From: Phorcus lineatus
Taxonomy: Eukaryota > Mollusca > Gastropoda > Trochida > Trochidae
Reading direction: 5' to 3'
NCBI GenBank assembly: GCA_921293015.1
Contig: OV121096.1
Coordinates: 23,447,729-23,511,728 of the forward strand
DNA length: 64,000 nucleotides
Part shown: one piece after another, positions 1 through 64,000 of the stretch
Numbering within the stretch: the stretch's first letter is position 1
Layout of the letters: each line of letters begins with the position of its first letter
Made by a program: the position numbers and the translations under genes
Notes under the pieces: model-generated
Told to the model about the DNA's origin: nothing
Databases searched by the model: none
Seen by the model: only the letters and a program-made list of their open reading frames with translations

Positions 1-1067
1 TGTGTGATATATATTCCTGATAAACAGATAATGATTGATGATTGATTCACATATTTCAGAAGTTGAAAATCAGCAACAATATTGTTTTAATGCAATGTGA
101 AAAAAACGACATGAATTTTGTTGTCTGAACTTTATCCCTGAGAGGAGGGAAAGTTCCGAGGAAAACCTGGAGGAAATGACATTTTCTGACGAATAAAGCT
201 ATTTAACTGAGGCGAAAATTTATAATACATTTTAGTACCACAATTCAACTACCATCATTTGTTCGCGTAAATCAAATTCATCATCAGAATCGTTAGCTAC
301 AAGTTGGAATTTTGTGGTTTGAAGAATGAGTCGACACAATTGAAATTCTTGTTTTGTTTTCATGGGATCACTCTCCCTATCTAAAAAAAACGTGCTACTG
401 TCCCCTTTAATATAACCCGTGAGTGCAGTCCAAAAAAATCACTAGATATCATCACCATCCCAAAACCACGACCATTCCAGGAATTTGCGATCAAACCCTC
501 CTTCCATTGATACTGTCATTGGTAGCCGAAGCGCGAGGCTAAACGCTTGTCTAGTTTTTCCTGGAGATAATCATGGCACGGACAGCACGTGCTCTGTTAT
601 CTATACGAACTTTGTTGATTTCATTATCGCTGCTATTTACACGTGTCCTGGCACGGAATGCACGTGCACGGTGAGTTACCGTAGACTGACGCTTCATGTG
701 TTTCCATTAGGCGAAAGGTCATGGCCATTTAGGATTCGTTTACTTGGTTTTGTGAGATGTGTCGTCCTTAAGGTTGTTCATGTTTTGACCCCAATATCAA
801 GACTTACACCATACATTATATATGCACAAAGAAATACAGAGGAATTATATGTTCCCAAAAAGAATTCTCTATGATTTAAAAAGCACTGACTAAATATCAC
901 AATATGCTTGTCCTAACTGTTTGAACTTAATCTACTTAATTATCAGAGAACAAAGTAATTTTCATTGTTAATGAAGAACTCAAAGATTAATTAGTTTCTA
1001 TTTTGAAGTTTTGTGCCAAGATAATATTAAAGCATGTCATTATGAACCTTATAACAGCACTACTGAT
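1..1067. other. Intergenic DNA with the right end of a TTAA-type MITE
   Basis: No supported gene. Around 380-408 the sequence reads CGTGCTACTGTCCCCTTTAA, which matches the right end of the MITE family seen complete at 14280-14638 and as a fragment ending near 7166. This window therefore opens inside or just beside another member whose left end is diverged or outside. A 129-codon open frame at 485-874 has no ATG start and no recognisable similarity, and I do not call it a gene. Confidence 0.5.
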
Positions 1068-1080
1068 CTATTTCAATACG

Positions 1081-1384
1081 GGGGCGCTATCCCGCAGTGG
1101 TTAGCGCGTTCGGCTTCGGATCAAGAGGTCCGTTGTTCAAATTCCGCCGGGGGCTCGGCAACTTTGTCTGCAGTAGAGAACTGCTCTACACGCAGTCAGG
1201 TTTGGGTTCAATGCTACACTGAATTTCAGCGCAGCACCACCCATGGTTTGCTAGTTCCAGCCAGGTTTTACCGCAATGCATAGCCACATGGTGTTGCGGG
1301 CTTTCTTCTTCAGTAATACTAGCAGCCGCGATACAAGTGAAATACTATTGACAGCGGCGTAAACCCTGTATATCCTCACCTCAC
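1081..1384 (+). mobile_element. tRNA-derived SINE, full length, copy 1
   Basis: The element starts with a tRNA-like head (GTGGTTAGCGCGTTCGGCTT, then a B-box-like GTTCAAATTCC). It continues into a body (CTGCAGTAGAGAACTG..CAATGCATAGCCAC) and ends in GGCGTAAACCC plus a short CTCACCTCAC tail. Target-site duplications flank it: CTATTTCAATACG at 1068-1080 and CTATTTTAATACG at 1385-1397, one mismatch. Four relatives lie in this window (2090-2257, 9681-9753, 13000-13302, 21150-21417). A SINE is non-autonomous and moves with LINE machinery; the head would carry the Pol III A and B boxes. Confidence 0.93.
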
Positions 1385-1397
1385 CTATTTTAATACG

Positions 1398-2078
1398 AAC
1401 TACAAAGTACGGTTAAGATCGAGAAAATAAAAGTGTAAAGGGAATCATTATATCTGTAGATAACCAGATACCACAAGGCTTGTTCATGTTCAAAGCAATA
1501 TATACACACTTCCTTCCATACATGTAGGATCAACAGGTCATGTATGTTGAAACTTTGTTTTTCAATTTAAAGCTTAGACACTCATTAAAATTGCAATTGT
1601 AAACAGGACACAAGTCTACATTTCAGCGGGTAGACTAAAATTTAGTCTATGAAAAATTTTAATAATTAAATGTTACTTCATTCATAATTTTTTTGCGGCT
1701 CCTTATTCATTCAGTCAATCTAGACTTGCTGTATGAGGAACTAGACTGTATCGAAGGCTCCTTTATATACACAGTCATGAAGCAGTAGTATTCAGCGGGG
1801 TGCACGTGCAGCACGAGAAGCTCATGTCTATGTCAAACACCAAGCTTAAATAGAAATCGTTTCTCCGATCCTGCGAGAGAGGAGTCAACGTTGCAATTCT
1901 ACAATGTATTAAGACAATGTTAAGATATGGACAAAGACACGCAAACTGCATCACCATGATTACCTTGTGTGTAAAAAAGTTACTGACCATGACCTCGGGT
2001 TCAACCCACTACTGAGCTCCCACGGCATTGATGATTTATGTACGCGAGGGTTCATCTAGCTGAATTTGTATCTTGTGT
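1398..2078. other. Intergenic, nothing recognised
   Basis: AT-rich sequence between two SINE copies. I see no exon, no transposase similarity and no tandem array. Confidence 0.4.
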
Positions 2079-2089
2079 TACAATGAGTG

Positions 2090-2257
2090 CGCAGTACCAC
2101 CCATTGTTCGCTAGTTCCAGCCGATGCTCGCAGGTTTCACCGCAATGCATAGCCACAATGGTGTTGCGGGCTTTCTCCCTGCAATAATACTAGCAGCCGC
2201 AATATAAGTGAAATAATCTTGAAAGCTGCGTTAAACCCCATATCACCTCACCTCACC
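2090..2257 (+). mobile_element. tRNA-derived SINE, 5'-truncated, copy 2
   Basis: Only the 3' body of the SINE is present, from CGCAGTACCACCCATTG to GCGTTAAACCCC and the CTCACCTCACC tail. It is flanked by an exact 11 bp duplication TACAATGAGTG at 2079-2089 and 2258-2268. The truncation is therefore original to the insertion (incomplete reverse transcription) and not later erosion. Confidence 0.9.
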
Positions 2258-2268
2258 TACAATGAGTG

Positions 2269-2885
2269 TCTAAGCTTTAAATTGAAAAACAAAGTTAAAC
2301 TTTCATTAATTTCAAATTTCAAAATATTATCCTATCAGGTGTTCATGGCTAAACCAGCATGAACACCTTGGCACATAGACAATATGAATTAGTATATAAA
2401 ATGAGTACCAATGGAGCTAGTGTGTAACTCAAGGTGAACCAGGGTGATTTTGTAGATAAATACATTTTAAAATACATTTTACACGCCATGTTTGTCTACA
2501 GATTCATGCACAGGGTATTTTTGTGGTTAATATTCGATAACAGCATATATAGGTATCAAGGTATGATTTGTTACAATGAACTTACTTTTAAAATTTCATA
2601 TATATGTGTTCATGCTAAGAAACATGATCGATCCATGATTTCAAAATTAATATTTATTGTTTGAAAAAAATAACGTGAACGTGCGATTCTTGACATCCCC
2701 GAAGTGTCATTGAGTAATGCATTTTGGCCAAATGTAAAAATATTGTGATTTTTATCAAAGAATTCTTTTCTGTGCATCATATTTTGAAATACATATTATA
2801 ACAGATATTAGAATAACACAAAACTCTTGGGGTCAAAAGAAAGTATAGTTAGGGATAAAATTTCAATAATTTCGTGTCTCTCAAT
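2269..2885. other. Intergenic, nothing recognised
   Basis: AT-rich DNA with no supported gene. It contains a short open frame (2434-2664) without similarity or plausible splice structure. Confidence 0.4.
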
Positions 2886-2889
2886 TGTC

Positions 2890-3445
2890 TCTCACAAAAA
2901 AACGCGCTCCATCATCGTTAGGCACGCGCATGACCTCCTGTCACGTCCTGGCATCTTCATCGACATTGGACGACAGCTGCTGGCATGCGGTGCCAGTCTT
3001 GTCGAAGGGCAAGAACCGCCTCTTCTCTGTCTTGTTGGTTGAGTCTTCGGATCCTTCTGAGCTTGCTCAAATGATCCCATATGTGTTCAAAGAAATCAAA
3101 GACCGATGAATGGTGAGGTCACTGTGGAAAATGGACTTTCCATCTGTAAACTCGCCATGCACAATGACGTCGATAATGCTGATCCCGAGAGGTCTGTGGT
3201 TCGATTGAGATGGTATGCCCACAAATTCCTGCTGCACATAATCTTCTCGACATTGTACGCCTACTGACACGGTGACTATTAGAGCCGTTCCCGCTGTTTG
3301 CGTTTCTATCACAATCGGTTTCTTTAAGTGAAACTTCCGAATGTAGCGATCTCCGTGTTGCGAATGACACGTGGTCTGATCTTTCACTTCAGCTGCTGTC
3401 TTAGGTCCGACAAAGCTGATTTTGCAGAAATCTAGACACTGCCAG
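2890..3445 (-). pseudogene. Decayed Tc1-like transposase with an internal deletion
   Basis: Minus-strand fragments in several frames match the Tc1 transposase layout. About 3370-3119 gives a VSRRTMSRRLCAAGI segment (the second DNA-binding half of Tc1 proteins), leading to a W-x-V-H-F that stands where WxxVxFSDES is expected. The sequence then jumps to FFEHIWDHL (about 3105-3075), the usual IEHxWDxL around the third catalytic residue. After that comes a C-terminal tail (ALRQDWHRMPAAVV) like the family's QEWxxIPQxxI. The roughly 100 residues between, with the second aspartate, are missing. Frameshifts and stops show it is dead. Ends and TIRs were not found. Confidence 0.72.
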
Positions 3446-3944
3446 TGGTATGCAATGGAATGTTCGAGTAATAAGGACTTGTGTAGCTCCCATTTCGGCC
3501 ATGCAAGGGCGATCTATCTTAGTTCACTTGGTCAATTTTGTTATGCTTTTAACGTGATTTCAAATGTTTGTTTAAAGAAAGACTAAGCATTCCTGTTCAT
3601 ATCACTTAGTCTTAAAGGAAGTTGAATTCAATCATCATTTATTATTTTTCGGCTTGATAGAAATAAAACTCACGTTGCCTTTGAACGGTGTGAATCATGC
3701 CTTTAAGGCATACCATCATTCCTTTAATAACATACACTTGTAATTGTTTACGATTTGGAATCTATACCATAAGAAACTTCTATACTTTCTTTTGCTCGCA
3801 AGTGTACTTTTCGAACAGGGCATGAAATGAAAGAAATCATGAATGGCGGGGAAAGGCTATTTATTATTCGTATATATAGTCTAAGCTTGGTTTTTGTATT
3901 AAGTATTTCTTTCCAACTTTGAAGAATTAAAATCAGCAATCTCT
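3446..3944. other. Intergenic, nothing recognised
   Basis: No exon or repeat identified. One small feature is a repeated CCTTTAAGGCATACCATCATTCC-like motif near 3700. Confidence 0.35.
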
Positions 3945-4188
3945 AGAACGGTCTGACAACAGTCTGTGTAGGTGCATGTTCTATAACCAGTTTAGTTCAG
4001 ACAAAACCAAATCATGAGCGGACCAATCACATCATTGCGTTTAAGATAAAGATTGACGGCGATCAGGTAGATATGTATGGTTCAAAGGAGTTACTTAGCC
4101 ATAACTCCAGCAAAACCCTATGCAACGATTTCGCATGCCGGTAGAGTCAATATTTTACATCCGAGTCTCTTATTCCTCAGAACCAAAA
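3945..4188 (+). mobile_element. Foldback MITE fragment (family with 20557-20946)
   Basis: Runs from AGAACGGTCTGACAAC through ACCAATCACATCATTGCGTTTA and GAGTTACTTAGCC to TTATTCCTCAGAACC. It shares these blocks, in the opposite orientation or in part, with the complete copy at 20557-20946 (ACAACGGTCTGAAAGCA; ACCAATCACATCATCCCGTTTA on the reverse strand) and with 25590-25790. Only about half of the element remains. Confidence 0.5.
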
Positions 4189-5279
4189 CCAGAATTGATG
4201 AAATGTTACCGATAAGACCGAAATTGACTTTCCGAAACTTGAATGAGATTTTACGTCCGCCACTTTGGCGAAAAGCCACAATTCGTGCGCTGCTAGAGTT
4301 ATATATGCTGTACGTTGGCAATGATGTAATTTAATCGAGTAGAACGGGCGGTTGCTGAAAAGTATCATTTTCATGCTTATTAAATCAGTATCGTGTGATT
4401 TGATTTATACTTTATGACCAACCATTTGTTTTTCTACATTATTCACATTGTTTGAAATTATGTTTCTTCTAAATATTCAAACGCTCAGGTTGTTCAATAC
4501 TATCATTAAGCATGTTTATTGCAGTCACAAATGTATTTTGCCAAACCTTTTTTTGGTATACACGTGTAGTGTTATCTCTTTCTAAATCACCTAGTGTCGC
4601 TCCTAAAGAGCAATAGGTAAGTATAACAGCATTGATTAGTTTATTAGTACGAGATAAACCCAAAATGTTTTGTAATTCATGTTTTGTTCGACCGTATTTG
4701 TTTATTTTGAATTTCACATCAAAATATTCATTTAATCCCTCAGTGACACTTTCGTTTTCATAAATAATTTAATTCAAAATAAGAGATATCTGATGTGCAA
4801 ATGAGTATAGGTTTTATAAAAGCTCTTGTCAAGAACTCATCTCAATGATAAATCAGTGGTTTATACTTCCACGATTGAAAAGGTGTTCAATAGATATGTA
4901 AAATGGTCAAAGGTTTCTACTCTTCAACTCTTCATATTGGTAACCTCAATGACTAAAAGTGGAAATGATAGTTTGGAATGAGCAATGTCGATAAAGATTG
5001 TAAGTTTGTTGCCCTGAAAAACGACAGTGTAATAAGTAAAAAAAAATTATTTTTTTTTCAAAGTAAAATGTTTAAGATATTTGATTTTTATTTGGTTTCA
5101 TCTGTAGGCAAACTGCGAAGCCAGACTGAACCTTTTGACAAACCAATTATTGCAAACCACCGATGAAAGAAAATTGACACATAATAATGGACACATAAAT
5201 TGTTGGTCATACCGACATGGTGTCATTAGAAATATCAATTATTGAATTAACCGATTAGCGATTAACTAACCGAAGGAGC
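4189..5279. other. Intergenic, nothing recognised
   Basis: No gene that I can support. An 82-codon minus-strand frame (4717-4469) begins with ATG but resembles no family I know and has no exon-like context. A/T homopolymers near 5039-5060. Confidence 0.35.
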
Positions 5280-5600
5280 AGGCAGGTCCTTAAAAAAGGT
5301 TTAAAAAAACCCTAAAAAAACCAACCTTGTATCTAAGCACTTATAAGTGATAAGAATGTTCTATAAAATGGTTATAATGCGGGTCCAAGAAAGGGGTAAG
5401 CATATAAAGGTCTTATAAAGGCGTTATTCTTTTTTTTTCTTTTTTTTTTTGGAAATGATAAATAAAGGTCCTTAAAAGTGGTAAGAATACTCTAAAATGG
5501 AAAGCAAGGCTTTAAAATTGGTAAAAGTCTTCTAAAAATGGTAAGACAGTTTCAAAAGCGGTTAGCAGATCTGAACAGGGGCAAGCAAATTCAGAAATAG
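5280..5600 (+). repeat. Degenerate A-rich short tandem repeat
   Basis: A loose repetition of a roughly 20-25 bp motif of the form GGTCCTTAAAAGTGGTAAGAA. Examples are AAAGGTCCTTAAAAGTGGTAAG, CTTTAAAATTGGTAAAAG and TCTAAAAATGGTAAGACAG. Units are diverged and irregular in length, suggesting an old minisatellite. Confidence 0.55.
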
Positions 5601-6234
5601 CTCATCAGCCTTTGTATTGCCGATGTTCAAGACTAAAAGACAAACCTCGTGCACCCGTTAGTTCTCCAGGTGAAATACATCAGCAACATTTTCAGGTGTC
5701 AGTTCATTAGACCAGAAATCTCAACACAAAATTGGAACAAAAAAACCATATACTATTCCTTAAATCATGATCCAAAATAGAAAACGGATTCTTTTGATAA
5801 AACAGCATTTACGGAGCAACTATATTTTAATTCATTTACTCACTCTTGTATATTTGCTCTCTTATATTTGTTGGAAATACTCTCTGTAAACACTAAACGC
5901 ATTTAGAAACAACTAAAAATATGCTTTAAATGACAAAATATCAAGTCTCATCAACCCACCCACCACATATTAGCATGAACCAAATCCGTGCCAATACGCA
6001 ATGGAAATCGCGAAGATATCAGGTTTCTATCTGCTCGTCCCAGGTTACTGCCCATACCACTGCTGGTAAAGTCCAGTTTTATCGAGGTCAATCATACAAC
6101 GATACTAAAATTTATATTTATATATTGCTTATCAATTGTGCTACAGACGTGAACTTGGGCTCTTTTACCACATTAATATGATAAAACGTTTTCAAAGTTT
6201 TAGAAAGGTTAGCCATGCACATATTTGAAGGGTG
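5601..6234. other. Intergenic, nothing recognised
   Basis: An 83-codon plus frame (5930-6181) has no similarity or splice context. No other structure seen. Confidence 0.35.
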
Positions 6235-6721
6235 TTAAAGAGTCACTCCGTGAGTTGTTGAAGTCATATATGCCCAACTTAATCAATGGTGTCATTTGAT
6301 CGCGATGTATCGACTGTTACCAAAAGGAAACATTTTAAAGCTAATTTCTATTGTTCAGTGACGATATGAAGGTAGGACGTCGCGATTATGATCGAAAACT
6401 TGACAGTGGCGCGCGTCAAATAGTCAAACGTAATTTAGAGACTTAATAAAACAGCCAGGAGGGCAGGTAGGAGTTGACAGTGTTTGTTAGGTTATATAAC
6501 TAGTATCCATGTATATTGGACGTGATATTTACACCTCTGTGCATTAATAAATAATAATATAAGGCTGTTTTTAGATTTTCATGGAAAACCAGTATTTGTC
6601 ATATACATGTCTTTTGGACATGAAAAGTTAAGATGTTTTGATTTTATATCACCACATATGACATTTAGGTTCATATCAAAGGTAAATAATATGTTATGAA
6701 AATCACGGAGTGGCTCTTTAA
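6235..6721 (+). mobile_element. TTAA-flanked MITE (family D member)
   Basis: Terminal inverted repeats AGAGTCACTCCGTGA (from 6239) and TCACGGAGTGGCTCT (to 6717) are bounded by TTAA at 6235-6238 and 6718-6721. The core (ATGATCGAAAACTTGACAGT, then GGCGCGCGTCAAATAGTCAAACG) is shared with the elements at 9477-9905, 11540-11800, 12354-12760 and 36665-37110. No coding capacity. TTAA target sites are typical of piggyBac and Kolobok type transposons; which of them mobilised it cannot be told. Confidence 0.75.
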
Positions 6722-7170
6722 GACCAAATCCACAAACTTTAATCCTCATCTTACAAAAATGAAAAATTTAGCTTCCTACTCCAACGAGTTTTGTTTTTCT
6801 TAAATCATCATAAATATGAATTCCTACCATGCCCAAATTTATTGAGGTAGGACAATGAAATATACATACCTTAGTCTCCACCCAGATGTTAATACCGATT
6901 TAGTTCATGCCAAATGTAACATCTTCAGAGGGTCAAAACATCTCATTACTTAACCTCATCATCCGCAGAAGAAATAATCAACCAAAAACCATTGGCGACC
7001 ATTTTATGTGAACATCTTTAAAACATTTAAGATATGATTATGGATTCGATTAGCTTACTTTCGTCATAAACTGCTTCTTTTGGTTACAAAATCAAGTCAA
7101 GGGAAAATTCATTTTCGTTTTCTCGAGATTATTTTATCTATCCAAAAAAAACATGCTGCTGTCCCCATAA
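6722..7170 (+). mobile_element. MITE fragment related to 14280-14638
   Basis: The right end reads CCAAAAAAAACATGCTGCTGTCCCC, close to the right end of the MITE at 14280-14638 (ACACGTGCTACTGCCTCTTAA). The interior shares GGCGACCATTTT, GAGGGTCAAA and CCAAATCCACAAAC-type blocks. It abuts the TTAA of the previous element, so two insertions may sit back to back. Confidence 0.5.
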
Positions 7171-7389
7171 CGCACAAATAGTTTCCTTGTCTTCTCCCGG
7201 AATGAACAAAGTCATAATTTCTCTAATCATATGACTAGGAATTTAAAGTATGTGATACTTCAATATATTTTTTTTATTGCGAAAAATAATGTACATCTTC
7301 TAATATATATAATAGTGTCCATCAATTATGTTACTACTTGTCAGTTGTGCGTTGCTTTATTAAGAGGTACTACGTTCGAGTAGTGATCA

Positions 7390-7400
7390 TTTATTTTATT
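7390..7400 (-). promoter_or_regulatory. Polyadenylation signals of the minus-strand apple-domain gene
   Basis: Two overlapping AATAAA hexamers on the minus strand (TTTATT on the plus strand at 7390-7395 and 7395-7400), about 160 bases beyond the TAG stop at 7555. Position and strand fit the 3' UTR of the gene ending at 7555. Confidence 0.5.
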
Positions 7401-7554
7401 ACTTTTAAACATAAACAATACACATCGTTTAACAAAACAACTCACATATCAGCGTTAAATATTCCAGACTAACGATTGAGGGGAATTGAAGTTCCGCATA
7501 TAGAAATATTTCACACTTAAACATTTAGGGAAAGACTTGCTTCTTTAAAATTGA

Positions 7555-8027
7555 CTATTTCTCGTTAATAATGACTTTACATTGAAACCCGTTTGACAAT
7601 TCTATTTCAGCGTAGAAGTCGGTGAGTTTTTTCTGCAGTTTGACCGGTTTTACGTCAAAATGATCGTTGAGGCTAGTCACTTTAAGTACGTTGTTATTTA
7701 AAACGAGTCTCAAATTAACACGGGATGAATTGGTTATTTTCTTTAAGAATGACGTTCCACTGCGGTAATAATAAGAAACCCGTCTGTACAACGAAAATGA
7801 TCCACGTTCCCGGTTATTCTTTAGGAAAGTGAAATACATTGAATTACTGCTACAACCTGCTTTTGAAGTTAAACTCAGAGTCCACAAGTAGGTTTGGTTA
7901 TTCTGTAAAGCTTGAAGACTTCTCAGTCGACAGTAATCACCGGGAGTTGGTTCGATGATATTTCCATTTCTTCCTGACTGCTTGCATTTGGGTTCCCCTG
8001 GGATAGGTTTGAAAGTCAACTGATTTT
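7555..8027 (-). CDS. Exon 3: terminal, unknown beta-rich domain
   Basis: Acceptor TTCGTTCACAG precedes AAAATCAGTTG. With the last G of exon 2 this makes GAA (Glu102), then an uninterrupted frame of 156 codons and TAG at 7557-7555. It is by far the longest frame with ordinary amino-acid composition on this strand nearby. It contains KCKQSGRNG near the start and FQCKVIINEK at the end. Confidence 0.72.
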
Positions 8028-11000
8028 CTGTGAACGAAAAGATACATTACGTACCTTTGTCAGTTTTGACTGATCAATCACAACGTTTTAAGGAGAATTC
8101 AGAAATATGAACTTTGTGAAAATATTTTCATTAAAGGTATGGGTCATATGGTAGATTTCATAGTTATGACTCATATGGAGGATGAAATAGTTATGACTCA
8201 TATGGAGGATGAAATAGTTATGACTCATATGGAGGATGAAATAGTTATGACTCATATGAAGAATGAAATAGTTATGACTGAAATGGAGGAGGAAATAGTG
8301 ATGACTCTTATGGAGGATGAAATAGTTATGATTCATATGGATATGCAGATATAAACAATTGGAATCGATATCCTACATGTTTACATACCATTTGATGTAG
8401 GAGAAGAATTCATACCAAATGAAGAAGATGTTGGCTTGAGGGTGTCTGAAATGCAAAGCCTCTTCAGTCAATTACTTTAAAAAACAATATATCATTAGTT
8501 TGACTAAGTTGATAATGAATCTGGCATACAGAGGTAATGGAGATACATTAAACCTTGATATATTGAAATCGTTCTTCTCGCGTTAGTGAGGTTACGCCTT
8601 CTCTTCCCATAGAGGAAGTTCAAGTAATAAAATCCTGACCTAACCTCTGTTTGATTACGAGTTCTACTAGGGCTTCCGGCAGATTCCCCTTGCAGCAAAA
8701 TATTGCAAAACAATCTGCGAGATTTCAGCCAATTGAGACACTACTTGCATCGATAAAATTGGGGTTTTTTGTCACCAAGGCCTATGCAATAGTTCAGTCC
8801 TTATGTAACGTGACAGTGTTCAGTTTAAACTGACACAGAGAATGTTTCATAAACTTTATTTGGCTGAAATAAGAGCAAAAATACCATCTGTCTTTTCAAA
8901 TCTTCCCTAAACTTGTTTCCCTGTATCTGTTGTAAATAGGTTTCGAGACTGATGTTGTTTGGTTTTGGATCAATTACAACTTTAACCTGTTTATTGCCTT
9001 CATACTATTCTAATCAGCAATGAGATGGTGATTTCCAGAGAAACCACTACTTCTCGTTAAAATAACACCATTTTTAAAGTCTGACATATTTGACTCCAAC
9101 AACATACTCTGTGCCCCTTTAAGTGTGAAGCGCAGCAGAATAAATTCTAGTTGTCCAAAAGCATACGAAAATGACAGTCTTTTCGAACGATTACTTTTCA
9201 AACGTCGTCGCTGATTGCATAAAATACTTTGATTGCATGAAATTCAAGGTAAAATGTTTTCAAAATATCTCACCATAGAATACTTCGATAATATTTATCT
9301 TCTTCTTTGACCTGGCGAGAACGATGCACTCAGTACAGAAGTTACTCACACAAAGACGATGATCCTGAAATCAGAGAATATATTTTTATTTTAAAGGGGG
9401 GTGAGGTTGGGGATACTTGCAATCGACCTCCAATAAAATAATTAGAAAGTTGAGAAAGCCGAAAAAATCTTAAATTGACAAAGAGTGTGTTTCATAATTT
9501 TTATGTTGCTTAAATAGTAGCCAAAATACCATATGTCTTGGACAAAGATCAAATAATGTAGTGAAACTTTCTCATCCTTAAAATGACAAAATTATGATCT
9601 TATTGATTTCAATAAAACGGCCATATAAATATTACGTGGTCAAAATTCTACGTCCTATTTGCGTGTATACTAGTAATGTGGGGGCGGGATAGCGCAGTGG
9701 TTAGCGCGTTCGGCTTCGGATCAGGAGTTCCGTGGTTCGAATCCCGCGTGTAATACTAGTTATGTGATATACTTAACACTACCAAGCCATATTTTTCATT
9801 GTGACAGTTTCCAAAATTACGGTTGTGCTCAAAGTGGAAATATTATTTGTTGAAAACGGCTAAAATGGAAATTTCTGCAGCTTTTGAATATACCTTAATC
9901 TCCTTTGTCAAGGTATATCTTAAGCTTTATCGATTTATTATAACAATATAAGCATTTCTGATACCTTAACAATAGCGGCTACCGTTTTTGGTCCGGCAAA
10001 CAGATGGTCTCGTATGCAAAAATTGAATATTGACTTTGTAGTTACCAAATGCAAAAAGCGGATAAAAGTGAGGGTTCTTCTTGCTGTGTGAACATTTGAG
10101 AAAATAGAATTGCTTGGACGCCAACAAAGTATTTGTTAATTCAGTTTAACCAACATTCTCTCCCAACAGAGATAGCTCCGTCATAAATTTTTATACAACC
10201 GCTGTCTTCATACGAAGGTTTCTCGGTCTTCCGGCACTCTCCCCTGACGGGACAATATTGCAACTTAAACTACCTGGATATATTTCAGCCAATGAAAACA
10301 ACTAATGCATGATTAACATATTTGATGTCACACCGGCCTGTGCAATGAAACAGTCGGAAAATGAGAAATTTATGACGGAGCTACCTCTGTTGGGAGAGAA
10401 TGTTTAACCAATTGATCACCTTCGTCTTTCGTTGGCGTACGCGTAGCTGCATGACCACGTCTTTTGATCACTGTACCCGGTTACCCGTTTCGGACATACC
10501 AAAATTATCATAACAGGCTTTTGACTTTGGAGTCATCATGCACCTTATACATTCGTGTAATCTTCGGAATTAACAGATCACCATCAGTGACGACAATGCC
10601 TCCGTCTGGAAAGGCGTGCCACGGAATTGCCGATTAGGGCGATCCTTGCTTCGCTCCATGTGTGACGTAAAAGGATGGGTATACCCGCTATTATTCTACA
10701 CTCTGGCTTTCAAGCCGTCGTTGTACCGTAAAACCAGTTTGTTGAGCTTGGCAGGACATCCGAATTTGGCTATGATCTCCCAGTGTAGCCGAAGACGCTG
10801 TCAAACGTTCTTAGTATATAAACAAAGGTTGTGTACACTGTACAGTGCGATGTTCTGCCCTTGAATCTTCTCCTGTTGTAGGTGGCAGCTAGTATCATGC
10901 CAACTGTGCTACGGCCTGAATTGAATCCACACTGGCGTTTAAGGAGTAGGTCGCACGTGAGAATCGTCCTAGCGATGGAGAGCAAGGAGACGTGATTGTA

Positions 11001-13997
11001 CCCTTTCGCTTGTAGAGTCGGGTCCACATAAAGGTGAACCAGTGAATGAGTTTGTGTTTGTTTGAAATAAGAAGCATCCTGCTACATCAGCGTATTTTAA
11101 TCCGCTGATCGAGCTCCTTCCATATACCCTGATCTCTTTCAAGTAAAACCCCTCGTATCGCTAGCTATCTAACCAGCCAATGAGACGACTCGCATTCAGC
11201 AACAGCGGCACAACCCGGATGGAAAATCCGTTGAGTTAAGGCTAGTAGCTTCATGCGCCTTTATTAACGACATTACATTGGCTGAAAAATAACAGGTGAG
11301 CATAGCCACGAATATCTAGCCGCGCCAGCCGTACGAGGTATTTGGCCCGAAAGAGATCAGGGTATAGGGAAGGAGCTCGATCAGCGGAATCAATTACGCT
11401 GATGTAGCAGGATGAAAAAGAAGCGTGGACCTCTGGTGGTATGAAGTCGACAAAAGATGCAATACCGGCTGGACAAACGTCTTTGGCCACTCCTTTATTT
11501 GGAGGATCGCCTACCTAACTCGCACCTTTAACTCCCAAATTCCAATGAGCTATTTTTATGTTTTCAATGATAAATGAAAACGGTCATATAAATGTTAGGA
11601 CGTCGAAATACTGCGTACATTTTACATGTATATTAGTTTCAAACCTTAATTAATACTACAAGTCCATATTTAAATTTGTGTTTGTGTAATAAGTTTCCAA
11701 AAATTCCGTTTGAGTCATTGACGCGCATCACTGTCCGGTTTTCGATCACAAATCGAGACTTTAACTTGTTTTATTGTCACTATACTTAACACTATTTATG
11801 AAGTTTGGCATATTTGACTGAGTGACTTATGTGGACCTTGTCGAAATGCTTTGCCCAGTTTTCAAGGATCTTTTCCTTGTTCAGGGTCAGTGTGTTCTCA
11901 TTCGAGTTCAAGAACAGAGTTATCCTGACGACGTGGGAACTTGAGGGCACGAAAGGTATACTTCTTAATCTATATTCATTGCAGATAATTGGTTCAACAA
12001 AAAGTTTTCAACATCTAACAGTAAGGACAAATCAAAATGAAATTAAATGCATCCTCATTTATGTTATCCCACGAAGGCTGAATTCATTAAAAACGCTACA
12101 ATTTTTTCTTGTTTAAAATTGTAATGAAAGAATAATTGCAGCATTTTTTTTAAACGTCGTACTGGACAATAAAAATCAAACATTAGTGTGTTTTCTCACT
12201 TGCATATATTTGACTGGGTAAGTTCTTAAATAACGTTTAACGATTGAAATGTAAAGTTTATACAATTAGTTTGTATTCAATTGTTCTGAAAATTGATGAT
12301 AAAGCTCTTTTTGGTTTAAAATCAACCACACTAGTTGTATATACTGTTCCAAAGTGACAGAGAGTATTTTTCGTGGTTTTCAAGTAGCTGAGTAAAGATT
12401 AAAAATACCATATATCTTGAGTTAAGTTCAAATCGTCACTCTAAAATTGCGTCTTTTTTCTTATATGATATTGCTTGTTTTGAATGATGATCGAAAACAG
12501 TCAAATCAATGTCGAAATTATGCGTCCCATTTACAGAAACATTAGTTAAACGATTGACATATATCTTCCAACCCATGTTTGTCTGTTAAATATTTTTCCA
12601 AAATTTCGTTTGAGACAATTGCGTGCGCCACTGTCCGGTTTTCGATCACAATTCACGATTTAAACGTGTTTACTGTTCTTGTACTTGAATGATAAGCAGT
12701 GGGATGCTGATTTTCAGAAACAACCACTACTTCTCGGTAAAAAAAACCCCTCCAATTATAAAGAATAACATTCAAGTAATATATTTTTAATTGTTAAATA
12801 TAGTATGAAAATTCATTTTCCAGTTCTTTCATAATCTTGTCTTCATTAGCAATATTCACACTATTTTTCAAGAACAAAACGTTTAAGATCTTTTGACCAA
12901 AGTAATCATTTACATAGCAACATGAATGAACAACAACTGTCGCAGTGTACGGAATTGTGTTGAAAAATATGTTGTTTTTTTGCTTTCATCAGGGTGTTGG
13001 GGTGTGATAGCGTAGTGGTTAGCGCGTTCGGTTTCGGATCAAGAGGGCCGTTGTTCGAATCCCGCCAGGGGCTCGGCAACTTTTTCTGCAGTAGAGAACT
13101 GTTCTACACGCAGTCAGGTATGGGTGCAATGCTTCACTGAAGTCCAGCGCAGTACCACCCATGGTTCGCTAGTTCAGTCGATGCTCGCATGTTTCACCGC
13201 AATGCATAGCCACAATAGTTGTGGGGGTTTCTCCCTGCAACAGTACCAGCTGCCGTGATATACGTGAATTACTCCTGAAAGTGGCGTTAAACCTAAGTCA
13301 CCTCATCAGGGTGTTGACGGCTTCTTCATGTGCCCGATCGTTTCATCAACGTTCATCTCGTAACCATAATTAAAAACCAGTCAGTGAAATAACTTATTTT
13401 GGCAGTGCCCGGATGACAGGTTCAACGATCTTATACGTGGTCTTTATAGGAAAACCAAGTTTTTTGGATATTGGTCTACTTCTTTATTGCAGTGAAAATC
13501 CCAACGATGATATTAACACAGTCATCAAGCAAGTAACTAGAACCGTTATCGCTTTCTTGATACAAATAAATATCATCTATACCGGAACGTCAATTGATAC
13601 AAAGAAGTTAACTAGCCATAAACATTGGTTTAACTGCAAATCTACAGCTTATTAATTTCACTAAAATATGGTATCCGTGATATAGGTAACAAACCGGAAG
13701 CGATACGAGGCATATGCTTACAAAAATATCAGGGAATTGTATCACTTTCGCAGATGCGTAACCATACAAATGTCTTTCCCTTACCTGCAGGTTACTGGTC
13801 CCAGTGAGGTTGAATCTGAGCGTACAGGTGAGAGACTCTGGGGAGTATTTAACTTCTGTACACCCTCTCTTGTCCGAACATTTCAACTGACAATAATTGT
13901 ACCCTAGATTCAGCCCCAACCTTACTTCGAAGTACTTCTCTTTTACACAGAAACACCGGACTATCAGAAGGGGAGTTAACCATGAAAACACAGCCAT
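7555..13997 (-). CDS. Secreted apple/PAN-like protein with unknown C-terminal domain, three exons
   Basis: Joined coding sequence 13997-13785, 9364-9274, 8027-7555; about 258 residues ending in TAG. The start at 13997-13995 (AACAAGATGG) is chosen over two upstream in-frame ATGs because it has a good Kozak context and directly begins a signal peptide (MAVFSWLTPLLIVRCFC, residues 1-17). Residues 36-58 carry C-x3-C-x5-C-x11-C, the same spacing as the plus-strand lectin gene at 22198, suggesting an apple/PAN-like extracellular module. Exon 2 adds three cysteines (76, 81, 84). Exon 3 (residues 103-258) is rich in alternating hydrophobic residues, has four cysteines (116, 134, 160, 251) and N-glycosylation sequons (NQT, NSS), and no membrane segment; I do not recognise its family. 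Phases agree: 0 at intron 1, 1 at intron 2. Probably a secreted adhesive or immune-type protein; this is inference. A 5' non-coding exon is possible. Confidence 0.72.
8139..8345 (+). repeat. 27 bp minisatellite, about 7.5 copies
   Basis: The unit is ATGACTCATATGGAGGATGAAATAGTT, 27 bp. Because it is a multiple of three it opens frames on both strands (8139-8354 plus, 8336-8088 minus), but these are by-products of the repeat. It lies in intron 2 of the minus-strand gene, about 110 bases upstream of exon 3. Confidence 0.92.
8585..8815 (+). mobile_element. Diverged relative of the MITE at 10153-10402
   Basis: Shares ordered blocks with the complete copy: TTCTCTTCCCATAGAGG, GGGCTTCCGGCAGATTCCCC, CAAAATATTGCAAAAC, ATTTCAGCCAATTGAGA, TGTCACCAAGGCCTATGCAAT and CAGTCC. 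Ends are eroded and boundaries approximate. Confidence 0.45.
8828..9121 (-). mobile_element. MITE family D copy
   Basis: Runs from GACACAGAGAATGTTTCATAAAC to CAACATACTCTGTGCCCCTTTAA. The reverse complement of its right end matches the left end at 36665 (TTAAAGGGGCACAGAGTATG, followed by GTTGTTGG..GTCAAATATGTCA). It carries the GAAACCACTACTTCTCGTTAAAA block also seen at 12730. Intronic in the minus-strand gene. Confidence 0.55.
9274..9364 (-). CDS. Exon 2 (91 bp, cysteine-containing)
   Basis: Acceptor TCTGATTTCAG precedes GATCATCGTC; donor GTGAGA follows ..TTCTATG. The phase-0 entry gives DHRLCVSNFCTECIVLARSK and then a basic stretch; the exit phase is 1. Both phases match the flanking exons, which is the main support for an exon too short to stand out by itself. 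Confidence 0.65.
9477..9905 (-). mobile_element. MITE family D copy interrupted by a SINE head
   Basis: Begins ACAAAGAGTGTGTTTCATAA, matching 12354 (GTGACAGAGAGTATTTTTCG) and 8828. It continues across the 9681-9753 insertion into CATTTTTCATTGTGACAGTTTCCAAAATTACG, which matches 11690 and 12590. The right boundary is uncertain. Confidence 0.5.
9681..9753 (+). mobile_element. tRNA-head-only retroposon (73 bp SINE head)
   Basis: The SINE head alone: GATAGCGCAGTGGTTAGCGC (A box) to GGTTCGAATCC (B box), ending CCCGCGTGTAA with none of the SINE body. Flanked by TACTAGTAATGTG (9668-9680) and TACTAGTTATGTG (9754-9766), a 13 bp duplication with one mismatch. The stems do not fold as a good cloverleaf (the T arm CGTGG/CCCGC mispairs), so I do not call a tRNA gene. 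Confidence 0.75.
10153..10402 (+). mobile_element. 250 bp MITE with ~37 bp TIRs and 8 bp TSD
   Basis: Left TIR (A)CATTCTCTCCCAACAGAG followed by ATAGCTCCGTCATAAATTT; the right end is its near-perfect reverse complement (AAATTTATGACGGAGCTACC, then TCTGTTGGGAGAGAATG). Flanked by an exact 8 bp TTTAACCA at 10145-10152 and 10403-10410. An 8 bp duplication fits hAT-type mobilisation. Related copies lie at 8585-8815 and 24950-25174. In intron 1 of the minus-strand gene. Confidence 0.88.
10690..11060 (-). pseudogene. Non-LTR retrotransposon reverse transcriptase fragment
   Basis: The minus-strand frame from 11027 reads SLLSIARTIL, then QCGFNSGRSTVGMILAA, then a degenerate YTTFVYILRTFDSV. This is the RT order 'xISLLSIAGKIL .. 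QCGFRxGRSTxDMIFAARQ .. LYTTFVDLTKAFDTV' known from metazoan LINE elements. The YTTFV..FD part corresponds to RT motif A with its aspartate-bearing AFD eroded to TFD. A stop follows, then a frameshifted continuation AKFGCPAK. The upstream and downstream domains are absent. 5'-truncated or decayed relic. Confidence 0.75.
11075..11414 (+). mobile_element. 340 bp MITE with ~65 bp TIRs
   Basis: CATCCTGCTACATCAGCGTA and the following 45 bases (to GATCTCTTTC, about 11140) reappear in reverse complement at 11350-11414, ending GCTGATGTAGCAGGATG. Flanks AATAAGAAG (11066-11074) and AAAAAGAAG (11415-11423) look like a 9 bp duplication with one mismatch. A 79-codon minus frame here (11490-11251) spans the element's edge and is not a gene. 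Confidence 0.82.
11540..11800 (-). mobile_element. MITE family D fragment
   Basis: Contains AACGGTCATATAAATGTTAGGACGTC, TTTCCAAAAATTCCGTTTGAG and CACTGTCCGGTTTTCGATCAC, each with counterparts at 9600-9850, 12500-12660 and 36830-36880. Ends not resolved. Confidence 0.5.
11801..12353. other. Intronic, nothing recognised
   Basis: A 95-codon plus frame (11829-12116) has no similarity. The stretch may be further eroded repeat sequence. Confidence 0.3.
12354..12760 (-). mobile_element. MITE family D, near-complete copy
   Basis: Starts GTGACAGAGAGTATTTTTCG and runs through CAAAATTTCGTTTGAG, CCACTGTCCGGTTTTCGATC and AACAACCACTACTTCTCGG. Read in reverse it parallels 36665-36880 block for block. Non-coding. 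Confidence 0.55.
13000..13302 (+). mobile_element. tRNA-derived SINE, full length, copy 4
   Basis: Head GTGATAGCGTAGTGGTTAGCG with an intact B box GTTCGAATCCC, full body, and end GGCGTTAAACC. Flanked by an exact 14 bp duplication TCATCAGGGTGTTG at 12986-12999 and 13303-13316. The perfect duplication suggests it is among the younger insertions here. It is in intron 1 of the minus-strand gene, about 480 bases from exon 1. Confidence 0.94.
13785..13997 (-). CDS. Exon 1: signal peptide and apple-like cysteine module
   Basis: Coding part of exon 1. It ends ..CTGCAG followed by the donor GTAAGG at 13784, intron phase 0. It encodes the hydrophobic leader and the CQLKC..GC..LTC motif (C36, C40, C46, C58). 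Confidence 0.72.
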
Positions 13998-14279
13998 CTT
14001 GTTCTGGCTCTGGGCGAGTAATGGGCTAATTTGCCGACCCTTCATTTTAACGACCTCGTACGTCATTATGTATTGATGAAGAAGAAGTGATTATAATCCA
14101 AGTGTCACATTGATACTTAAGATGAAGTTAAAATATATACTCCTGAATTATTTAATGCGTATCATAATGGGTTAGACATGAACCATCCTTAATTATTGAT
14201 ATGATGTTTCAATAAAACAGTCTTTATTTTCGATTGGTCTAATTTTATTCTGACTTTTATATGTAAACATTAACACATT

Positions 14280-14638
14280 TTAAAGAGACAGTAGCACGTT
14301 TTTAGATACATAGAGTGATATAACGAAAACGAAAATAAATCTTACCAATTGCAAGGCAATGATTTTTTGATGAAAAGAAGCAGTTCTGAAGTGAAGTACC
14401 CATGTTTAGTTAAGGTCTCCGATTCTGATTTCCTACCTCAAATGGTTTAAAGGTTTTTATACAAAAATGGCCGCCAAGGGTCATCGCTTGATACTTGATT
14501 ATTTTTTCTACGACTGCAGATGTCTTGGTTACATCAGGGGGAGGTTTGACCCTCTGTAAAATACATTTTGCGATAACTTTTTTGGGGGGGACAGTTTGAA
14601 GAAATAAATATTCCAAAACACGTGCTACTGCCTCTTAA
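14280..14638 (+). mobile_element. TTAA-flanked MITE, complete
   Basis: TTAA at 14280-14283 is followed by AGAGACAGTAGCACG; the right end is CGTGCTACTGCCTC followed by TTAA at 14635-14638. The inverted repeats match apart from one small indel. The interior is non-coding. Fragments of the family occur near 380-408 and 6722-7170. Confidence 0.82.
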
Positions 14639-14787
14639 AAACATAATGTTTTTTTATCAAGTCGTGAAAAGAACATGGTTTTGTGATATTACGGGAAAAC
14701 ATAGACGATAGTTAGGCAGTTAAAATCCCAAAATTACCTTGGTATTATAATAAACCTTGTTAGGTATATCGTTTTGTTACCTCTGTA

Positions 14788-16370
14788 GGGGAGACCGGGG
14801 CAGTTTGGGACATGGGGTAGATTAGGACACCATAGATATCTAGTGATTAAAAAGAAGGAGAAAGAAGCTGAAGTGACATCATACATCATGTGACAAATGA
14901 TGCTAATGGCTGAAAATGTGGTGTAGTTCGCTCATTGGAAAGTAGTACTCAAATTTCTATAGTTGGAGGAAAATTTTAGCATCTTAGTAATTATGATCTG
15001 ATGTAAAGATGATTAACAGAACCTAGTTGATACCTATTGTTCTGGAGAGTTCTGTCATTAGGCTAAGTTCTAAGACGTAATAACTTGACATGCTATTTCA
15101 AGTTACCAATATGGAGACATATGACCCTTTTGTTTGTCATCGGGGCAGTTTGGGACAGTGCTAATGGGGCAGATTGGGACAGTGTCTCAATGTGCACCGG
15201 TACATTTTGATATCGTCCCGATGGTCGAATCGTCAGAATCTATCTGAAGCACACACGCTTTGTTTTGTCTACATGAAATACTAAAAATCATAATAAATAA
15301 TAAATGATAATAATAAATTAGAAGTATAAATATCTTCAAAGTGCATTTCAAGGATATACTGATGACTTGGGGCTCCTGCTGGTTCCAGAGGAACTGACCA
15401 CATTACTGGATTAATGACCACAACAGTTTTCAGTGAGTGGCTTGACCACTCTGTTGACCACGCAAAGTGTAGTGTTGACAATAAGGTGCTCCTTCGATCT
15501 GCTCGACAACAACCAGAGCCACTTATCCCCTTGCAGGCAAAACACTAAAGCCTCTTGACAGAATGTGTACAGTCCCTTGAATAAATTCTACAATCAGGAC
15601 GAAGATGCATGGCAGTTAACCCATGCAGTGGTCACAATGACAACCTTTCATGTCGCAGAGTTATTTGGAACATCATATCCCAGGGTATTTACGAATCAGG
15701 ACATTTCTTAAAAAATAATCACTTATATACCCACAGGACTGAAATGTGTTCATTTAAGAGGAACTTCTGAATTATTTTCTTACAAATAGACCAGAAAAAA
15801 CTGCAACTTGGACCTCGAGCTGCAAGTATCCATGATGTCCCACACATGGGCCACCAGAAGCACCCCATATAACAAATGGGACCACCAGATACAAGCACCC
15901 AAGATGCAACCATTGGACCATCAAAAGCACTCAAGATGAACAAATTAGATGATTGCACCACCAGATACAAGCATCAAAGATGAAAACATTGAACCTCAAG
16001 CCAAGAACAATGATTAAAAATTTACCTGATACTTCAACAAGCAATATTCCATTGTTTATGTCACTGTGATGATATTAATTGGAAGTCATTTATTTTTAAT
16101 TATTACTTTCGACAGAAATGTATATCGTCCCAATGTGCCCTGGGTAGTGTCCCAATGTATCCCGGGGTGGGGCAGTTTGGGACAGCATTTTTTACCTTTT
16201 TATATCTCATTTGTACTAAAAGTTTCTTAACATATTTTATTGTCTCTTGTTTTAATATTTTGACCATAAAGGTTGCTTGAAATCTACCAAGTTTCATGTT
16301 GTTTGACTTCATAGATTTAGAACAAACAGGAAAATAAGTTTTTTTTGTCCCAATGTGCCCCGGTCGGCCC
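14788..16370. mobile_element. 1.58 kb TA-flanked non-autonomous element with GGGACA repeats
   Basis: The left end GGGGAGACCGGGGCAGTTTG pairs with the right end (reverse complement GGGCCGACCGGGGCACATTG), each next to TA (14786-14787, 16371-16372). Inside, the motif GGGGCAGTTTGGGACA recurs in both orientations near 15140, 15165, 16128, 16145 and 16170. A short direct repeat CCACCAGATACAAGCA(T/C)C appears near 15890 and 15959. No transposase frame seen. TA duplication and subterminal repeats suggest a Tc1/mariner-pogo-type deletion derivative, but this is inference. Confidence 0.7.
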
Positions 16371-16690
16371 TATATCACATCACAAGCTACGTGCATCCCG
16401 AGCCATGCTTCAACAGTTTTTGTCGTGTCAATTACCCTATAAGCGACACTTCTTAAAAACTCATAATAAAAGTTTATTATTATAATATAAAGCCGAATCC
16501 TTTAAATATCGAAGTTTGTTTGTGAGAAACCGAAAAGTGATACAGTCGAGTTAAGTGGTTGTTTAAAGGCACTATTGCAGACAAATATTTCGTCAATAGA
16601 GGAAGTGCATAGATGAAGATCATCTCCCGTCATTACTAATTATTACTGATCCACACTCAGGTAATCTACACATACAGGATACTTAACGAC

Positions 16691-16804
16691 CTTCCATTTA
16701 ATACTATTTTTATTAAACGAGTTAATGATTAAGTATAAAACGAGTGAAAGCGAGTTTGATACCAAATCATTAATGAGTTTAATAAAAATAGTATTAAATG
16801 GAAG
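16691..16804. repeat. Large AT-rich inverted repeat (40 bp arms, 34 bp loop)
   Basis: CTTCCATTTAATACTATTTT continuing to TAATGATT (16691-16730) is repeated in reverse complement as AATCATTAATGAGTTTAATA to GAAG (16765-16804), with very few mismatches. It can form a long hairpin. Probably the body of a foldback element. Confidence 0.85.
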
Positions 16805-16981
16805 GAAGTTTAGTTTTCTGTTTATTACTTGACCTCAGTAATCAAGCATTATTACCGAAAGTGTACTGAACGAAGAATTTCCGCGACTAAGCCGCCATTG
16901 AGACGTCGGTGCCCAGATTGTGACGTCACAACCACACAATATTATGACGTCATACGGGGGGTGGTATTACACTAGTTTAAT

Positions 16982-17078
16982 CATCCTCCACGCAGGCGGT
17001 CTGCGCACCTCGGACTTCCGCCTTCGATGTGCGCATGTAAGCCGGGCTTGACATGCGCACATCCCTGTTTGGAGGATG
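16982..17078. repeat. GC-rich nested hairpin
   Basis: CATCCTCCA at 16982-16990 pairs with TGGAGGATG at 17070-17078. Inside is a strong stem GATGTGCGCATGTAAGCC / GGGCTTGACATGCGCACATC (17026-17063). It stands out from AT-rich surroundings by base composition. Origin unknown; possibly the end of the same foldback element as the hairpin at 16691. Confidence 0.7.
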
Positions 17079-17910
17079 TAGTTTAATATCGCCTAATAAA
17101 TTATCACTGCGGTATCTTACACGGGCGAGTAATAAAATAAGTTATTAACAAATATGCACATATTCAGGTCGTGAGGTTGATCCGAAAAACCCGGATTATT
17201 AAATGCAACGTTGTTATAAATCCGCATTAACTGCGATATCGGAAATATCAAAATTTTGTCTACAACCAGAAACGCGAAAACGGCAGCCGCGATTAACAAC
17301 GATACATACTTTAATAAACAACGTCTAACCCGTCATACTCAATTTAGATTATAGGTAAATTCAAAAACTGACCACATCACTGGCTCAGACGTTTGCAACC
17401 GTTATATTTGTTTCCCATTTTGTGCAAAGTTGATCATAGATTATTTTTTAAATCTCGGAGGCCGATTTTAGCCGTCTTATTATTTTCATTGATGTTTACA
17501 TATCAGTTGTAAAGAATAAGTATTCTATTGCGTCGATAGTTTTTAATTCAACACTTTCCATTTCCTTTATGAATAAATAAGATCATGAAACCCTGGGGAA
17601 ATCACTATAAGTTCTTCATTCACAAATCTCTTGAATCTTAATTGAATTTGAAAGGTTGGTGTTAGCAAAACGGAAAAAGTTTACAAAAGACGTGTTGGTT
17701 TACAGGGTAAACCTTATTTATCTTAACCACTTTCAAGCTGTAATTACCATGGGGTTTAAATACTACAAAACACTATGACTCTATCTATCTGTATCCCCCC
17801 TTTTATTATTCATATCATTCTTCGTCTAATCAATCATAACACTTATATACTTATCATCACCCATATACTGATAATGGGTATATGGGTGTGTAAAATAAAA
17901 TTGAAGTGGA
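17079..17910. other. Intergenic, nothing recognised
   Basis: No exon, transposase or array detected. One short repeat of ATACTGATAATGGGTATATGGGTG type near 17860. Confidence 0.35.
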
Positions 17911-18190
17911 TATACGAGGGGAAGTCAATAAATGCACAGCATAGAAGTGGATATAAAACAGAAACCAATGGTTGTGATATTAACTCTATTTTTAAATGGG
18001 GGTTGGTGGGTTGGTTAAGATGTTCAAAGCCTCATTGTTGAAGTGCAGCCTTTGCAATATGACTCATTTGCACTGGAGCGTTGTCGTGAAGAAGTATAAC
18101 TCCAGCAGGCAACATGCCGCGCCTCTTCTTCTTTATCGCCGCTCTCATTTGCTTCAACAAGTTAGCATAGTAGGCCCATAACATTGTAGT
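17911..18190 (-). pseudogene. Mariner transposase C-terminal fragment with one TIR
   Basis: On the minus strand, 18185 to about 18040 encodes YYANLLKQMRAAIKKKRRG, then a GVILLHDNAPVQMSHIAKAAL segment, stop, and GFEHLNQPTNPH. This matches mariner proteins (AIxxKRRGxLxxGVxLLHDNARPHxA .. GxExLxHPPYSPDLAP), including the second catalytic aspartate in LLHDN. The SPDLAPSD part is lost. TATACGAGGGGAAGTCAATA at 17911 looks like a mariner terminal repeat closing the element. Only the 3' end survives. Confidence 0.75.
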
Positions 18191-18205
18191 TTTAGACTGT
18201 TTATA

Positions 18206-19595
18206 TACTCTTCAATTTTTTTCATGATACATACCTGTTATTTAAAGAAAGGCTTGCTCAAAAGTGTAAATTTACCAAAAACAATGGCCCAAAAAGTTTA
18301 CGTTGTGTTCAGGGACGAAAACGAGCGATTCGTCCAAATGCATTGTCTGCCAAAGCACGTGCAGCATGCGATCATGAAGGTTTATATGCAGACACGTCTG
18401 CTTTAGGGGTATAAAACGCCATATCAGCCGCTGTTCATTCTGACTACACAACATCGGTACAGCGACCTGAAGAATGCCAAGACTGAACAGAGCGCAACGC
18501 AACAACGCTATTGGCAGACTGCAAGCAGGAGCGACGCAGCGAGATGTTGCAACACACTTTGGCGTGTCCAGACAGACCATCTTTTCATTGTGGACCAGTT
18601 TCAACACCCGAAACAGTGTTCATGATAGGCCAAGGTCAGGCAGACCAAGGGTGACTACTCGGGCCCAAGATCGGTACATCCGACTGCTCCACCTTCGGGA
18701 ACGCACCAGGACAGCAACGTTAACAACAACGCAGATACCAGGCCTGCAACAGGCAAAGAGAGGCTGGACTTTTTCCACGACGACCGGTTCGACGTCCCGT
18801 TTTAACGCAACGTCATCTGGCGGAACGTCTCCAGTGGTGTCAACAGAGGATGAGATGGGCACGTGCAAGGTAGAGAACCGTTCACTACAGTGATGAGTCC
18901 CGTTTTCTGCTTCGACGAAGTGATGGACGAGCACGTGTATACCGACGTCGTGGAGAACGTTATGCTGCCAACTGTGTTCAGGAGGTTGTCCCATTTGGAG
19001 GTGGGAGTGTCATGGTGTGGGCCAGGATTCGTCACGGTGTTAGGACACCCCTCGTGCATGTTGTGGGTAACCTCACAGGAGTACGGCATAGAGACTAAAT
19101 CCTACAGCCTTACATTATTCCTCACGTCAACGTCCATGGTGGTCTCTTTCAGCAGGACAGTGCTCGACCACATGTTGCACGTGTTTGTCAAGACGTTTTA
19201 CAGCGTAACAATGTCCAGACATTGCCATGGCCAGCCAGGTCACCAGATTTGTCACCAATTGAGCATCTCTTGGACGAACTGGATCGACGCGTGCGCAGGA
19301 GGAATCCAACACCCCAAACACTTCCAGGACTTCTTGCAGCACTTCAGCACGAATGGCAGAACATTCCACAGGCTGTGATTGACAACTTGATTGCATCCAT
19401 GGGTCGTCGGTGCCAAGCAATAATCAATGCCAATGGTGGCCATACCCGATACTGACATTTGTGCACCCCTGTAATGTTGAAACACTTGTGCACCTGTGCA
19501 TTTCAAGATCATGCTTATTTTGAATAAAATTTACTGAACAGAGATCTTAAATTGAACTTTGAAAGTCAGTGTCAAGTTTCTTTTTTTGAAGAGTT
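18206..19595 (+). mobile_element. Tc1-like DNA transposon, 1.39 kb, both ends present
   Basis: The left terminus TACTCTTCAA.. (TA at 18204-18205) and right terminus ..TTGAAGAGTT (TA at 19596-19597) are inverted repeats (tACTCTTCAA / AACTCTTCAA). The interior contains one plus-strand transposase reading, described separately. Length is normal for Tc1 elements. Confidence 0.8.
18474..19454 (+). pseudogene. Tc1 (DD34E) transposase, inactivated
   Basis: Starts at ATGCCAAGACTG with a paired-like helix-turn-helix region (GRLQAGATQRDVATHFGVSR, then QTIFSLW) and a GRPR hook (SGRPRVTTRAQDR). The frame breaks near 18740 and resumes one frame over with RRPVRRPVLTQRHLAERLQW, VHYSDESRF (first D), LFQQDSARPH (second D) and WPARSPDLSPIEHLLDEL (E). 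Exactly 34 residues separate the second D from the E. In-frame stops TAG 18871-18873 and TAA 19096-19098 plus the frameshift abolish function. The C-terminal MGRRCQAIINANGGHTRY is typical of the family. Confidence 0.88.
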
Positions 19596-19599
19596 TATA

Positions 19600-20466
19600 A
19601 GTATCACTCTTTTAGTGGCATTCTAGAAGTTGTAGTAGTAATGAAGTACACGATTTTATGGATATTCAACTTCTTTATTAACAGATTCGCGACATTTCGG
19701 TAAAGCTCCTTATACCGTTTTCAAGCATATGGACAAAAAGATGTATGGATGTATATATAGGTGTGTTTACAGAAACAACAAATGGAGATAAAATGAGATA
19801 AAAATAACAATTCAAATGATTGACTGAGGTACGCCATTGTTGCACATATAAACAATATGACACCGCTTTCACATTTGGAAAAGAAGATACTCTGTTATTC
19901 TCCAACATGCTATGAAGAACAGTTGAAGTACCATCACGTTCTTTTCTTAACGTGAGGTTGGTTACCTGAAGTCTTCCGTCTTATATCCCTCAAACTAGAC
20001 CGGATCCGAGGATTATACGAGTGATTCGGCTGCGATGTGTGAATGGTTTTGAAACCGCTGTCTAAGTTTCATTGATGTCGCGGTGACAAGAGCTACTGCT
20101 GTATGAGAGATCGACATGTCATTGTTTTATGCTTGTCAAGATTGATACTTTCAGGAAATCGTGATAAAACTAATGTCGTTATATTTCGTAGGGGTGGTCC
20201 AATGTCTCAAAAAGAAAAATGTAATGTAAAATGTTTAGGTAATCAACTTGTTAAAACAGTTTATGGTTACACAACCGTCATCAACCTCTTCAATCTCCTC
20301 ATCAACCGTCATCAACCTTTATCATCTTACCGTTCAAGCCTCATCAATATCAACGCGTACAGACATACAGCTGTAAATTTCTATGTTATAAATGTAAGTC
20401 AAAACTTACGAAATTGTGATGCTCCAACCAGGAATTGATCAAATGTGACTCTATACTTATATAGAT
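19600..20466. other. Intergenic, nothing recognised
   Basis: Frames at 19908-19678 and 20103-20438 show no similarity or exon structure. Confidence 0.35.
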
Positions 20467-20468
20467 GC

Positions 20469-20528
<60 letters not shown>

Positions 20529-20529
20529 G
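20467..20529. repeat. (TA)n microsatellite
   Basis: An almost pure TA repeat, with ATGTATA on the left and ATTTATATATATGC on the right. It can form a cruciform. Confidence 0.97.
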
Positions 20530-20556
20530 CAGTCTGATTAAAATCGACAGTATTAC

Positions 20557-20946
20557 GAGGAATAAAGCTTTTTTTATATTAACTCTAGAGGGATTTGAAC
20601 GTACTATATTAGGGACTGTCCTCTCCACAACGGTCTGAAAGCACCCTCCTGGCTCGCACGTTCTGACGCAATCTCAACTAACCAATCACAAAGACACCGG
20701 CAAAAGCTTTCGGTATCAGTATCTTGGGTCAAGTAACTCCTGTTTACCATTCGTTAACCTTTATCGCCGCTGTCGTTATTTTAAACGGGATGATGTGATT
20801 GGTCCACTAATGACTAGGTTTTGTCTGCGCTGAACTGGTGTAAGGAAGTCAAGCAAGGAGGTTGCTTTCAGACCGTTGTGGAGAGGAAAGCACTTGATAG
20901 ACGTTCGAATTCCGCTATAGTCAATATTTAAAAACCTTAATTCCTC
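20557..20946. mobile_element. 390 bp foldback MITE with long imperfect TIRs
   Basis: GAGGAATAAAG.. TTTGAACGTACTA.. CTCTCCACAACGGTCTGAAA on the left is answered by TTTCAGACCGTTGTGGAGAG.. ACGTTCGAATTCC.. CTTAATTCCTC on the right. The 20 bp inner segment TTTCAGACCGTTGTGGAGAG is a perfect inverted match. Partial relatives at 3945-4188 and 25590-25790 share the centre (ACCAATCACATCATC, AACAGGAGTTACTTG on the other strand). Confidence 0.75.
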
Positions 20947-21149
20947 GGAACACGGCCTAATATATTTGTATATTTAGATCGCATTTGCATGTTTCACTTA
21001 ATTTCGCTTAGGATTCCTTTAAAATAGAATAAGGAGGCTTCTAGTGAAAAGACATTCTTGAATATGTTGAATGTCGTAAGAAAGCCAGTTTTTTTTGTAA
21101 ATATCATATTGCCGTTATCGATATCAATAGATTGGCATCATTGCATTAA

Positions 21150-21417
21150 TCCCGCCAGGGGCTTGTCTGCAGTAGAGAACTGTTCTACACGCATTCAGGT
21201 TTGGGTGCAATGCTACACTGAGTTTCAGCGCAGTACCACTCATGGTTCGCTAGTTCCAGCCGATGCTCGCACGTTTCACCGCAATGCATAGCCACAATTA
21301 ATGGTGTTGCGGGCTTTCCCCCTGCAATAAAACTAGCAGCTGCGATATAAGTGAAATATTCTTGAAAGCGGCATTAATCCCCAACTAACTCACTCACTCA
21401 CTCACTCACTCACTCAC
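21150..21417 (+). mobile_element. tRNA-derived SINE, 5'-truncated, copy 5
   Basis: Begins within the head (CCCGCCAGGGGC), keeps the whole body, and ends GCGGCATTAATCCCC with an (ACTC)n tail. Flanked by an exact 12 bp duplication TCATTGCATTAA at 21138-21149 and 21418-21429. The tail here is CTCA repeats while copies 1 and 2 have CTCAC repeats. Confidence 0.92.
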
Positions 21418-21429
21418 TCATTGCATTAA

Positions 21430-22190
21430 ATCTAAAGAGTGAGATCATGTTGGAGCTTTAGCAATGTGGATCTAGACCAAGAAAAGTGATTTGATAGGAC
21501 AAGAATCGGTAAAAATTCCCTCCTTATCAGCAAATCTAATCGAAAAGCAGATAAGGCTTAAGCAATATAAATCTAAATTGAGGGATTGTATGTTTTGCCA
21601 AACTACTTTCATCAAAGAAATATTTTATTTATGGTTAAATAAACCGTTATATTTCATTCATTTTTGATAAATGTCAAATACTTTCAAAGTTTCTATTGAA
21701 AGTACATTAAGAAAACAATATTCCATTACAAACAACACAAAAAATAACACACACAAAAACTGTACATAACGAGAAATATTTCTCATTAAGAACAGAAAGA
21801 AAATCAAATAAGCGCTACAGCAACTTCAAATAAGAAAATTCAAATTCCAAAGCTCGTAGATAAAATATTTCATTGGATAATTTCATGTATATACCTATTC
21901 GCACAAATCATTCATCATATTTTTATAAAAGAATTTATTTTTGAAACGAACAAAAAGTCCCTATAATTACCAATACACAAAATAATCCGTAATGATAAGA
22001 AACTACAGATCTCTTTCGTTTCATGATTTGTGAAATGAAAATGTTCATATCTCGGATCATACAACAGAGAAATGCAAAAATTATTTTATATTCATACATA
22101 TTATATGATTCATACATCTTTTTTCACATTAAGGTAGAATAAGATTGATTTTCAATTCAATAAGTATAGTACAAATGTAATACTTCTTCA
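21430..22190. other. Upstream region of the lectin gene, nothing specific recognised
   Basis: AT-rich. No promoter element can be assigned with confidence. A 60-codon minus frame (22117-21935) is not supported. Confidence 0.35.
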
Positions 22191-22197
22191 AAGGCGA

Positions 22198-22462
22198 ATG
22201 TTTTGGTTTTGGATTTTACAATTCATGATGATAATCACAAAGCAGCTGATTCTGATATCATTGAATAAGATATACAGTGATATCATGTACATTGACGAAG
22301 AGAAGAGTTTAATACAGTGTGCTTATAACTGTGTGGAAACCGGAAACTGCACCATCTTGTTTTATTTCAAGGCAAAGAAGAAATGTTTGATTTATACGGA
22401 GCATCCAGTAAATGGAAATCTAATCTATTCAGAGGGTTGGGATGTTTACAGACTGAATCAAC
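22198..22462 (+). CDS. Exon 1: leader and apple-like module
   Basis: ATG at 22198; ends ..AATCAAC before the donor GTAAGT at 22463, phase 1. Encodes QCAYNCVETGNC and KKKCLIY, then GWDVYRLNQ, a typical end of a PAN/apple module. Confidence 0.82.
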
Positions 22463-25400
22463 GTAAGTTTATTTTCTTCCTGAACTTGTTAAATATGGAG
22501 AGTATATGTTGTAACTGATGTACTATACAAGATCTCCTTCTTTAAACTTTTTTCGAAATACAAGATTTAAATAAAATTTTAAAAGCAAACTCAATTTTGG
22601 GTATATGAGCATTTATACAAGCTTGAATTTATGTGCTATCGGGTCGAAACGTATACTTTATTCAATATTGCGTCAATACCATTTAAATGACGTTACAAGT
22701 GCAAGTATAGTCATTATCAAATGACATTTAAAGTTCACATATTTGTGTTTTTTTAGTCATATCCAATAGAAAACTATAGTATATATTTGCCTATGTAGTC
22801 AATAGTTTAGTACGTGTATGTGTGCACATATAGTCAAGACCGATTGCAATCTTTAATTCGTTTATGTGTACAATATAGTCAATACCGATAGCAATCTTTG
22901 GTTCGTTTATGTGTGCAAATATAGTCAATACCGATAGCAATCTTTAATTCGTTTATGTGTGCAAATAAAGTCAATACCGATAGCAATCTTTAGTTCGTTT
23001 ATGTGTGCAAGTATAATCAATACCGATAGCAATCTTTGGTACGTTTATGTGTGCAAATATAATCAATACTGATAGCAATCTTTGGTACGTTTATGTGTGC
23101 AAATATAATCAATACTGATAGCAATCTTTGGTACGTTTATGTGTGCAAATATAATCAATACTGATAGCAATCTTTGGTACGTTTATGTGTGCAAATAAAG
23201 TCAATACCGATAGCAATCTTTAGTTCGTTTATGTGTGCAAATATAATCAATACTGATAGCAATCTTTGGTACGTTTATGTGTGCAAATAAAGTCAATACC
23301 GATAGCAATCTTTAGTTCGTTTATGTGTGCAAATATAATCAATACTGATAGCAATCTTTGGTACGTTTATGTGTGCAAATATAATCAATACTGATAGCAA
23401 TCTTTGGTACGTTTATGTGTGCAAATAAAGTCAATACCGATAGCAATCTTTAGTTCGTTCATGTGTGCAAATATAATCAATACTGATAGCAATCTTTGGT
23501 ACGTTTATGTGTGCAAATATAATCAATACTGATAGCAATCTTTGGTACGTTTATGTGTGCAAATATAATCAATACTGATAGCAATCTTTGGTACGTTTAT
23601 GTGTGCAAATATAATCAATACTGATAGCAATCTTTAGTTCGTTTATGTGTGCAAATATAATCAATACTGATAGCAATCTTTGGTACGTTTATGTGTGCAA
23701 ATATAATCAATACTGATAGCAATCTTTGGTACGTTTATGTGTGCAAATATAATCAATACTGATAGCAATCTTTAGTTCGTTTATGTGTGCAAATATATCA
23801 ATACTGATAGCAATCTTTGGTACGTTTATGTGTGCAAATATAATCAATACTGATAGCAATCTTTAGTTCGTTTATGTGTGCAAATATATCAATACTGATA
23901 GCAATCTTTAGTACGTTTATGTGTGCAAATATAATCAATACTGATAGCAATGTTTAGTACGTTTATGTGTGCAAATATATCAATACTGATAGCAATCTTT
24001 AGTTCGTTTATGTGTGCAAATATAATCAATAACGATAGCAATCTTTAGTACGTTTATGTGTGCAAATATAATCAATACTGATAGCAATCTTTAGTACGTT
24101 TATGTGTGCAAATATAATCAATACTGATAGCAATCTTTGGTACGTTTATGTGTGCAAATATAATCAATACTGATAGCAATCGTTAGTACGTTTATGTGTG
24201 CAAATAAAGTCAGTACCAATAGCAAACTTAAGTAGGTTTTATATGCAAATACAATGATTGCCAACAAGAACTAAAGTTATTTATTTTTGCACATATAGTC
24301 AATTTTGGCTTTGAAAAATGAACAATTGTAAGATCTAAGTGTTATGGAAATCTTTAAATTGTTCATCTGATTTTCTGTTTTCGTCATGTTCTATGTTCAG
24401 TTCCAGTTTGTTCCCTGGGTTGGACCATGTTTAGTGATACATGTTACAAGTTATTTAAAGAAGATGTCGCCCAAGAAATCGCACTTGTGAGTGTCAAATA
24501 AGTTATTCGATCAAAGTGATAGTTTCTCCTTTTTTTGCTCTAAAAGAGGAAAGCGTTATCAAATAGGAAATTATATTTAACACCTCCATCCCCATGACCC
24601 ATCACCACAAATTCTTATTTACGATTTTACCCAACAACAGACACATATATGGAAAATGGTTTACATTTGTGTCAAATTTGGTATATTAAAAGGTCATGAA
24701 TTATATTTTCATTTCTCCTAGCAGCATATCATCCAACTTTTCAAGACCCGGTTTTGTTGAAAATATGGAATGGTCCATCTGTTGTTAGATATATTCCGAA
24801 AACCAATCATTTAACATGCTTACATGAAAAACCTACAATATCATAGAAAATATATAAGTAGCATAAAAAGTGTTGCACCCACGTTTCTTGATTTAGAAAT
24901 GTATAACGCTGATTGGATGCAATCAAAGTGAGTTGTGCAATCAGTGAGTCGTCCTTACAGAACACATACGCCTCATTTGCGACAGTATCATTGCTTAGGC
25001 CTTTGTGACAACAAATATGTTATTCATGCATTCGTTGTTTTCATTGACTGCAATATTACCAGATAGTTTAAGTTGCAATATTGCGACGGTAGGGGAAACT
25101 GCCGAGAAACCTTCCTATTTAGACAGAGGCTGTATAGGAATTTATGACGGAGCTACCTCTGTGGGGAGAGAAGGAAAAATGCTATCCAGAAAATTCCATT
25201 GCCAGCAATGAGTCCGGATCTTAGTCTCTTGGAACACGTGTGGCACAATATTCAATGTCGGCATCCTCCTCCACAAAATTTGCATGAATTGGAAGAGGCA
25301 TCACATGTTACAGCAAATGAACTGTTTTCTTGGTATTCACAAACTCCTGGTTAAAATATTCATTCTGTTTTATTCAATCTCTTTCAACAATATAGTGCCA

Positions 25401-28400
25401 TGCTAAAAATATGGAGGTGCAACACTTTTTTGGCTATGTATATGTCGCTAAACATTACAGTTTTTGCAGTGTCACTTTTTTATTGTAGAAGAAATGCCGG
25501 GCACACAAAGCAAGTCTGGTCAATGTCCATTCAGCAACGGAAAACAAGTTTCTTAGGTCTTATCTGGGAGGTACGAATCATTATGGTCACGTGTTCTCGT
25601 GTTAATCAATGTCCAATCATAAGGCCTCTGGCAAAGCCTTTCGACAACAAGTTAGGGGCAAGTAATTCCTGTAAACCATTTGTTCTCATCATCGCCGCTG
25701 TGATTGGTCAGCCAATGACTAGTTTTTGTCTGAAAAGAACATTCGCCTGTTGGGGCTTTCGTCAGACCGCGGACAAAGGAACCACAGAATGAGTTATTAT
25801 CCGGTAGAAGCAACATTTTGAAATGTTTATTTTAATAAGACTTGACACTCTACTGCATTACTTTTATCGCATGTCCCAACATCCATTATTTGAAAATAGA
25901 TTAATTTTTATACGAGGAATATCATCTTGAGCCGAATTTAAGCGATATGCCCACTTCTCATTATACTTTACAAAGTCATGTGACATTTGAATAAACCATA
26001 AACTGCGGTTTAATATATACGCCACTCGTTGGAGGTTACACAAAATGGTGCCTTCTGGTTTGACGAAGGAAGGTTGTGTGAAAGTCTGGACTACTTTAAC
26101 AATGTATCATTGCGCACTGATGAGAACTATCAATACATGCTGTTTTTATAATTACCTATTTTGAAAAATCTTGGATAAGATTAAATATTGATTATTGAGT
26201 TTAAAGTTTCAATATAACAGTTTATTGAAAATATTAATTATATACTTTTCATTATTTTTTCGCGGATCTTATATGGGCGGGGCTTAATAGGGCCTATTAC
26301 ACTGAAGTCAAAAGAGTTGTTTTCCTGTAATTTGATTATCACAGAACTCTTAGAACGTTGGAAGCTCCTTTACTGGTAAATTGACGTGAGCCAATGATTA
26401 TGTAGTGTACTCACGGTTTTCTTAACACTAAAAGAGTTTTTCAAAACTCGACCATGCTAGTCTCTGCGAGATAAATACTAATACTGTTTAGTAAGGCTGC
26501 TCACCATAATAATTGTGCAAATTGTGGTAAAATTACCAATCTTTGTTCAATAACATATTTTTAAAGGTGATTTTTTAAGATAGTGAGACCTTAGAAATAT
26601 ATTTCATCTTCTGTGTATGCGCAACATTTTAATCATACAGATCAAATCTGACATTCTTAGCATAATCCTTGACGCAAACAAATTGGTGAACACTTTAGAG
26701 ATGCTTTTCTGTATGTACAAACATTTTTGTAGCCTTTCTTGCATTTTCATTAAACCAATTCTGAACATGACTTTACTGCTTCCTGGAGATTTGTCCAAAG
26801 GGTCCGTATGTTCCCCCTTCAATTTTTGTCCACCCCAAGTCTGTTGGAGATGGAAGGTCTGGCTGGGCAAAAAGAATCTGGCCCAACACGTGCTCCTTCG
26901 TATGTGGCTCTCTTGATATGCTGTTTAAAGTCAGCTCGTGTAGGAGGGATGCCTAGCAAAGAATTGTTCTTCATGACCAAGTTCTTCTGGTACCACTGAT
27001 TCCGGTATTCTTGCTTGATTAGCATACATCTTCATGACAAACATTTCACTTGTAATGAATGTTTTGTCTGGTATGCAAGCTGGAGCAGATGCTGGTGTCA
27101 GGAGGACTTCGGTAGGATCGGGCACAAAATCAATCTCATTGAAATCAGTCCGAAACTAATCGCTCGTACCTCGCTGCGTTTCTTGATCTGACCACGGCTC
27201 CATAAAAGCCGTGTCAGACGGCCTTGACCGTGACCTTTCACCTCCAATTATTCTAACCAATCACGTGTCCGCATACATATCGGTTGTGTTTGATCAACAA
27301 AGATTGCGGAAAGTTGAAAATAAGGGACGCTCTGAAAAATGTTTTGCAAAAGTTTTGAATAGATAGCATAAGAGATGAACATCATTGTTGTTGCAACTGA
27401 GATCTATCATTTTAATTGTATGATCAGCTTTCTTAATGAAAACATAATTGTCACTTTTGAGATACACATCAGTGGCGGATCCAGGAATTTTGAGTGAAAG
27501 CGAAGGAGCGAGAGGGGGCACCATCTAGGTCATCAATTTTACTGTCGATAATCCCCGGGGGTAGAGGGTCGGGGGTCCGGTGAATCGTCAACCATTATTT
27601 ACCTGCCTCCATTCAGAAAAATACTTAATTTGAAATTTAAAAATTGAAGTGAATTCCTCGAAACCCTTTGACAAAATGATTGTCGACCTAATTTTGATCA
27701 ATAATGTGTCGTAGTTTTGTTTTGGCAAATTTCTTCACTATAACTTTTAAATTTTTTGAAAACGTCTTTTCGACGAAGAAAATGCTAAATCAAACGCAAA
27801 TATTGTCACAATAATACATCTTAATCACCAACTTCCTCGGGTCGCAGACATAGCTAAATTTCCGACCAATTCCGGCGTATTCATCATGAGAGTCAACACA
27901 CCCACGATCATGTTACGTTCATCCCAGCTCGGCTTTTCTCGGGCCCATTCAGGAGAAGCTCGAATCCCGAGATACAAAGGTTACATGTGATGTTTTGAAT
28001 GTCAATTCAACAGTTGTCGAAGTCTTTCCAGCATCGATTCTTATTGGCTGGCACAGTCTGGCGGTCAAGGCCGTCTGACGCGGCTCTTATGGAGCCGTGG
28101 TCAGATCAAGAAACGCAGCGAGGTACGAGCGATTAGTTTCGGGCTGATTTCAATGAGACTGTCACAAAATCCAAGGCTGCCGAAGCAAATGTCTTTCCAC
28201 GTCTTTCAAAGGAAGTCACTATCTCACACCCTGTCAGTGCATTCAACATTGGTAAAGCTCTGGACTTCTCTGATGCCAAGGAGTAAAACAAGTGCTGCCA
28301 AGTAACGAAAGTGCTTGTCTGTTCCAAAGGCTATCCAGAGTTCAGCGTTTGGTTGAAGGATAGCAGGAAATGACGCTGTACCCATATATACGTCTTCTAT

Positions 28401-29014
28401 AAACGCCCTCTCATTGTTTGGATCTTGCAGCGTCCTTTAGACTGTTCGAAAAGTGTCTGTCCCAAAGAAGATCAAGACGTGAAACCTTGTGAAATTTTAC
28501 CTTGACATGAAGAACAAATACCGTTTTGGCATACTCATTGAAGGTTCCTTATTTGAGCATTTGGACAATGACAGCACCGTCTAGAATAACATAGGTGGCT
28601 GGTTGAGCTCCAGATTTGACTTCATTACGTACAGTGAGGCATTTCAATACGTCACACTTCTTACAAACTAATTACTTCCATGTCACTAACATGAATCCAT
28701 TGACATCGAAGCCAATCCGTTTACAAAAGGATAAAATTATTTTGGGATATGTTTTAAGCCATGCTGGATATTTTATATTATAACTTTTATACTGATTTTC
28801 AGATCCTCAAGCTCATTGGCTCGGAGGGAGGTACCACTCAAAGGAAAAGCAATGGAGGTGGACGGACGGGTCGAAGATTTCTCTTGACCTTTGGATAAAG
28901 CATAGACCAATCAACGAGTCGTCGGCAGCATGTATGGTTCAAACCGACCTAAACTGGGTGGACGTCACATGCAGCGAGGAGATACCCTATCTTTGTGAAA
29001 AAGCTCCCGAATAG
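22198..29014 (+). CDS. Secreted apple-like + C-type lectin domain protein, four exons
   Basis: Joined coding sequence 22198-22462, 24401-24486, 25489-25570, 28803-29014: 645 nt, 214 residues, stop TAG. Intron phases 1, 0, 1 agree at every junction. Residues 1-22 are a hydrophobic leader (MFWFWILQFMMIITKQLIL..). Residues 41-63 hold C-x3-C-x5-C-x11-C, the same module as the minus-strand gene. Residues 92-209 form a C-type lectin domain: CSLGWTMFSDTCY (C92, C103), C120, the WIGL position as WLGG (150-153), WRWTDG (162-167), and C188, C201, C209. All six cysteines of the long-form fold are present. The calcium/sugar motifs are atypical: RPIN stands where EPN or QPD is expected, and NWVDV replaces WND, so classical calcium-dependent mannose or galactose binding is doubtful. 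Likely a secreted recognition or adhesion protein; the ligand is unknown. The start could instead be the ATG at 22225. Confidence 0.85.
22810..24235 (+). repeat. 46 bp minisatellite, about 31 copies (intron 1 of the lectin gene)
   Basis: The unit combines GGTACGTTTATGTGTGCAAA with TATAATCAATACTGATAGCA and ATCTTT, 46 bp. Two subtypes occur: AGTTCGTTTATGTG with AATAAAGTCAATACCGATAG, and GGTACGTTTATGTG with AATATAATCAATACTGATAG. They alternate irregularly, with edge units more diverged than central ones. Some late units lack one A (AATATATCAATAC). The array fills most of intron 1 and ends about 170 bases before exon 2. Confidence 0.96.
24401..24486 (+). CDS. Exon 2: start of the C-type lectin domain
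   Basis: Acceptor CTATGTTCAG; the first TT completes the C of exon 1 to CTT (Leu89). Reads PVCSLGWTMFSDTCYKLF and ends GCACTT before the donor GTGAGT, phase 0. The CxxGWxxFxxxCY signature is diagnostic of the domain. Confidence 0.88.
24861..25434 (+). mobile_element. Internally deleted Tc1-like element in intron 2
   Basis: Termini GCATAAAAAGTGTTGCACC (after TA at 24859-24860) and GGTGCAACACTTTTTTGGC (before TA at 25435-25436) are inverted repeats. The right interior keeps the transposase C-terminus in frame from about 25177: KIPLPAMSPDLSLLEHVWHN, matching WPAxSPDLxPIEHxWD, ending at a TAA near 25354. The left part is replaced by a MITE (24950-25174). Dead. Confidence 0.8.
24950..25174 (-). 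mobile_element. MITE (family of 10153-10402) nested in the Tc1 remnant
   Basis: Read in reverse it follows the 10153-10402 copy almost base for base: CCACAGAGGTAGCTCCGTCA, GAAGGTTTCTCGGCAG, GCAATATTGCAACTTAAACT, GTCAATGAAAACAACGAATG, TTGTTGTCACAAAGGCC. The end proximal to 24950 is degraded. Confidence 0.72.
25489..25570 (+). CDS. Exon 3: central lectin-domain exon (82 bp)
   Basis: Acceptor TTTTTTATTGTAG; reads KKCRAHKASLVNVHSATENK then FLRSYLG; donor GTACGA follows ..CTGGGAG, phase 1. It supplies the third cysteine and the 'C..xxaSLVxVxSxxExxFL' helix-2 region of the fold, and links in frame to exons 2 and 4. It begins only 54 bases after a Tc1 remnant. Confidence 0.85.
25590..25790 (-). mobile_element. 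Foldback MITE fragment (family of 20557-20946)
   Basis: Shares GTCCAATCATAAGGCC, GCAAAGCCTTTCGACA, AAGTAATTCCTGTAAACCAT, ATCATCGCCGCTGTGATTGG, CCAATGACTAGTTTTTGTCTG and TTCGTCAGACCG with the interior of 20557-20946. Starts about 20 bases after lectin exon 3. Confidence 0.55.
25800..26600. other. Intronic DNA of the lectin gene, nothing recognised
   Basis: AT-rich stretch of intron 3 without recognised repeats or exons. Confidence 0.35.
26604..28625 (-). pseudogene. Decayed copy of a multicopy invertebrate gene family ('LTGC' motif), interrupted
   Basis: Minus-strand pieces in order: ATYVILDGAVIVQMLK (about 28600), ALPMLNALTGCE with FERRGKTFASAALDFV (28250-28163), then after an inserted element DFVPDPTEVLLTPASAPAC and QHIKRATYEGARVGPDSFCP (27131-26830). 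The order 'DGaAvVxML .. LPxxHALTGCDxxSxFxGkGKk .. LlxHvkRAxYQxxxW' is that of an uncharacterised protein family present in many copies in molluscs, cnidarians and other invertebrates, often thought to be element-borne. Stops, frameshifts and an insertion show it is dead. Identification rests on memory of the motif order. Confidence 0.6.
27131..28162. mobile_element. ~1.03 kb long-TIR element inserted in the pseudogene
   Basis: About 95 bp terminal inverted repeats: CAATCTCATTGAAATCAG.. CGCTCGTACCTCGCTGCG.. CAGACGGCCTTGACCG on the left and the reverse complement on the right (CGGTCAAGGCCGTCTGACGC.. TTCAATGAGACTG). Flanked by the 9 bp CACAAAATC at 27123-27131 and 28163-28171; removing the insert and one copy restores the pseudogene frame (..LDFV|PDPT..). 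The exact end may shift by one base because of overlap with the duplication. The interior has a GTGGCGGATCCAGGAATTTT segment followed by G-rich sequence near 27472. Long TIRs with an 8-9 bp duplication fit MULE or hAT derivatives. Confidence 0.85.
28626..28802. other. Intron 3 end with branch/acceptor region
   Basis: Pyrimidine-rich TTATACTGATTTTCAG immediately precedes lectin exon 4. No repeats seen. Confidence 0.5.
28803..29014 (+). CDS. Exon 4: C-terminal lectin-domain exon and stop
   Basis: Acceptor CTGATTTTCAG. G from exon 3 plus AT gives Asp145, then PQAHWLGGRY, WRWTDG, CMVQ, LNWVDVTC, IPYLCEKAPE and TAG at 29012-29014. Confidence 0.9.
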
Positions 29015-29055
29015 ATGTATTTGTTTCCAAATGATACATGATTTACTTAAACTGT

Positions 29056-29293
29056 CTTTAAAAGGGCAATAGATATCACCTTTTCAAGATAATTGAATTT
29101 ATGTCACGAAAACGACAAAAAATGTTCCAGAATTCAAGACCATGTTTTTAATCATAAGAAGCTGTTTTAAAAAGAATATACCATTATCGATAATATATAT
29201 ATTCTGAAAATAATACGTTTGGTAGAAGCTAATGTTCATTGGGGAAAATTTGAAGAAATAACACTATCAAAGACGTGCTTATGCCCCTTTAAC
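29056..29293 (+). mobile_element. Possible MITE in the lectin 3' flank
   Basis: TTTAAAAGGGCAATAGATATC on the left and GACGTGCTTATGCCCCTTTAA on the right form an imperfect inverted pair. The right end resembles the CGTGCTACTGTCCCCTTTAA end near 380-408. The lectin 3' UTR presumably runs into it; no canonical AATAAA is visible between the stop codon and the minisatellite. Confidence 0.4.
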
Positions 29294-29360
29294 AAGTTTG
29301 TTTTATGAATTTTTTTAACATTTCGAAAACGGAAAAAAGCTGCATTGTCAGCTCGCCTAC

Positions 29361-32300
29361 AATAACTGTGATCTCCTCTCTTACTCCAACTGAGATCTCC
29401 TCTCTTACTCCACCTGAGATCTCCTATCTTACTCCACCTGAGATCTCCTTCCTTACTCCACCTGAGATCTCCTCTCTTACTCCACCTGAGATCGCCTCTC
29501 TTACTCCACCTGAGATCTCCTTCCTTACTCTACTTGAGATCTCCTCTCTTACTCCACCTGAGATCGCCTCTCTTACTCCAGCTGAGATCTCCTCCCTTAC
29601 TCCCTCTGAGATCTCCTCTATTACTCCACCTGAGATCTCCTCTCTTACTCCACCTGAGATCTCCTCTCTTACTCTACTTGAGATCTCCTCTCTTACTCCA
29701 CCTGAGATCGCCTCTCTTACTCAAGCTGAGATCTCCTCCCTTACTCCCTCTGAGATCTCCTCTCTTACTCCACCTGAGATCTCCTCTCTTACTCCACCTG
29801 AGATCTCCTCTCTTACTCCACCTGAGATATTCTCCCTTACTCCCTCTGAGATCTCTTCTCTTACTCCCTCTCAGAGCTCTTCTCTTACTCCACCTGAGAT
29901 ATTCTCCCTTACTCCACCTGAGATATCCTCCTTTACTCCACCTGAGATATTCTCTCCTCTCATACTCCACTTGAGATATCCTCGCTTACTCCACCTGAGA
30001 TCGCCTCTCTTACTCCACCTGAGATCCCCCCCCTTACTCCACCTGAGATATTCTCCCTTACTCCCTCTGAGATCTCTTCTCTTACTCCCTCTCAGAGCTC
30101 TTCTCTTACTCCACCTGAGATATTCTCCCTTACTCCACCTGAGATATCCTCCTTTACTCCACCTGAGATATTCTCTCCTCTCATACTCCACTTGAGATCT
30201 CCTCTCTTACTCCACCTGAGATCTCCTATCTTACTCCACCTGAGATCTCCTCTCTTACTCCACCTGAGATTTCCTCCTTTACTCCACCTGAGATCGCCTC
30301 TCTTACTCCACCTGAGATCTCCTCCCTTACTCCACCTGAGATCTCCTCCCTTACTCCACCTGAGATCTCCTCCCTTACTCCACCTGAGATCTCCTCCCTT
30401 ACTCCACCTGAGATATCCTCCCTTACTCCACCTGAGATCTTCTCTCTTACTCCACCTGATATATCCTCCCTTACTCCACCTGAGATCTCCTCTCTTACTC
30501 CACCTGAGATTTCCTCCCTTACTCCACCTGAGATCTCCTCTCTTACTCCACCTGAGATCGCCTCTCTTACTCCACCTGAGATCTCCTCCCTTACTCCACC
30601 TGAGATCTCCTCTCTTACTCCACCTGAGATTTCCTCCCTTACTCCACCTGAGATCTCCTATCTTACACCACTTGAGATCGCCTCTCTTACTCCACCTGAG
30701 ATTTCCTCCTTTACTCCACCTGAGATCGCCTCTCTTACTCCACCTGAGATTTCCTCTCTTACTCCACCTGAGATCGCCTCTCTTACTCCACCTGAGATCT
30801 CCTCTCTTACTCCACCTGAGATATCCTCCCTAACTCTACCTGAGATTTCCTCTCTTACTCCACCTGAGATCGCCTCTCTTACTCCACCTGAGATCTCCTC
30901 TCTTACTCCACCTGAGATTTCCTCTCTTACTCCACCTGAGATCTCCTATCTTACTCCACCTGAGATCTCCCTTACTCCACCTGAGATCGCCTCTCTTACT
31001 CCACCTGAGATCTCCTCTCTTACTCCACCTGAGATATCCTCCCTAACTCCACCTGAGATCTCCTCTCTTACTCCACCTGAGATCTCCTATCTTACTCCAC
31101 CTGAGATCTCCCTTACTCCACCTGATGTCGCCTCTCTTACTCTAACTGAGATCTCCTCTCTTACTCCACCTGAGATATCCTCCCTAACTCCACCTGAGAT
31201 CTCCTCTCTTACTCCACATGAGATCTCCTCTCTTACTTCACCTGAGATCTCCTCCCTTACTCCACCTGAGATCTCCTCTCTTACTCCACTTGAGATCTCC
31301 TCTCTTACTCCACCTGAGATCGCCTCTCTTACTCCAGCTGAGATCTCCTCCCTTACTCCCTCTGAGATATCCTCCCTTACTCCACTTGAGATCTCCTCTC
31401 TTACTCCACCTGAGATATTCTCCCTTACTCCACCTGAGATATCCTCCTTTACTCCACCTGAGATATCCTCCCTTACTCCACCTGAGATATCCTCTCTTAC
31501 TCCACCTGAGATATCCTCCCTAACTCCACCTGAGATCGCCTCTCTTACTCCAGCTGAGATCTCCTTCCTTACTCCACCTGAGATCTCCTCTCTTACTCCA
31601 CCTGAGATATTCTCCCTTACTCCCTCTAAGATCTCTTCTCTTATTCCCTCTGAGAGCTCTTCTCTTACTCCACCTGAGATATTCTCCCTTACTCCACCTG
31701 AGATATCCTCCTTTACTCCACCTGAGATATTCTCTCCTCTCATACTCCACTTGAGATATCCTCGCTTACTCCACCTGAGATCGCCTCTCTTACTCCACCT
31801 GAGATCTCCTCCCTTACTCCACCTGAGATCTCCTCCCTTACTCCACCTGAGATCCCCCCCCCCCTTACTCCACCTGAGATCTCCTATCTTACTCCACCTG
31901 AGATTTCCTCCTTTACTCCACCTGAGATCGCCTCTCTTACTCCACCTGAGATCTCCTATCTTACTCCACCTGAGATCTCCTCCCTTACTCCTCCTGAGAT
32001 CTCCTATCTTACACCACTTAAGATCGCCTCTCTTACTCCACCTGAGATTTCCTCCTTTACTCCACCTGAGATCGCCTCTCTTACTCCACCTGAGATCTCC
32101 TCCCTTACTCCACCTGAGATCTCTTCCCTTACTCCACCTGAGATCTCCTCCCTTACTCCACCTGAGATCTCCTCCCTTACTCCACCTGAGATCTCCTCTC
32201 TTACTCCACCTGAGATTTCCTCCCTTACTCCACCTGAGATCTCCTCCCTTACTCCACCTGAGATCTCCTCCCTTACTCTACTTGAGATCTCCTCTCTTAC

Positions 32301-35229
32301 TCCACCTGAGATCGCCTCTCTTACTCCAGCTGAGATCTCCTCCCTTACTCCCTCTGAGATCTCCTCTCTTACTCCCTCTGAGATCTCCTCTCTTACTCCA
32401 CCTGAGATATTCTCCCTTACTCCACCTGAGATCTCCTCTCTTACTCCACCGGAGATTTCCTCCCTTACTCCACCTGAGATCTCCTCTCTTACTCCACCGG
32501 AGATTTCCTCCATTACTCCACCTGAGATTTCCTCCCTTACTCCACCTGAGATCTCCTCTCTTACTCCACCTGAGATTTCCTCCCTTACTCCACCTGAGAT
32601 CTCCTCTCTTACTCCACCTGAGATCTCCTCTCTTACTCCACTTGAGATCTCCTCTCTTACTCCACCTGAGATCGCCTCTCTTACTCCAGCTGAGATCTCC
32701 TTCCTTACTCCACCTGAGATCTCCTCTCTTACTCCACCTGAGATATTCTCCCTTACTCCCTCTAAGATCTCTTCTCTTATTCCCTCTGAGAGCTCTTCTC
32801 TTACTCCACCTGAGATATTCTCCCTTACTCCACCTGAGATATCCTCCTTTACTCCACCTGAGATATTCTCTCCTCTCATACTCCACTTGAGATATCCTCG
32901 CTTACTCCACCTGAGATCGCCTCTCTTACTCCACCTGAGATCTCCTCCCTTACTCCACCTGAGATCTCCTCCCTTACTCCACCTGAGATCCCCCCCCCCC
33001 TTACTCCACCTGAGATCTCCTATCTTACTCCACCTGAGATTTCCTCCTTTACTCCACCTGAGATCGCCTCTCTTACTCCACCTGAGATCTCCTATCTTAC
33101 TCCACCTGAGATCTCCTCCCTTACTCCTCCTGAGATCTCCTATCTTACACCACTTAAGATCGCCTCTCTTACTCCACCTGAGATTTCCTCCTTTACTCCA
33201 CCTGAGATCGCCTCTCTTACTCCACCTGAGATCTCCTCCCTTACTCCACCTGAGATCTCTTCCCTTACTCCACCTGAGATCTCCTCCCTTACTCCACCTG
33301 AGATCTCCTCCCTTACTCCACCTGAGATCTCCTCTCTTACTCCACCTGAGATTTCCTCCCTTACTCCACCTGAGATCTCCTCCCTTACTCCACCTGAGAT
33401 CTCCTCCCTTACTCCACCTGAGATCCCCCCCCCCCCCCCTTACTCCACCTGAGATCTCCTCCCTTACTCCACCTGAGATCTCTTCCCTTACTCCACCTGA
33501 GATCTCCTCCCTTACTCCACCTGAGATCTCCTCCCTTACTCCACCTGAGATCTCCTCTCTTACTCCACCTGAGATTTCCTCCCTTACTCCACCTGAGATC
33601 TCCTCCCTTACTCCACCTGAGATCTCCTCCCTTACTCCACCTGAGATCCCCCCCCCCCCTTACTCCACCTGAGATCTCCTCTCTTACTCCACCTGAGATA
33701 TCCTCCCTAACTCCACCTGAGATCTCCTCTCTTACTCCACCTGAGATCTCCTATCTTACTCCACCTGAGATCTCCCTTACTCCACCTGATGTCGCCTCTC
33801 TTACTCTAACTGAGATCTCCTCTCTTACTCCACCTGAGATATCCTCCCTAACTCCACCTGAGATCTCCTCTCTTACTCCACCTGAGATCGCCTCTCTTAC
33901 TCCACTTGAGATCTCCTCTCTTACTCCACCTGAGATCGCCTCTCTTACTCCAGCTGAGATCTCCTTCCTTACTCCACCTGAGATCTCCTCTCTTACTCCA
34001 CCTGAGATATTCTCCCTTACTCCCTCTAAGATCTCTTCTCTTATTCCCTCTGAGAGCTCTTCTCTTACTCCACCTGAGATATTCTCCCTTACTCCACCTG
34101 AGATATCCTCCTTTACTCCACCTGAGATATTCTCTCCTCTCATACTCCACTTGAGATATCCTCGCTTACTCCACCTGAGATCGCCTCTCTTACTCCACCT
34201 GAGATCTCCTCCCTTACTCCACCTGAGATCTCCTCCCTTACTCCACCTGAGATTTCCTCCCTTACTCCACCTGAGATCTCCTATCTTACACCACTTGAGA
34301 TCGCCTCTCTTACTCCACCTGAGATTTCCTCCTTTACTCCACCTGAGATCGCCTCTCTTACTCCACCTGAGATTTCCTCTCTTACTCCACCTGAGATCGC
34401 CTCTCTTACTCCACCTGAGATCTCCTCTCTTACTCCACCTGAGATATCCTCCCTAACTCTACCTGAGATTTCCTCTCTTACTCCACCTGAGATCGCCTCT
34501 CTTACTCCACCTGAGATCTCCTCTCTTACTCCACCTGAGATTTCCTCTCTTACTCCACCTGAGATCTCCTATCTTACTCCACCTGAGATCTCCCTTACTC
34601 CACCTGAGATCGCCTCTCTTACTCCACCTGAGATCTCCTCTCTTACTCCACCTGAGATATCCTCCCTAACTCCACCTGAGATCTCCTCTCTTACTCCACC
34701 TGAGATCTCCTATCTTACTCCACCTGAGATCTCCCTTACTCCACCTGATGTCGCCTCTCTTACTCTAACTGAGATCTCCTCTCTTACTCCACCTGAGATA
34801 TCCTCCCTAACTCCACCTGAGATCTCCTCTCTTACTCCACATGAGATCTCCTCTCTTACTTCACCTGAGATCTCCTCCCTTACTCCACCTGAGATCTCCT
34901 CTCTTACTCCACCTGAGATCTCCTCCCTGACTCCACCTGAGATCTCCTCTCTTACTCCACCTGAGATCTCCTCTCTTACTCCACCTGAGATATCCTCCCT
35001 AACTCCACCTGAGATCTCCTCTCTTACTCCACCTGAGATCTCCTCTCTTACTCCACCTGAGATATCCTCCCTTACTCCACCTGAGATATCCTCCCTTACT
35101 CCACCTGAGACCCTCTTACTCCACCTGAGATATCCTCCCTTACTCCACCTGAGATCTCTCTTACTCCACCTGAGATATCCTCCCTTACTCCACCTGAGAT
35201 CGCCTCTCTTACTCCACCTATGATTTCCT
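29361..35229 (+). repeat. Giant 24 bp minisatellite, about 240 copies, with higher-order structure
   Basis: The unit is GAGATCTCCTCTCTTACTCC followed by ACCT, 24 bp, with variants GATATCCTCC, GATCGCC, GATTTCC, CCCTCT and CAGCT. The frame-neutral unit translates as EISSLTPP repeats and keeps frames open on both strands. Length-variant units (29 bp GAGATATTCTCTCCTCTCAT.., 21 bp GAGATCTCCCTTACTCC..) break them. Higher-order copies are visible: the 29 bp variant recurs at 29944, 30165, 31724, 32860 and 34124. About 535 bp from 31741 is almost identical to that from 32877 (1136 bp apart). C-runs of 9-15 replace CTCCTCC at about 31854, 32991, 33425 and 33649. Confidence 0.97.
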
Positions 35230-36660
35230 TTAAATCATAAACTGTTCTCTCCAGATCCTTTGAACTTATGAATTCATTACCAACTAAACTCAGAGAAGCG
35301 CCATCTATTTTTAGGGTGGGAAATTTCTCCCGCTTACAACAGAGACAGCTATTTTGACTTGACCGATTTAACAAATTTTAAGTTCGGATAGTTGGATGAA
35401 GTAATGTTCGATCCCCTAAGAAGCTTTAAATTTTGCAAAAACTGATGTTTGTAATTGAAAATTTGAAGAAATATTTTTGAAAAAAGTGGTATAGTACCTT
35501 TAAAACAAACCGGTTTTGAGTTTGCGATATGAATCGATTTATGTGAATATACTTTGAATTCTTGTCAGGTTGTGAGAGGTTTTCGTGACTTTCATGGGGT
35601 TAAAGGCACTATCCAACTTTCCCCGCAAAGCATAAGTCGCGCCAGGCCCAACCACTAGCTATTTCAAGTCTTGCAGGTTACCGCGTAAATCGTTGCTTGA
35701 GTGAATCTTCCGTCTCGTTGATAAGTTGCAATCTTCATAAACCTCTGAAAGGGCTATCAAGCTTAACCGGAGTACACCTGGAAGCAGGCACAAACAAGTG
35801 AGGAGAACGTTGTAAGGCTTTAAATTAGCCAGAGATTTGGACTGGCGCCATTAATTCCCTGCAAGAGAAATTGAGAACGTGAATGTGATGTGAATTGTAA
35901 ATCTAACCTTGGTTATTTTTATATTGTAGCCTCTTTTACAGCGGTACTCGTGGAAGTTAGCAGTTTGTAAACGAAACAGATTATTTTATAGTGAAGGGTT
36001 TCGATCAAATCTGAAGTTACCTTAAACCGTCCACTGTGTTTGCATGCATCGGAAGTATTATAAGGAGCATATTTTCTATGGAAATTTATTATTAAAAGAT
36101 GTAGCAGGTCATTAAATACTATAATTAACCTGTGATTAAATGTAGGTTAGAAACATTGTAAAAGTTTCAAAGAATGTTTGCTATCTGATTTGACAAAACT
36201 AGTTTCAGCTTTTAGAATGACGAGGGTTCTCATTTTTCAAAATTAAAATCTGTAATCGAATACACTTTTCTTATTCTTATTTATATCTTAATTTTATGAT
36301 TTTGCATTGACATTTTTGGTGTATGTATATTTGAAATAGAAAGAGAATTTCAATAGCTTTTGTCTCTTTTTTTTAATGAACAGATAAGAAATTGTCAACA
36401 AGAACAGGGACAATCTATGGTATGCAGATAAGATAATCCAATCCCTATCTCATTGAAATTAGATCAACTTATCACTCTTGATTCAATGATTTTTTTAACA
36501 GATACGCACCGAGGTAAGAATGATTAGTTGGATCGTTTTTTCAATGAGATTTATATCACCTATTGATAATCATTTTGAAAATGCCAGTATTTTGGCCACT
36601 TAGCCTACAGCAGGCCTACGATTACAAGTTAGAATTATATGTATTACGGTCAAGTGTTCA
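35230..36660. other. Intergenic, nothing recognised
   Basis: The 92-codon minus frame 35374-35096 runs out of unique sequence into the minisatellite and is not a gene. The rest is AT-rich without identified elements. Confidence 0.35.
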
Positions 36661-36664
36661 CAGA

Positions 36665-37110
36665 TTAAAGGGGCACAGAGTATGTTGTTGGGGTCAAATA
36701 TGTCAAACTTAATAAATGTTGTAATTTCATCGAAAAGTAGTGGTTATTTCTGAAAATTAACATAGCAGTGCTTATCAGTTAGCAAAGTGACAGCAAACAA
36801 GAAAAAAGTTTAGATTATGATCGACAACCGGACAATGGCGATCGCCAATGAGTTAAACGTAATTTTGGAAACTTCTTTATAACATTCACAATGAGTAATA
36901 TAGGTTGGTATTGTTAAGTGGGTCATTTTACTAACATACATGTAAATGGGACGCTGCCTGACTAATTCCTTACAAATATATGACCGCGATATGAATGTAC
37001 AATCGAAAACAAGAAAATGTCATAATTTTGGCATTCAAGTGATAAAGATGCAACTATAAATAGGCGATTCGAACTAAGACAAGTTCATATGAAATTTTAT
37101 CTCTAAGCCA
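36665..37110 (+). mobile_element. MITE family D copy
   Basis: TTAAAGGGGCACAGAGTATG at the left, then AAAAGTAGTGGTTATTTCTG, GATTATGATCGACAACCGGA, CAATGGCGATCGCCAATGAG, AAACGTAATTTTGGAAAC and ACATGTAAATGGGACG. These blocks recur in reverse orientation at 9010-9121, 11640-11770 and 12520-12750. Confidence 0.6.
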
Positions 37111-37147
37111 CTTATCAAAATTCATGAAACTGTGTTACTTTTAACAT

Positions 37148-39288
37148 TGGCGTAGGAACGATTTTAAGGGTGGGGGGGGCCCAAAAACTTATTTTTGTAA
37201 GTGGGGGTGAGTCCTCAAAAGATATTGACTGAGGTTCACATGGACCACCAAAGGGAGGGGGCTTAATTTACTGAGTGGGGGTTTTATAGGGGCGAGGTTG
37301 CGCGCGGAGGATGCATTCATTCTGTCCGTGTGTGAGTCATAGAAATAACGCATTTTGAAGCTTTTGTTTTAAAGCTTTAATTGTTGAATCATAGTTTTTA
37401 TTCAGTAAACGGTCTTAAAGCACTTAGCTTCAAGTAATCATACATAACATAAACATTCATCACGTTGTATCTCGTAACATATCAGACAATGGCCTTTTAA
37501 AAAGCTTTCTTTACGTAACATTAGGTTGCAGCTACATCACAAAGTGCATCCATCTTAAGAATAATATTTCTCATGTTTTACTCTAAAATAGTGCCAATAA
37601 ATGCAAGATAACATATGTCATCATAGAAAACAGAATGGAACGGAATAATGCTTAGCTTTCAATGGAACACATATTGTCATCTATTCTAAGATACAACATT
37701 TACAATGAACACTTAAATCTTTTTAAATGTTTCTCACAGAGCTAGAAATTCCGTTAATGTCATTCTAAATTCCAGCAAAAGACTAATCCAATCCTCACTG
37801 TATATCAGAGTTCGACTTTAATTAAAGGTCCCAAAGAATCAGTGATCAGTGCATCCCAACTAACATGTGATGCCTTAAAGTTTACATAACCACAAACATA
37901 TTTCTTTATTTTCTTTGGAATATATGAATGTCTGATTACAATATTGTATATTGCGTCAAAGGTAGCTACTCAAATATGTTCAGTTTGGTAATGAAAGCCA
38001 CAAACCAGTGAATGCATGACTAGTCACACGCCCTTTTAGTGACGTCATAAACAGAATCATTGCCTCGTGATCTATACATCTATCGTAACAATATCACATG
38101 AAAAAAACAATAATTAACGAATTTATGAGAATGTTTTCCACTCAGATAAATCATTTGACGATGTAACACTATTAAGCGTTTGGTGTAAGAAAGACATCCA
38201 CATCAATGGTAATTAAACAATTATTTAAGGCGGTATTTCAGTTGAAATAATGATGCACCACTCTGTACAGTCTGTTTATTACGTCACAGCTGCATGAAGT
38301 TTATGGCCCCTAGCTCAGGTGGGTTTTCACAGCCGATTAATTCGCTGTCTAAAAGAAAGGCTTATTAAAGTTGTTTATTGGACAAACTAAAAAAATCAAG
38401 TCCAGTTCTTATTTTGTTGAAAAATCTTTGAACGAAAATTGAAAAGTGACAAAGTCGAGGTTAGCGGGTTTTTAATGAGTTTCTCTTTGAGGTTGTTATA
38501 AGCTTTTATTCTCTGTAGGTCCACCATTTTGAAATGTCACTTTCGGGAACTGAAAAAGACATTACACGTTTATTTATATTCAGCAATGGACAATTCATAA
38601 AAACAAGTTAAAGATCAATAGCTCCAGAACGCTTTGAATGTCTTTGTTAAATACTAAAAATAGACTTATAAAGCCAAACACATTTTAATAAGTGTTAAAT
38701 TAGCATTAAATGGTCGTAGTGTTTTAATTTTTGGATCGCCCCAATATGCGCACTAGGTTCAAATTACCAGTTGCACACTTCAATAGCTCCAGATAGTAAT
38801 TCTAAAGTATCACAGGCGCAGATATACTGAATAAATAATAATTCGATTGATAATGTTAGTTATGTATCCGTTATAGGGAACCATGGAAAGGATCAGTAGA
38901 ATATTAGTAACTTAAAATAATTTCGTACCGCTCTAAAGTTCCAAATTTAGAATGACCCAATTCCTACTATCGGTTTGAACATGCACATGAAAGTAATTGT
39001 TGCCTAATTAACCTGCAATGGGTTTCTGGATGATGAATAGACATACTTGTTCTTACACAAAGCCTTTGCTTAATTTTATAATTCACTTTTATTTTCTGTC
39101 ATTATTATGCTTACCTTTGAAATGGCATGCCACTGTCATCTGCATGGTTACCCCTGAAAATGGCTTTTGAAGATATTTTTTCTCTATAAAATCGTGTCAA
39201 AAGTAGGGGGGGCCGTGCCCCCCCCCACTTTTTTAGATGGAGGGGCACGCCCCCCCCCCCCCCCCCCCCTGTTCCTACGCCTAAGTTA
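37148..39288. mobile_element. 'GGCGTAGGAAC'-ended element, about 2.1 kb
   Basis: GGCGTAGGAAC at 37150-37160 is followed by a G-run (GGGTGGGGGGGGCCC). The same motif in reverse (GTTCCTACGCC) sits at 39271-39281 after a 20-base C-run (39250-39269). Subterminal G/C homopolymers and GTGGGGG motifs occur at both ends. The interior has no transposase that I can detect. Whether these two ends belong to one element or to two is uncertain, and no clear target duplication was found. Confidence 0.45.
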
Positions 39289-39745
39289 CATTCAGGTTTG
39301 TATTTTTGTAACATCGTGAATGCATGGTTACGATTACACTAGGTGTGTCATACATTCCTGAGGAAACAATTGTGATTTACAAAATAGAAATATCATGAGG
39401 TAAACTAAAAACAACTATACTATTTTGCCGATCTTTCATCCATGAGTAATATCTAAAGAATTAAGCTGATAATGGAGACTTCAATTTGAGTTTGAATTTT
39501 ATGTACACCGTATATTTTATTTCATGATAAACCTGGCATTGTTTTTGGCTCGACTGAAGATAGATATTTATGTTTAAATGTTATATGATTTATGATTAAA
39601 GTTTTGTAATAAGAATATTGTCAGCGTGCTTTATGCGAGTGGCGAACTGAATCATTAGAAGCGCTCGTAAAATATAGCCAAACCCGAGGACTTGGTCATA
39701 CTAAATGTACTGTTGGAAAAGAGTTGGGAGTTTAACATGTATATT
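39289..39745. other. Spacer, nothing recognised
   Basis: AT-rich DNA between two GGCGTAGGAAC repeats. Confidence 0.35.
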
Positions 39746-40521
39746 CAGGGGCGTAGGAACAGGGGGGGCTTGGGGGTGCTTACCCCCCCCCCCCCCCCCC
39801 CCACTTTTTTTCGAAATGTTTTTTTTTTCAAAATGACTATTTTCCCCTTTCTACTACATATTTCCCAATAACTGGTCTAATATTGTTACTATTCACAACT
39901 TTGAGGGTAGAACTAAAACATCCAATCAAACAAGGAATTAAACTGACTTCAGTATTATGTCCTAATTGATGATAAGATGGGATAAGCAGCCAGCAAGTTT
40001 TTTTCTTTTTTTTTGGTTACAAAATTTCAATTCAAGCCCCCCCCCCCCCCCCCCCCCCCCCCCACTTTCAAATCAACGAAAGAGCAATACGCACAAATAA
40101 TAGGAAAAACAGACACAAAAAGACAGAGAGAGGCACACACACAACTAAAGAGGGAGAGAGAGACATAGCGCTAATTAATAGCAATTTCAAAATACAAATC
40201 AGTTATTTAGACTAATTCTATATTCTTTTGAACTTTTAAAGCTGTTCATAACAACATTAAATAGAAAACTATTTTTTCACTTTCTCCCCGACCTCGTAGT
40301 CAATATGGATACTTCCTATTGATGTAAGCAATATCAAATTCTAAAGTGGATGGATTTTCCCCCCAATTTAACCGTTTCTTTTATGTTCAACGTCACCAAA
40401 CAATTAATTCCGATCTATAAACGCTTCCTTCATTGAATATTGATAAGTTTATTGTAAAAATATTGATAAGTTTGTAAGTTTATTGTAAAAACCTTCAACA
40501 AATTCCACCCCCCCCCCCCCC
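39746..40521. mobile_element. Second 'CAGGGGCGTAGGAAC' repeat with C homopolymers
   Basis: Starts CAGGGGCGTAGGAACAGGGG, then C20 at 39783-39802, C27 at 40037-40063 and C14 at 40508-40521, each followed by ACTTT or CTTTC. No matching opposite terminus was found, so it may be one or more terminal fragments. CAGGGGCG-type ends occur in hAT-like families; that link is inference. Confidence 0.4.
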
Positions 40522-40889
40522 TTTCCTCTCGAATCTTTAGGCTAGAAAGCCAGTAGAAGTGTACAATTGTGGACTTACTTTTATGGTAATTTCAAAAGTT
40601 TATGTGCTTATGTTTATGAAACCTTTTTTAGCAAATATCATTAATAAGTGACGATTGTAAAATGCTTATGCTATATACCGGTATTACAAATCGTGCTGCT
40701 CTAACAGACAATTTGTATTCTACTAACACAAAGAGAACAATTATTTACTTTGTTTCTCACATTCATGTTGTCCTTTTAACGACAAAAAATAAACAAACTT
40801 CAAAACATCCTATCTAAACAATCTCATTAAAATCATGTCGACGCTATCACTCGTTGGACTCATTCAAGAAAATGAACTTTCTTAAAGAT

Positions 40890-41640
40890 AAAATGTTAAT
40901 CATTTTGTAACCTGGTGTGAGAACAATTTCCTTATTGTCCAAAAAAATAAAGAACTCATCATAAATTTCAGGAACAACCTACACATTACAAGCCCTGTCT
41001 GTATAAATAGTTCCGACGTTGTGGTTGTAGATGAATATAAGTACCTTGGCATAACAATAGATAGTAAATTAAATTGGAATACTAATACTAGTGCAGTTTT
41101 TAAAAAATGTCAACAAAGATTACATTTCATACGCAACCTACGATCTTTTAGTGTAAATGAACGTGTACTATCCCTCTTTTATCATTGTTTCGTTGAGAGT
41201 ATATTAACGTTTTCTTTCCGATGTTGTTATGGTGCCTTATCTAATGTTAACAAGTCTCGCTTGGAAAAAAGTTGTTCAAATTAATGGGAAAATTACCGGA
41301 GTTTCTTCTACAAATTTATCATATCTTTTTGAAAAAAAAAGAGTTTTGAAATTATCCATAAAGAATTTGTCAGATCCAGATCATATCTTATACGGGGAGT
41401 TTCAGGCAGAAGACATTTACTACCCAGTTATAAAACCAATAGAGGTAATAAATACATTCATTCCTTTCAGCGTTCGTCTGTTAAATGATCTTTGAATTAA
41501 TAGAATGTGTTTGCTAACGTATTACATGTAACCTGTGTTGCCTTTCCTGTATCTTCAAGCTCTGTAGTGATACAAACTGAATTCATTTCGGGGTAATAAA
41601 GTGTTATCATTATATTATCATTATTATTATCTCGCTGCAT
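40890..41640 (+). pseudogene. 3' end of a Rex1/CR1-like LINE (RT C-terminus and tail)
   Basis: The frame from about 40890 reads WCENNFLIVQKNKELIINFR, then YKYLGITIDSKLNW, FKKCQQRLHFIRNLRSFSV and LSLFYHCFVESILTFS. A one-base frameshift at the A-run near 41266 moves it to KVVQINGKITGVSS, LSDPDHILYGEF and FIPFSVRLLNDL followed by TGA. This is the RT thumb and C-terminal order of Rex1/Babar-type CR1 relatives (xYKYLGxxIDxxLxW..KKxxQRLxFLRKL..). After the stop comes GGGGTAATAAAGTGTTATCA and an (ATT)n-like tail to about 41630, the typical LINE 3' end. 5'-truncated. Confidence 0.82.
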
Positions 41641-42731
41641 TTCCGTCGAGACTCGAACTGGTTGAAATGAAATGGCATCTAAACTTTCGAAAATTCCCAT
41701 ATTGACAGAACTTCATACTTTATGTTTTATTTATTGGTGCATAAATTATATTATACATGAATTAATTTAAAATCTAATGTCATGTGTTACGTAGATGGTA
41801 GATAATGCCAGCTCTCTTTCGAACTTGAATAACTATTAAATTCATCATGATAAGAAAGGTACCATTGACATTTTTTCAAACTTTTGAAGTTTGATAAAAA
41901 CTAAAGCTTGTGGATATATTTGTAATAATAGAGCATTTCGAAATACCCTTAATTACAGAATATACTCTCATTTGAACCAATTATCTTTTAGTGTTAGAAA
42001 TCAATGTTTGATACAAAATAAAGAAGGAAAAATAGATACCGATTGACTAGAAAACGTTTCTAAAACACGGACATTTACTTTTACTTCCGTGACTAACTTT
42101 ATTACTTCTAACAGCACGTGAATATAACTGATGCATACATATGTATTATATCAGTGACTAATATGATGTAACTTTGCCTGCATACAAATATATAGAACAT
42201 GTATGATTTAATTTATTACATAAAACTTTTGAAATTTTCTTTATCAAGATTTGGTTACATGTGTCACAGGGTCCCATGCGATTACTTTTACTCATTTCTG
42301 TCTTGATATAATAATTTATTAACATATTCTCTTTTATCTTTCATTGAATTATCGAGTTTGCAGATAACAAGTAGATTTCGAATTGGTTGAGGCTTATTTC
42401 AAAGGAATGGGATATATATTATAACAATGATAAGAATTTTATCTAAATGACAAAGGGAGATAACCGCTGTAGCACACGCATTCAGCTTCCTAATCAAACG
42501 GAGCTAAAACAGCCCAGGCCGCTCCTTTCACAAAATGATTGTTGTGTTAACAGAAAACTGCGCTGTGTATCGAAATATGCTACGAAGATAATAGGTTTAC
42601 ACCATATGGAGTATACTTAAAGTTGTTTTAATCAAACAATTCACGATAAAAGACTGATTTGTACCGTCTGCACTCTGATACGAAACTAAACCGGATGGCT
42701 CTCGACTTCCTAATTTAGCATTCTGATCAAC
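41641..42731. other. Region before a possible first exon, nothing definite
   Basis: AT-rich to about 42460, then a moderately GC-richer stretch (AACAGCCCAGGCCGCTCC near 42508) leading to the ATG at 42732. It could be promoter and 5' UTR of that putative gene; no TATA or initiator can be assigned. Confidence 0.35.
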
Positions 42732-42749
42732 ATGGCGAGAAAAATTGAG
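42732..42749 (+). CDS. Possible first coding exon (MARKIE) of a gene running to the right
   Basis: ATGGCGAGAAAAATTGAG followed by the donor GTGAGA at 42750. The start context is good (AACATGG). This is an ATG-to-donor mini-exon as often seen in genes with a long first intron. Supporting context: the next 21 kb is poor in young transposons and has no other gene. No downstream exon with matching phase 0 was found in the window, so it is a weak call. Confidence 0.28.
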
Positions 42750-44780
42750 GTGAGAATAACTTCGTTTAATGTAAAAAATGTGAGTTTATTTGACTATCTA
42801 CGAGTCTATGAAAATAGACTACATATACTGAACCTATTTATCATCCATTCCACATATTGAAGAAACCTGATTCCGTCGCATGTCCACAAGAATCTTAGAA
42901 CATCTCCCACGGAAGATAATTTCAGTTCCTAAACTGATCTTATGTCACAGAGCGCCAATATTATCCCTACCTTCTTGTTTCTACACTCATGCTCGCCCTC
43001 ATACTGTTGTAATACGCGTCATGCATGCTGCAATGTAGTGGATTTATTAATATCACCAATAGTTTGGTCTTCGTATCACCTTGCCGAACATCCATCCTCC
43101 ATTTCAGCCTGTTGACTTCCATAAAATCACTTTCGGAATCTCCTGCACTGTCAGATGTTTATTTTATCTTTCTATAATGGAACTGTTAGACAATTCACGT
43201 GTGATGCTTTGATGCATATTGCTTGCATGTATATGCAGCTTATTGAATGTAGTTGCAAATTCAAATTTTATAGGATTATCTGAGAATAGAAACAATGGAA
43301 TCTGCTGGCTACCAAATGTTTCCATTGTGGATATAGTTTTGTTAATCACAACTGAACATTTTGTTGTGTGGCCCAATTCTAAAAGGTGAATGAATGTTAC
43401 TTTTTGTGGATGTTATAAAATTAACATGTTATGTTGCTCTATCTCAGACCAATAATTTCTAATATCCTATTTATTTACCAATTTATTATCAGATATTATT
43501 GTGATTTGATTTTGTTTATATCTGGTTAATTGCCATAAATGGAAAATTCAACTGAAACTTTGATCTAAAAAATTTGTCAGATTTACTTAAAAGTGATAAT
43601 GTTTGATCATAATATTATTCAACAGTCAGTGGTTTGAATTGATATGACAACTTCAATTCAAGTCATCTCTTACAAGTATCAACTACTAATGGTGGCAAAG
43701 TATAAAACTTAAGCATTTTGCCAAGTTGCAAGGAAAAAAATATGTATATAGGCTTTGAGTTTATGCTGTGTATTTTAACATATAAATGTGATCCATAGTC
43801 TTGTATAATACATTAAGAAACAAGTTTTTACTTATAACATTCTATATATTTCTATATATAATACATGGTATAAATGAACACACTTGTTATTACTTTTGCG
43901 TCTAAACCAAATTAGTAAAAAGTTTGAAATAGGATTGGACAATGGTGACTGTGTGTTTTAATTCAAATTAGGTATAACTATTAAGCCTAATCGAACAATA
44001 GTCAATCGCAACTTTGTATTGCGTTAGTGATAGCGATGGGCCATTGCCACCCATGATTAGGTTTGAATCCAAACAAAAATTATCTTTAAATCTGATTCTC
44101 AAGGGTTATTAAAATGATGTCATTGATGACAGTAAAAAGTCACCATAGGTTGTGTTTAAAGGATCAGTGAAATAGATTTTGTCCTTTTGTACCAAAGGAA
44201 CCAGGGTAGATAACTCTTGTCTCTAGTCACGTTAATTGTCCTAACAGCATTCAAGATTGAAATGATCTCAAATAATCTTGCTCAGCGTGTCCCAAAAACT
44301 ATCAATATTTGACTTTACTATTAATATATTAGTTATGCTTGTTTCATGTTCCTTTTCGATAAGGAACTTTTGAAAAAAAACCAGTCTCATTACAATGATC
44401 TATCATAATGTTCTGTAGTTCATTATATTGTTTTACCCCTAGCTAATATCTCGACATTATTGCTCAAGAAGCACTTAACAATGACTCTTTCACTAACTTG
44501 TATTTCACCAGATTTATTCTATCTGATAAGGAGTGATCTGTACTTCATTCATTCAGTTCAATGTCAGTGCTTTATGAAAGTACAACATTGTAAATTGAAA
44601 TTCTAAGAAGTAAACCCACTGTACAAAGTGGCCTGCAGATTTCTTTCTATGTATCACAATAGAGTTAAGGCAGATACACCCACTGAAATGGTACAAGAAG
44701 CCATTAGTTATGTTAAACATTTTGAATGCATTGTTAGTGATAGATTATGCTAGCACTGGGCCAAAGAGATTGTTGAGGCA
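42750..44780. other. AT-rich non-coding DNA, possible intron
   Basis: No exons, transposons or arrays recognised. Confidence 0.35.
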
Positions 44781-44804
44781 TAGCGAGATCCCTTGACTGA
44801 ATAA

Positions 44805-45420
44805 TAATGAAGTCTGTATTTTCATGTTTTATGCGATAAATCAAAGTCTATTAATAGTTAATATTACTTGTAAATGTTTCATCTAATGATATTTGATCAA
44901 CACAGAGAGATCAGTTGAAAGTGAAGTAATGAATTCTGTATTTTCATGCTTTTTGTGATAAATTAAAGTCTATAAGAAGTTTATATTACATGTTTCACAT
45001 GCTGATAATAGATCAAATTTGGGGAGATCAGTTTATTGTACAGTTATGAGGTCTGTATTTTTATGCTTTATACAATAAATCAAAGAGAAAAAATTAATGT
45101 GACATGTGTTTCATTAGAGGATATTTTAACATTGCATTTTATGTGATGGTAGATGAATAAAAAAATTTAAGGTGTACAGTAATGTTTCACTATTACAGAT
45201 CTATCCTGAAGGATTCAATTTGATCATTGTGTAGAGATTAGTTGATTGTACAATATCATTATCCTTATATGCCTTATGTGGTAAGTTTAAGTCTAGATCT
45301 TGACTTTACTATACATGTATTTCATATGATGGTATTTGATCATGGCATTTTATATTTGATAGATAAACCAAACCATTTAAAATTACTGTAACGTTTCACT
45401 ATTACAGAAGTTGCCTAAAG
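44805..45420 (+). repeat. Old diverged tandem array, unit about 120 bp
   Basis: Recurring block order: (G/T)TCTGTATTTTCATGCTTTAT, GATAAATCAAAGTCTAT, TGTTTCATNTGATGATATTTGATCAA, GAGATCAGTTGA. Starts near 44811, 44935 and 45051, with two more degenerate units around 45170 and 45255. Confidence 0.65.
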
Positions 45421-47645
45421 TACTTCCTTATTAAAAACTACTGACTTTTTAACTCAGCTAAGTTGATGTGTCAAGTTCATTGAATGAAAATGTCAATCCA
45501 TGATGTTGTGGTATGTATCTTAATACTTATCGTTATTACAACTTATTTTAAAATTGATAAGACTGATACTCTGCTATTAGTTTAAAAAGATAGGAATAAG
45601 ATGCCAACCCTGCAACTGTTTTGTAATTACTGTTTTCTTCTTTCTTTCCAGTAATATCAGCTGCACATTTAAGGATTGTCTGGTTTATGCCAAGTTATGA
45701 TTTTGATATTGTTTTGCAACAAATTGCATTAGGTATGATCCCAGGGATTGACAGTGGGTCATTTTTTGGTTTTTTAGTCGTTTTCATAACTTGGTTAAAT
45801 TTCTTATTTGAATGTGCAGAATGGCCCATGGCCCCCTACCTTTCACAATCACAGGATCCTATATCTTTCTACGCTATTTGATTTTGGCTCATTATTTGTA
45901 CACTTATCAAATGGAAACAAACATGAAAATTTTGCCTCATTCATGTAAATTGCTTCATTTTGTTACGATACATCTACATGTTTATCCTTTCTCCTGTATA
46001 CTGTTGATTCTTGACACAACAGATATACACAATCAGCAATATACACAAGTCCATAATGAAATCTTAAACAACAATGCACTCCTGTGTTAATTCATTATTC
46101 AAGTCCACATGTGGAATCCACGAACTGTACACTGGCCTCATCTAGAAAAATTCTAATCCAAATATTCAAGGCATGTTTGATGGGCTGAGTTTAAATAAAG
46201 AGATCAAGTTTAAATAAAAATAATCAGGTTGTTTTCCCAATCTTATTAAGTGCTTGCAGAACAGATGCTAACGGATATGAGTTCAACATGTGTCGCTACG
46301 CCTTCGTCTGTTGCAGGCAAACCCTTGTTATCATTTGACCTGTAAATTTCATTCGTTTATGTTTTTTTAAGAGTTGAGTTCAGAGATACCTTTTGGTTAA
46401 AACGTTTTTAGAAAGCATTAATTGACTTGTGTAGGTTGAAAAATATTTGCTATAATGGATACCAATTGTAATTGAAGATCTCTAGTTAAGCCAGGTTTTA
46501 TAAGTGATCCACTGATTGAAAAATATATAAAAAATTATTCCTGCTCTCAAATAATTAACCGGTAAAAATAAGTTATTGAAACTGAAAAGAATAGAAACTA
46601 ACCTTTCAATTAGGCTATTGTTTTAGCTCATGGTATGTTTTATCTAAGTTATCATTCTCAGATTTGTACTTAACTTATTACATTACTTCTGATTTAGCAT
46701 TGTTCATGAATCATGCAAATTTTGTGCTGACTTGTATCAGAATGTGACAGTTTTAACTTATGAAATAATGTAGGTCAGGTGATGTATTTGAATTTGAAAT
46801 TTGATATTGTAATGGTAATCTTGTATACTAGCAATCCACAAAAGATAACACCTTTTAAAGGCTAATTTTTCTGTTGAATTTATTTTTCATCAATCGGATC
46901 AAATTCATATATACCCCATATATATGAGGGGGTATGACTTCTCCAATTTCAGGAAGTGACTTAACTGCAGTTTAACATTTCAGCATGTAGATGTATTACT
47001 CAAAGGTTGCACTTTTTAAAAATTCTGGTTGTATGAGAAGATCTCTCTTCAATTTTTTGTGACTGGTTGATTCTGTATTTCATGAGTCTGTTGTGAGAAA
47101 ATTTTCACAAAATGTACATAGACTTGATAAAGCTCGGATGAACCTGAAAGTAAAGTCTCAGATTTAGAGTTAAATTACAGACTCTGATAGTCTATTAAGA
47201 AAAATATTCTTCACCAAGGTTTCTAAACATTTTTGGACCAAACTACCTGTTATATGATCTTGGACCATGAACTGCTAGACTTTATAACTATCCTGCTCCT
47301 TCTCCTATGAGAGCACGTACAGGCTGTTTCAGTGTGAAGGCATACTTTGAAGAATTTCACCCCCAACCTTGTGATAATTATCCTGAGTTTCCATGTTCAC
47401 TGATAACTGATTCAAGCCCGGGTCATACTAGCAGTGGAGGCTGGGGAGGTCACGATGAACATTTAGTGTTTATTTATGGCTCCCTTCTCGGATAATTCCA
47501 ACAATATTCCCAGGCAGCAGCTGCCATCTCCGACATACTTTCTAAATGTACCATCACCTGGCTTCAGGAAATTGAACCGAAAACAAAATTGTTGTCAAAA
47601 CATGCAATGCACTTTGTTATTATGACATGGCTATATTTAATGCGA
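45421..47645. other. AT-rich non-coding DNA
   Basis: A good acceptor-like tract (CTTCTTTCTTTCCAG ending 45651) is followed by a short frame, but its phase does not fit the putative exon at 42732 and there is no similarity. Nothing else is recognised. Confidence 0.3.
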
Positions 47646-47649
47646 AGAT

Positions 47650-47990
47650 TTTATCAGGGCATTTTCTTTGGAAACCTTTATACCGGTACATATAATAGAT
47701 GATCATAACCAAATCCAGTTGAAACACGTATGCTTTTATATTGAGTCTGCGACATGGTTGTTTTTAGTTCTACTGTGCTGTTCAGTTGTATCAGGGTATT
47801 TTCTGTAGAAATCTTTCTACACAGTTGTAGATACATAGTTATCACCATATTCAGTTGAACCATATTGATATGCAGTTTTATATTGTGATATGATTATGTT
47901 TAAAGGGACGTGCTATTAAGTTATTTCCTGTGGAAAAGTTTATACATACATGTTTCAATTCAGGATTATCACCAAAGGGAGCTGAATCTT
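47650..47990 (+). repeat. Old diverged tandem repeat, three units of about 130 bp
   Basis: TATCAGGGCATTTTCTTTGG (47653), TATCAGGGTATTTTCTGTAG (47789) and TATTAAGTTATTTCCTGTGG (47917) each lead into AAACCTTTATACC/TACATA, GATCATAACCAAAT/ATCACCATATTCAGTTGAA and GCTTTTATATTG-type blocks. Confidence 0.6.
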
Positions 47991-50900
47991 GATATACACT
48001 TTTGTATCAAGAGATTGTTGTCTTTGATAGTTCCATTACAGTGCTTTTGGCCATGAGGCCTTTTCACGAAATAAACTAATCACACAAACAAAAACAAAAA
48101 AACTTGTAACAAAAAGTACAGTTCTATTATGACATTTGACAAACCTAGGGACAATCCTGTCTATGCGTACATGTTATTGATGATTATACTTAATACTGTT
48201 GAAACATTTGATAGTAACGTTTTGGTATATTCAAATTTGCACATTCATTTATTGAAGTGATGTCATTTATCAGTGCTTTGAATGGTGAAAGCCTTCCTTT
48301 GTTGATTTGTTGATTAATTATATGTAAATTTGTGGATATTCCAACACTATATATCATATTATGATAAAGTTGTATAATAAAATCAAGTAAAGCATTTTAA
48401 AAACATATAATTTACATAATGCAAAAAACCCTGACACGGCTGACGCTCTTGAAGATGATCAAAAACCCTCATGAGGTATCACTAGAGATCTAGTGTTTAG
48501 TTTAAGAGGCAGCTTTTGTATGTGTGTGGTGACTGCTTTTGGGTTAGGTCATATTGCAAAGTTGTTTTCCCTGTATTTTGTAAACTGTTATCAGTCAACT
48601 GTCAGTAATAATGCATCTTAATCATTTTTTCTACAAGTTTTGAAACTAAATAATTGGGTCAAATGTCAAGGAGTCTTGAAGACCTAATTGTTGCAGCGGC
48701 AGTCCTATTTATCTTATGTAATAGTCAAATGATTAGATTTTGCACCTTTTTATGTCATAGAAATACACATATTGTCTAAAATGATTAAACTCGTCCATGT
48801 AGATTTTGAAATGTTTGGGAAGAGAGGGGATTGTGGAATTTCATCATAAGATTTGCATTTTAACATCAGGACCATACCATTCCATGTCAGTATAGGTGTT
48901 TAATATACTATACATACAGATACGTATTGTCAGAATAAATATCACTTAATAAATACTACTTTGTATCAGTACAGCTCTTGAATGGGATAATGCTTTGAAA
49001 TTTAAAAAAAAAATAGCTTGAAAAATATTGATTGAAATTTTGATGGCTGTGTTGATATTGAGTGAGCTGGCAAGTTTAAACGAGTAAATAATAATGAATA
49101 CAGAGCATGACTCACCATCCACAAATGTATGTCAGCATGGCTCTCAGGGAATCATTGCTAGATTGAAAGACAGTGTTTGAAAGGGAAAAATACCTAATTG
49201 TACTTTTAATTATCTTTTTTTTATCAGCAGCGGATAGGATATGTTCATATAAACCATGTTATGGGATTTTATGTGATTAGATGTGTTACATCAATCTGAT
49301 GTCTATAGGAAAAATTAATCTCATTTTATAAATGAATAATTGATTGAATAAATATGAAGTATATGCAAGAGTCAAACAATAGAAGTGTAAAGGAGAATAT
49401 GAATAACAATGTAAAATTTTGCCCAGCCAATTTGGGCCCATTGACACTAATTTACTTAAAATATACATGATAACATGTCCTTATGTTACTAAGGAATGAA
49501 GTAAAGCACTGTTGCTAGTGTGTTAACATTTGAATTACAGACAATGTTAAAAGACGGCAGATTATTTCAATATCCTTAAATAAATCCAATAAAGATATTG
49601 ATTTGGACAAATTAGGTCTATGATCCTTATGATATACCAATCTAGTATCCATGCAGAACCAATGTAACATACATATATGTTTTTATACACATACACCGAA
49701 AAAAAATTGACATGTAAATATCATGTAAAGTGGTGTTGCATCGTGTAATATGGTGTAATATCATACGGTGTTATATAATATATTTCTTGACCATTTGGTT
49801 TATGATATACCAGTTGAATTTCTAATCTAAAGTTGTCAACTTGACTACATTACTTTTTAATTCTAATATCATTAAAAGATAAGAATAATATTACATATCC
49901 ACAAATGAACACAGATATATTTTCTAGTTTGTACGTATCACATTACATGAAATACGTGGCTCTGATTTCACCCATCAGGGAAAGGATTCTTATAGCCTTT
50001 AGGAAAATGTGCATTGCTCACATACAAGATGTACCTTGACAATTATTGACAGGTATTGTTCACCTTGACAGTCGTCAACAGGTATTACATCATCGCTGCA
50101 CTTCGATCTCCAACACTCTTTATTCAACAGTCAGGGACGTGTTTGAGAACTCTCTTATTTGCTGTATTGATGTTCAGGCGTTTGCTTGATGTGACAGTCT
50201 CCCCTTGTTCATTGTTTAACCCAATTTACACTGGAGTATTTGCTTTTACTAGTATATATGGCAGAGGGAAGGTTAAGTCTTTTTCTATGAAACTAAGTTA
50301 TGCCAAACAAATGATAAAACTATGAGGTGATCACTCTCTAACTAGGCGGTCATTTTGCCAATTCTGAGCATGAGAGATCTTTTACAATGGTTTAGGTAAC
50401 CAACACCTATCTCAAAATTTTAATAGACATCAAACCAAAAAGGTGGTCAGATTTCTTTAAGATCATGTCTTGGAACATCACTGCCAGATCCATTCCAACA
50501 TTTATTTCTCGGCATAAAAACCTGTCTTTTATATTGGTCTCTTGGAAACCTATGGTGTATTACATTCTTCGTATTACCTCTTGTATTTACCAATGGGTAA
50601 TTACCGGCTCCTGCCCCATTTTTGTGAGGCAGATAAAGAGTCAATCTTTGTCTGTAAACATTCGTCTATGGCAAGCTAAATTGGTCATACTTTGCCATAA
50701 TATCCAATTCTGCAGTGTCGTGAAGGTAAAGGGTTGATCCTTACCTTCATAAATTTCTCAACTACAGCATTGAGCGGCAGGGAATGGGTTAATTGTTTTG
50801 TCCATTGACTGGTCCATGACATTCCAATGTTTTAACACAGTACCCATTGTAAAAGTATGAAGGTAAAGGGTTAAACCTGTAGGGTCTTCCATGCACCGTC

Positions 50901-52050
50901 AGTGCAGATGAGATGATAGATTTTTACCTTGGCAATTATTCATCCACTAGCGAGGTGCAGCATGTTTACTCAAGCGCATCTAGTGCCGAGCGTACGACTT
51001 AGTCACATGTGTTCAGCGTTCATTGATTCCTTGTTGAAGGTTACGCAGTCATGAATAGGTAACAATTTCAAATAATATTTCATTCATGATTCATCCTGAT
51101 GGTTTATCAGAGCAATTCCTTAGGAACTGAAGGTGGGCCTATTGATTATTAATTGTTTGTCATCATATTATGTGATACAGGAACTATCATGAATGCTGAA
51201 TAATTTGGCGACTGGTTAGTTGCAACAAAGACAACCTGTTACTTGACAGACATGTATCTATGGCGTTTGCTGTGGCAGGATTGCATTGTTCTGTCCATCT
51301 ATAGTCTGTATTCAAACTCTTTGTCTCCAGTGAAAATAGTTTTTGTTGGCATTTCTCTGTGGTTTAACTGCAGTGATAGAGACTACATACTTTCATCGAT
51401 GCCCAAATAATGATATTTTGTTGTTGTTTTTTCTATATAAAATGTGTATTTTCTTTTCACTTACAGCTATTTTTCTTAAAAAGCGAAGGAGTGGCAATTC
51501 ACTGGTTATAAATTGATCAATTTATTTACGAAAAAATAATTGTCTAATGTGAAAAAAGATGAATTTCTGTAGTATAGGGATAATTGATACAATTTAATTC
51601 AGTGATTTAAAATTCTAGTTTGTAATCTTGTGAAGTTATGATGAAAATTTCTGTATTGCTTCTGTTCAACGAAGAAGTTTTCACTTCATTGTATCATAAT
51701 GATTAATTCAAGAATACTCCGACACAAAATGCAGATTTTCCCTCTAGGGATGAATTATCATATGAATGTTTTTGTGCTATCAATTATTATTTGATATACA
51801 CAGTAGGAATATTACCAAATATATAAAAAGAACAAAAATTGAAATTATTGAAAATTAAATTTTCAGAATGAAGAATATATTTTTAACCCTTGTAGTGCTA
51901 ATTTATTATCATAACTGCATTGGTATCAGTTCAGAAGATGTGGACCTCATATTTCATGCTGCTTATTCTTTGTATCATAACAATAAATCTGATGTCATAA
52001 TCACATAGTTTTTTTCCCTAAAGATTCAGGTGACCTTTTTGGGTTTGCTG
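47991..52050. other. AT-rich non-coding DNA
   Basis: No supported exon. Short frames (50056-50325, 50465-50737) show no similarity. AAGGTAAAGGGTTGATCC and AAGGTAAAGGGTTAAACC near 50725 and 50860 echo the array at 52060. Confidence 0.35.
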
Positions 52051-52059
52051 AAAATTTGT

Positions 52060-52590
52060 TCAGGATAGGCCAGGCTCCAATTATAAGCATACTTGGATTT
52101 ACAGGTAAGGGGTTAAAATTGGTTTTCTTAGGTGTTTTATCTTTACTTTTAAGGAAGGAGTCATGAAACCTAAGTTTTCCTTGAGGTTACAAGAAAAGGC
52201 CATGCTCCTTCCAATTATTTATGCCTGGATAAAAAGGTTAAGGGGTAACATAAGTTTTCATGGATGGTTTAATGTCACTTTTGAGGCGAGAATTATGCAA
52301 CCAAATCATCTCTAATGTTTCCAGGATAGGCTAAGTGCAAATAAAAACCATATATGGAATGACAGGTAAAGGGTTAAAAGTAGTCTTCCCTGGATGTTTT
52401 ACCTTCACGTTTGAGGCAAGAGTTTTGCAACCTGTGATAGATTTAAAAATATCCCTAAGTTGACCAGGATAAGCCAACTTCAATTGAATTATAAGACTAA
52501 GCATAAGCAGTGAAGGGGTTAAAATAGGTTTTGCTGAATGTTAAAGGTTCTGTTTTAGGCAGGAGTTGTGCAACCTGCAGGATGCATTAT
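52060..52590 (+). repeat. Old diverged tandem array, four units of about 120-150 bp
   Basis: Each unit carries CAGGATAGGCCA, ACAGGTAAGGGGTTAAAA, TGTTTTACCTTCAC and TTGAGGCAAGAGTTNTGCAACC. GGGGTTAAAA-like positions are 52109, 52229, 52367 and 52517. Divergence is roughly a quarter to a third of bases by eye. Confidence 0.68.
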
Positions 52591-53773
52591 TGACTGAAAA
52601 TAACAGGTTCTTGCATGCATACTCATCATGCAGTTTTCATTCTTGTTGTCAGAAATAGCCCTCATCTAGGCCTCACTCAACCAGGCACACACAGTTTATG
52701 CCTAAGGCTTATTGCCAGCATAATTTTCTCAAAGAAAAATACTAACATGTGAACCTTATGGCGACCCCATCTTTCAACTTCAAAGACTCCTGGTAATGTC
52801 ATGTAATCAGCATTTTGTTTTGAGATATGCGATTAATCACTTGACTTTGTTTACGAAATGTATACAGTTGTTGTCGTTTACAGAAAATTAGTAAAATTCA
52901 AGTAATGCACTAATTTTTCTCTTTCCTTACTGTTTTATTTTTGAAACTTTGAAAGATATTCTGTTCTAGTTATTAAAATTTTAAGAATGAAGGTTCTCTT
53001 TTAAGATATTTGCTAAACTCATTGTTCATTTATCTAAAGAAATGTTAATCTGTGACAGTACTCAGATCTCAGTCTGTTGCCTGGACCAGTGATGTTCAAA
53101 ATACAGCAAATAATTACAATGCACCATGTATCAAACACCGACCAAGTTGCTTTGAGTTCCTTGTTGCAATTATGCAATAACCGAGAAAAAGAAATTCTTT
53201 CCATGGCAGTGTTGAGAAGAGCTTAGAATTTGGGGAAACAAAACGTCCATTGTTGTTTTTCAGCCTAATTAACCGATAAAAGATTTTTCTCGAATCGTTT
53301 CATGTCTGTTTTTCAAGTGAAGTTTTTGTTTCAAAACCATGTGGTCAATGGCCTGCCTCTTGGAAGGAAGAGATTCAGAGCAAGGCAATTCAAGCATCTA
53401 TTTCAAAATTAAACACACATGTATGTTTAAAAGTTTTTTTGACAGGGATAACATTGTGACTTATGCTCCATGTCATATCAAGAGGTATGGTTTGGGATCT
53501 CCAAATTACATGCTGTAGGGTACTATTCTACTTGCACAGTTTTGGGTGCCATGCTACATTAAATTCATTTTAGTACTACCTAAGGTTCATTAATTCCAGA
53601 TGGTTTCAAATTTTCTTTTAAAGTTTTGAACTTGCCTTAGTCAAAACTTTCCCAGGGGAGAAAAGAGTATTTGCCAAATTTGCCCCAGTCAAAGTTGGGC
53701 CAGCGGAAGAATTTAGTCTGTAACACATTTTTCCTGCTGCATAAGGATTTCTTTTCTTTTAAGTTAACGGAAT
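52591..53773. other. AT-rich non-coding DNA
   Basis: No exon or element recognised. CCAGGGGAGAAAAGAGTATTTGCC near 53650 has no clear meaning. Confidence 0.35.
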
Positions 53774-56212
53774 TTAACCCTTAAGATGCGGGTCCCGGAA
53801 TATTCCGGGATGAAATTAGCTTTGCCCGCAAGTCCTCTTAGCGGGATGCGAGTAGCACACTCTATTTTTCTCACGCTAACTAATTATGACCGCGGGTCCT
53901 GGAAATTTATTGCCTAGCAGTAGTCTCAGTTCAACGCTTGTATTTTCGTTCCGGCTGCCGCTAAGCAACCGTGTTTTGTTTCGTTGGTGTTCTAAATAAT
54001 GCGCGAACATGCTCCGAAAGTTATGAGAGTATTGATAATGTTTATCGTACCGAAAATAAACGTTAAAATCACTCAATTTTTCCCCACTCCCCGCCGCACG
54101 TGCTAATAGCCTGTGGGCACTTTCTACCCTCTCGCACGAGCTTACCGACCCGCGCATGCTATCGTTTACTGAGACGCGTGCATTTTGACCCTATGCACGC
54201 CTTCCTATCGCACGCCCTATGCTCTGAACCCTTGGGCGTATTACAATACCGGTTGGATCTTTTGAAAGAGCAGAAAATTGTCTTCAATTCAATATAAAAT
54301 ACATAACTACGCCACCTGAAATGAAGATACAGCATGTGCCGCAAAAAAGGTGATTTTTACATATTTTTAGTTTTACACCATTTTGTCACACCAATCTTCA
54401 CATGATGTGGTCAACTTATTTTGACAATTTTTATATTATAAGATAGAGAGAAAGATTGTCTTTCATTCCATGTAAAATTTGTACATGCGCAAAAATAAAT
54501 AAAGACACAGCAAGCGCCGCACAAAAAGCTAATTTCTCTATTCAAATCATGTAAACTGAACGGCGATTTTGACATGTGCCTTTATTTCGTTTATATCTTC
54601 TCAACAGCTAGGCGTATTTTGAAATTGATTACCTCGTGATAAAGAGGAAATAATTGTCTTCGATTTGATGTAAAAAAGTTATATGCAGTATATAAAATAA
54701 AGATACAGCAAGTGCCGCAAAATTGCGACTTTTCTTTATTCTTTGTGTTTTTACCATTTTCTCGCACTTTATATCACATAAAGTTCTCGGGACATTTTGA
54801 AATTTCATATATCAAAATATAGAGAAAAGGATGATCTTTATTTCCATATAAGATTTGTATGTAAACGAAAATCAGTAAAGACCCGACGAGCATTGCGCAA
54901 ACAGGCAATTTCTCTATTCATATCTTGTTAACCGAGAAGCGATTTTTTCAACTGCTTTTTACACTTCCTATCCATTTAACGGCAGAGCGCATTATCAACA
55001 TTTTTATATCACAATAAAGAGAAAAGGATCGTCTTCAATTCTATGTAAAATTTGCAAATTACAATGAAACAATAAAGGAGCGGTAAGTGATGTCGCAATC
55101 ATCAAAATCTGTTTTCAAATACCTGAGGGTAGAATCTTTGCAAACTATATATATTCCAAACCAAGCGGTACATATTTATCATTTTCATATCAACGTAAAG
55201 AGGAAATAAATACCTTCATTTTCATGTGTAATTTGCCCATATTTGCATCAAAATAAAACGTGTGGAAATTATGCGACAAATGTCGCGGTAAGGCGACTAT
55301 CAAAGACTTTATTCACTAGCTATACCCACGTTACGTTGGTAATAACTTCTAATTACAGTGCAAAAGATTGTTATGATTTATTTTTTCGTAAAGAAGAATA
55401 AATTGCCTTCAATTCCATATATAATTTGCATGTATACAAAGCGAATAACTTGAATTATAAAATTGGAAATAAAGACAATTTCTGTTAAGTGTGAGTGTAT
55501 TTTTCAGCGGGGATACCCCGCCTGCACGCGCTGAGCGCGTGCGTTTGCCCGGGGCTACTAGCTTAGTAATATTACTGTGGGGGTCAGAACGTTATCGGGA
55601 TTTATCACTACCCTGCTTTCGTTATTTATATCTTTCGTTTAGGATGGCGTATCGTAATAAAATTTATCGTGAAATATAGAGCAAGAAATTAGCTTCAATT
55701 CCGTATATAATTTGCATGTGTGCACTCAGTGATTAAATGATTTTATAATGTTTGAAATGAAGACAATTTTTAAAATTTAGTAAAATTCGTTCCAGACATA
55801 TTATAAAAATAATTTTTATATCGATGTGAAAAGGAACAATTCATCTTTAGTTTCGTTTTGATTTCGCGCATGCGCTCTTGGAATTTATTGAGTTATGGCG
55901 CCCGAATTGAAAACAAGTTTACTTCGGTTGTAGAAACCGTTCCAGGGGTGATAGAAATTTCATTCAAAGTGTCAAGTAAGTATCATCCATTTATAACACG
56001 GGATTCGCCGACTAGCTTTGTATAAAACGACGATAACGTCCGTATTCCGCCATGTAAACACGCCATATGTTGTTAAAACGGTCGCATCTGGCGGCGCTGG
56101 AAAATTCGGCCACAGGGGCTAATTGCGTTATTACCGTAGCGAGGCGAGTGCTGGAAAATTCAGCCACGGGGGCAAAACTGGTCAAAATAATATTCAGCAA
56201 CGGAAGGGTTAA
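53774..56212. mobile_element. 2.4 kb TTAA-flanked element carrying an internal satellite-like array
   Basis: TTAA at 53774-53777 is followed by CCCTTAAGATGCGGG; the right end is CAGCAACGGAAGGG before TTAA at 56209-56212 (reverse complement TTAACCCTTCCGTTGC). Outer zones are GC-richer (CGGAATATTCCGGGA, GCGCGAACATGC, TGGCGGCGCTGG); the centre is an AT-rich tandem array, listed separately. Near the right end GCTGGAAAATTCGGCCACAG recurs as GCTGGAAAATTCAGCCACGG 56 bp on. No transposase detected. Confidence 0.6.
54260..55870 (+). repeat. Diverged ~185 bp tandem array inside the TTAA element
   Basis: The block AAAGAGAAAAGGATTGTCTT followed by CAATTCCATGTAAAATTTGC, then AAATAAAGACACAGCAAGTGCCGC, recurs about nine times. 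Starts are near 54270, 54447, 54650, 54825, 55018, 55200, 55395, 55677 and 55830 (spacing 175-203, once 282). The longer unit contains an extra GC-rich palindrome segment (GCACGCGCTGAGCGCGTGC, 55533-55551). Confidence 0.72.
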
Positions 56213-58080
56213 TCCGTCTATGGATTGGTCATTTGGATCACCAAATCGATCACCAATTTGTCATTCAAATATTGAAACAAATTTACAAATGTTACTGTAT
56301 TTCTTTGAGGGCATTTTAAACTTAAATACATAAGTCAAGCAAGATTTTTTTTTTCTTTAAATATTTTGTTAAGAAGATGGAATCAAACTTCATAGTTGGG
56401 GTATGTAGCACTCCGTGTGCCCAACTGTGCGTCATTCTGTGAGAAGCATAACTCAGAAACTGTACCATATGTATTCTGTATATGATTTGACTGTACATAG
56501 TCCTCAAATAATTAATGTTGCTTTAAAGCGGTCAAATTACAGACAGGGTTTGTGAGCTGTGCTCACATTTGCCTTGTTGCCTCTCCATGTTGTTTGCCAA
56601 GATGATACTCATTTTCTTACATGATTAAGAAATAGGTAATTTCGGAGATTCACGACTTCTCTATTTCACAATAGCAACGTGCCTGTGTGGATTCTTATAC
56701 CGTTTTCATGCATATGCCCTTGTCTTTCCTTTATCATCAAGCCAATTCCAATCAACAGTTCCTTCATTATGTGTACAATAATCTCTAATGCCTCTAATTA
56801 TTGCAAGATTAACATCCTCCTGTTTGTTGAATGGTCTGCCTATGCTGGGAGCTGTGAGGCAAAGGGAGGACACACAGACTCCCAAGGCTGTCGTGGTATG
56901 TCCACATGATTAACCTCCGATGGCTGCCCACTGTCATGCTGGTGGTCAAAATCGATCAATATCTTACGTGTACTCTTCGGAACAAGCTCGGTACATCACA
57001 GAAAGGTCAAAGGTCATTGCGGAATCGTGGAAGCTTGTTTAGTGGAGACTGTGTAGGAGTGTCAGGAAGCTTGGATAGGAAAAGGTCATGTTGGGTTATT
57101 AACGCGATGTTGCTCAAGGGGGATAATTGTTCCGTGTTTTTCATAAACATGGCTTACACTAGGTAATCAATGTATTTGTCATGTCTAAGGAACCCTCAGT
57201 CAATTATTTGCTATTTTGGTTCATTATTGTCCAGCTTTGAATGAGTATGATGTAAATCCTTCCATTTATGAAAACAATTGGGAAATCAGTGGCTTATGAT
57301 CCCTGTTTACATTATTCAGGAAAGGCATAAAATTTATCTCTTATCATGCACTGTTTTCTCAGGTGATTGACCGAGGGGTCATATTGGGTTATTATCCCAC
57401 TTTCCAGAATTTTGAGGGATGTCAATTTCCAGGACCTCTAGAAACAAAACTTATCATTATACCTACATGCAGTAGCACACCCTCATTGAATCTCTCCCTT
57501 TCTATATTAACCTTCCCAAAAGAGCCATTAAGTCTTGAACGTCTGGTTGGATTGGAGATGAGGAAAAGTAGGCAAGACATCTAAGGGGGAAAGTAATCAA
57601 TATCTGAAAAGTTTATGAATATGGTTATAGGGCTCTCTGTTTGTTTAATTTACATCCTTTATTAGGACAATCATAGCTTGTATTGTTAATGTTTGAAAGT
57701 GTTTTCATACATTAGTAAAGGTTAAATCAGTTCAGGAAGTCATATGATATGTCACAGGAGATATAAACTGAAATCTGTGTCAAATATATGATGATTGTAT
57801 AGGAAATTGTTACTTGTATGTTGCTATATGACGTTGATGTTTATTTCTTCCTTCATTGTATATCTGGTTCCTGGTCATCAGATTATCATTGACTAAATTC
57901 ATAGCACTATGGTTTGGATCAAATTCATTGAAATAATCACAACATTTTCTTAATCTAAATCAGAGGTATTTTGAAAATCTGCATCAAACAAGACCTGTCA
58001 TTATTTTTGCCTGTCAATGTCTCTTTCAATTTCACCTCCATTCAACCCAATCGCTGACTAGGAATAAGCTATTTTTTGCT
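56213..58080. other. Non-coding DNA, nothing recognised
   Basis: Frames at 56679-56909, 56906-57166 and 57363-57584 have no recognisable similarity or consistent splice sites. Confidence 0.35.
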
Positions 58081-58975
58081 TTTTGCCTTACTCAATGAAA
58101 ACTACCTTTCTAATGCACCTAGTCTTGTCCTTCATCTCTCCCATCTCTATCCCTTACTTTAGTCTGTGTACTAACTCCACCACCCTGACAGTACACTACA
58201 CACTTCTGGGAATAACGGCAGAAATCTTGGGAAATCTGGTAATTTATACATGCTGCAACATGAATTTACACTTAACCATACCTACTGCTACCACTGCTAC
58301 CCTCCGATCTCTTTTACCCCTCCTAGAATTTGGTACTGGTTCATAGAGACAGACAGTACACTGATCTCAGCCATTTGACTTTACACCCGACCCAAAACCC
58401 TTGCTACAACTACCTCTGTCATCATCAACATCTTCCATTCCTCTCCCCTGAAACCTCCCCCCCCCCCCCCCCAACCTTTAGCTTGACACTGCACTACTTT
58501 ATGTCATTTGACCTCATACCTCAACAAATGCCGTCTTAAACCACCCCCGCCTACCATAGCAACCCACCATTTGATCTCCTCCCTCCCATCTCTTCCACCA
58601 CTTCTGTGGCTCCTACACTACACTTCTCTTTTCAATTTGACATTACAACTCACCCCAAACCACAACGAACTACCTATGTTAACCAACAATTCTTCAAATC
58701 AACATCCATCTAAATCCATATTCCCCACCCTCTCGGACATGGAACTTGTTGAGCCTCACAATACACTGCTCCCTTGCCACATGACCACAAGCTTATCTTG
58801 TTCCATGCTCTCATGTTTCACTTGCCCAGATCTGCCTGCCTCAAATGCCTTAGTTATGCTAGTTCCTACCCTGCTGAGATCAACTCAACTCAACTCACCA
58901 ACCTGCCATCCCCCTCCTTCTTCTCCTCCTCCACTTTCCTCCCCCTTGTTGCTGACAACACTCTGCATGTGCAAT
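58080..58975 (+). repeat. G-poor, C-rich strand-asymmetric tract
   Basis: About 900 bases with very few G on the plus strand and many CT, CCA and CAC words (for example CCACCCCCGCCTACCATAGC), including C16 at 58457-58472. The low G content depletes stop codons and produces long open frames (58083-58346, 58508-59002), which I regard as composition artefacts. Confidence 0.6.
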
Positions 58976-61900
58976 AGTGCATTAAGTAGTCTCTTATTAT
59001 AGAATTTGATATACTTACCCAAATAAAGAGGAAATATAAATCAGATGTTGCCCCACAAAGAGCCCTTTTTAAAGTCTTTATGAAAATTGTTAGTCTTGAG
59101 AATTCTTGACTTGCTCAAATGTGCTAAATTGCTTTGGCTTCAATTAGTGTAAGGGGCTGGGTAACCTGCCACATAATCTCAAACAGCCTTTGAGCAACTT
59201 TACCATTAGATAAGGAAGGACAGTTTTTTATCTATTATTGCAAATAAGCCTCATTTGGAGGAAACTCTAGACTTGCTTTGTAAAGGAGTTATCATCTTTC
59301 GGCTTAGGATGAATTGAAAATGACTCAGTCATTGTATATCTCTTCTTGTACTTCAAACTGCATTTGTGAACAAAATATAGTGTGGATATTAGGAAATTGA
59401 CATTAAAGGAATAAAAAAGAAGCTTCCAATGATAAATATCCTTCAAGACTGATTATTAGTTGCAGTAAAGATGATGGCCTGTTGGCCTGTGTGGTTATAA
59501 TAATTTGAAAGATTGGAGAAAGTCTAGTTTGTCAAATATTCTGTATTGTATTATATACAGTAAATATTTCTCATTTGACACGTGATGTTATTTCTATACT
59601 GGATGATTTGCTATATGACATCATGATCATATGTAGATTAAGAAATAACTATTTTGTTATGAACGCCAACAAATTTTAATATTTAAGATCACCCAAGAAT
59701 ATTTATCTTTTCAAATATTTGAATTAAAAACTCGTGTTTTTCGAATATTCATGATGCTTTAAAACTTTTTCAAGACCTCTTTAAATGATTTCCCAGTGCT
59801 GCCTTTTAGATATACATAGCGTTTCAAGTTACATGGTTTATTAAGCCACATTTACATATCTAGGTGTAGAGATGACAATCTAGGCTAGGTTGGGTAATGT
59901 GGCGTCAAGGATTTACGACCGTGAGTTGTTTGAATGAAACCAATGTCCATGTAGCTAACAATAGCAGTGAGGAATGTGACATGGCATGACAGGACAAACT
60001 TAGAACTGATGAAATGTACGAGGGTCAGGGAACTCTCGCTTCTATGTATCCAGTGTTGTAATGCTGTAATGGAGGGTCACTACTCTGAAATTGACACAGT
60101 AGGTCAGTATCACTGAGATACGCTTTTAATAGTTGGCTGGAGCATCGGGCTAAAAGACAGAAGGGCTTCTAAGTTACTTCTTCCTTAGAACATAAGTGTT
60201 GAAGATAATGAAATTTTTAATAGATACTACATGACAAATTAAGATTACAGAATGTGAATTTAGAGACTGTCCAAACTATTTATAGACATAATCACTACTT
60301 TATTATTCGAAATGTTAGTCTTTAAACTTTTATTTGATAAATTTGGTCATTCTGATGGGTGACAGAGCCAATGGCTATATTTTCTATGTCTGTGACAAAA
60401 CTCTAACTTCTGTATTGATTAAAAAAGATACAAGGTTCTATTTCCTTTAAACTAACGTTAAGTCACTGAAAAGAAAATTTAACGGAACTTATTGTTTTTG
60501 CCATCATGTATGGCACATATGTCTATCTTTGAGATTTTGTTGGCAGCCAAAACATTTAACCTTGTCCTCAATTCAAAATGGTTAGTTATTGATAAAAGTT
60601 CTTTGATGCCTGCTTATATCTTGGGGCGTCAGTGTATTACAAAAATATTGTTTTCTGGTTTATATTTTCTATAAATTGTTATCACATTTTTAATAACATT
60701 TGTCATTGGTTTGTAAGTAACCAAACATATCAAGTAACATGAATGAAGTCTTTTTGTTTTAGCATAGCCGTGAGATTGTGTTTGAAAAAGTTTGATTTTT
60801 AAGATCCTGTTTTCAAGCTAATACATTTAAAATGTCACTTAAGTCAAATTCTCTGAAAAACACCTGATTAGTTTATGTGAAGATGGCTACTGTCTAAAAC
60901 ATCTTCTGTTTTAGCAGAACTGTTAGAGATACCATTGGAAATTGAAATGGAAATGGTGTCAAATTCTATTACATGTTTTATCAAAACCTCTTTCAAAATG
61001 TCACTTAATCATATTTTCCTAAATATACCCATATAAATGTCAAGGGCACTACTGAATAAAGCCCTTCTGTCCCAGCAAGCACTGAGACATCAGTGTTGTT
61101 CCTTAAGGAGGTCTTGGTGGGGGGGGGTGAGATTTGCCCACTTTTTCGTCCTCGTGTCCCATAATAACATAGAGAAGGGGTAAACTCGTGCCATTGTAAA
61201 GGCGCCCATCTGTTCAGAATTGGCCAAAATGACTCCCTGATCTAATCACAACACTGTCATACCCAACAAGTTTATGAAATTGACTGTTATATCTCTAGCA
61301 AGCTCTCGGTCAGTATGTCCCTCAATGCCAGGTCACTGAGACCTCAGAGCCTTCCTAGTGAAAGCCATGTGCTTGTCAGTTTGTGCAGGTGTCATTGTGT
61401 TTTAGAAATTTCGGCCAATTTGTCCCTGAAGTATTAGATTATTATTTGATAATATTGTTGGATAATTTATGTTTGAAGATTAATGTCAAAGGACATATGG
61501 GCAATTTATTTCAACCATACATCAGAACTGTTGCAACTGAAAATGTCATTAAACTGTTTGAAGTCAACAACACAATGTCATGAAATTTTTTTGGGTCTAA
61601 TTAGAAACATTGTCATGTATATTCAATTATGTTAAATTATTTACTGTACTGCAGCATGAAAAATATGACATGGCATTCATTTACTTGAACAATTGTAACA
61701 ATAACAGATTTGTAATAGATAATTGATAGTGTTATTATACTGTCAATCTTTGTCCAAAATCTAGATCAATTTATGAGCTTTGAATGCATTAGTCAATTTT
61801 GATGATTTAATGGTCGGTTAGTCATCAAGATCTTGACTATCGGGGTTGGTCCAGTCATATGTTTCTGAATGGGTCTGAGATTTAGGTCACAATGAAAACT

Positions 61901-62125
61901 TCTTCTCCATGAGGCAGGTAGCATTGTGTGTAATTATTTCAGCCCATCTTATTCTAATGGTAGCTTTTGTGTATAATTCATTTCATTTCAGTCTTATCTC
62001 TGGAATCTAACCCAAGTGGCATGCTGATGTACGAAGTCATGCAAGGCACTTTGTACAGAGTGTAATTGTATCTTTTAGTGGAGTCGGCTCATGTGCACTG
62101 ACCGACCTTTCTGTATTGCATTTCA
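58976..62125. other. AT-rich non-coding DNA
   Basis: No exon or repeat family recognised. A G-run TGGTGGGGGGGGTGAG lies near 61110. Confidence 0.35.
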
Positions 62126-62127
62126 GA

Positions 62128-63290
62128 CGGAGGGAGGTGTCTCTATAGAGTAGACTGGGACTTTGACTCTAAAAGTATTTCTCTCTTATTGATACCTAGA
62201 ACATTTCTGTGAGGCTGAATCATTGGATTTAGAGGTTTTCTGGATAATATTGCCTCATGAGGTAAATGTTGAAAAGCAGTTAACTGATATCTGTGTATTA
62301 TGCAACAGATGGAAGGCGGTCGTCTATTAAGCAAAGACCTACTCTTTGCCTCTAAATGTCTGTTTGAGAACTAGAATATTTCTGGATGGCTTGATTATAG
62401 AATTGAGAACTAATCTGGAATATTGTTGCAACATCAGGAAAACTTGACTGACCCCAACAAATTGCTTTACAGAGAGAGGGAGGTGTCTGTTTAGCACAGA
62501 CTGAGTCTGCTCTAAAGGCTTTTAACCTTAATAAGAGCTAGACTTGCTGTGAGTGGAAGAATTACAATTAAGAGAACTAATCTGGAATATAATTGCAACA
62601 TAAGGCACACATTGATGAGCACATTGATTGACACCAGCATATTGCAAAGAGAGGGGGTTTTTTTTCGGTTTAGTGTAGACTAACATTTTTGAGAGCTAGA
62701 ATATTTCTGTGTGGCTGAATAACAGGATAGAGATCTAATTCTGTATAGTATTGCAACATCTAGAAAACCTTGATGAGCAATCAATCGACCTCTGTTTATT
62801 GCAGTAAAGAGGTAGGGGTGTTTTTATTTAGCATAAGACTAAGTCTTTGGCTCTATATATGTTCTTAGAACTAGAATATTTCTGAGTGGCTGGATTACAG
62901 GATTGATAACTAATCTGGAATGATATTGCAACATCAGATAAATGTTGATGAAACAGACCTCTGTGTTTAAAGTACAGAGGGAGGTAAACATCTGTTTAGT
63001 ACAAACTTACACGTTGGCTCTAAAAGTCTTTTAACCCTTAAAATAAGAACTAGACTTGCTGAGTGGCTAAATTACAGGATAGAGAACAAATGCGGAATAA
63101 TATTGCAACATCAGGTAAATGGCCAACCTCTGAGTAGTGCAGTATAGAGAGAAGGAAGTGTCTATTAAGAATACTATCACTATTTGGCTCTGAATGTCTT
63201 TTTGACAGCTAGAATAATTCTGTGTGAGGATTGAGAAATAATGGCATAAATATCCGGAATATTTTGTATCAGTAGGTAAAGATTATTAGG
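62128..63290 (+). repeat. Diverged ~165 bp tandem array, seven units
   Basis: Unit order: AGAGGGAGGTGTCTGTTTAG, CANAGACT..GGCTCTAAAAGTNTTT, AGAACTAGAATATTTCTGTG, TGGCTGAATTACAGGAT, GAGAACTAATCTGGAATA, TATTGCAACATCAGGAAAA, GATGAGCA..GACCTCTGTGTATTGCA. Unit starts near 62130, 62311, 62475, 62650, 62810, 62972 and 63147. Confidence 0.75.
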
Positions 63291-64000
63291 CAGTTGATTT
63301 AATGACAAGCTATTTATTTCGATTATCAATAAACTTAATAAGAATTCATAATGTGAAATATGACTGGTTTATCAAATGTTTAAAAAGGGCCTTAGAAAAA
63401 TGTTACTTGAATGCTGAATATAGACTTGCCTTTGAAAAGGGAATCATGTATATATCTCAGAAGTTAGTTTAAAGAAAAAAATACTTTTAGTGGATATCAA
63501 CATTGTCTTGTACATAATTTACTGTCCCCATAAATTGCATTTAAATCAATTTAATGTTACACAAACATCTGATAACTTAATGATAATTATGGGTGTAATT
63601 TTCCCTAATTATGTGTTCTGCTCATTAATTTATATTATTCATGTCCCATTTAAATCTCAGTTTGGTTTGGTTACATTTAGTGACTCATTTTGGGTAAAAT
63701 AATTAGCTTTGATATCTATGTTGATAGTAATTCAATTATACTACAGGCAACAACATTTTGAAATATCATGCCACTTGTTGATAAGTTTAAGAACATTTTA
63801 ACATTTGGATTAATCTTTGAATCCTTCCATTTGCATGCAGATATGTTTGTTTGCACTGAAAGCCGGTGTACGATCCCCTGCAGATCGGGCATGTTTAGAA
63901 GCGATCTTATCTGTAGAGGCCTAATTATTTGTGTGATTTTGCATATTGGGCACTATCAGTGTTATATCTAGCATACTTCAGCTTTGACATATTTGCGCCT
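63291..64000. other. Non-coding DNA to the window end
   Basis: No supported feature. Short frames at 63490-63702 and 63768-63971 show no similarity. Confidence 0.35.

Follow-up and report, generated by a model that had tools for sequence, protein, structure and literature searches.

Organization of the locus

The window analyzed here, a 64,000-nucleotide stretch of the genome of the gastropod Phorcus lineatus, contains on its plus strand a gene of four exons (Table 1) whose lengths (265, 86, 82, and 212 nt) sum to 645 nt, a multiple of three. The spliced frame encodes 214 residues and closes with a single TAG, with no internal stop, and introns 1 to 3 all have GT-AG boundaries. In exon positions, exon lengths, intron boundaries, and the 214-residue join, the model agrees fully with a preliminary description of this DNA. 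Scored against MAG/GTRAGT, the 5' splice sites match at 8/9 positions for intron 1, 7/9 for intron 2, and 6/9 for intron 3, while 12 of the 17 bases preceding the last three are pyrimidines at each 3' splice site. When the joined frame was scrambled by a simple mononucleotide shuffle, none of 20,000 copies was free of stops.

The ends of the model allow some variation. The acceptor of exon 2 is a tandem one (TTCAG, TTCCAG), with a second AG 6 nt downstream and a possible exon start at 24407, use of which would remove two linker residues and keep the frame. Exon 1 has four in-frame ATGs (22198, 22225, 22228, and 22285), leaving the choice of start codon uncertain; initiation at 22285 would lose the hydrophobic N-terminus. 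Upstream, the exon 1 frame is open as far as 22138. Between 22133 and 22193 there are six AGs, of which five would keep the frame open, and there may be an additional 5' exon upstream of exon 1.

Repeats and mobile elements are frequent in and around the gene. A stretch 81% identical to the inverted-repeat element of intron 2 occurs at 10156–10365, and a 68-codon piece within this element resembles, by its motif, the end of a Tc1-type transposase. A weaker match to an arm of the intron 3 element was found by blastn at 36500–36551 (54 bp, 78%). The two 4-kb segments that contain the 24-bp satellite beyond the gene show very strong strand asymmetry (GC skew -0.44 and -0.53), and on both strands the satellite stays open in several frames. 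Elsewhere in the window, transposase-like frames at 18471–18893 and 19099–19455 gave best scores below the Pfam cut-offs (HTH_28, 24.3 of 25 bits; DDE_3, 25.4 of 28.6 bits), and a plus-strand frame at 40892–41284, which resembles the terminal part of a LINE-type reverse transcriptase, matched ALKBH8_N at 49.7 bits (cut-off 21). A tRNA search of the window found none.

Table 1. Exons, introns, and repeats of the PAN/lectin gene and its surroundings (positions are those of the window)
Feature	Position	Strand	Description
Exon 1	22198–22462	+	265 nt, phase 1 at end; hydrophobic N-terminus and PAN_1 module with four cysteines; donor AAC/GTAAGT (8/9)
Intron 1	22463–24400	+	GT-AG; mostly 46-bp minisatellite
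46-bp minisatellite	22806–24255		Intron 1; 31.6 copies (Tandem Repeats Finder)
Exon 2	24401–24486	+	86 nt; lectin domain begins, PVCSLGWTMFSDTCYKLF, long-form cysteine pair
Intron 2	24487–25488	+	Contains terminal-inverted-repeat element
Terminal-inverted-repeat element	24852–25443		Intron 2; 28-bp arms, 86% complementary
Exon 3	25489–25570	+	82 nt; first helix region, KKCRAHKASLVNVHSATENKFLRSYLG
Intron 3	25571–28802	+	Contains element with 100-bp terminal inverted repeats
Terminal-inverted-repeat element	27131–28161		Intron 3; 100-bp arms, 96% complementary
Exon 4	28803–29014	+	212 nt; WLGG at the core, HRPINESSAAC in the altered long loop, then NWVDVTC, the final cysteines, and TAG
24-bp satellite	29366–35219		243 copies (Tandem Repeats Finder)

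Domain composition of the predicted protein

Both modules named in the preliminary description, an apple-like (PAN) module and a six-cysteine, long-form lectin fold, were recovered by profile searches. The Pfam profile PAN_1 (PF00024; cut-off 21.4 bits) matched residues 36–86 of the joined protein at 21.8 bits, a margin of 0.4 bits, and exon 1 alone at 23.8 bits; the match of exon 1 covers profile positions 20–74 of 76, with the first 20 or so missing. PAN_2 scored 14.2 bits in the joined protein, under its cut-off of 21.1. The PAN core consists of four cysteines (41, 45, 51, and 63) spaced CX3CX5CX11C, and the lectin domain supplies the other six of the ten in the 214-residue protein. Ahead of this core, the N-terminus has a best 11-residue mean hydropathy of 1.96 with a lysine inside and, with hydropathy as the only measure, is a probable signal peptide of a non-classical kind, in which the lysine breaks the hydrophobic stretch.

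The lectin domain was recognized more strongly. Lectin_C (PF00059; cut-off 22.6 bits) matched residues 114–211 of the joined protein at 61.5 bits (E 1.5e-16) and the joined 125-residue lectin part at 63.0 bits. Exon 4 alone scored 36.2 bits (E 1.1e-8), so that the evidence for a lectin domain is independent of the exon joins; exon 3 alone reached 18.5 bits (E 0.0035), under the cut-off, and exon 2 alone gave no Lectin_C match. All six lectin cysteines were located (92, 103, 120, 188, 201, and 209), comprising the four core cysteines and the two N-terminal ones of the long form. The WIGL core position reads WLGG, retaining the tryptophan and glycine and not the final leucine. Two further Pfam matches, UL45 (20 of 27 bits) and A33R (13.6 of 22.5 bits), fell below their cut-offs and are read as reflecting the common lectin fold. 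A sequence search of the PDB returned 189 distinct matches at E <=0.001; LY75 was the best among the 60 of these that were listed (9.7e-37 summed over its repeated domains, with a best single stretch at i-E 1.4e-7), and aggrecan matched in one stretch at 8.2e-13. N-glycosylation sequons occur at two sites, residues 50 and 182.

Alteration of the calcium site

In canonical lectins, the site-2 ligands lie in EPN or QPD, in the glutamate before the cysteine, which ED precedes, and in WND; mannose-binding protein has five such ligands. In a register taken from an alignment with MRC1, the present protein has RPI in place of E/Q-P-N/D, AAC in place of EDC, and WVD in place of WND, bearing out the earlier observation that the canonical sugar-site motifs are replaced. 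One of the five ligands of mannose-binding protein, the last aspartate, is retained. Judged from these residues, the protein lies outside the Ca2+-dependent sugar-binding class as defined by its site-2 ligands, and since only the last aspartate remains, canonical Ca2+ and sugar binding by the lectin domain is unlikely. A changed site 2 is no proof against sugar binding. As set out in the available part of a review of bivalve lectins, CgCLec-3 is a Ca2+-dependent lectin without a coordinating motif, and RPD/KPD lectins bind N-acetyl sugars with Ca2+ not strictly needed (PMC12842671). The earlier suggestion that the ligand is perhaps not a Ca2+-bound sugar is a fair one, to be tempered by such bivalve lectins, which despite altered motifs can be Ca2+-dependent or bind sugars (PMC12842671).

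Joining of the PAN and lectin exons

The gene model is weakest where exon 1 meets exon 2. Two genes could be present, with exon 1 being all or part of a separate PAN gene and lectin exons 2–4 served by another first exon, upstream or unseen. Phase, strand, and position are the only basis on which PAN and lectin are joined, the exon 1 frame read unspliced continues to a stop at 22518, and near a second PAN-like exon on the minus strand (13785–13997) neither a motif scan nor tblastn found a lectin exon, so that unpaired PAN exons may exist in this region. Such a division is nevertheless improbable. The PAN match ends at the end of exon 1 (profile position 74 of 76), with an 8/9 donor in the phase required by exon 2, and intron 1 offers no good rival. 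When first-exon candidates were defined as running from an ATG to a GTA or GTG donor, at least 45 nt long and ending in phase 1, the plus strand of the window yielded 260; a donor of at least 8/9 and a hydropathy of at least 1.9 (over 11 residues near the start) were combined in two, both of them exon 1 itself, from ATG 22198 and ATG 22225. The same rule gave seven rivals within intron 1, with donors all below 7/9, and the four listed of these seven have donors of 3/9 and lie inside the minisatellite. The case for joining exons 1 and 2 consists of their phase and strand, the quality of the donor, and the fact that intron 1 contains no convincing alternative first exon.

A further and very improbable reading is that the gene is a pseudogene or unexpressed copy, intact by chance. 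In its favor, every intron contains a repeat array or inverted-repeat element (about three-quarters of intron 1, three-fifths of intron 2, and one-third of intron 3), the 5.9-kb satellite starts 352 bases past the stop, and the 386 nt after the stop (29015–29400) have no AATAAA and, of eight poly(A)-signal hexamers tried, only AATATA (29175 and 29192). Against it, the 645 nt are free of stops and frame shifts and the splice dinucleotides are all canonical.

We consider it likely that this is a functional animal gene whose product has 214 residues or a few less and consists of a probable signal peptide, a PAN core with four cysteines, and a single C-type-lectin-like domain of the long form, in which the canonical Ca2+ site is missing. 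We infer that transcripts use these junctions and that the protein is probably secreted. Judged from the families of its two modules, the protein would most likely act in extracellular recognition or adhesion, its lectin fold binding either a protein or, with no canonical coordination of Ca2+, a glycan, while a second contact would come from the PAN module. Both domains and their pairing are of known kinds, and the gene is an ordinary one, correctly called. Its value is mainly that of a worked case: short exons of matching phase (82 and 86 nt), set among repeat-bearing introns, are easily overlooked, yet domain evidence recovers the gene.

A more speculative and rather doubtful extension makes the gene one of a local family of secreted proteins that begin with PAN, with one PAN type joined to different C-terminal domains, in this case a lectin fold whose Ca2+ site has been lost and whose partner is a protein. 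Searching the window by tblastn with the 214 residues gave nothing below E 0.8 except the four exons themselves, and patterns for the lectin-domain ends occur once each, in exon 2 and in exon 4. Three places match the pattern of four PAN cysteines: exon 1, 13734–13910 (minus strand), and 15725–15892 (minus strand), the last of which has other spacing and was judged by eye to be a chance match. The minus-strand stretch at 13785–13997 encodes a hydrophobic beginning followed by four cysteines at the CX3CX5CX11C spacing of exon 1, to which it is 23% identical. It scored below the PAN_1 cut-off of 21.4 both as 13758–13997 (19.5 bits) and as a longer frame (17.1 bits), and exons downstream of it were not found. 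Also on the minus strand, 7555–8046 is a 163-codon open frame with several cysteines, no Pfam match, and an acceptor-like TTCACAG ending at 8028, possibly the terminal exon of a gene for a secreted protein. A direct join of 13785–13997 to 7555–8027 is out of phase and has many stops.

Comparison with known lectins

Among the best sequence matches to the present protein are the C-type-lectin-like domains (CTLDs) of LY75 and Ly49, for which structures have been solved. Both of these lectin folds are Ca2+-independent. They belong to vertebrate receptors of other layout, and their similarity to the present protein is only distant.

The preliminary description regarded the combination of PAN and lectin modules as uncommon, which is partly right and overstated. 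As tabulated in the available part of a nematode survey, CTLD with CW (PAN-3) is a described arrangement, class IV, comprising 16 C. elegans proteins with 1–2 CTLDs and 1–2 CW domains, yet the remaining six nematodes of its table have none (PMC5297725). The same survey, of 2017, acknowledges earlier finds of CTLD with PAN (PMC5297725). Class IV proteins resemble the present one in module content, having a C-type-lectin-like domain and a PAN-type module together; they carry CW/PAN-3, whereas the present protein has PAN_1 above cut-off. Literature searches found nothing on a C-type lectin with a PAN domain in a mollusc or, under those names, on a CTLD with a PAN domain in a nematode. Judging by titles, papers naming PAN_1 with Lectin_C concern an apicomplexan and plants, and those naming the PAN domain with C-type lectins concern mostly plant receptor kinases and parasites. 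PAN is not mentioned in the available parts of the bivalve lectin review (PMC12842671), a survey of metazoan lectins (PMC10140915), or a rotifer paper (PMC8878817).

The metazoan survey, in the portion available, describes domain arrangements as lineage-specific; in most gastropods it counts over 100 CTL genes, and in bivalves about 200, with up to 300–500 in many of these (PMC10140915). The present gene would add one further protein with PAN and lectin domains, its calcium site lost, to the large and fast-changing lectin families of invertebrates. The review mentioned above tabulates many bivalve lectins whose motifs are altered, RPD and WVD among them, and RPI has no row among the tabulated lectins examined (PMC12842671). 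SPL-1, with RPD and KPD chains and WND, has in its RPD chain the same substitution of arginine for E/Q as the present protein, and in VpClec-4 (QPN/WVD) WVD likewise replaces WND (PMC12842671). Unlike the altered-motif bivalve lectins in the available part of that review, the present protein has also lost the third position (to isoleucine) and both acidic residues before the cysteine.
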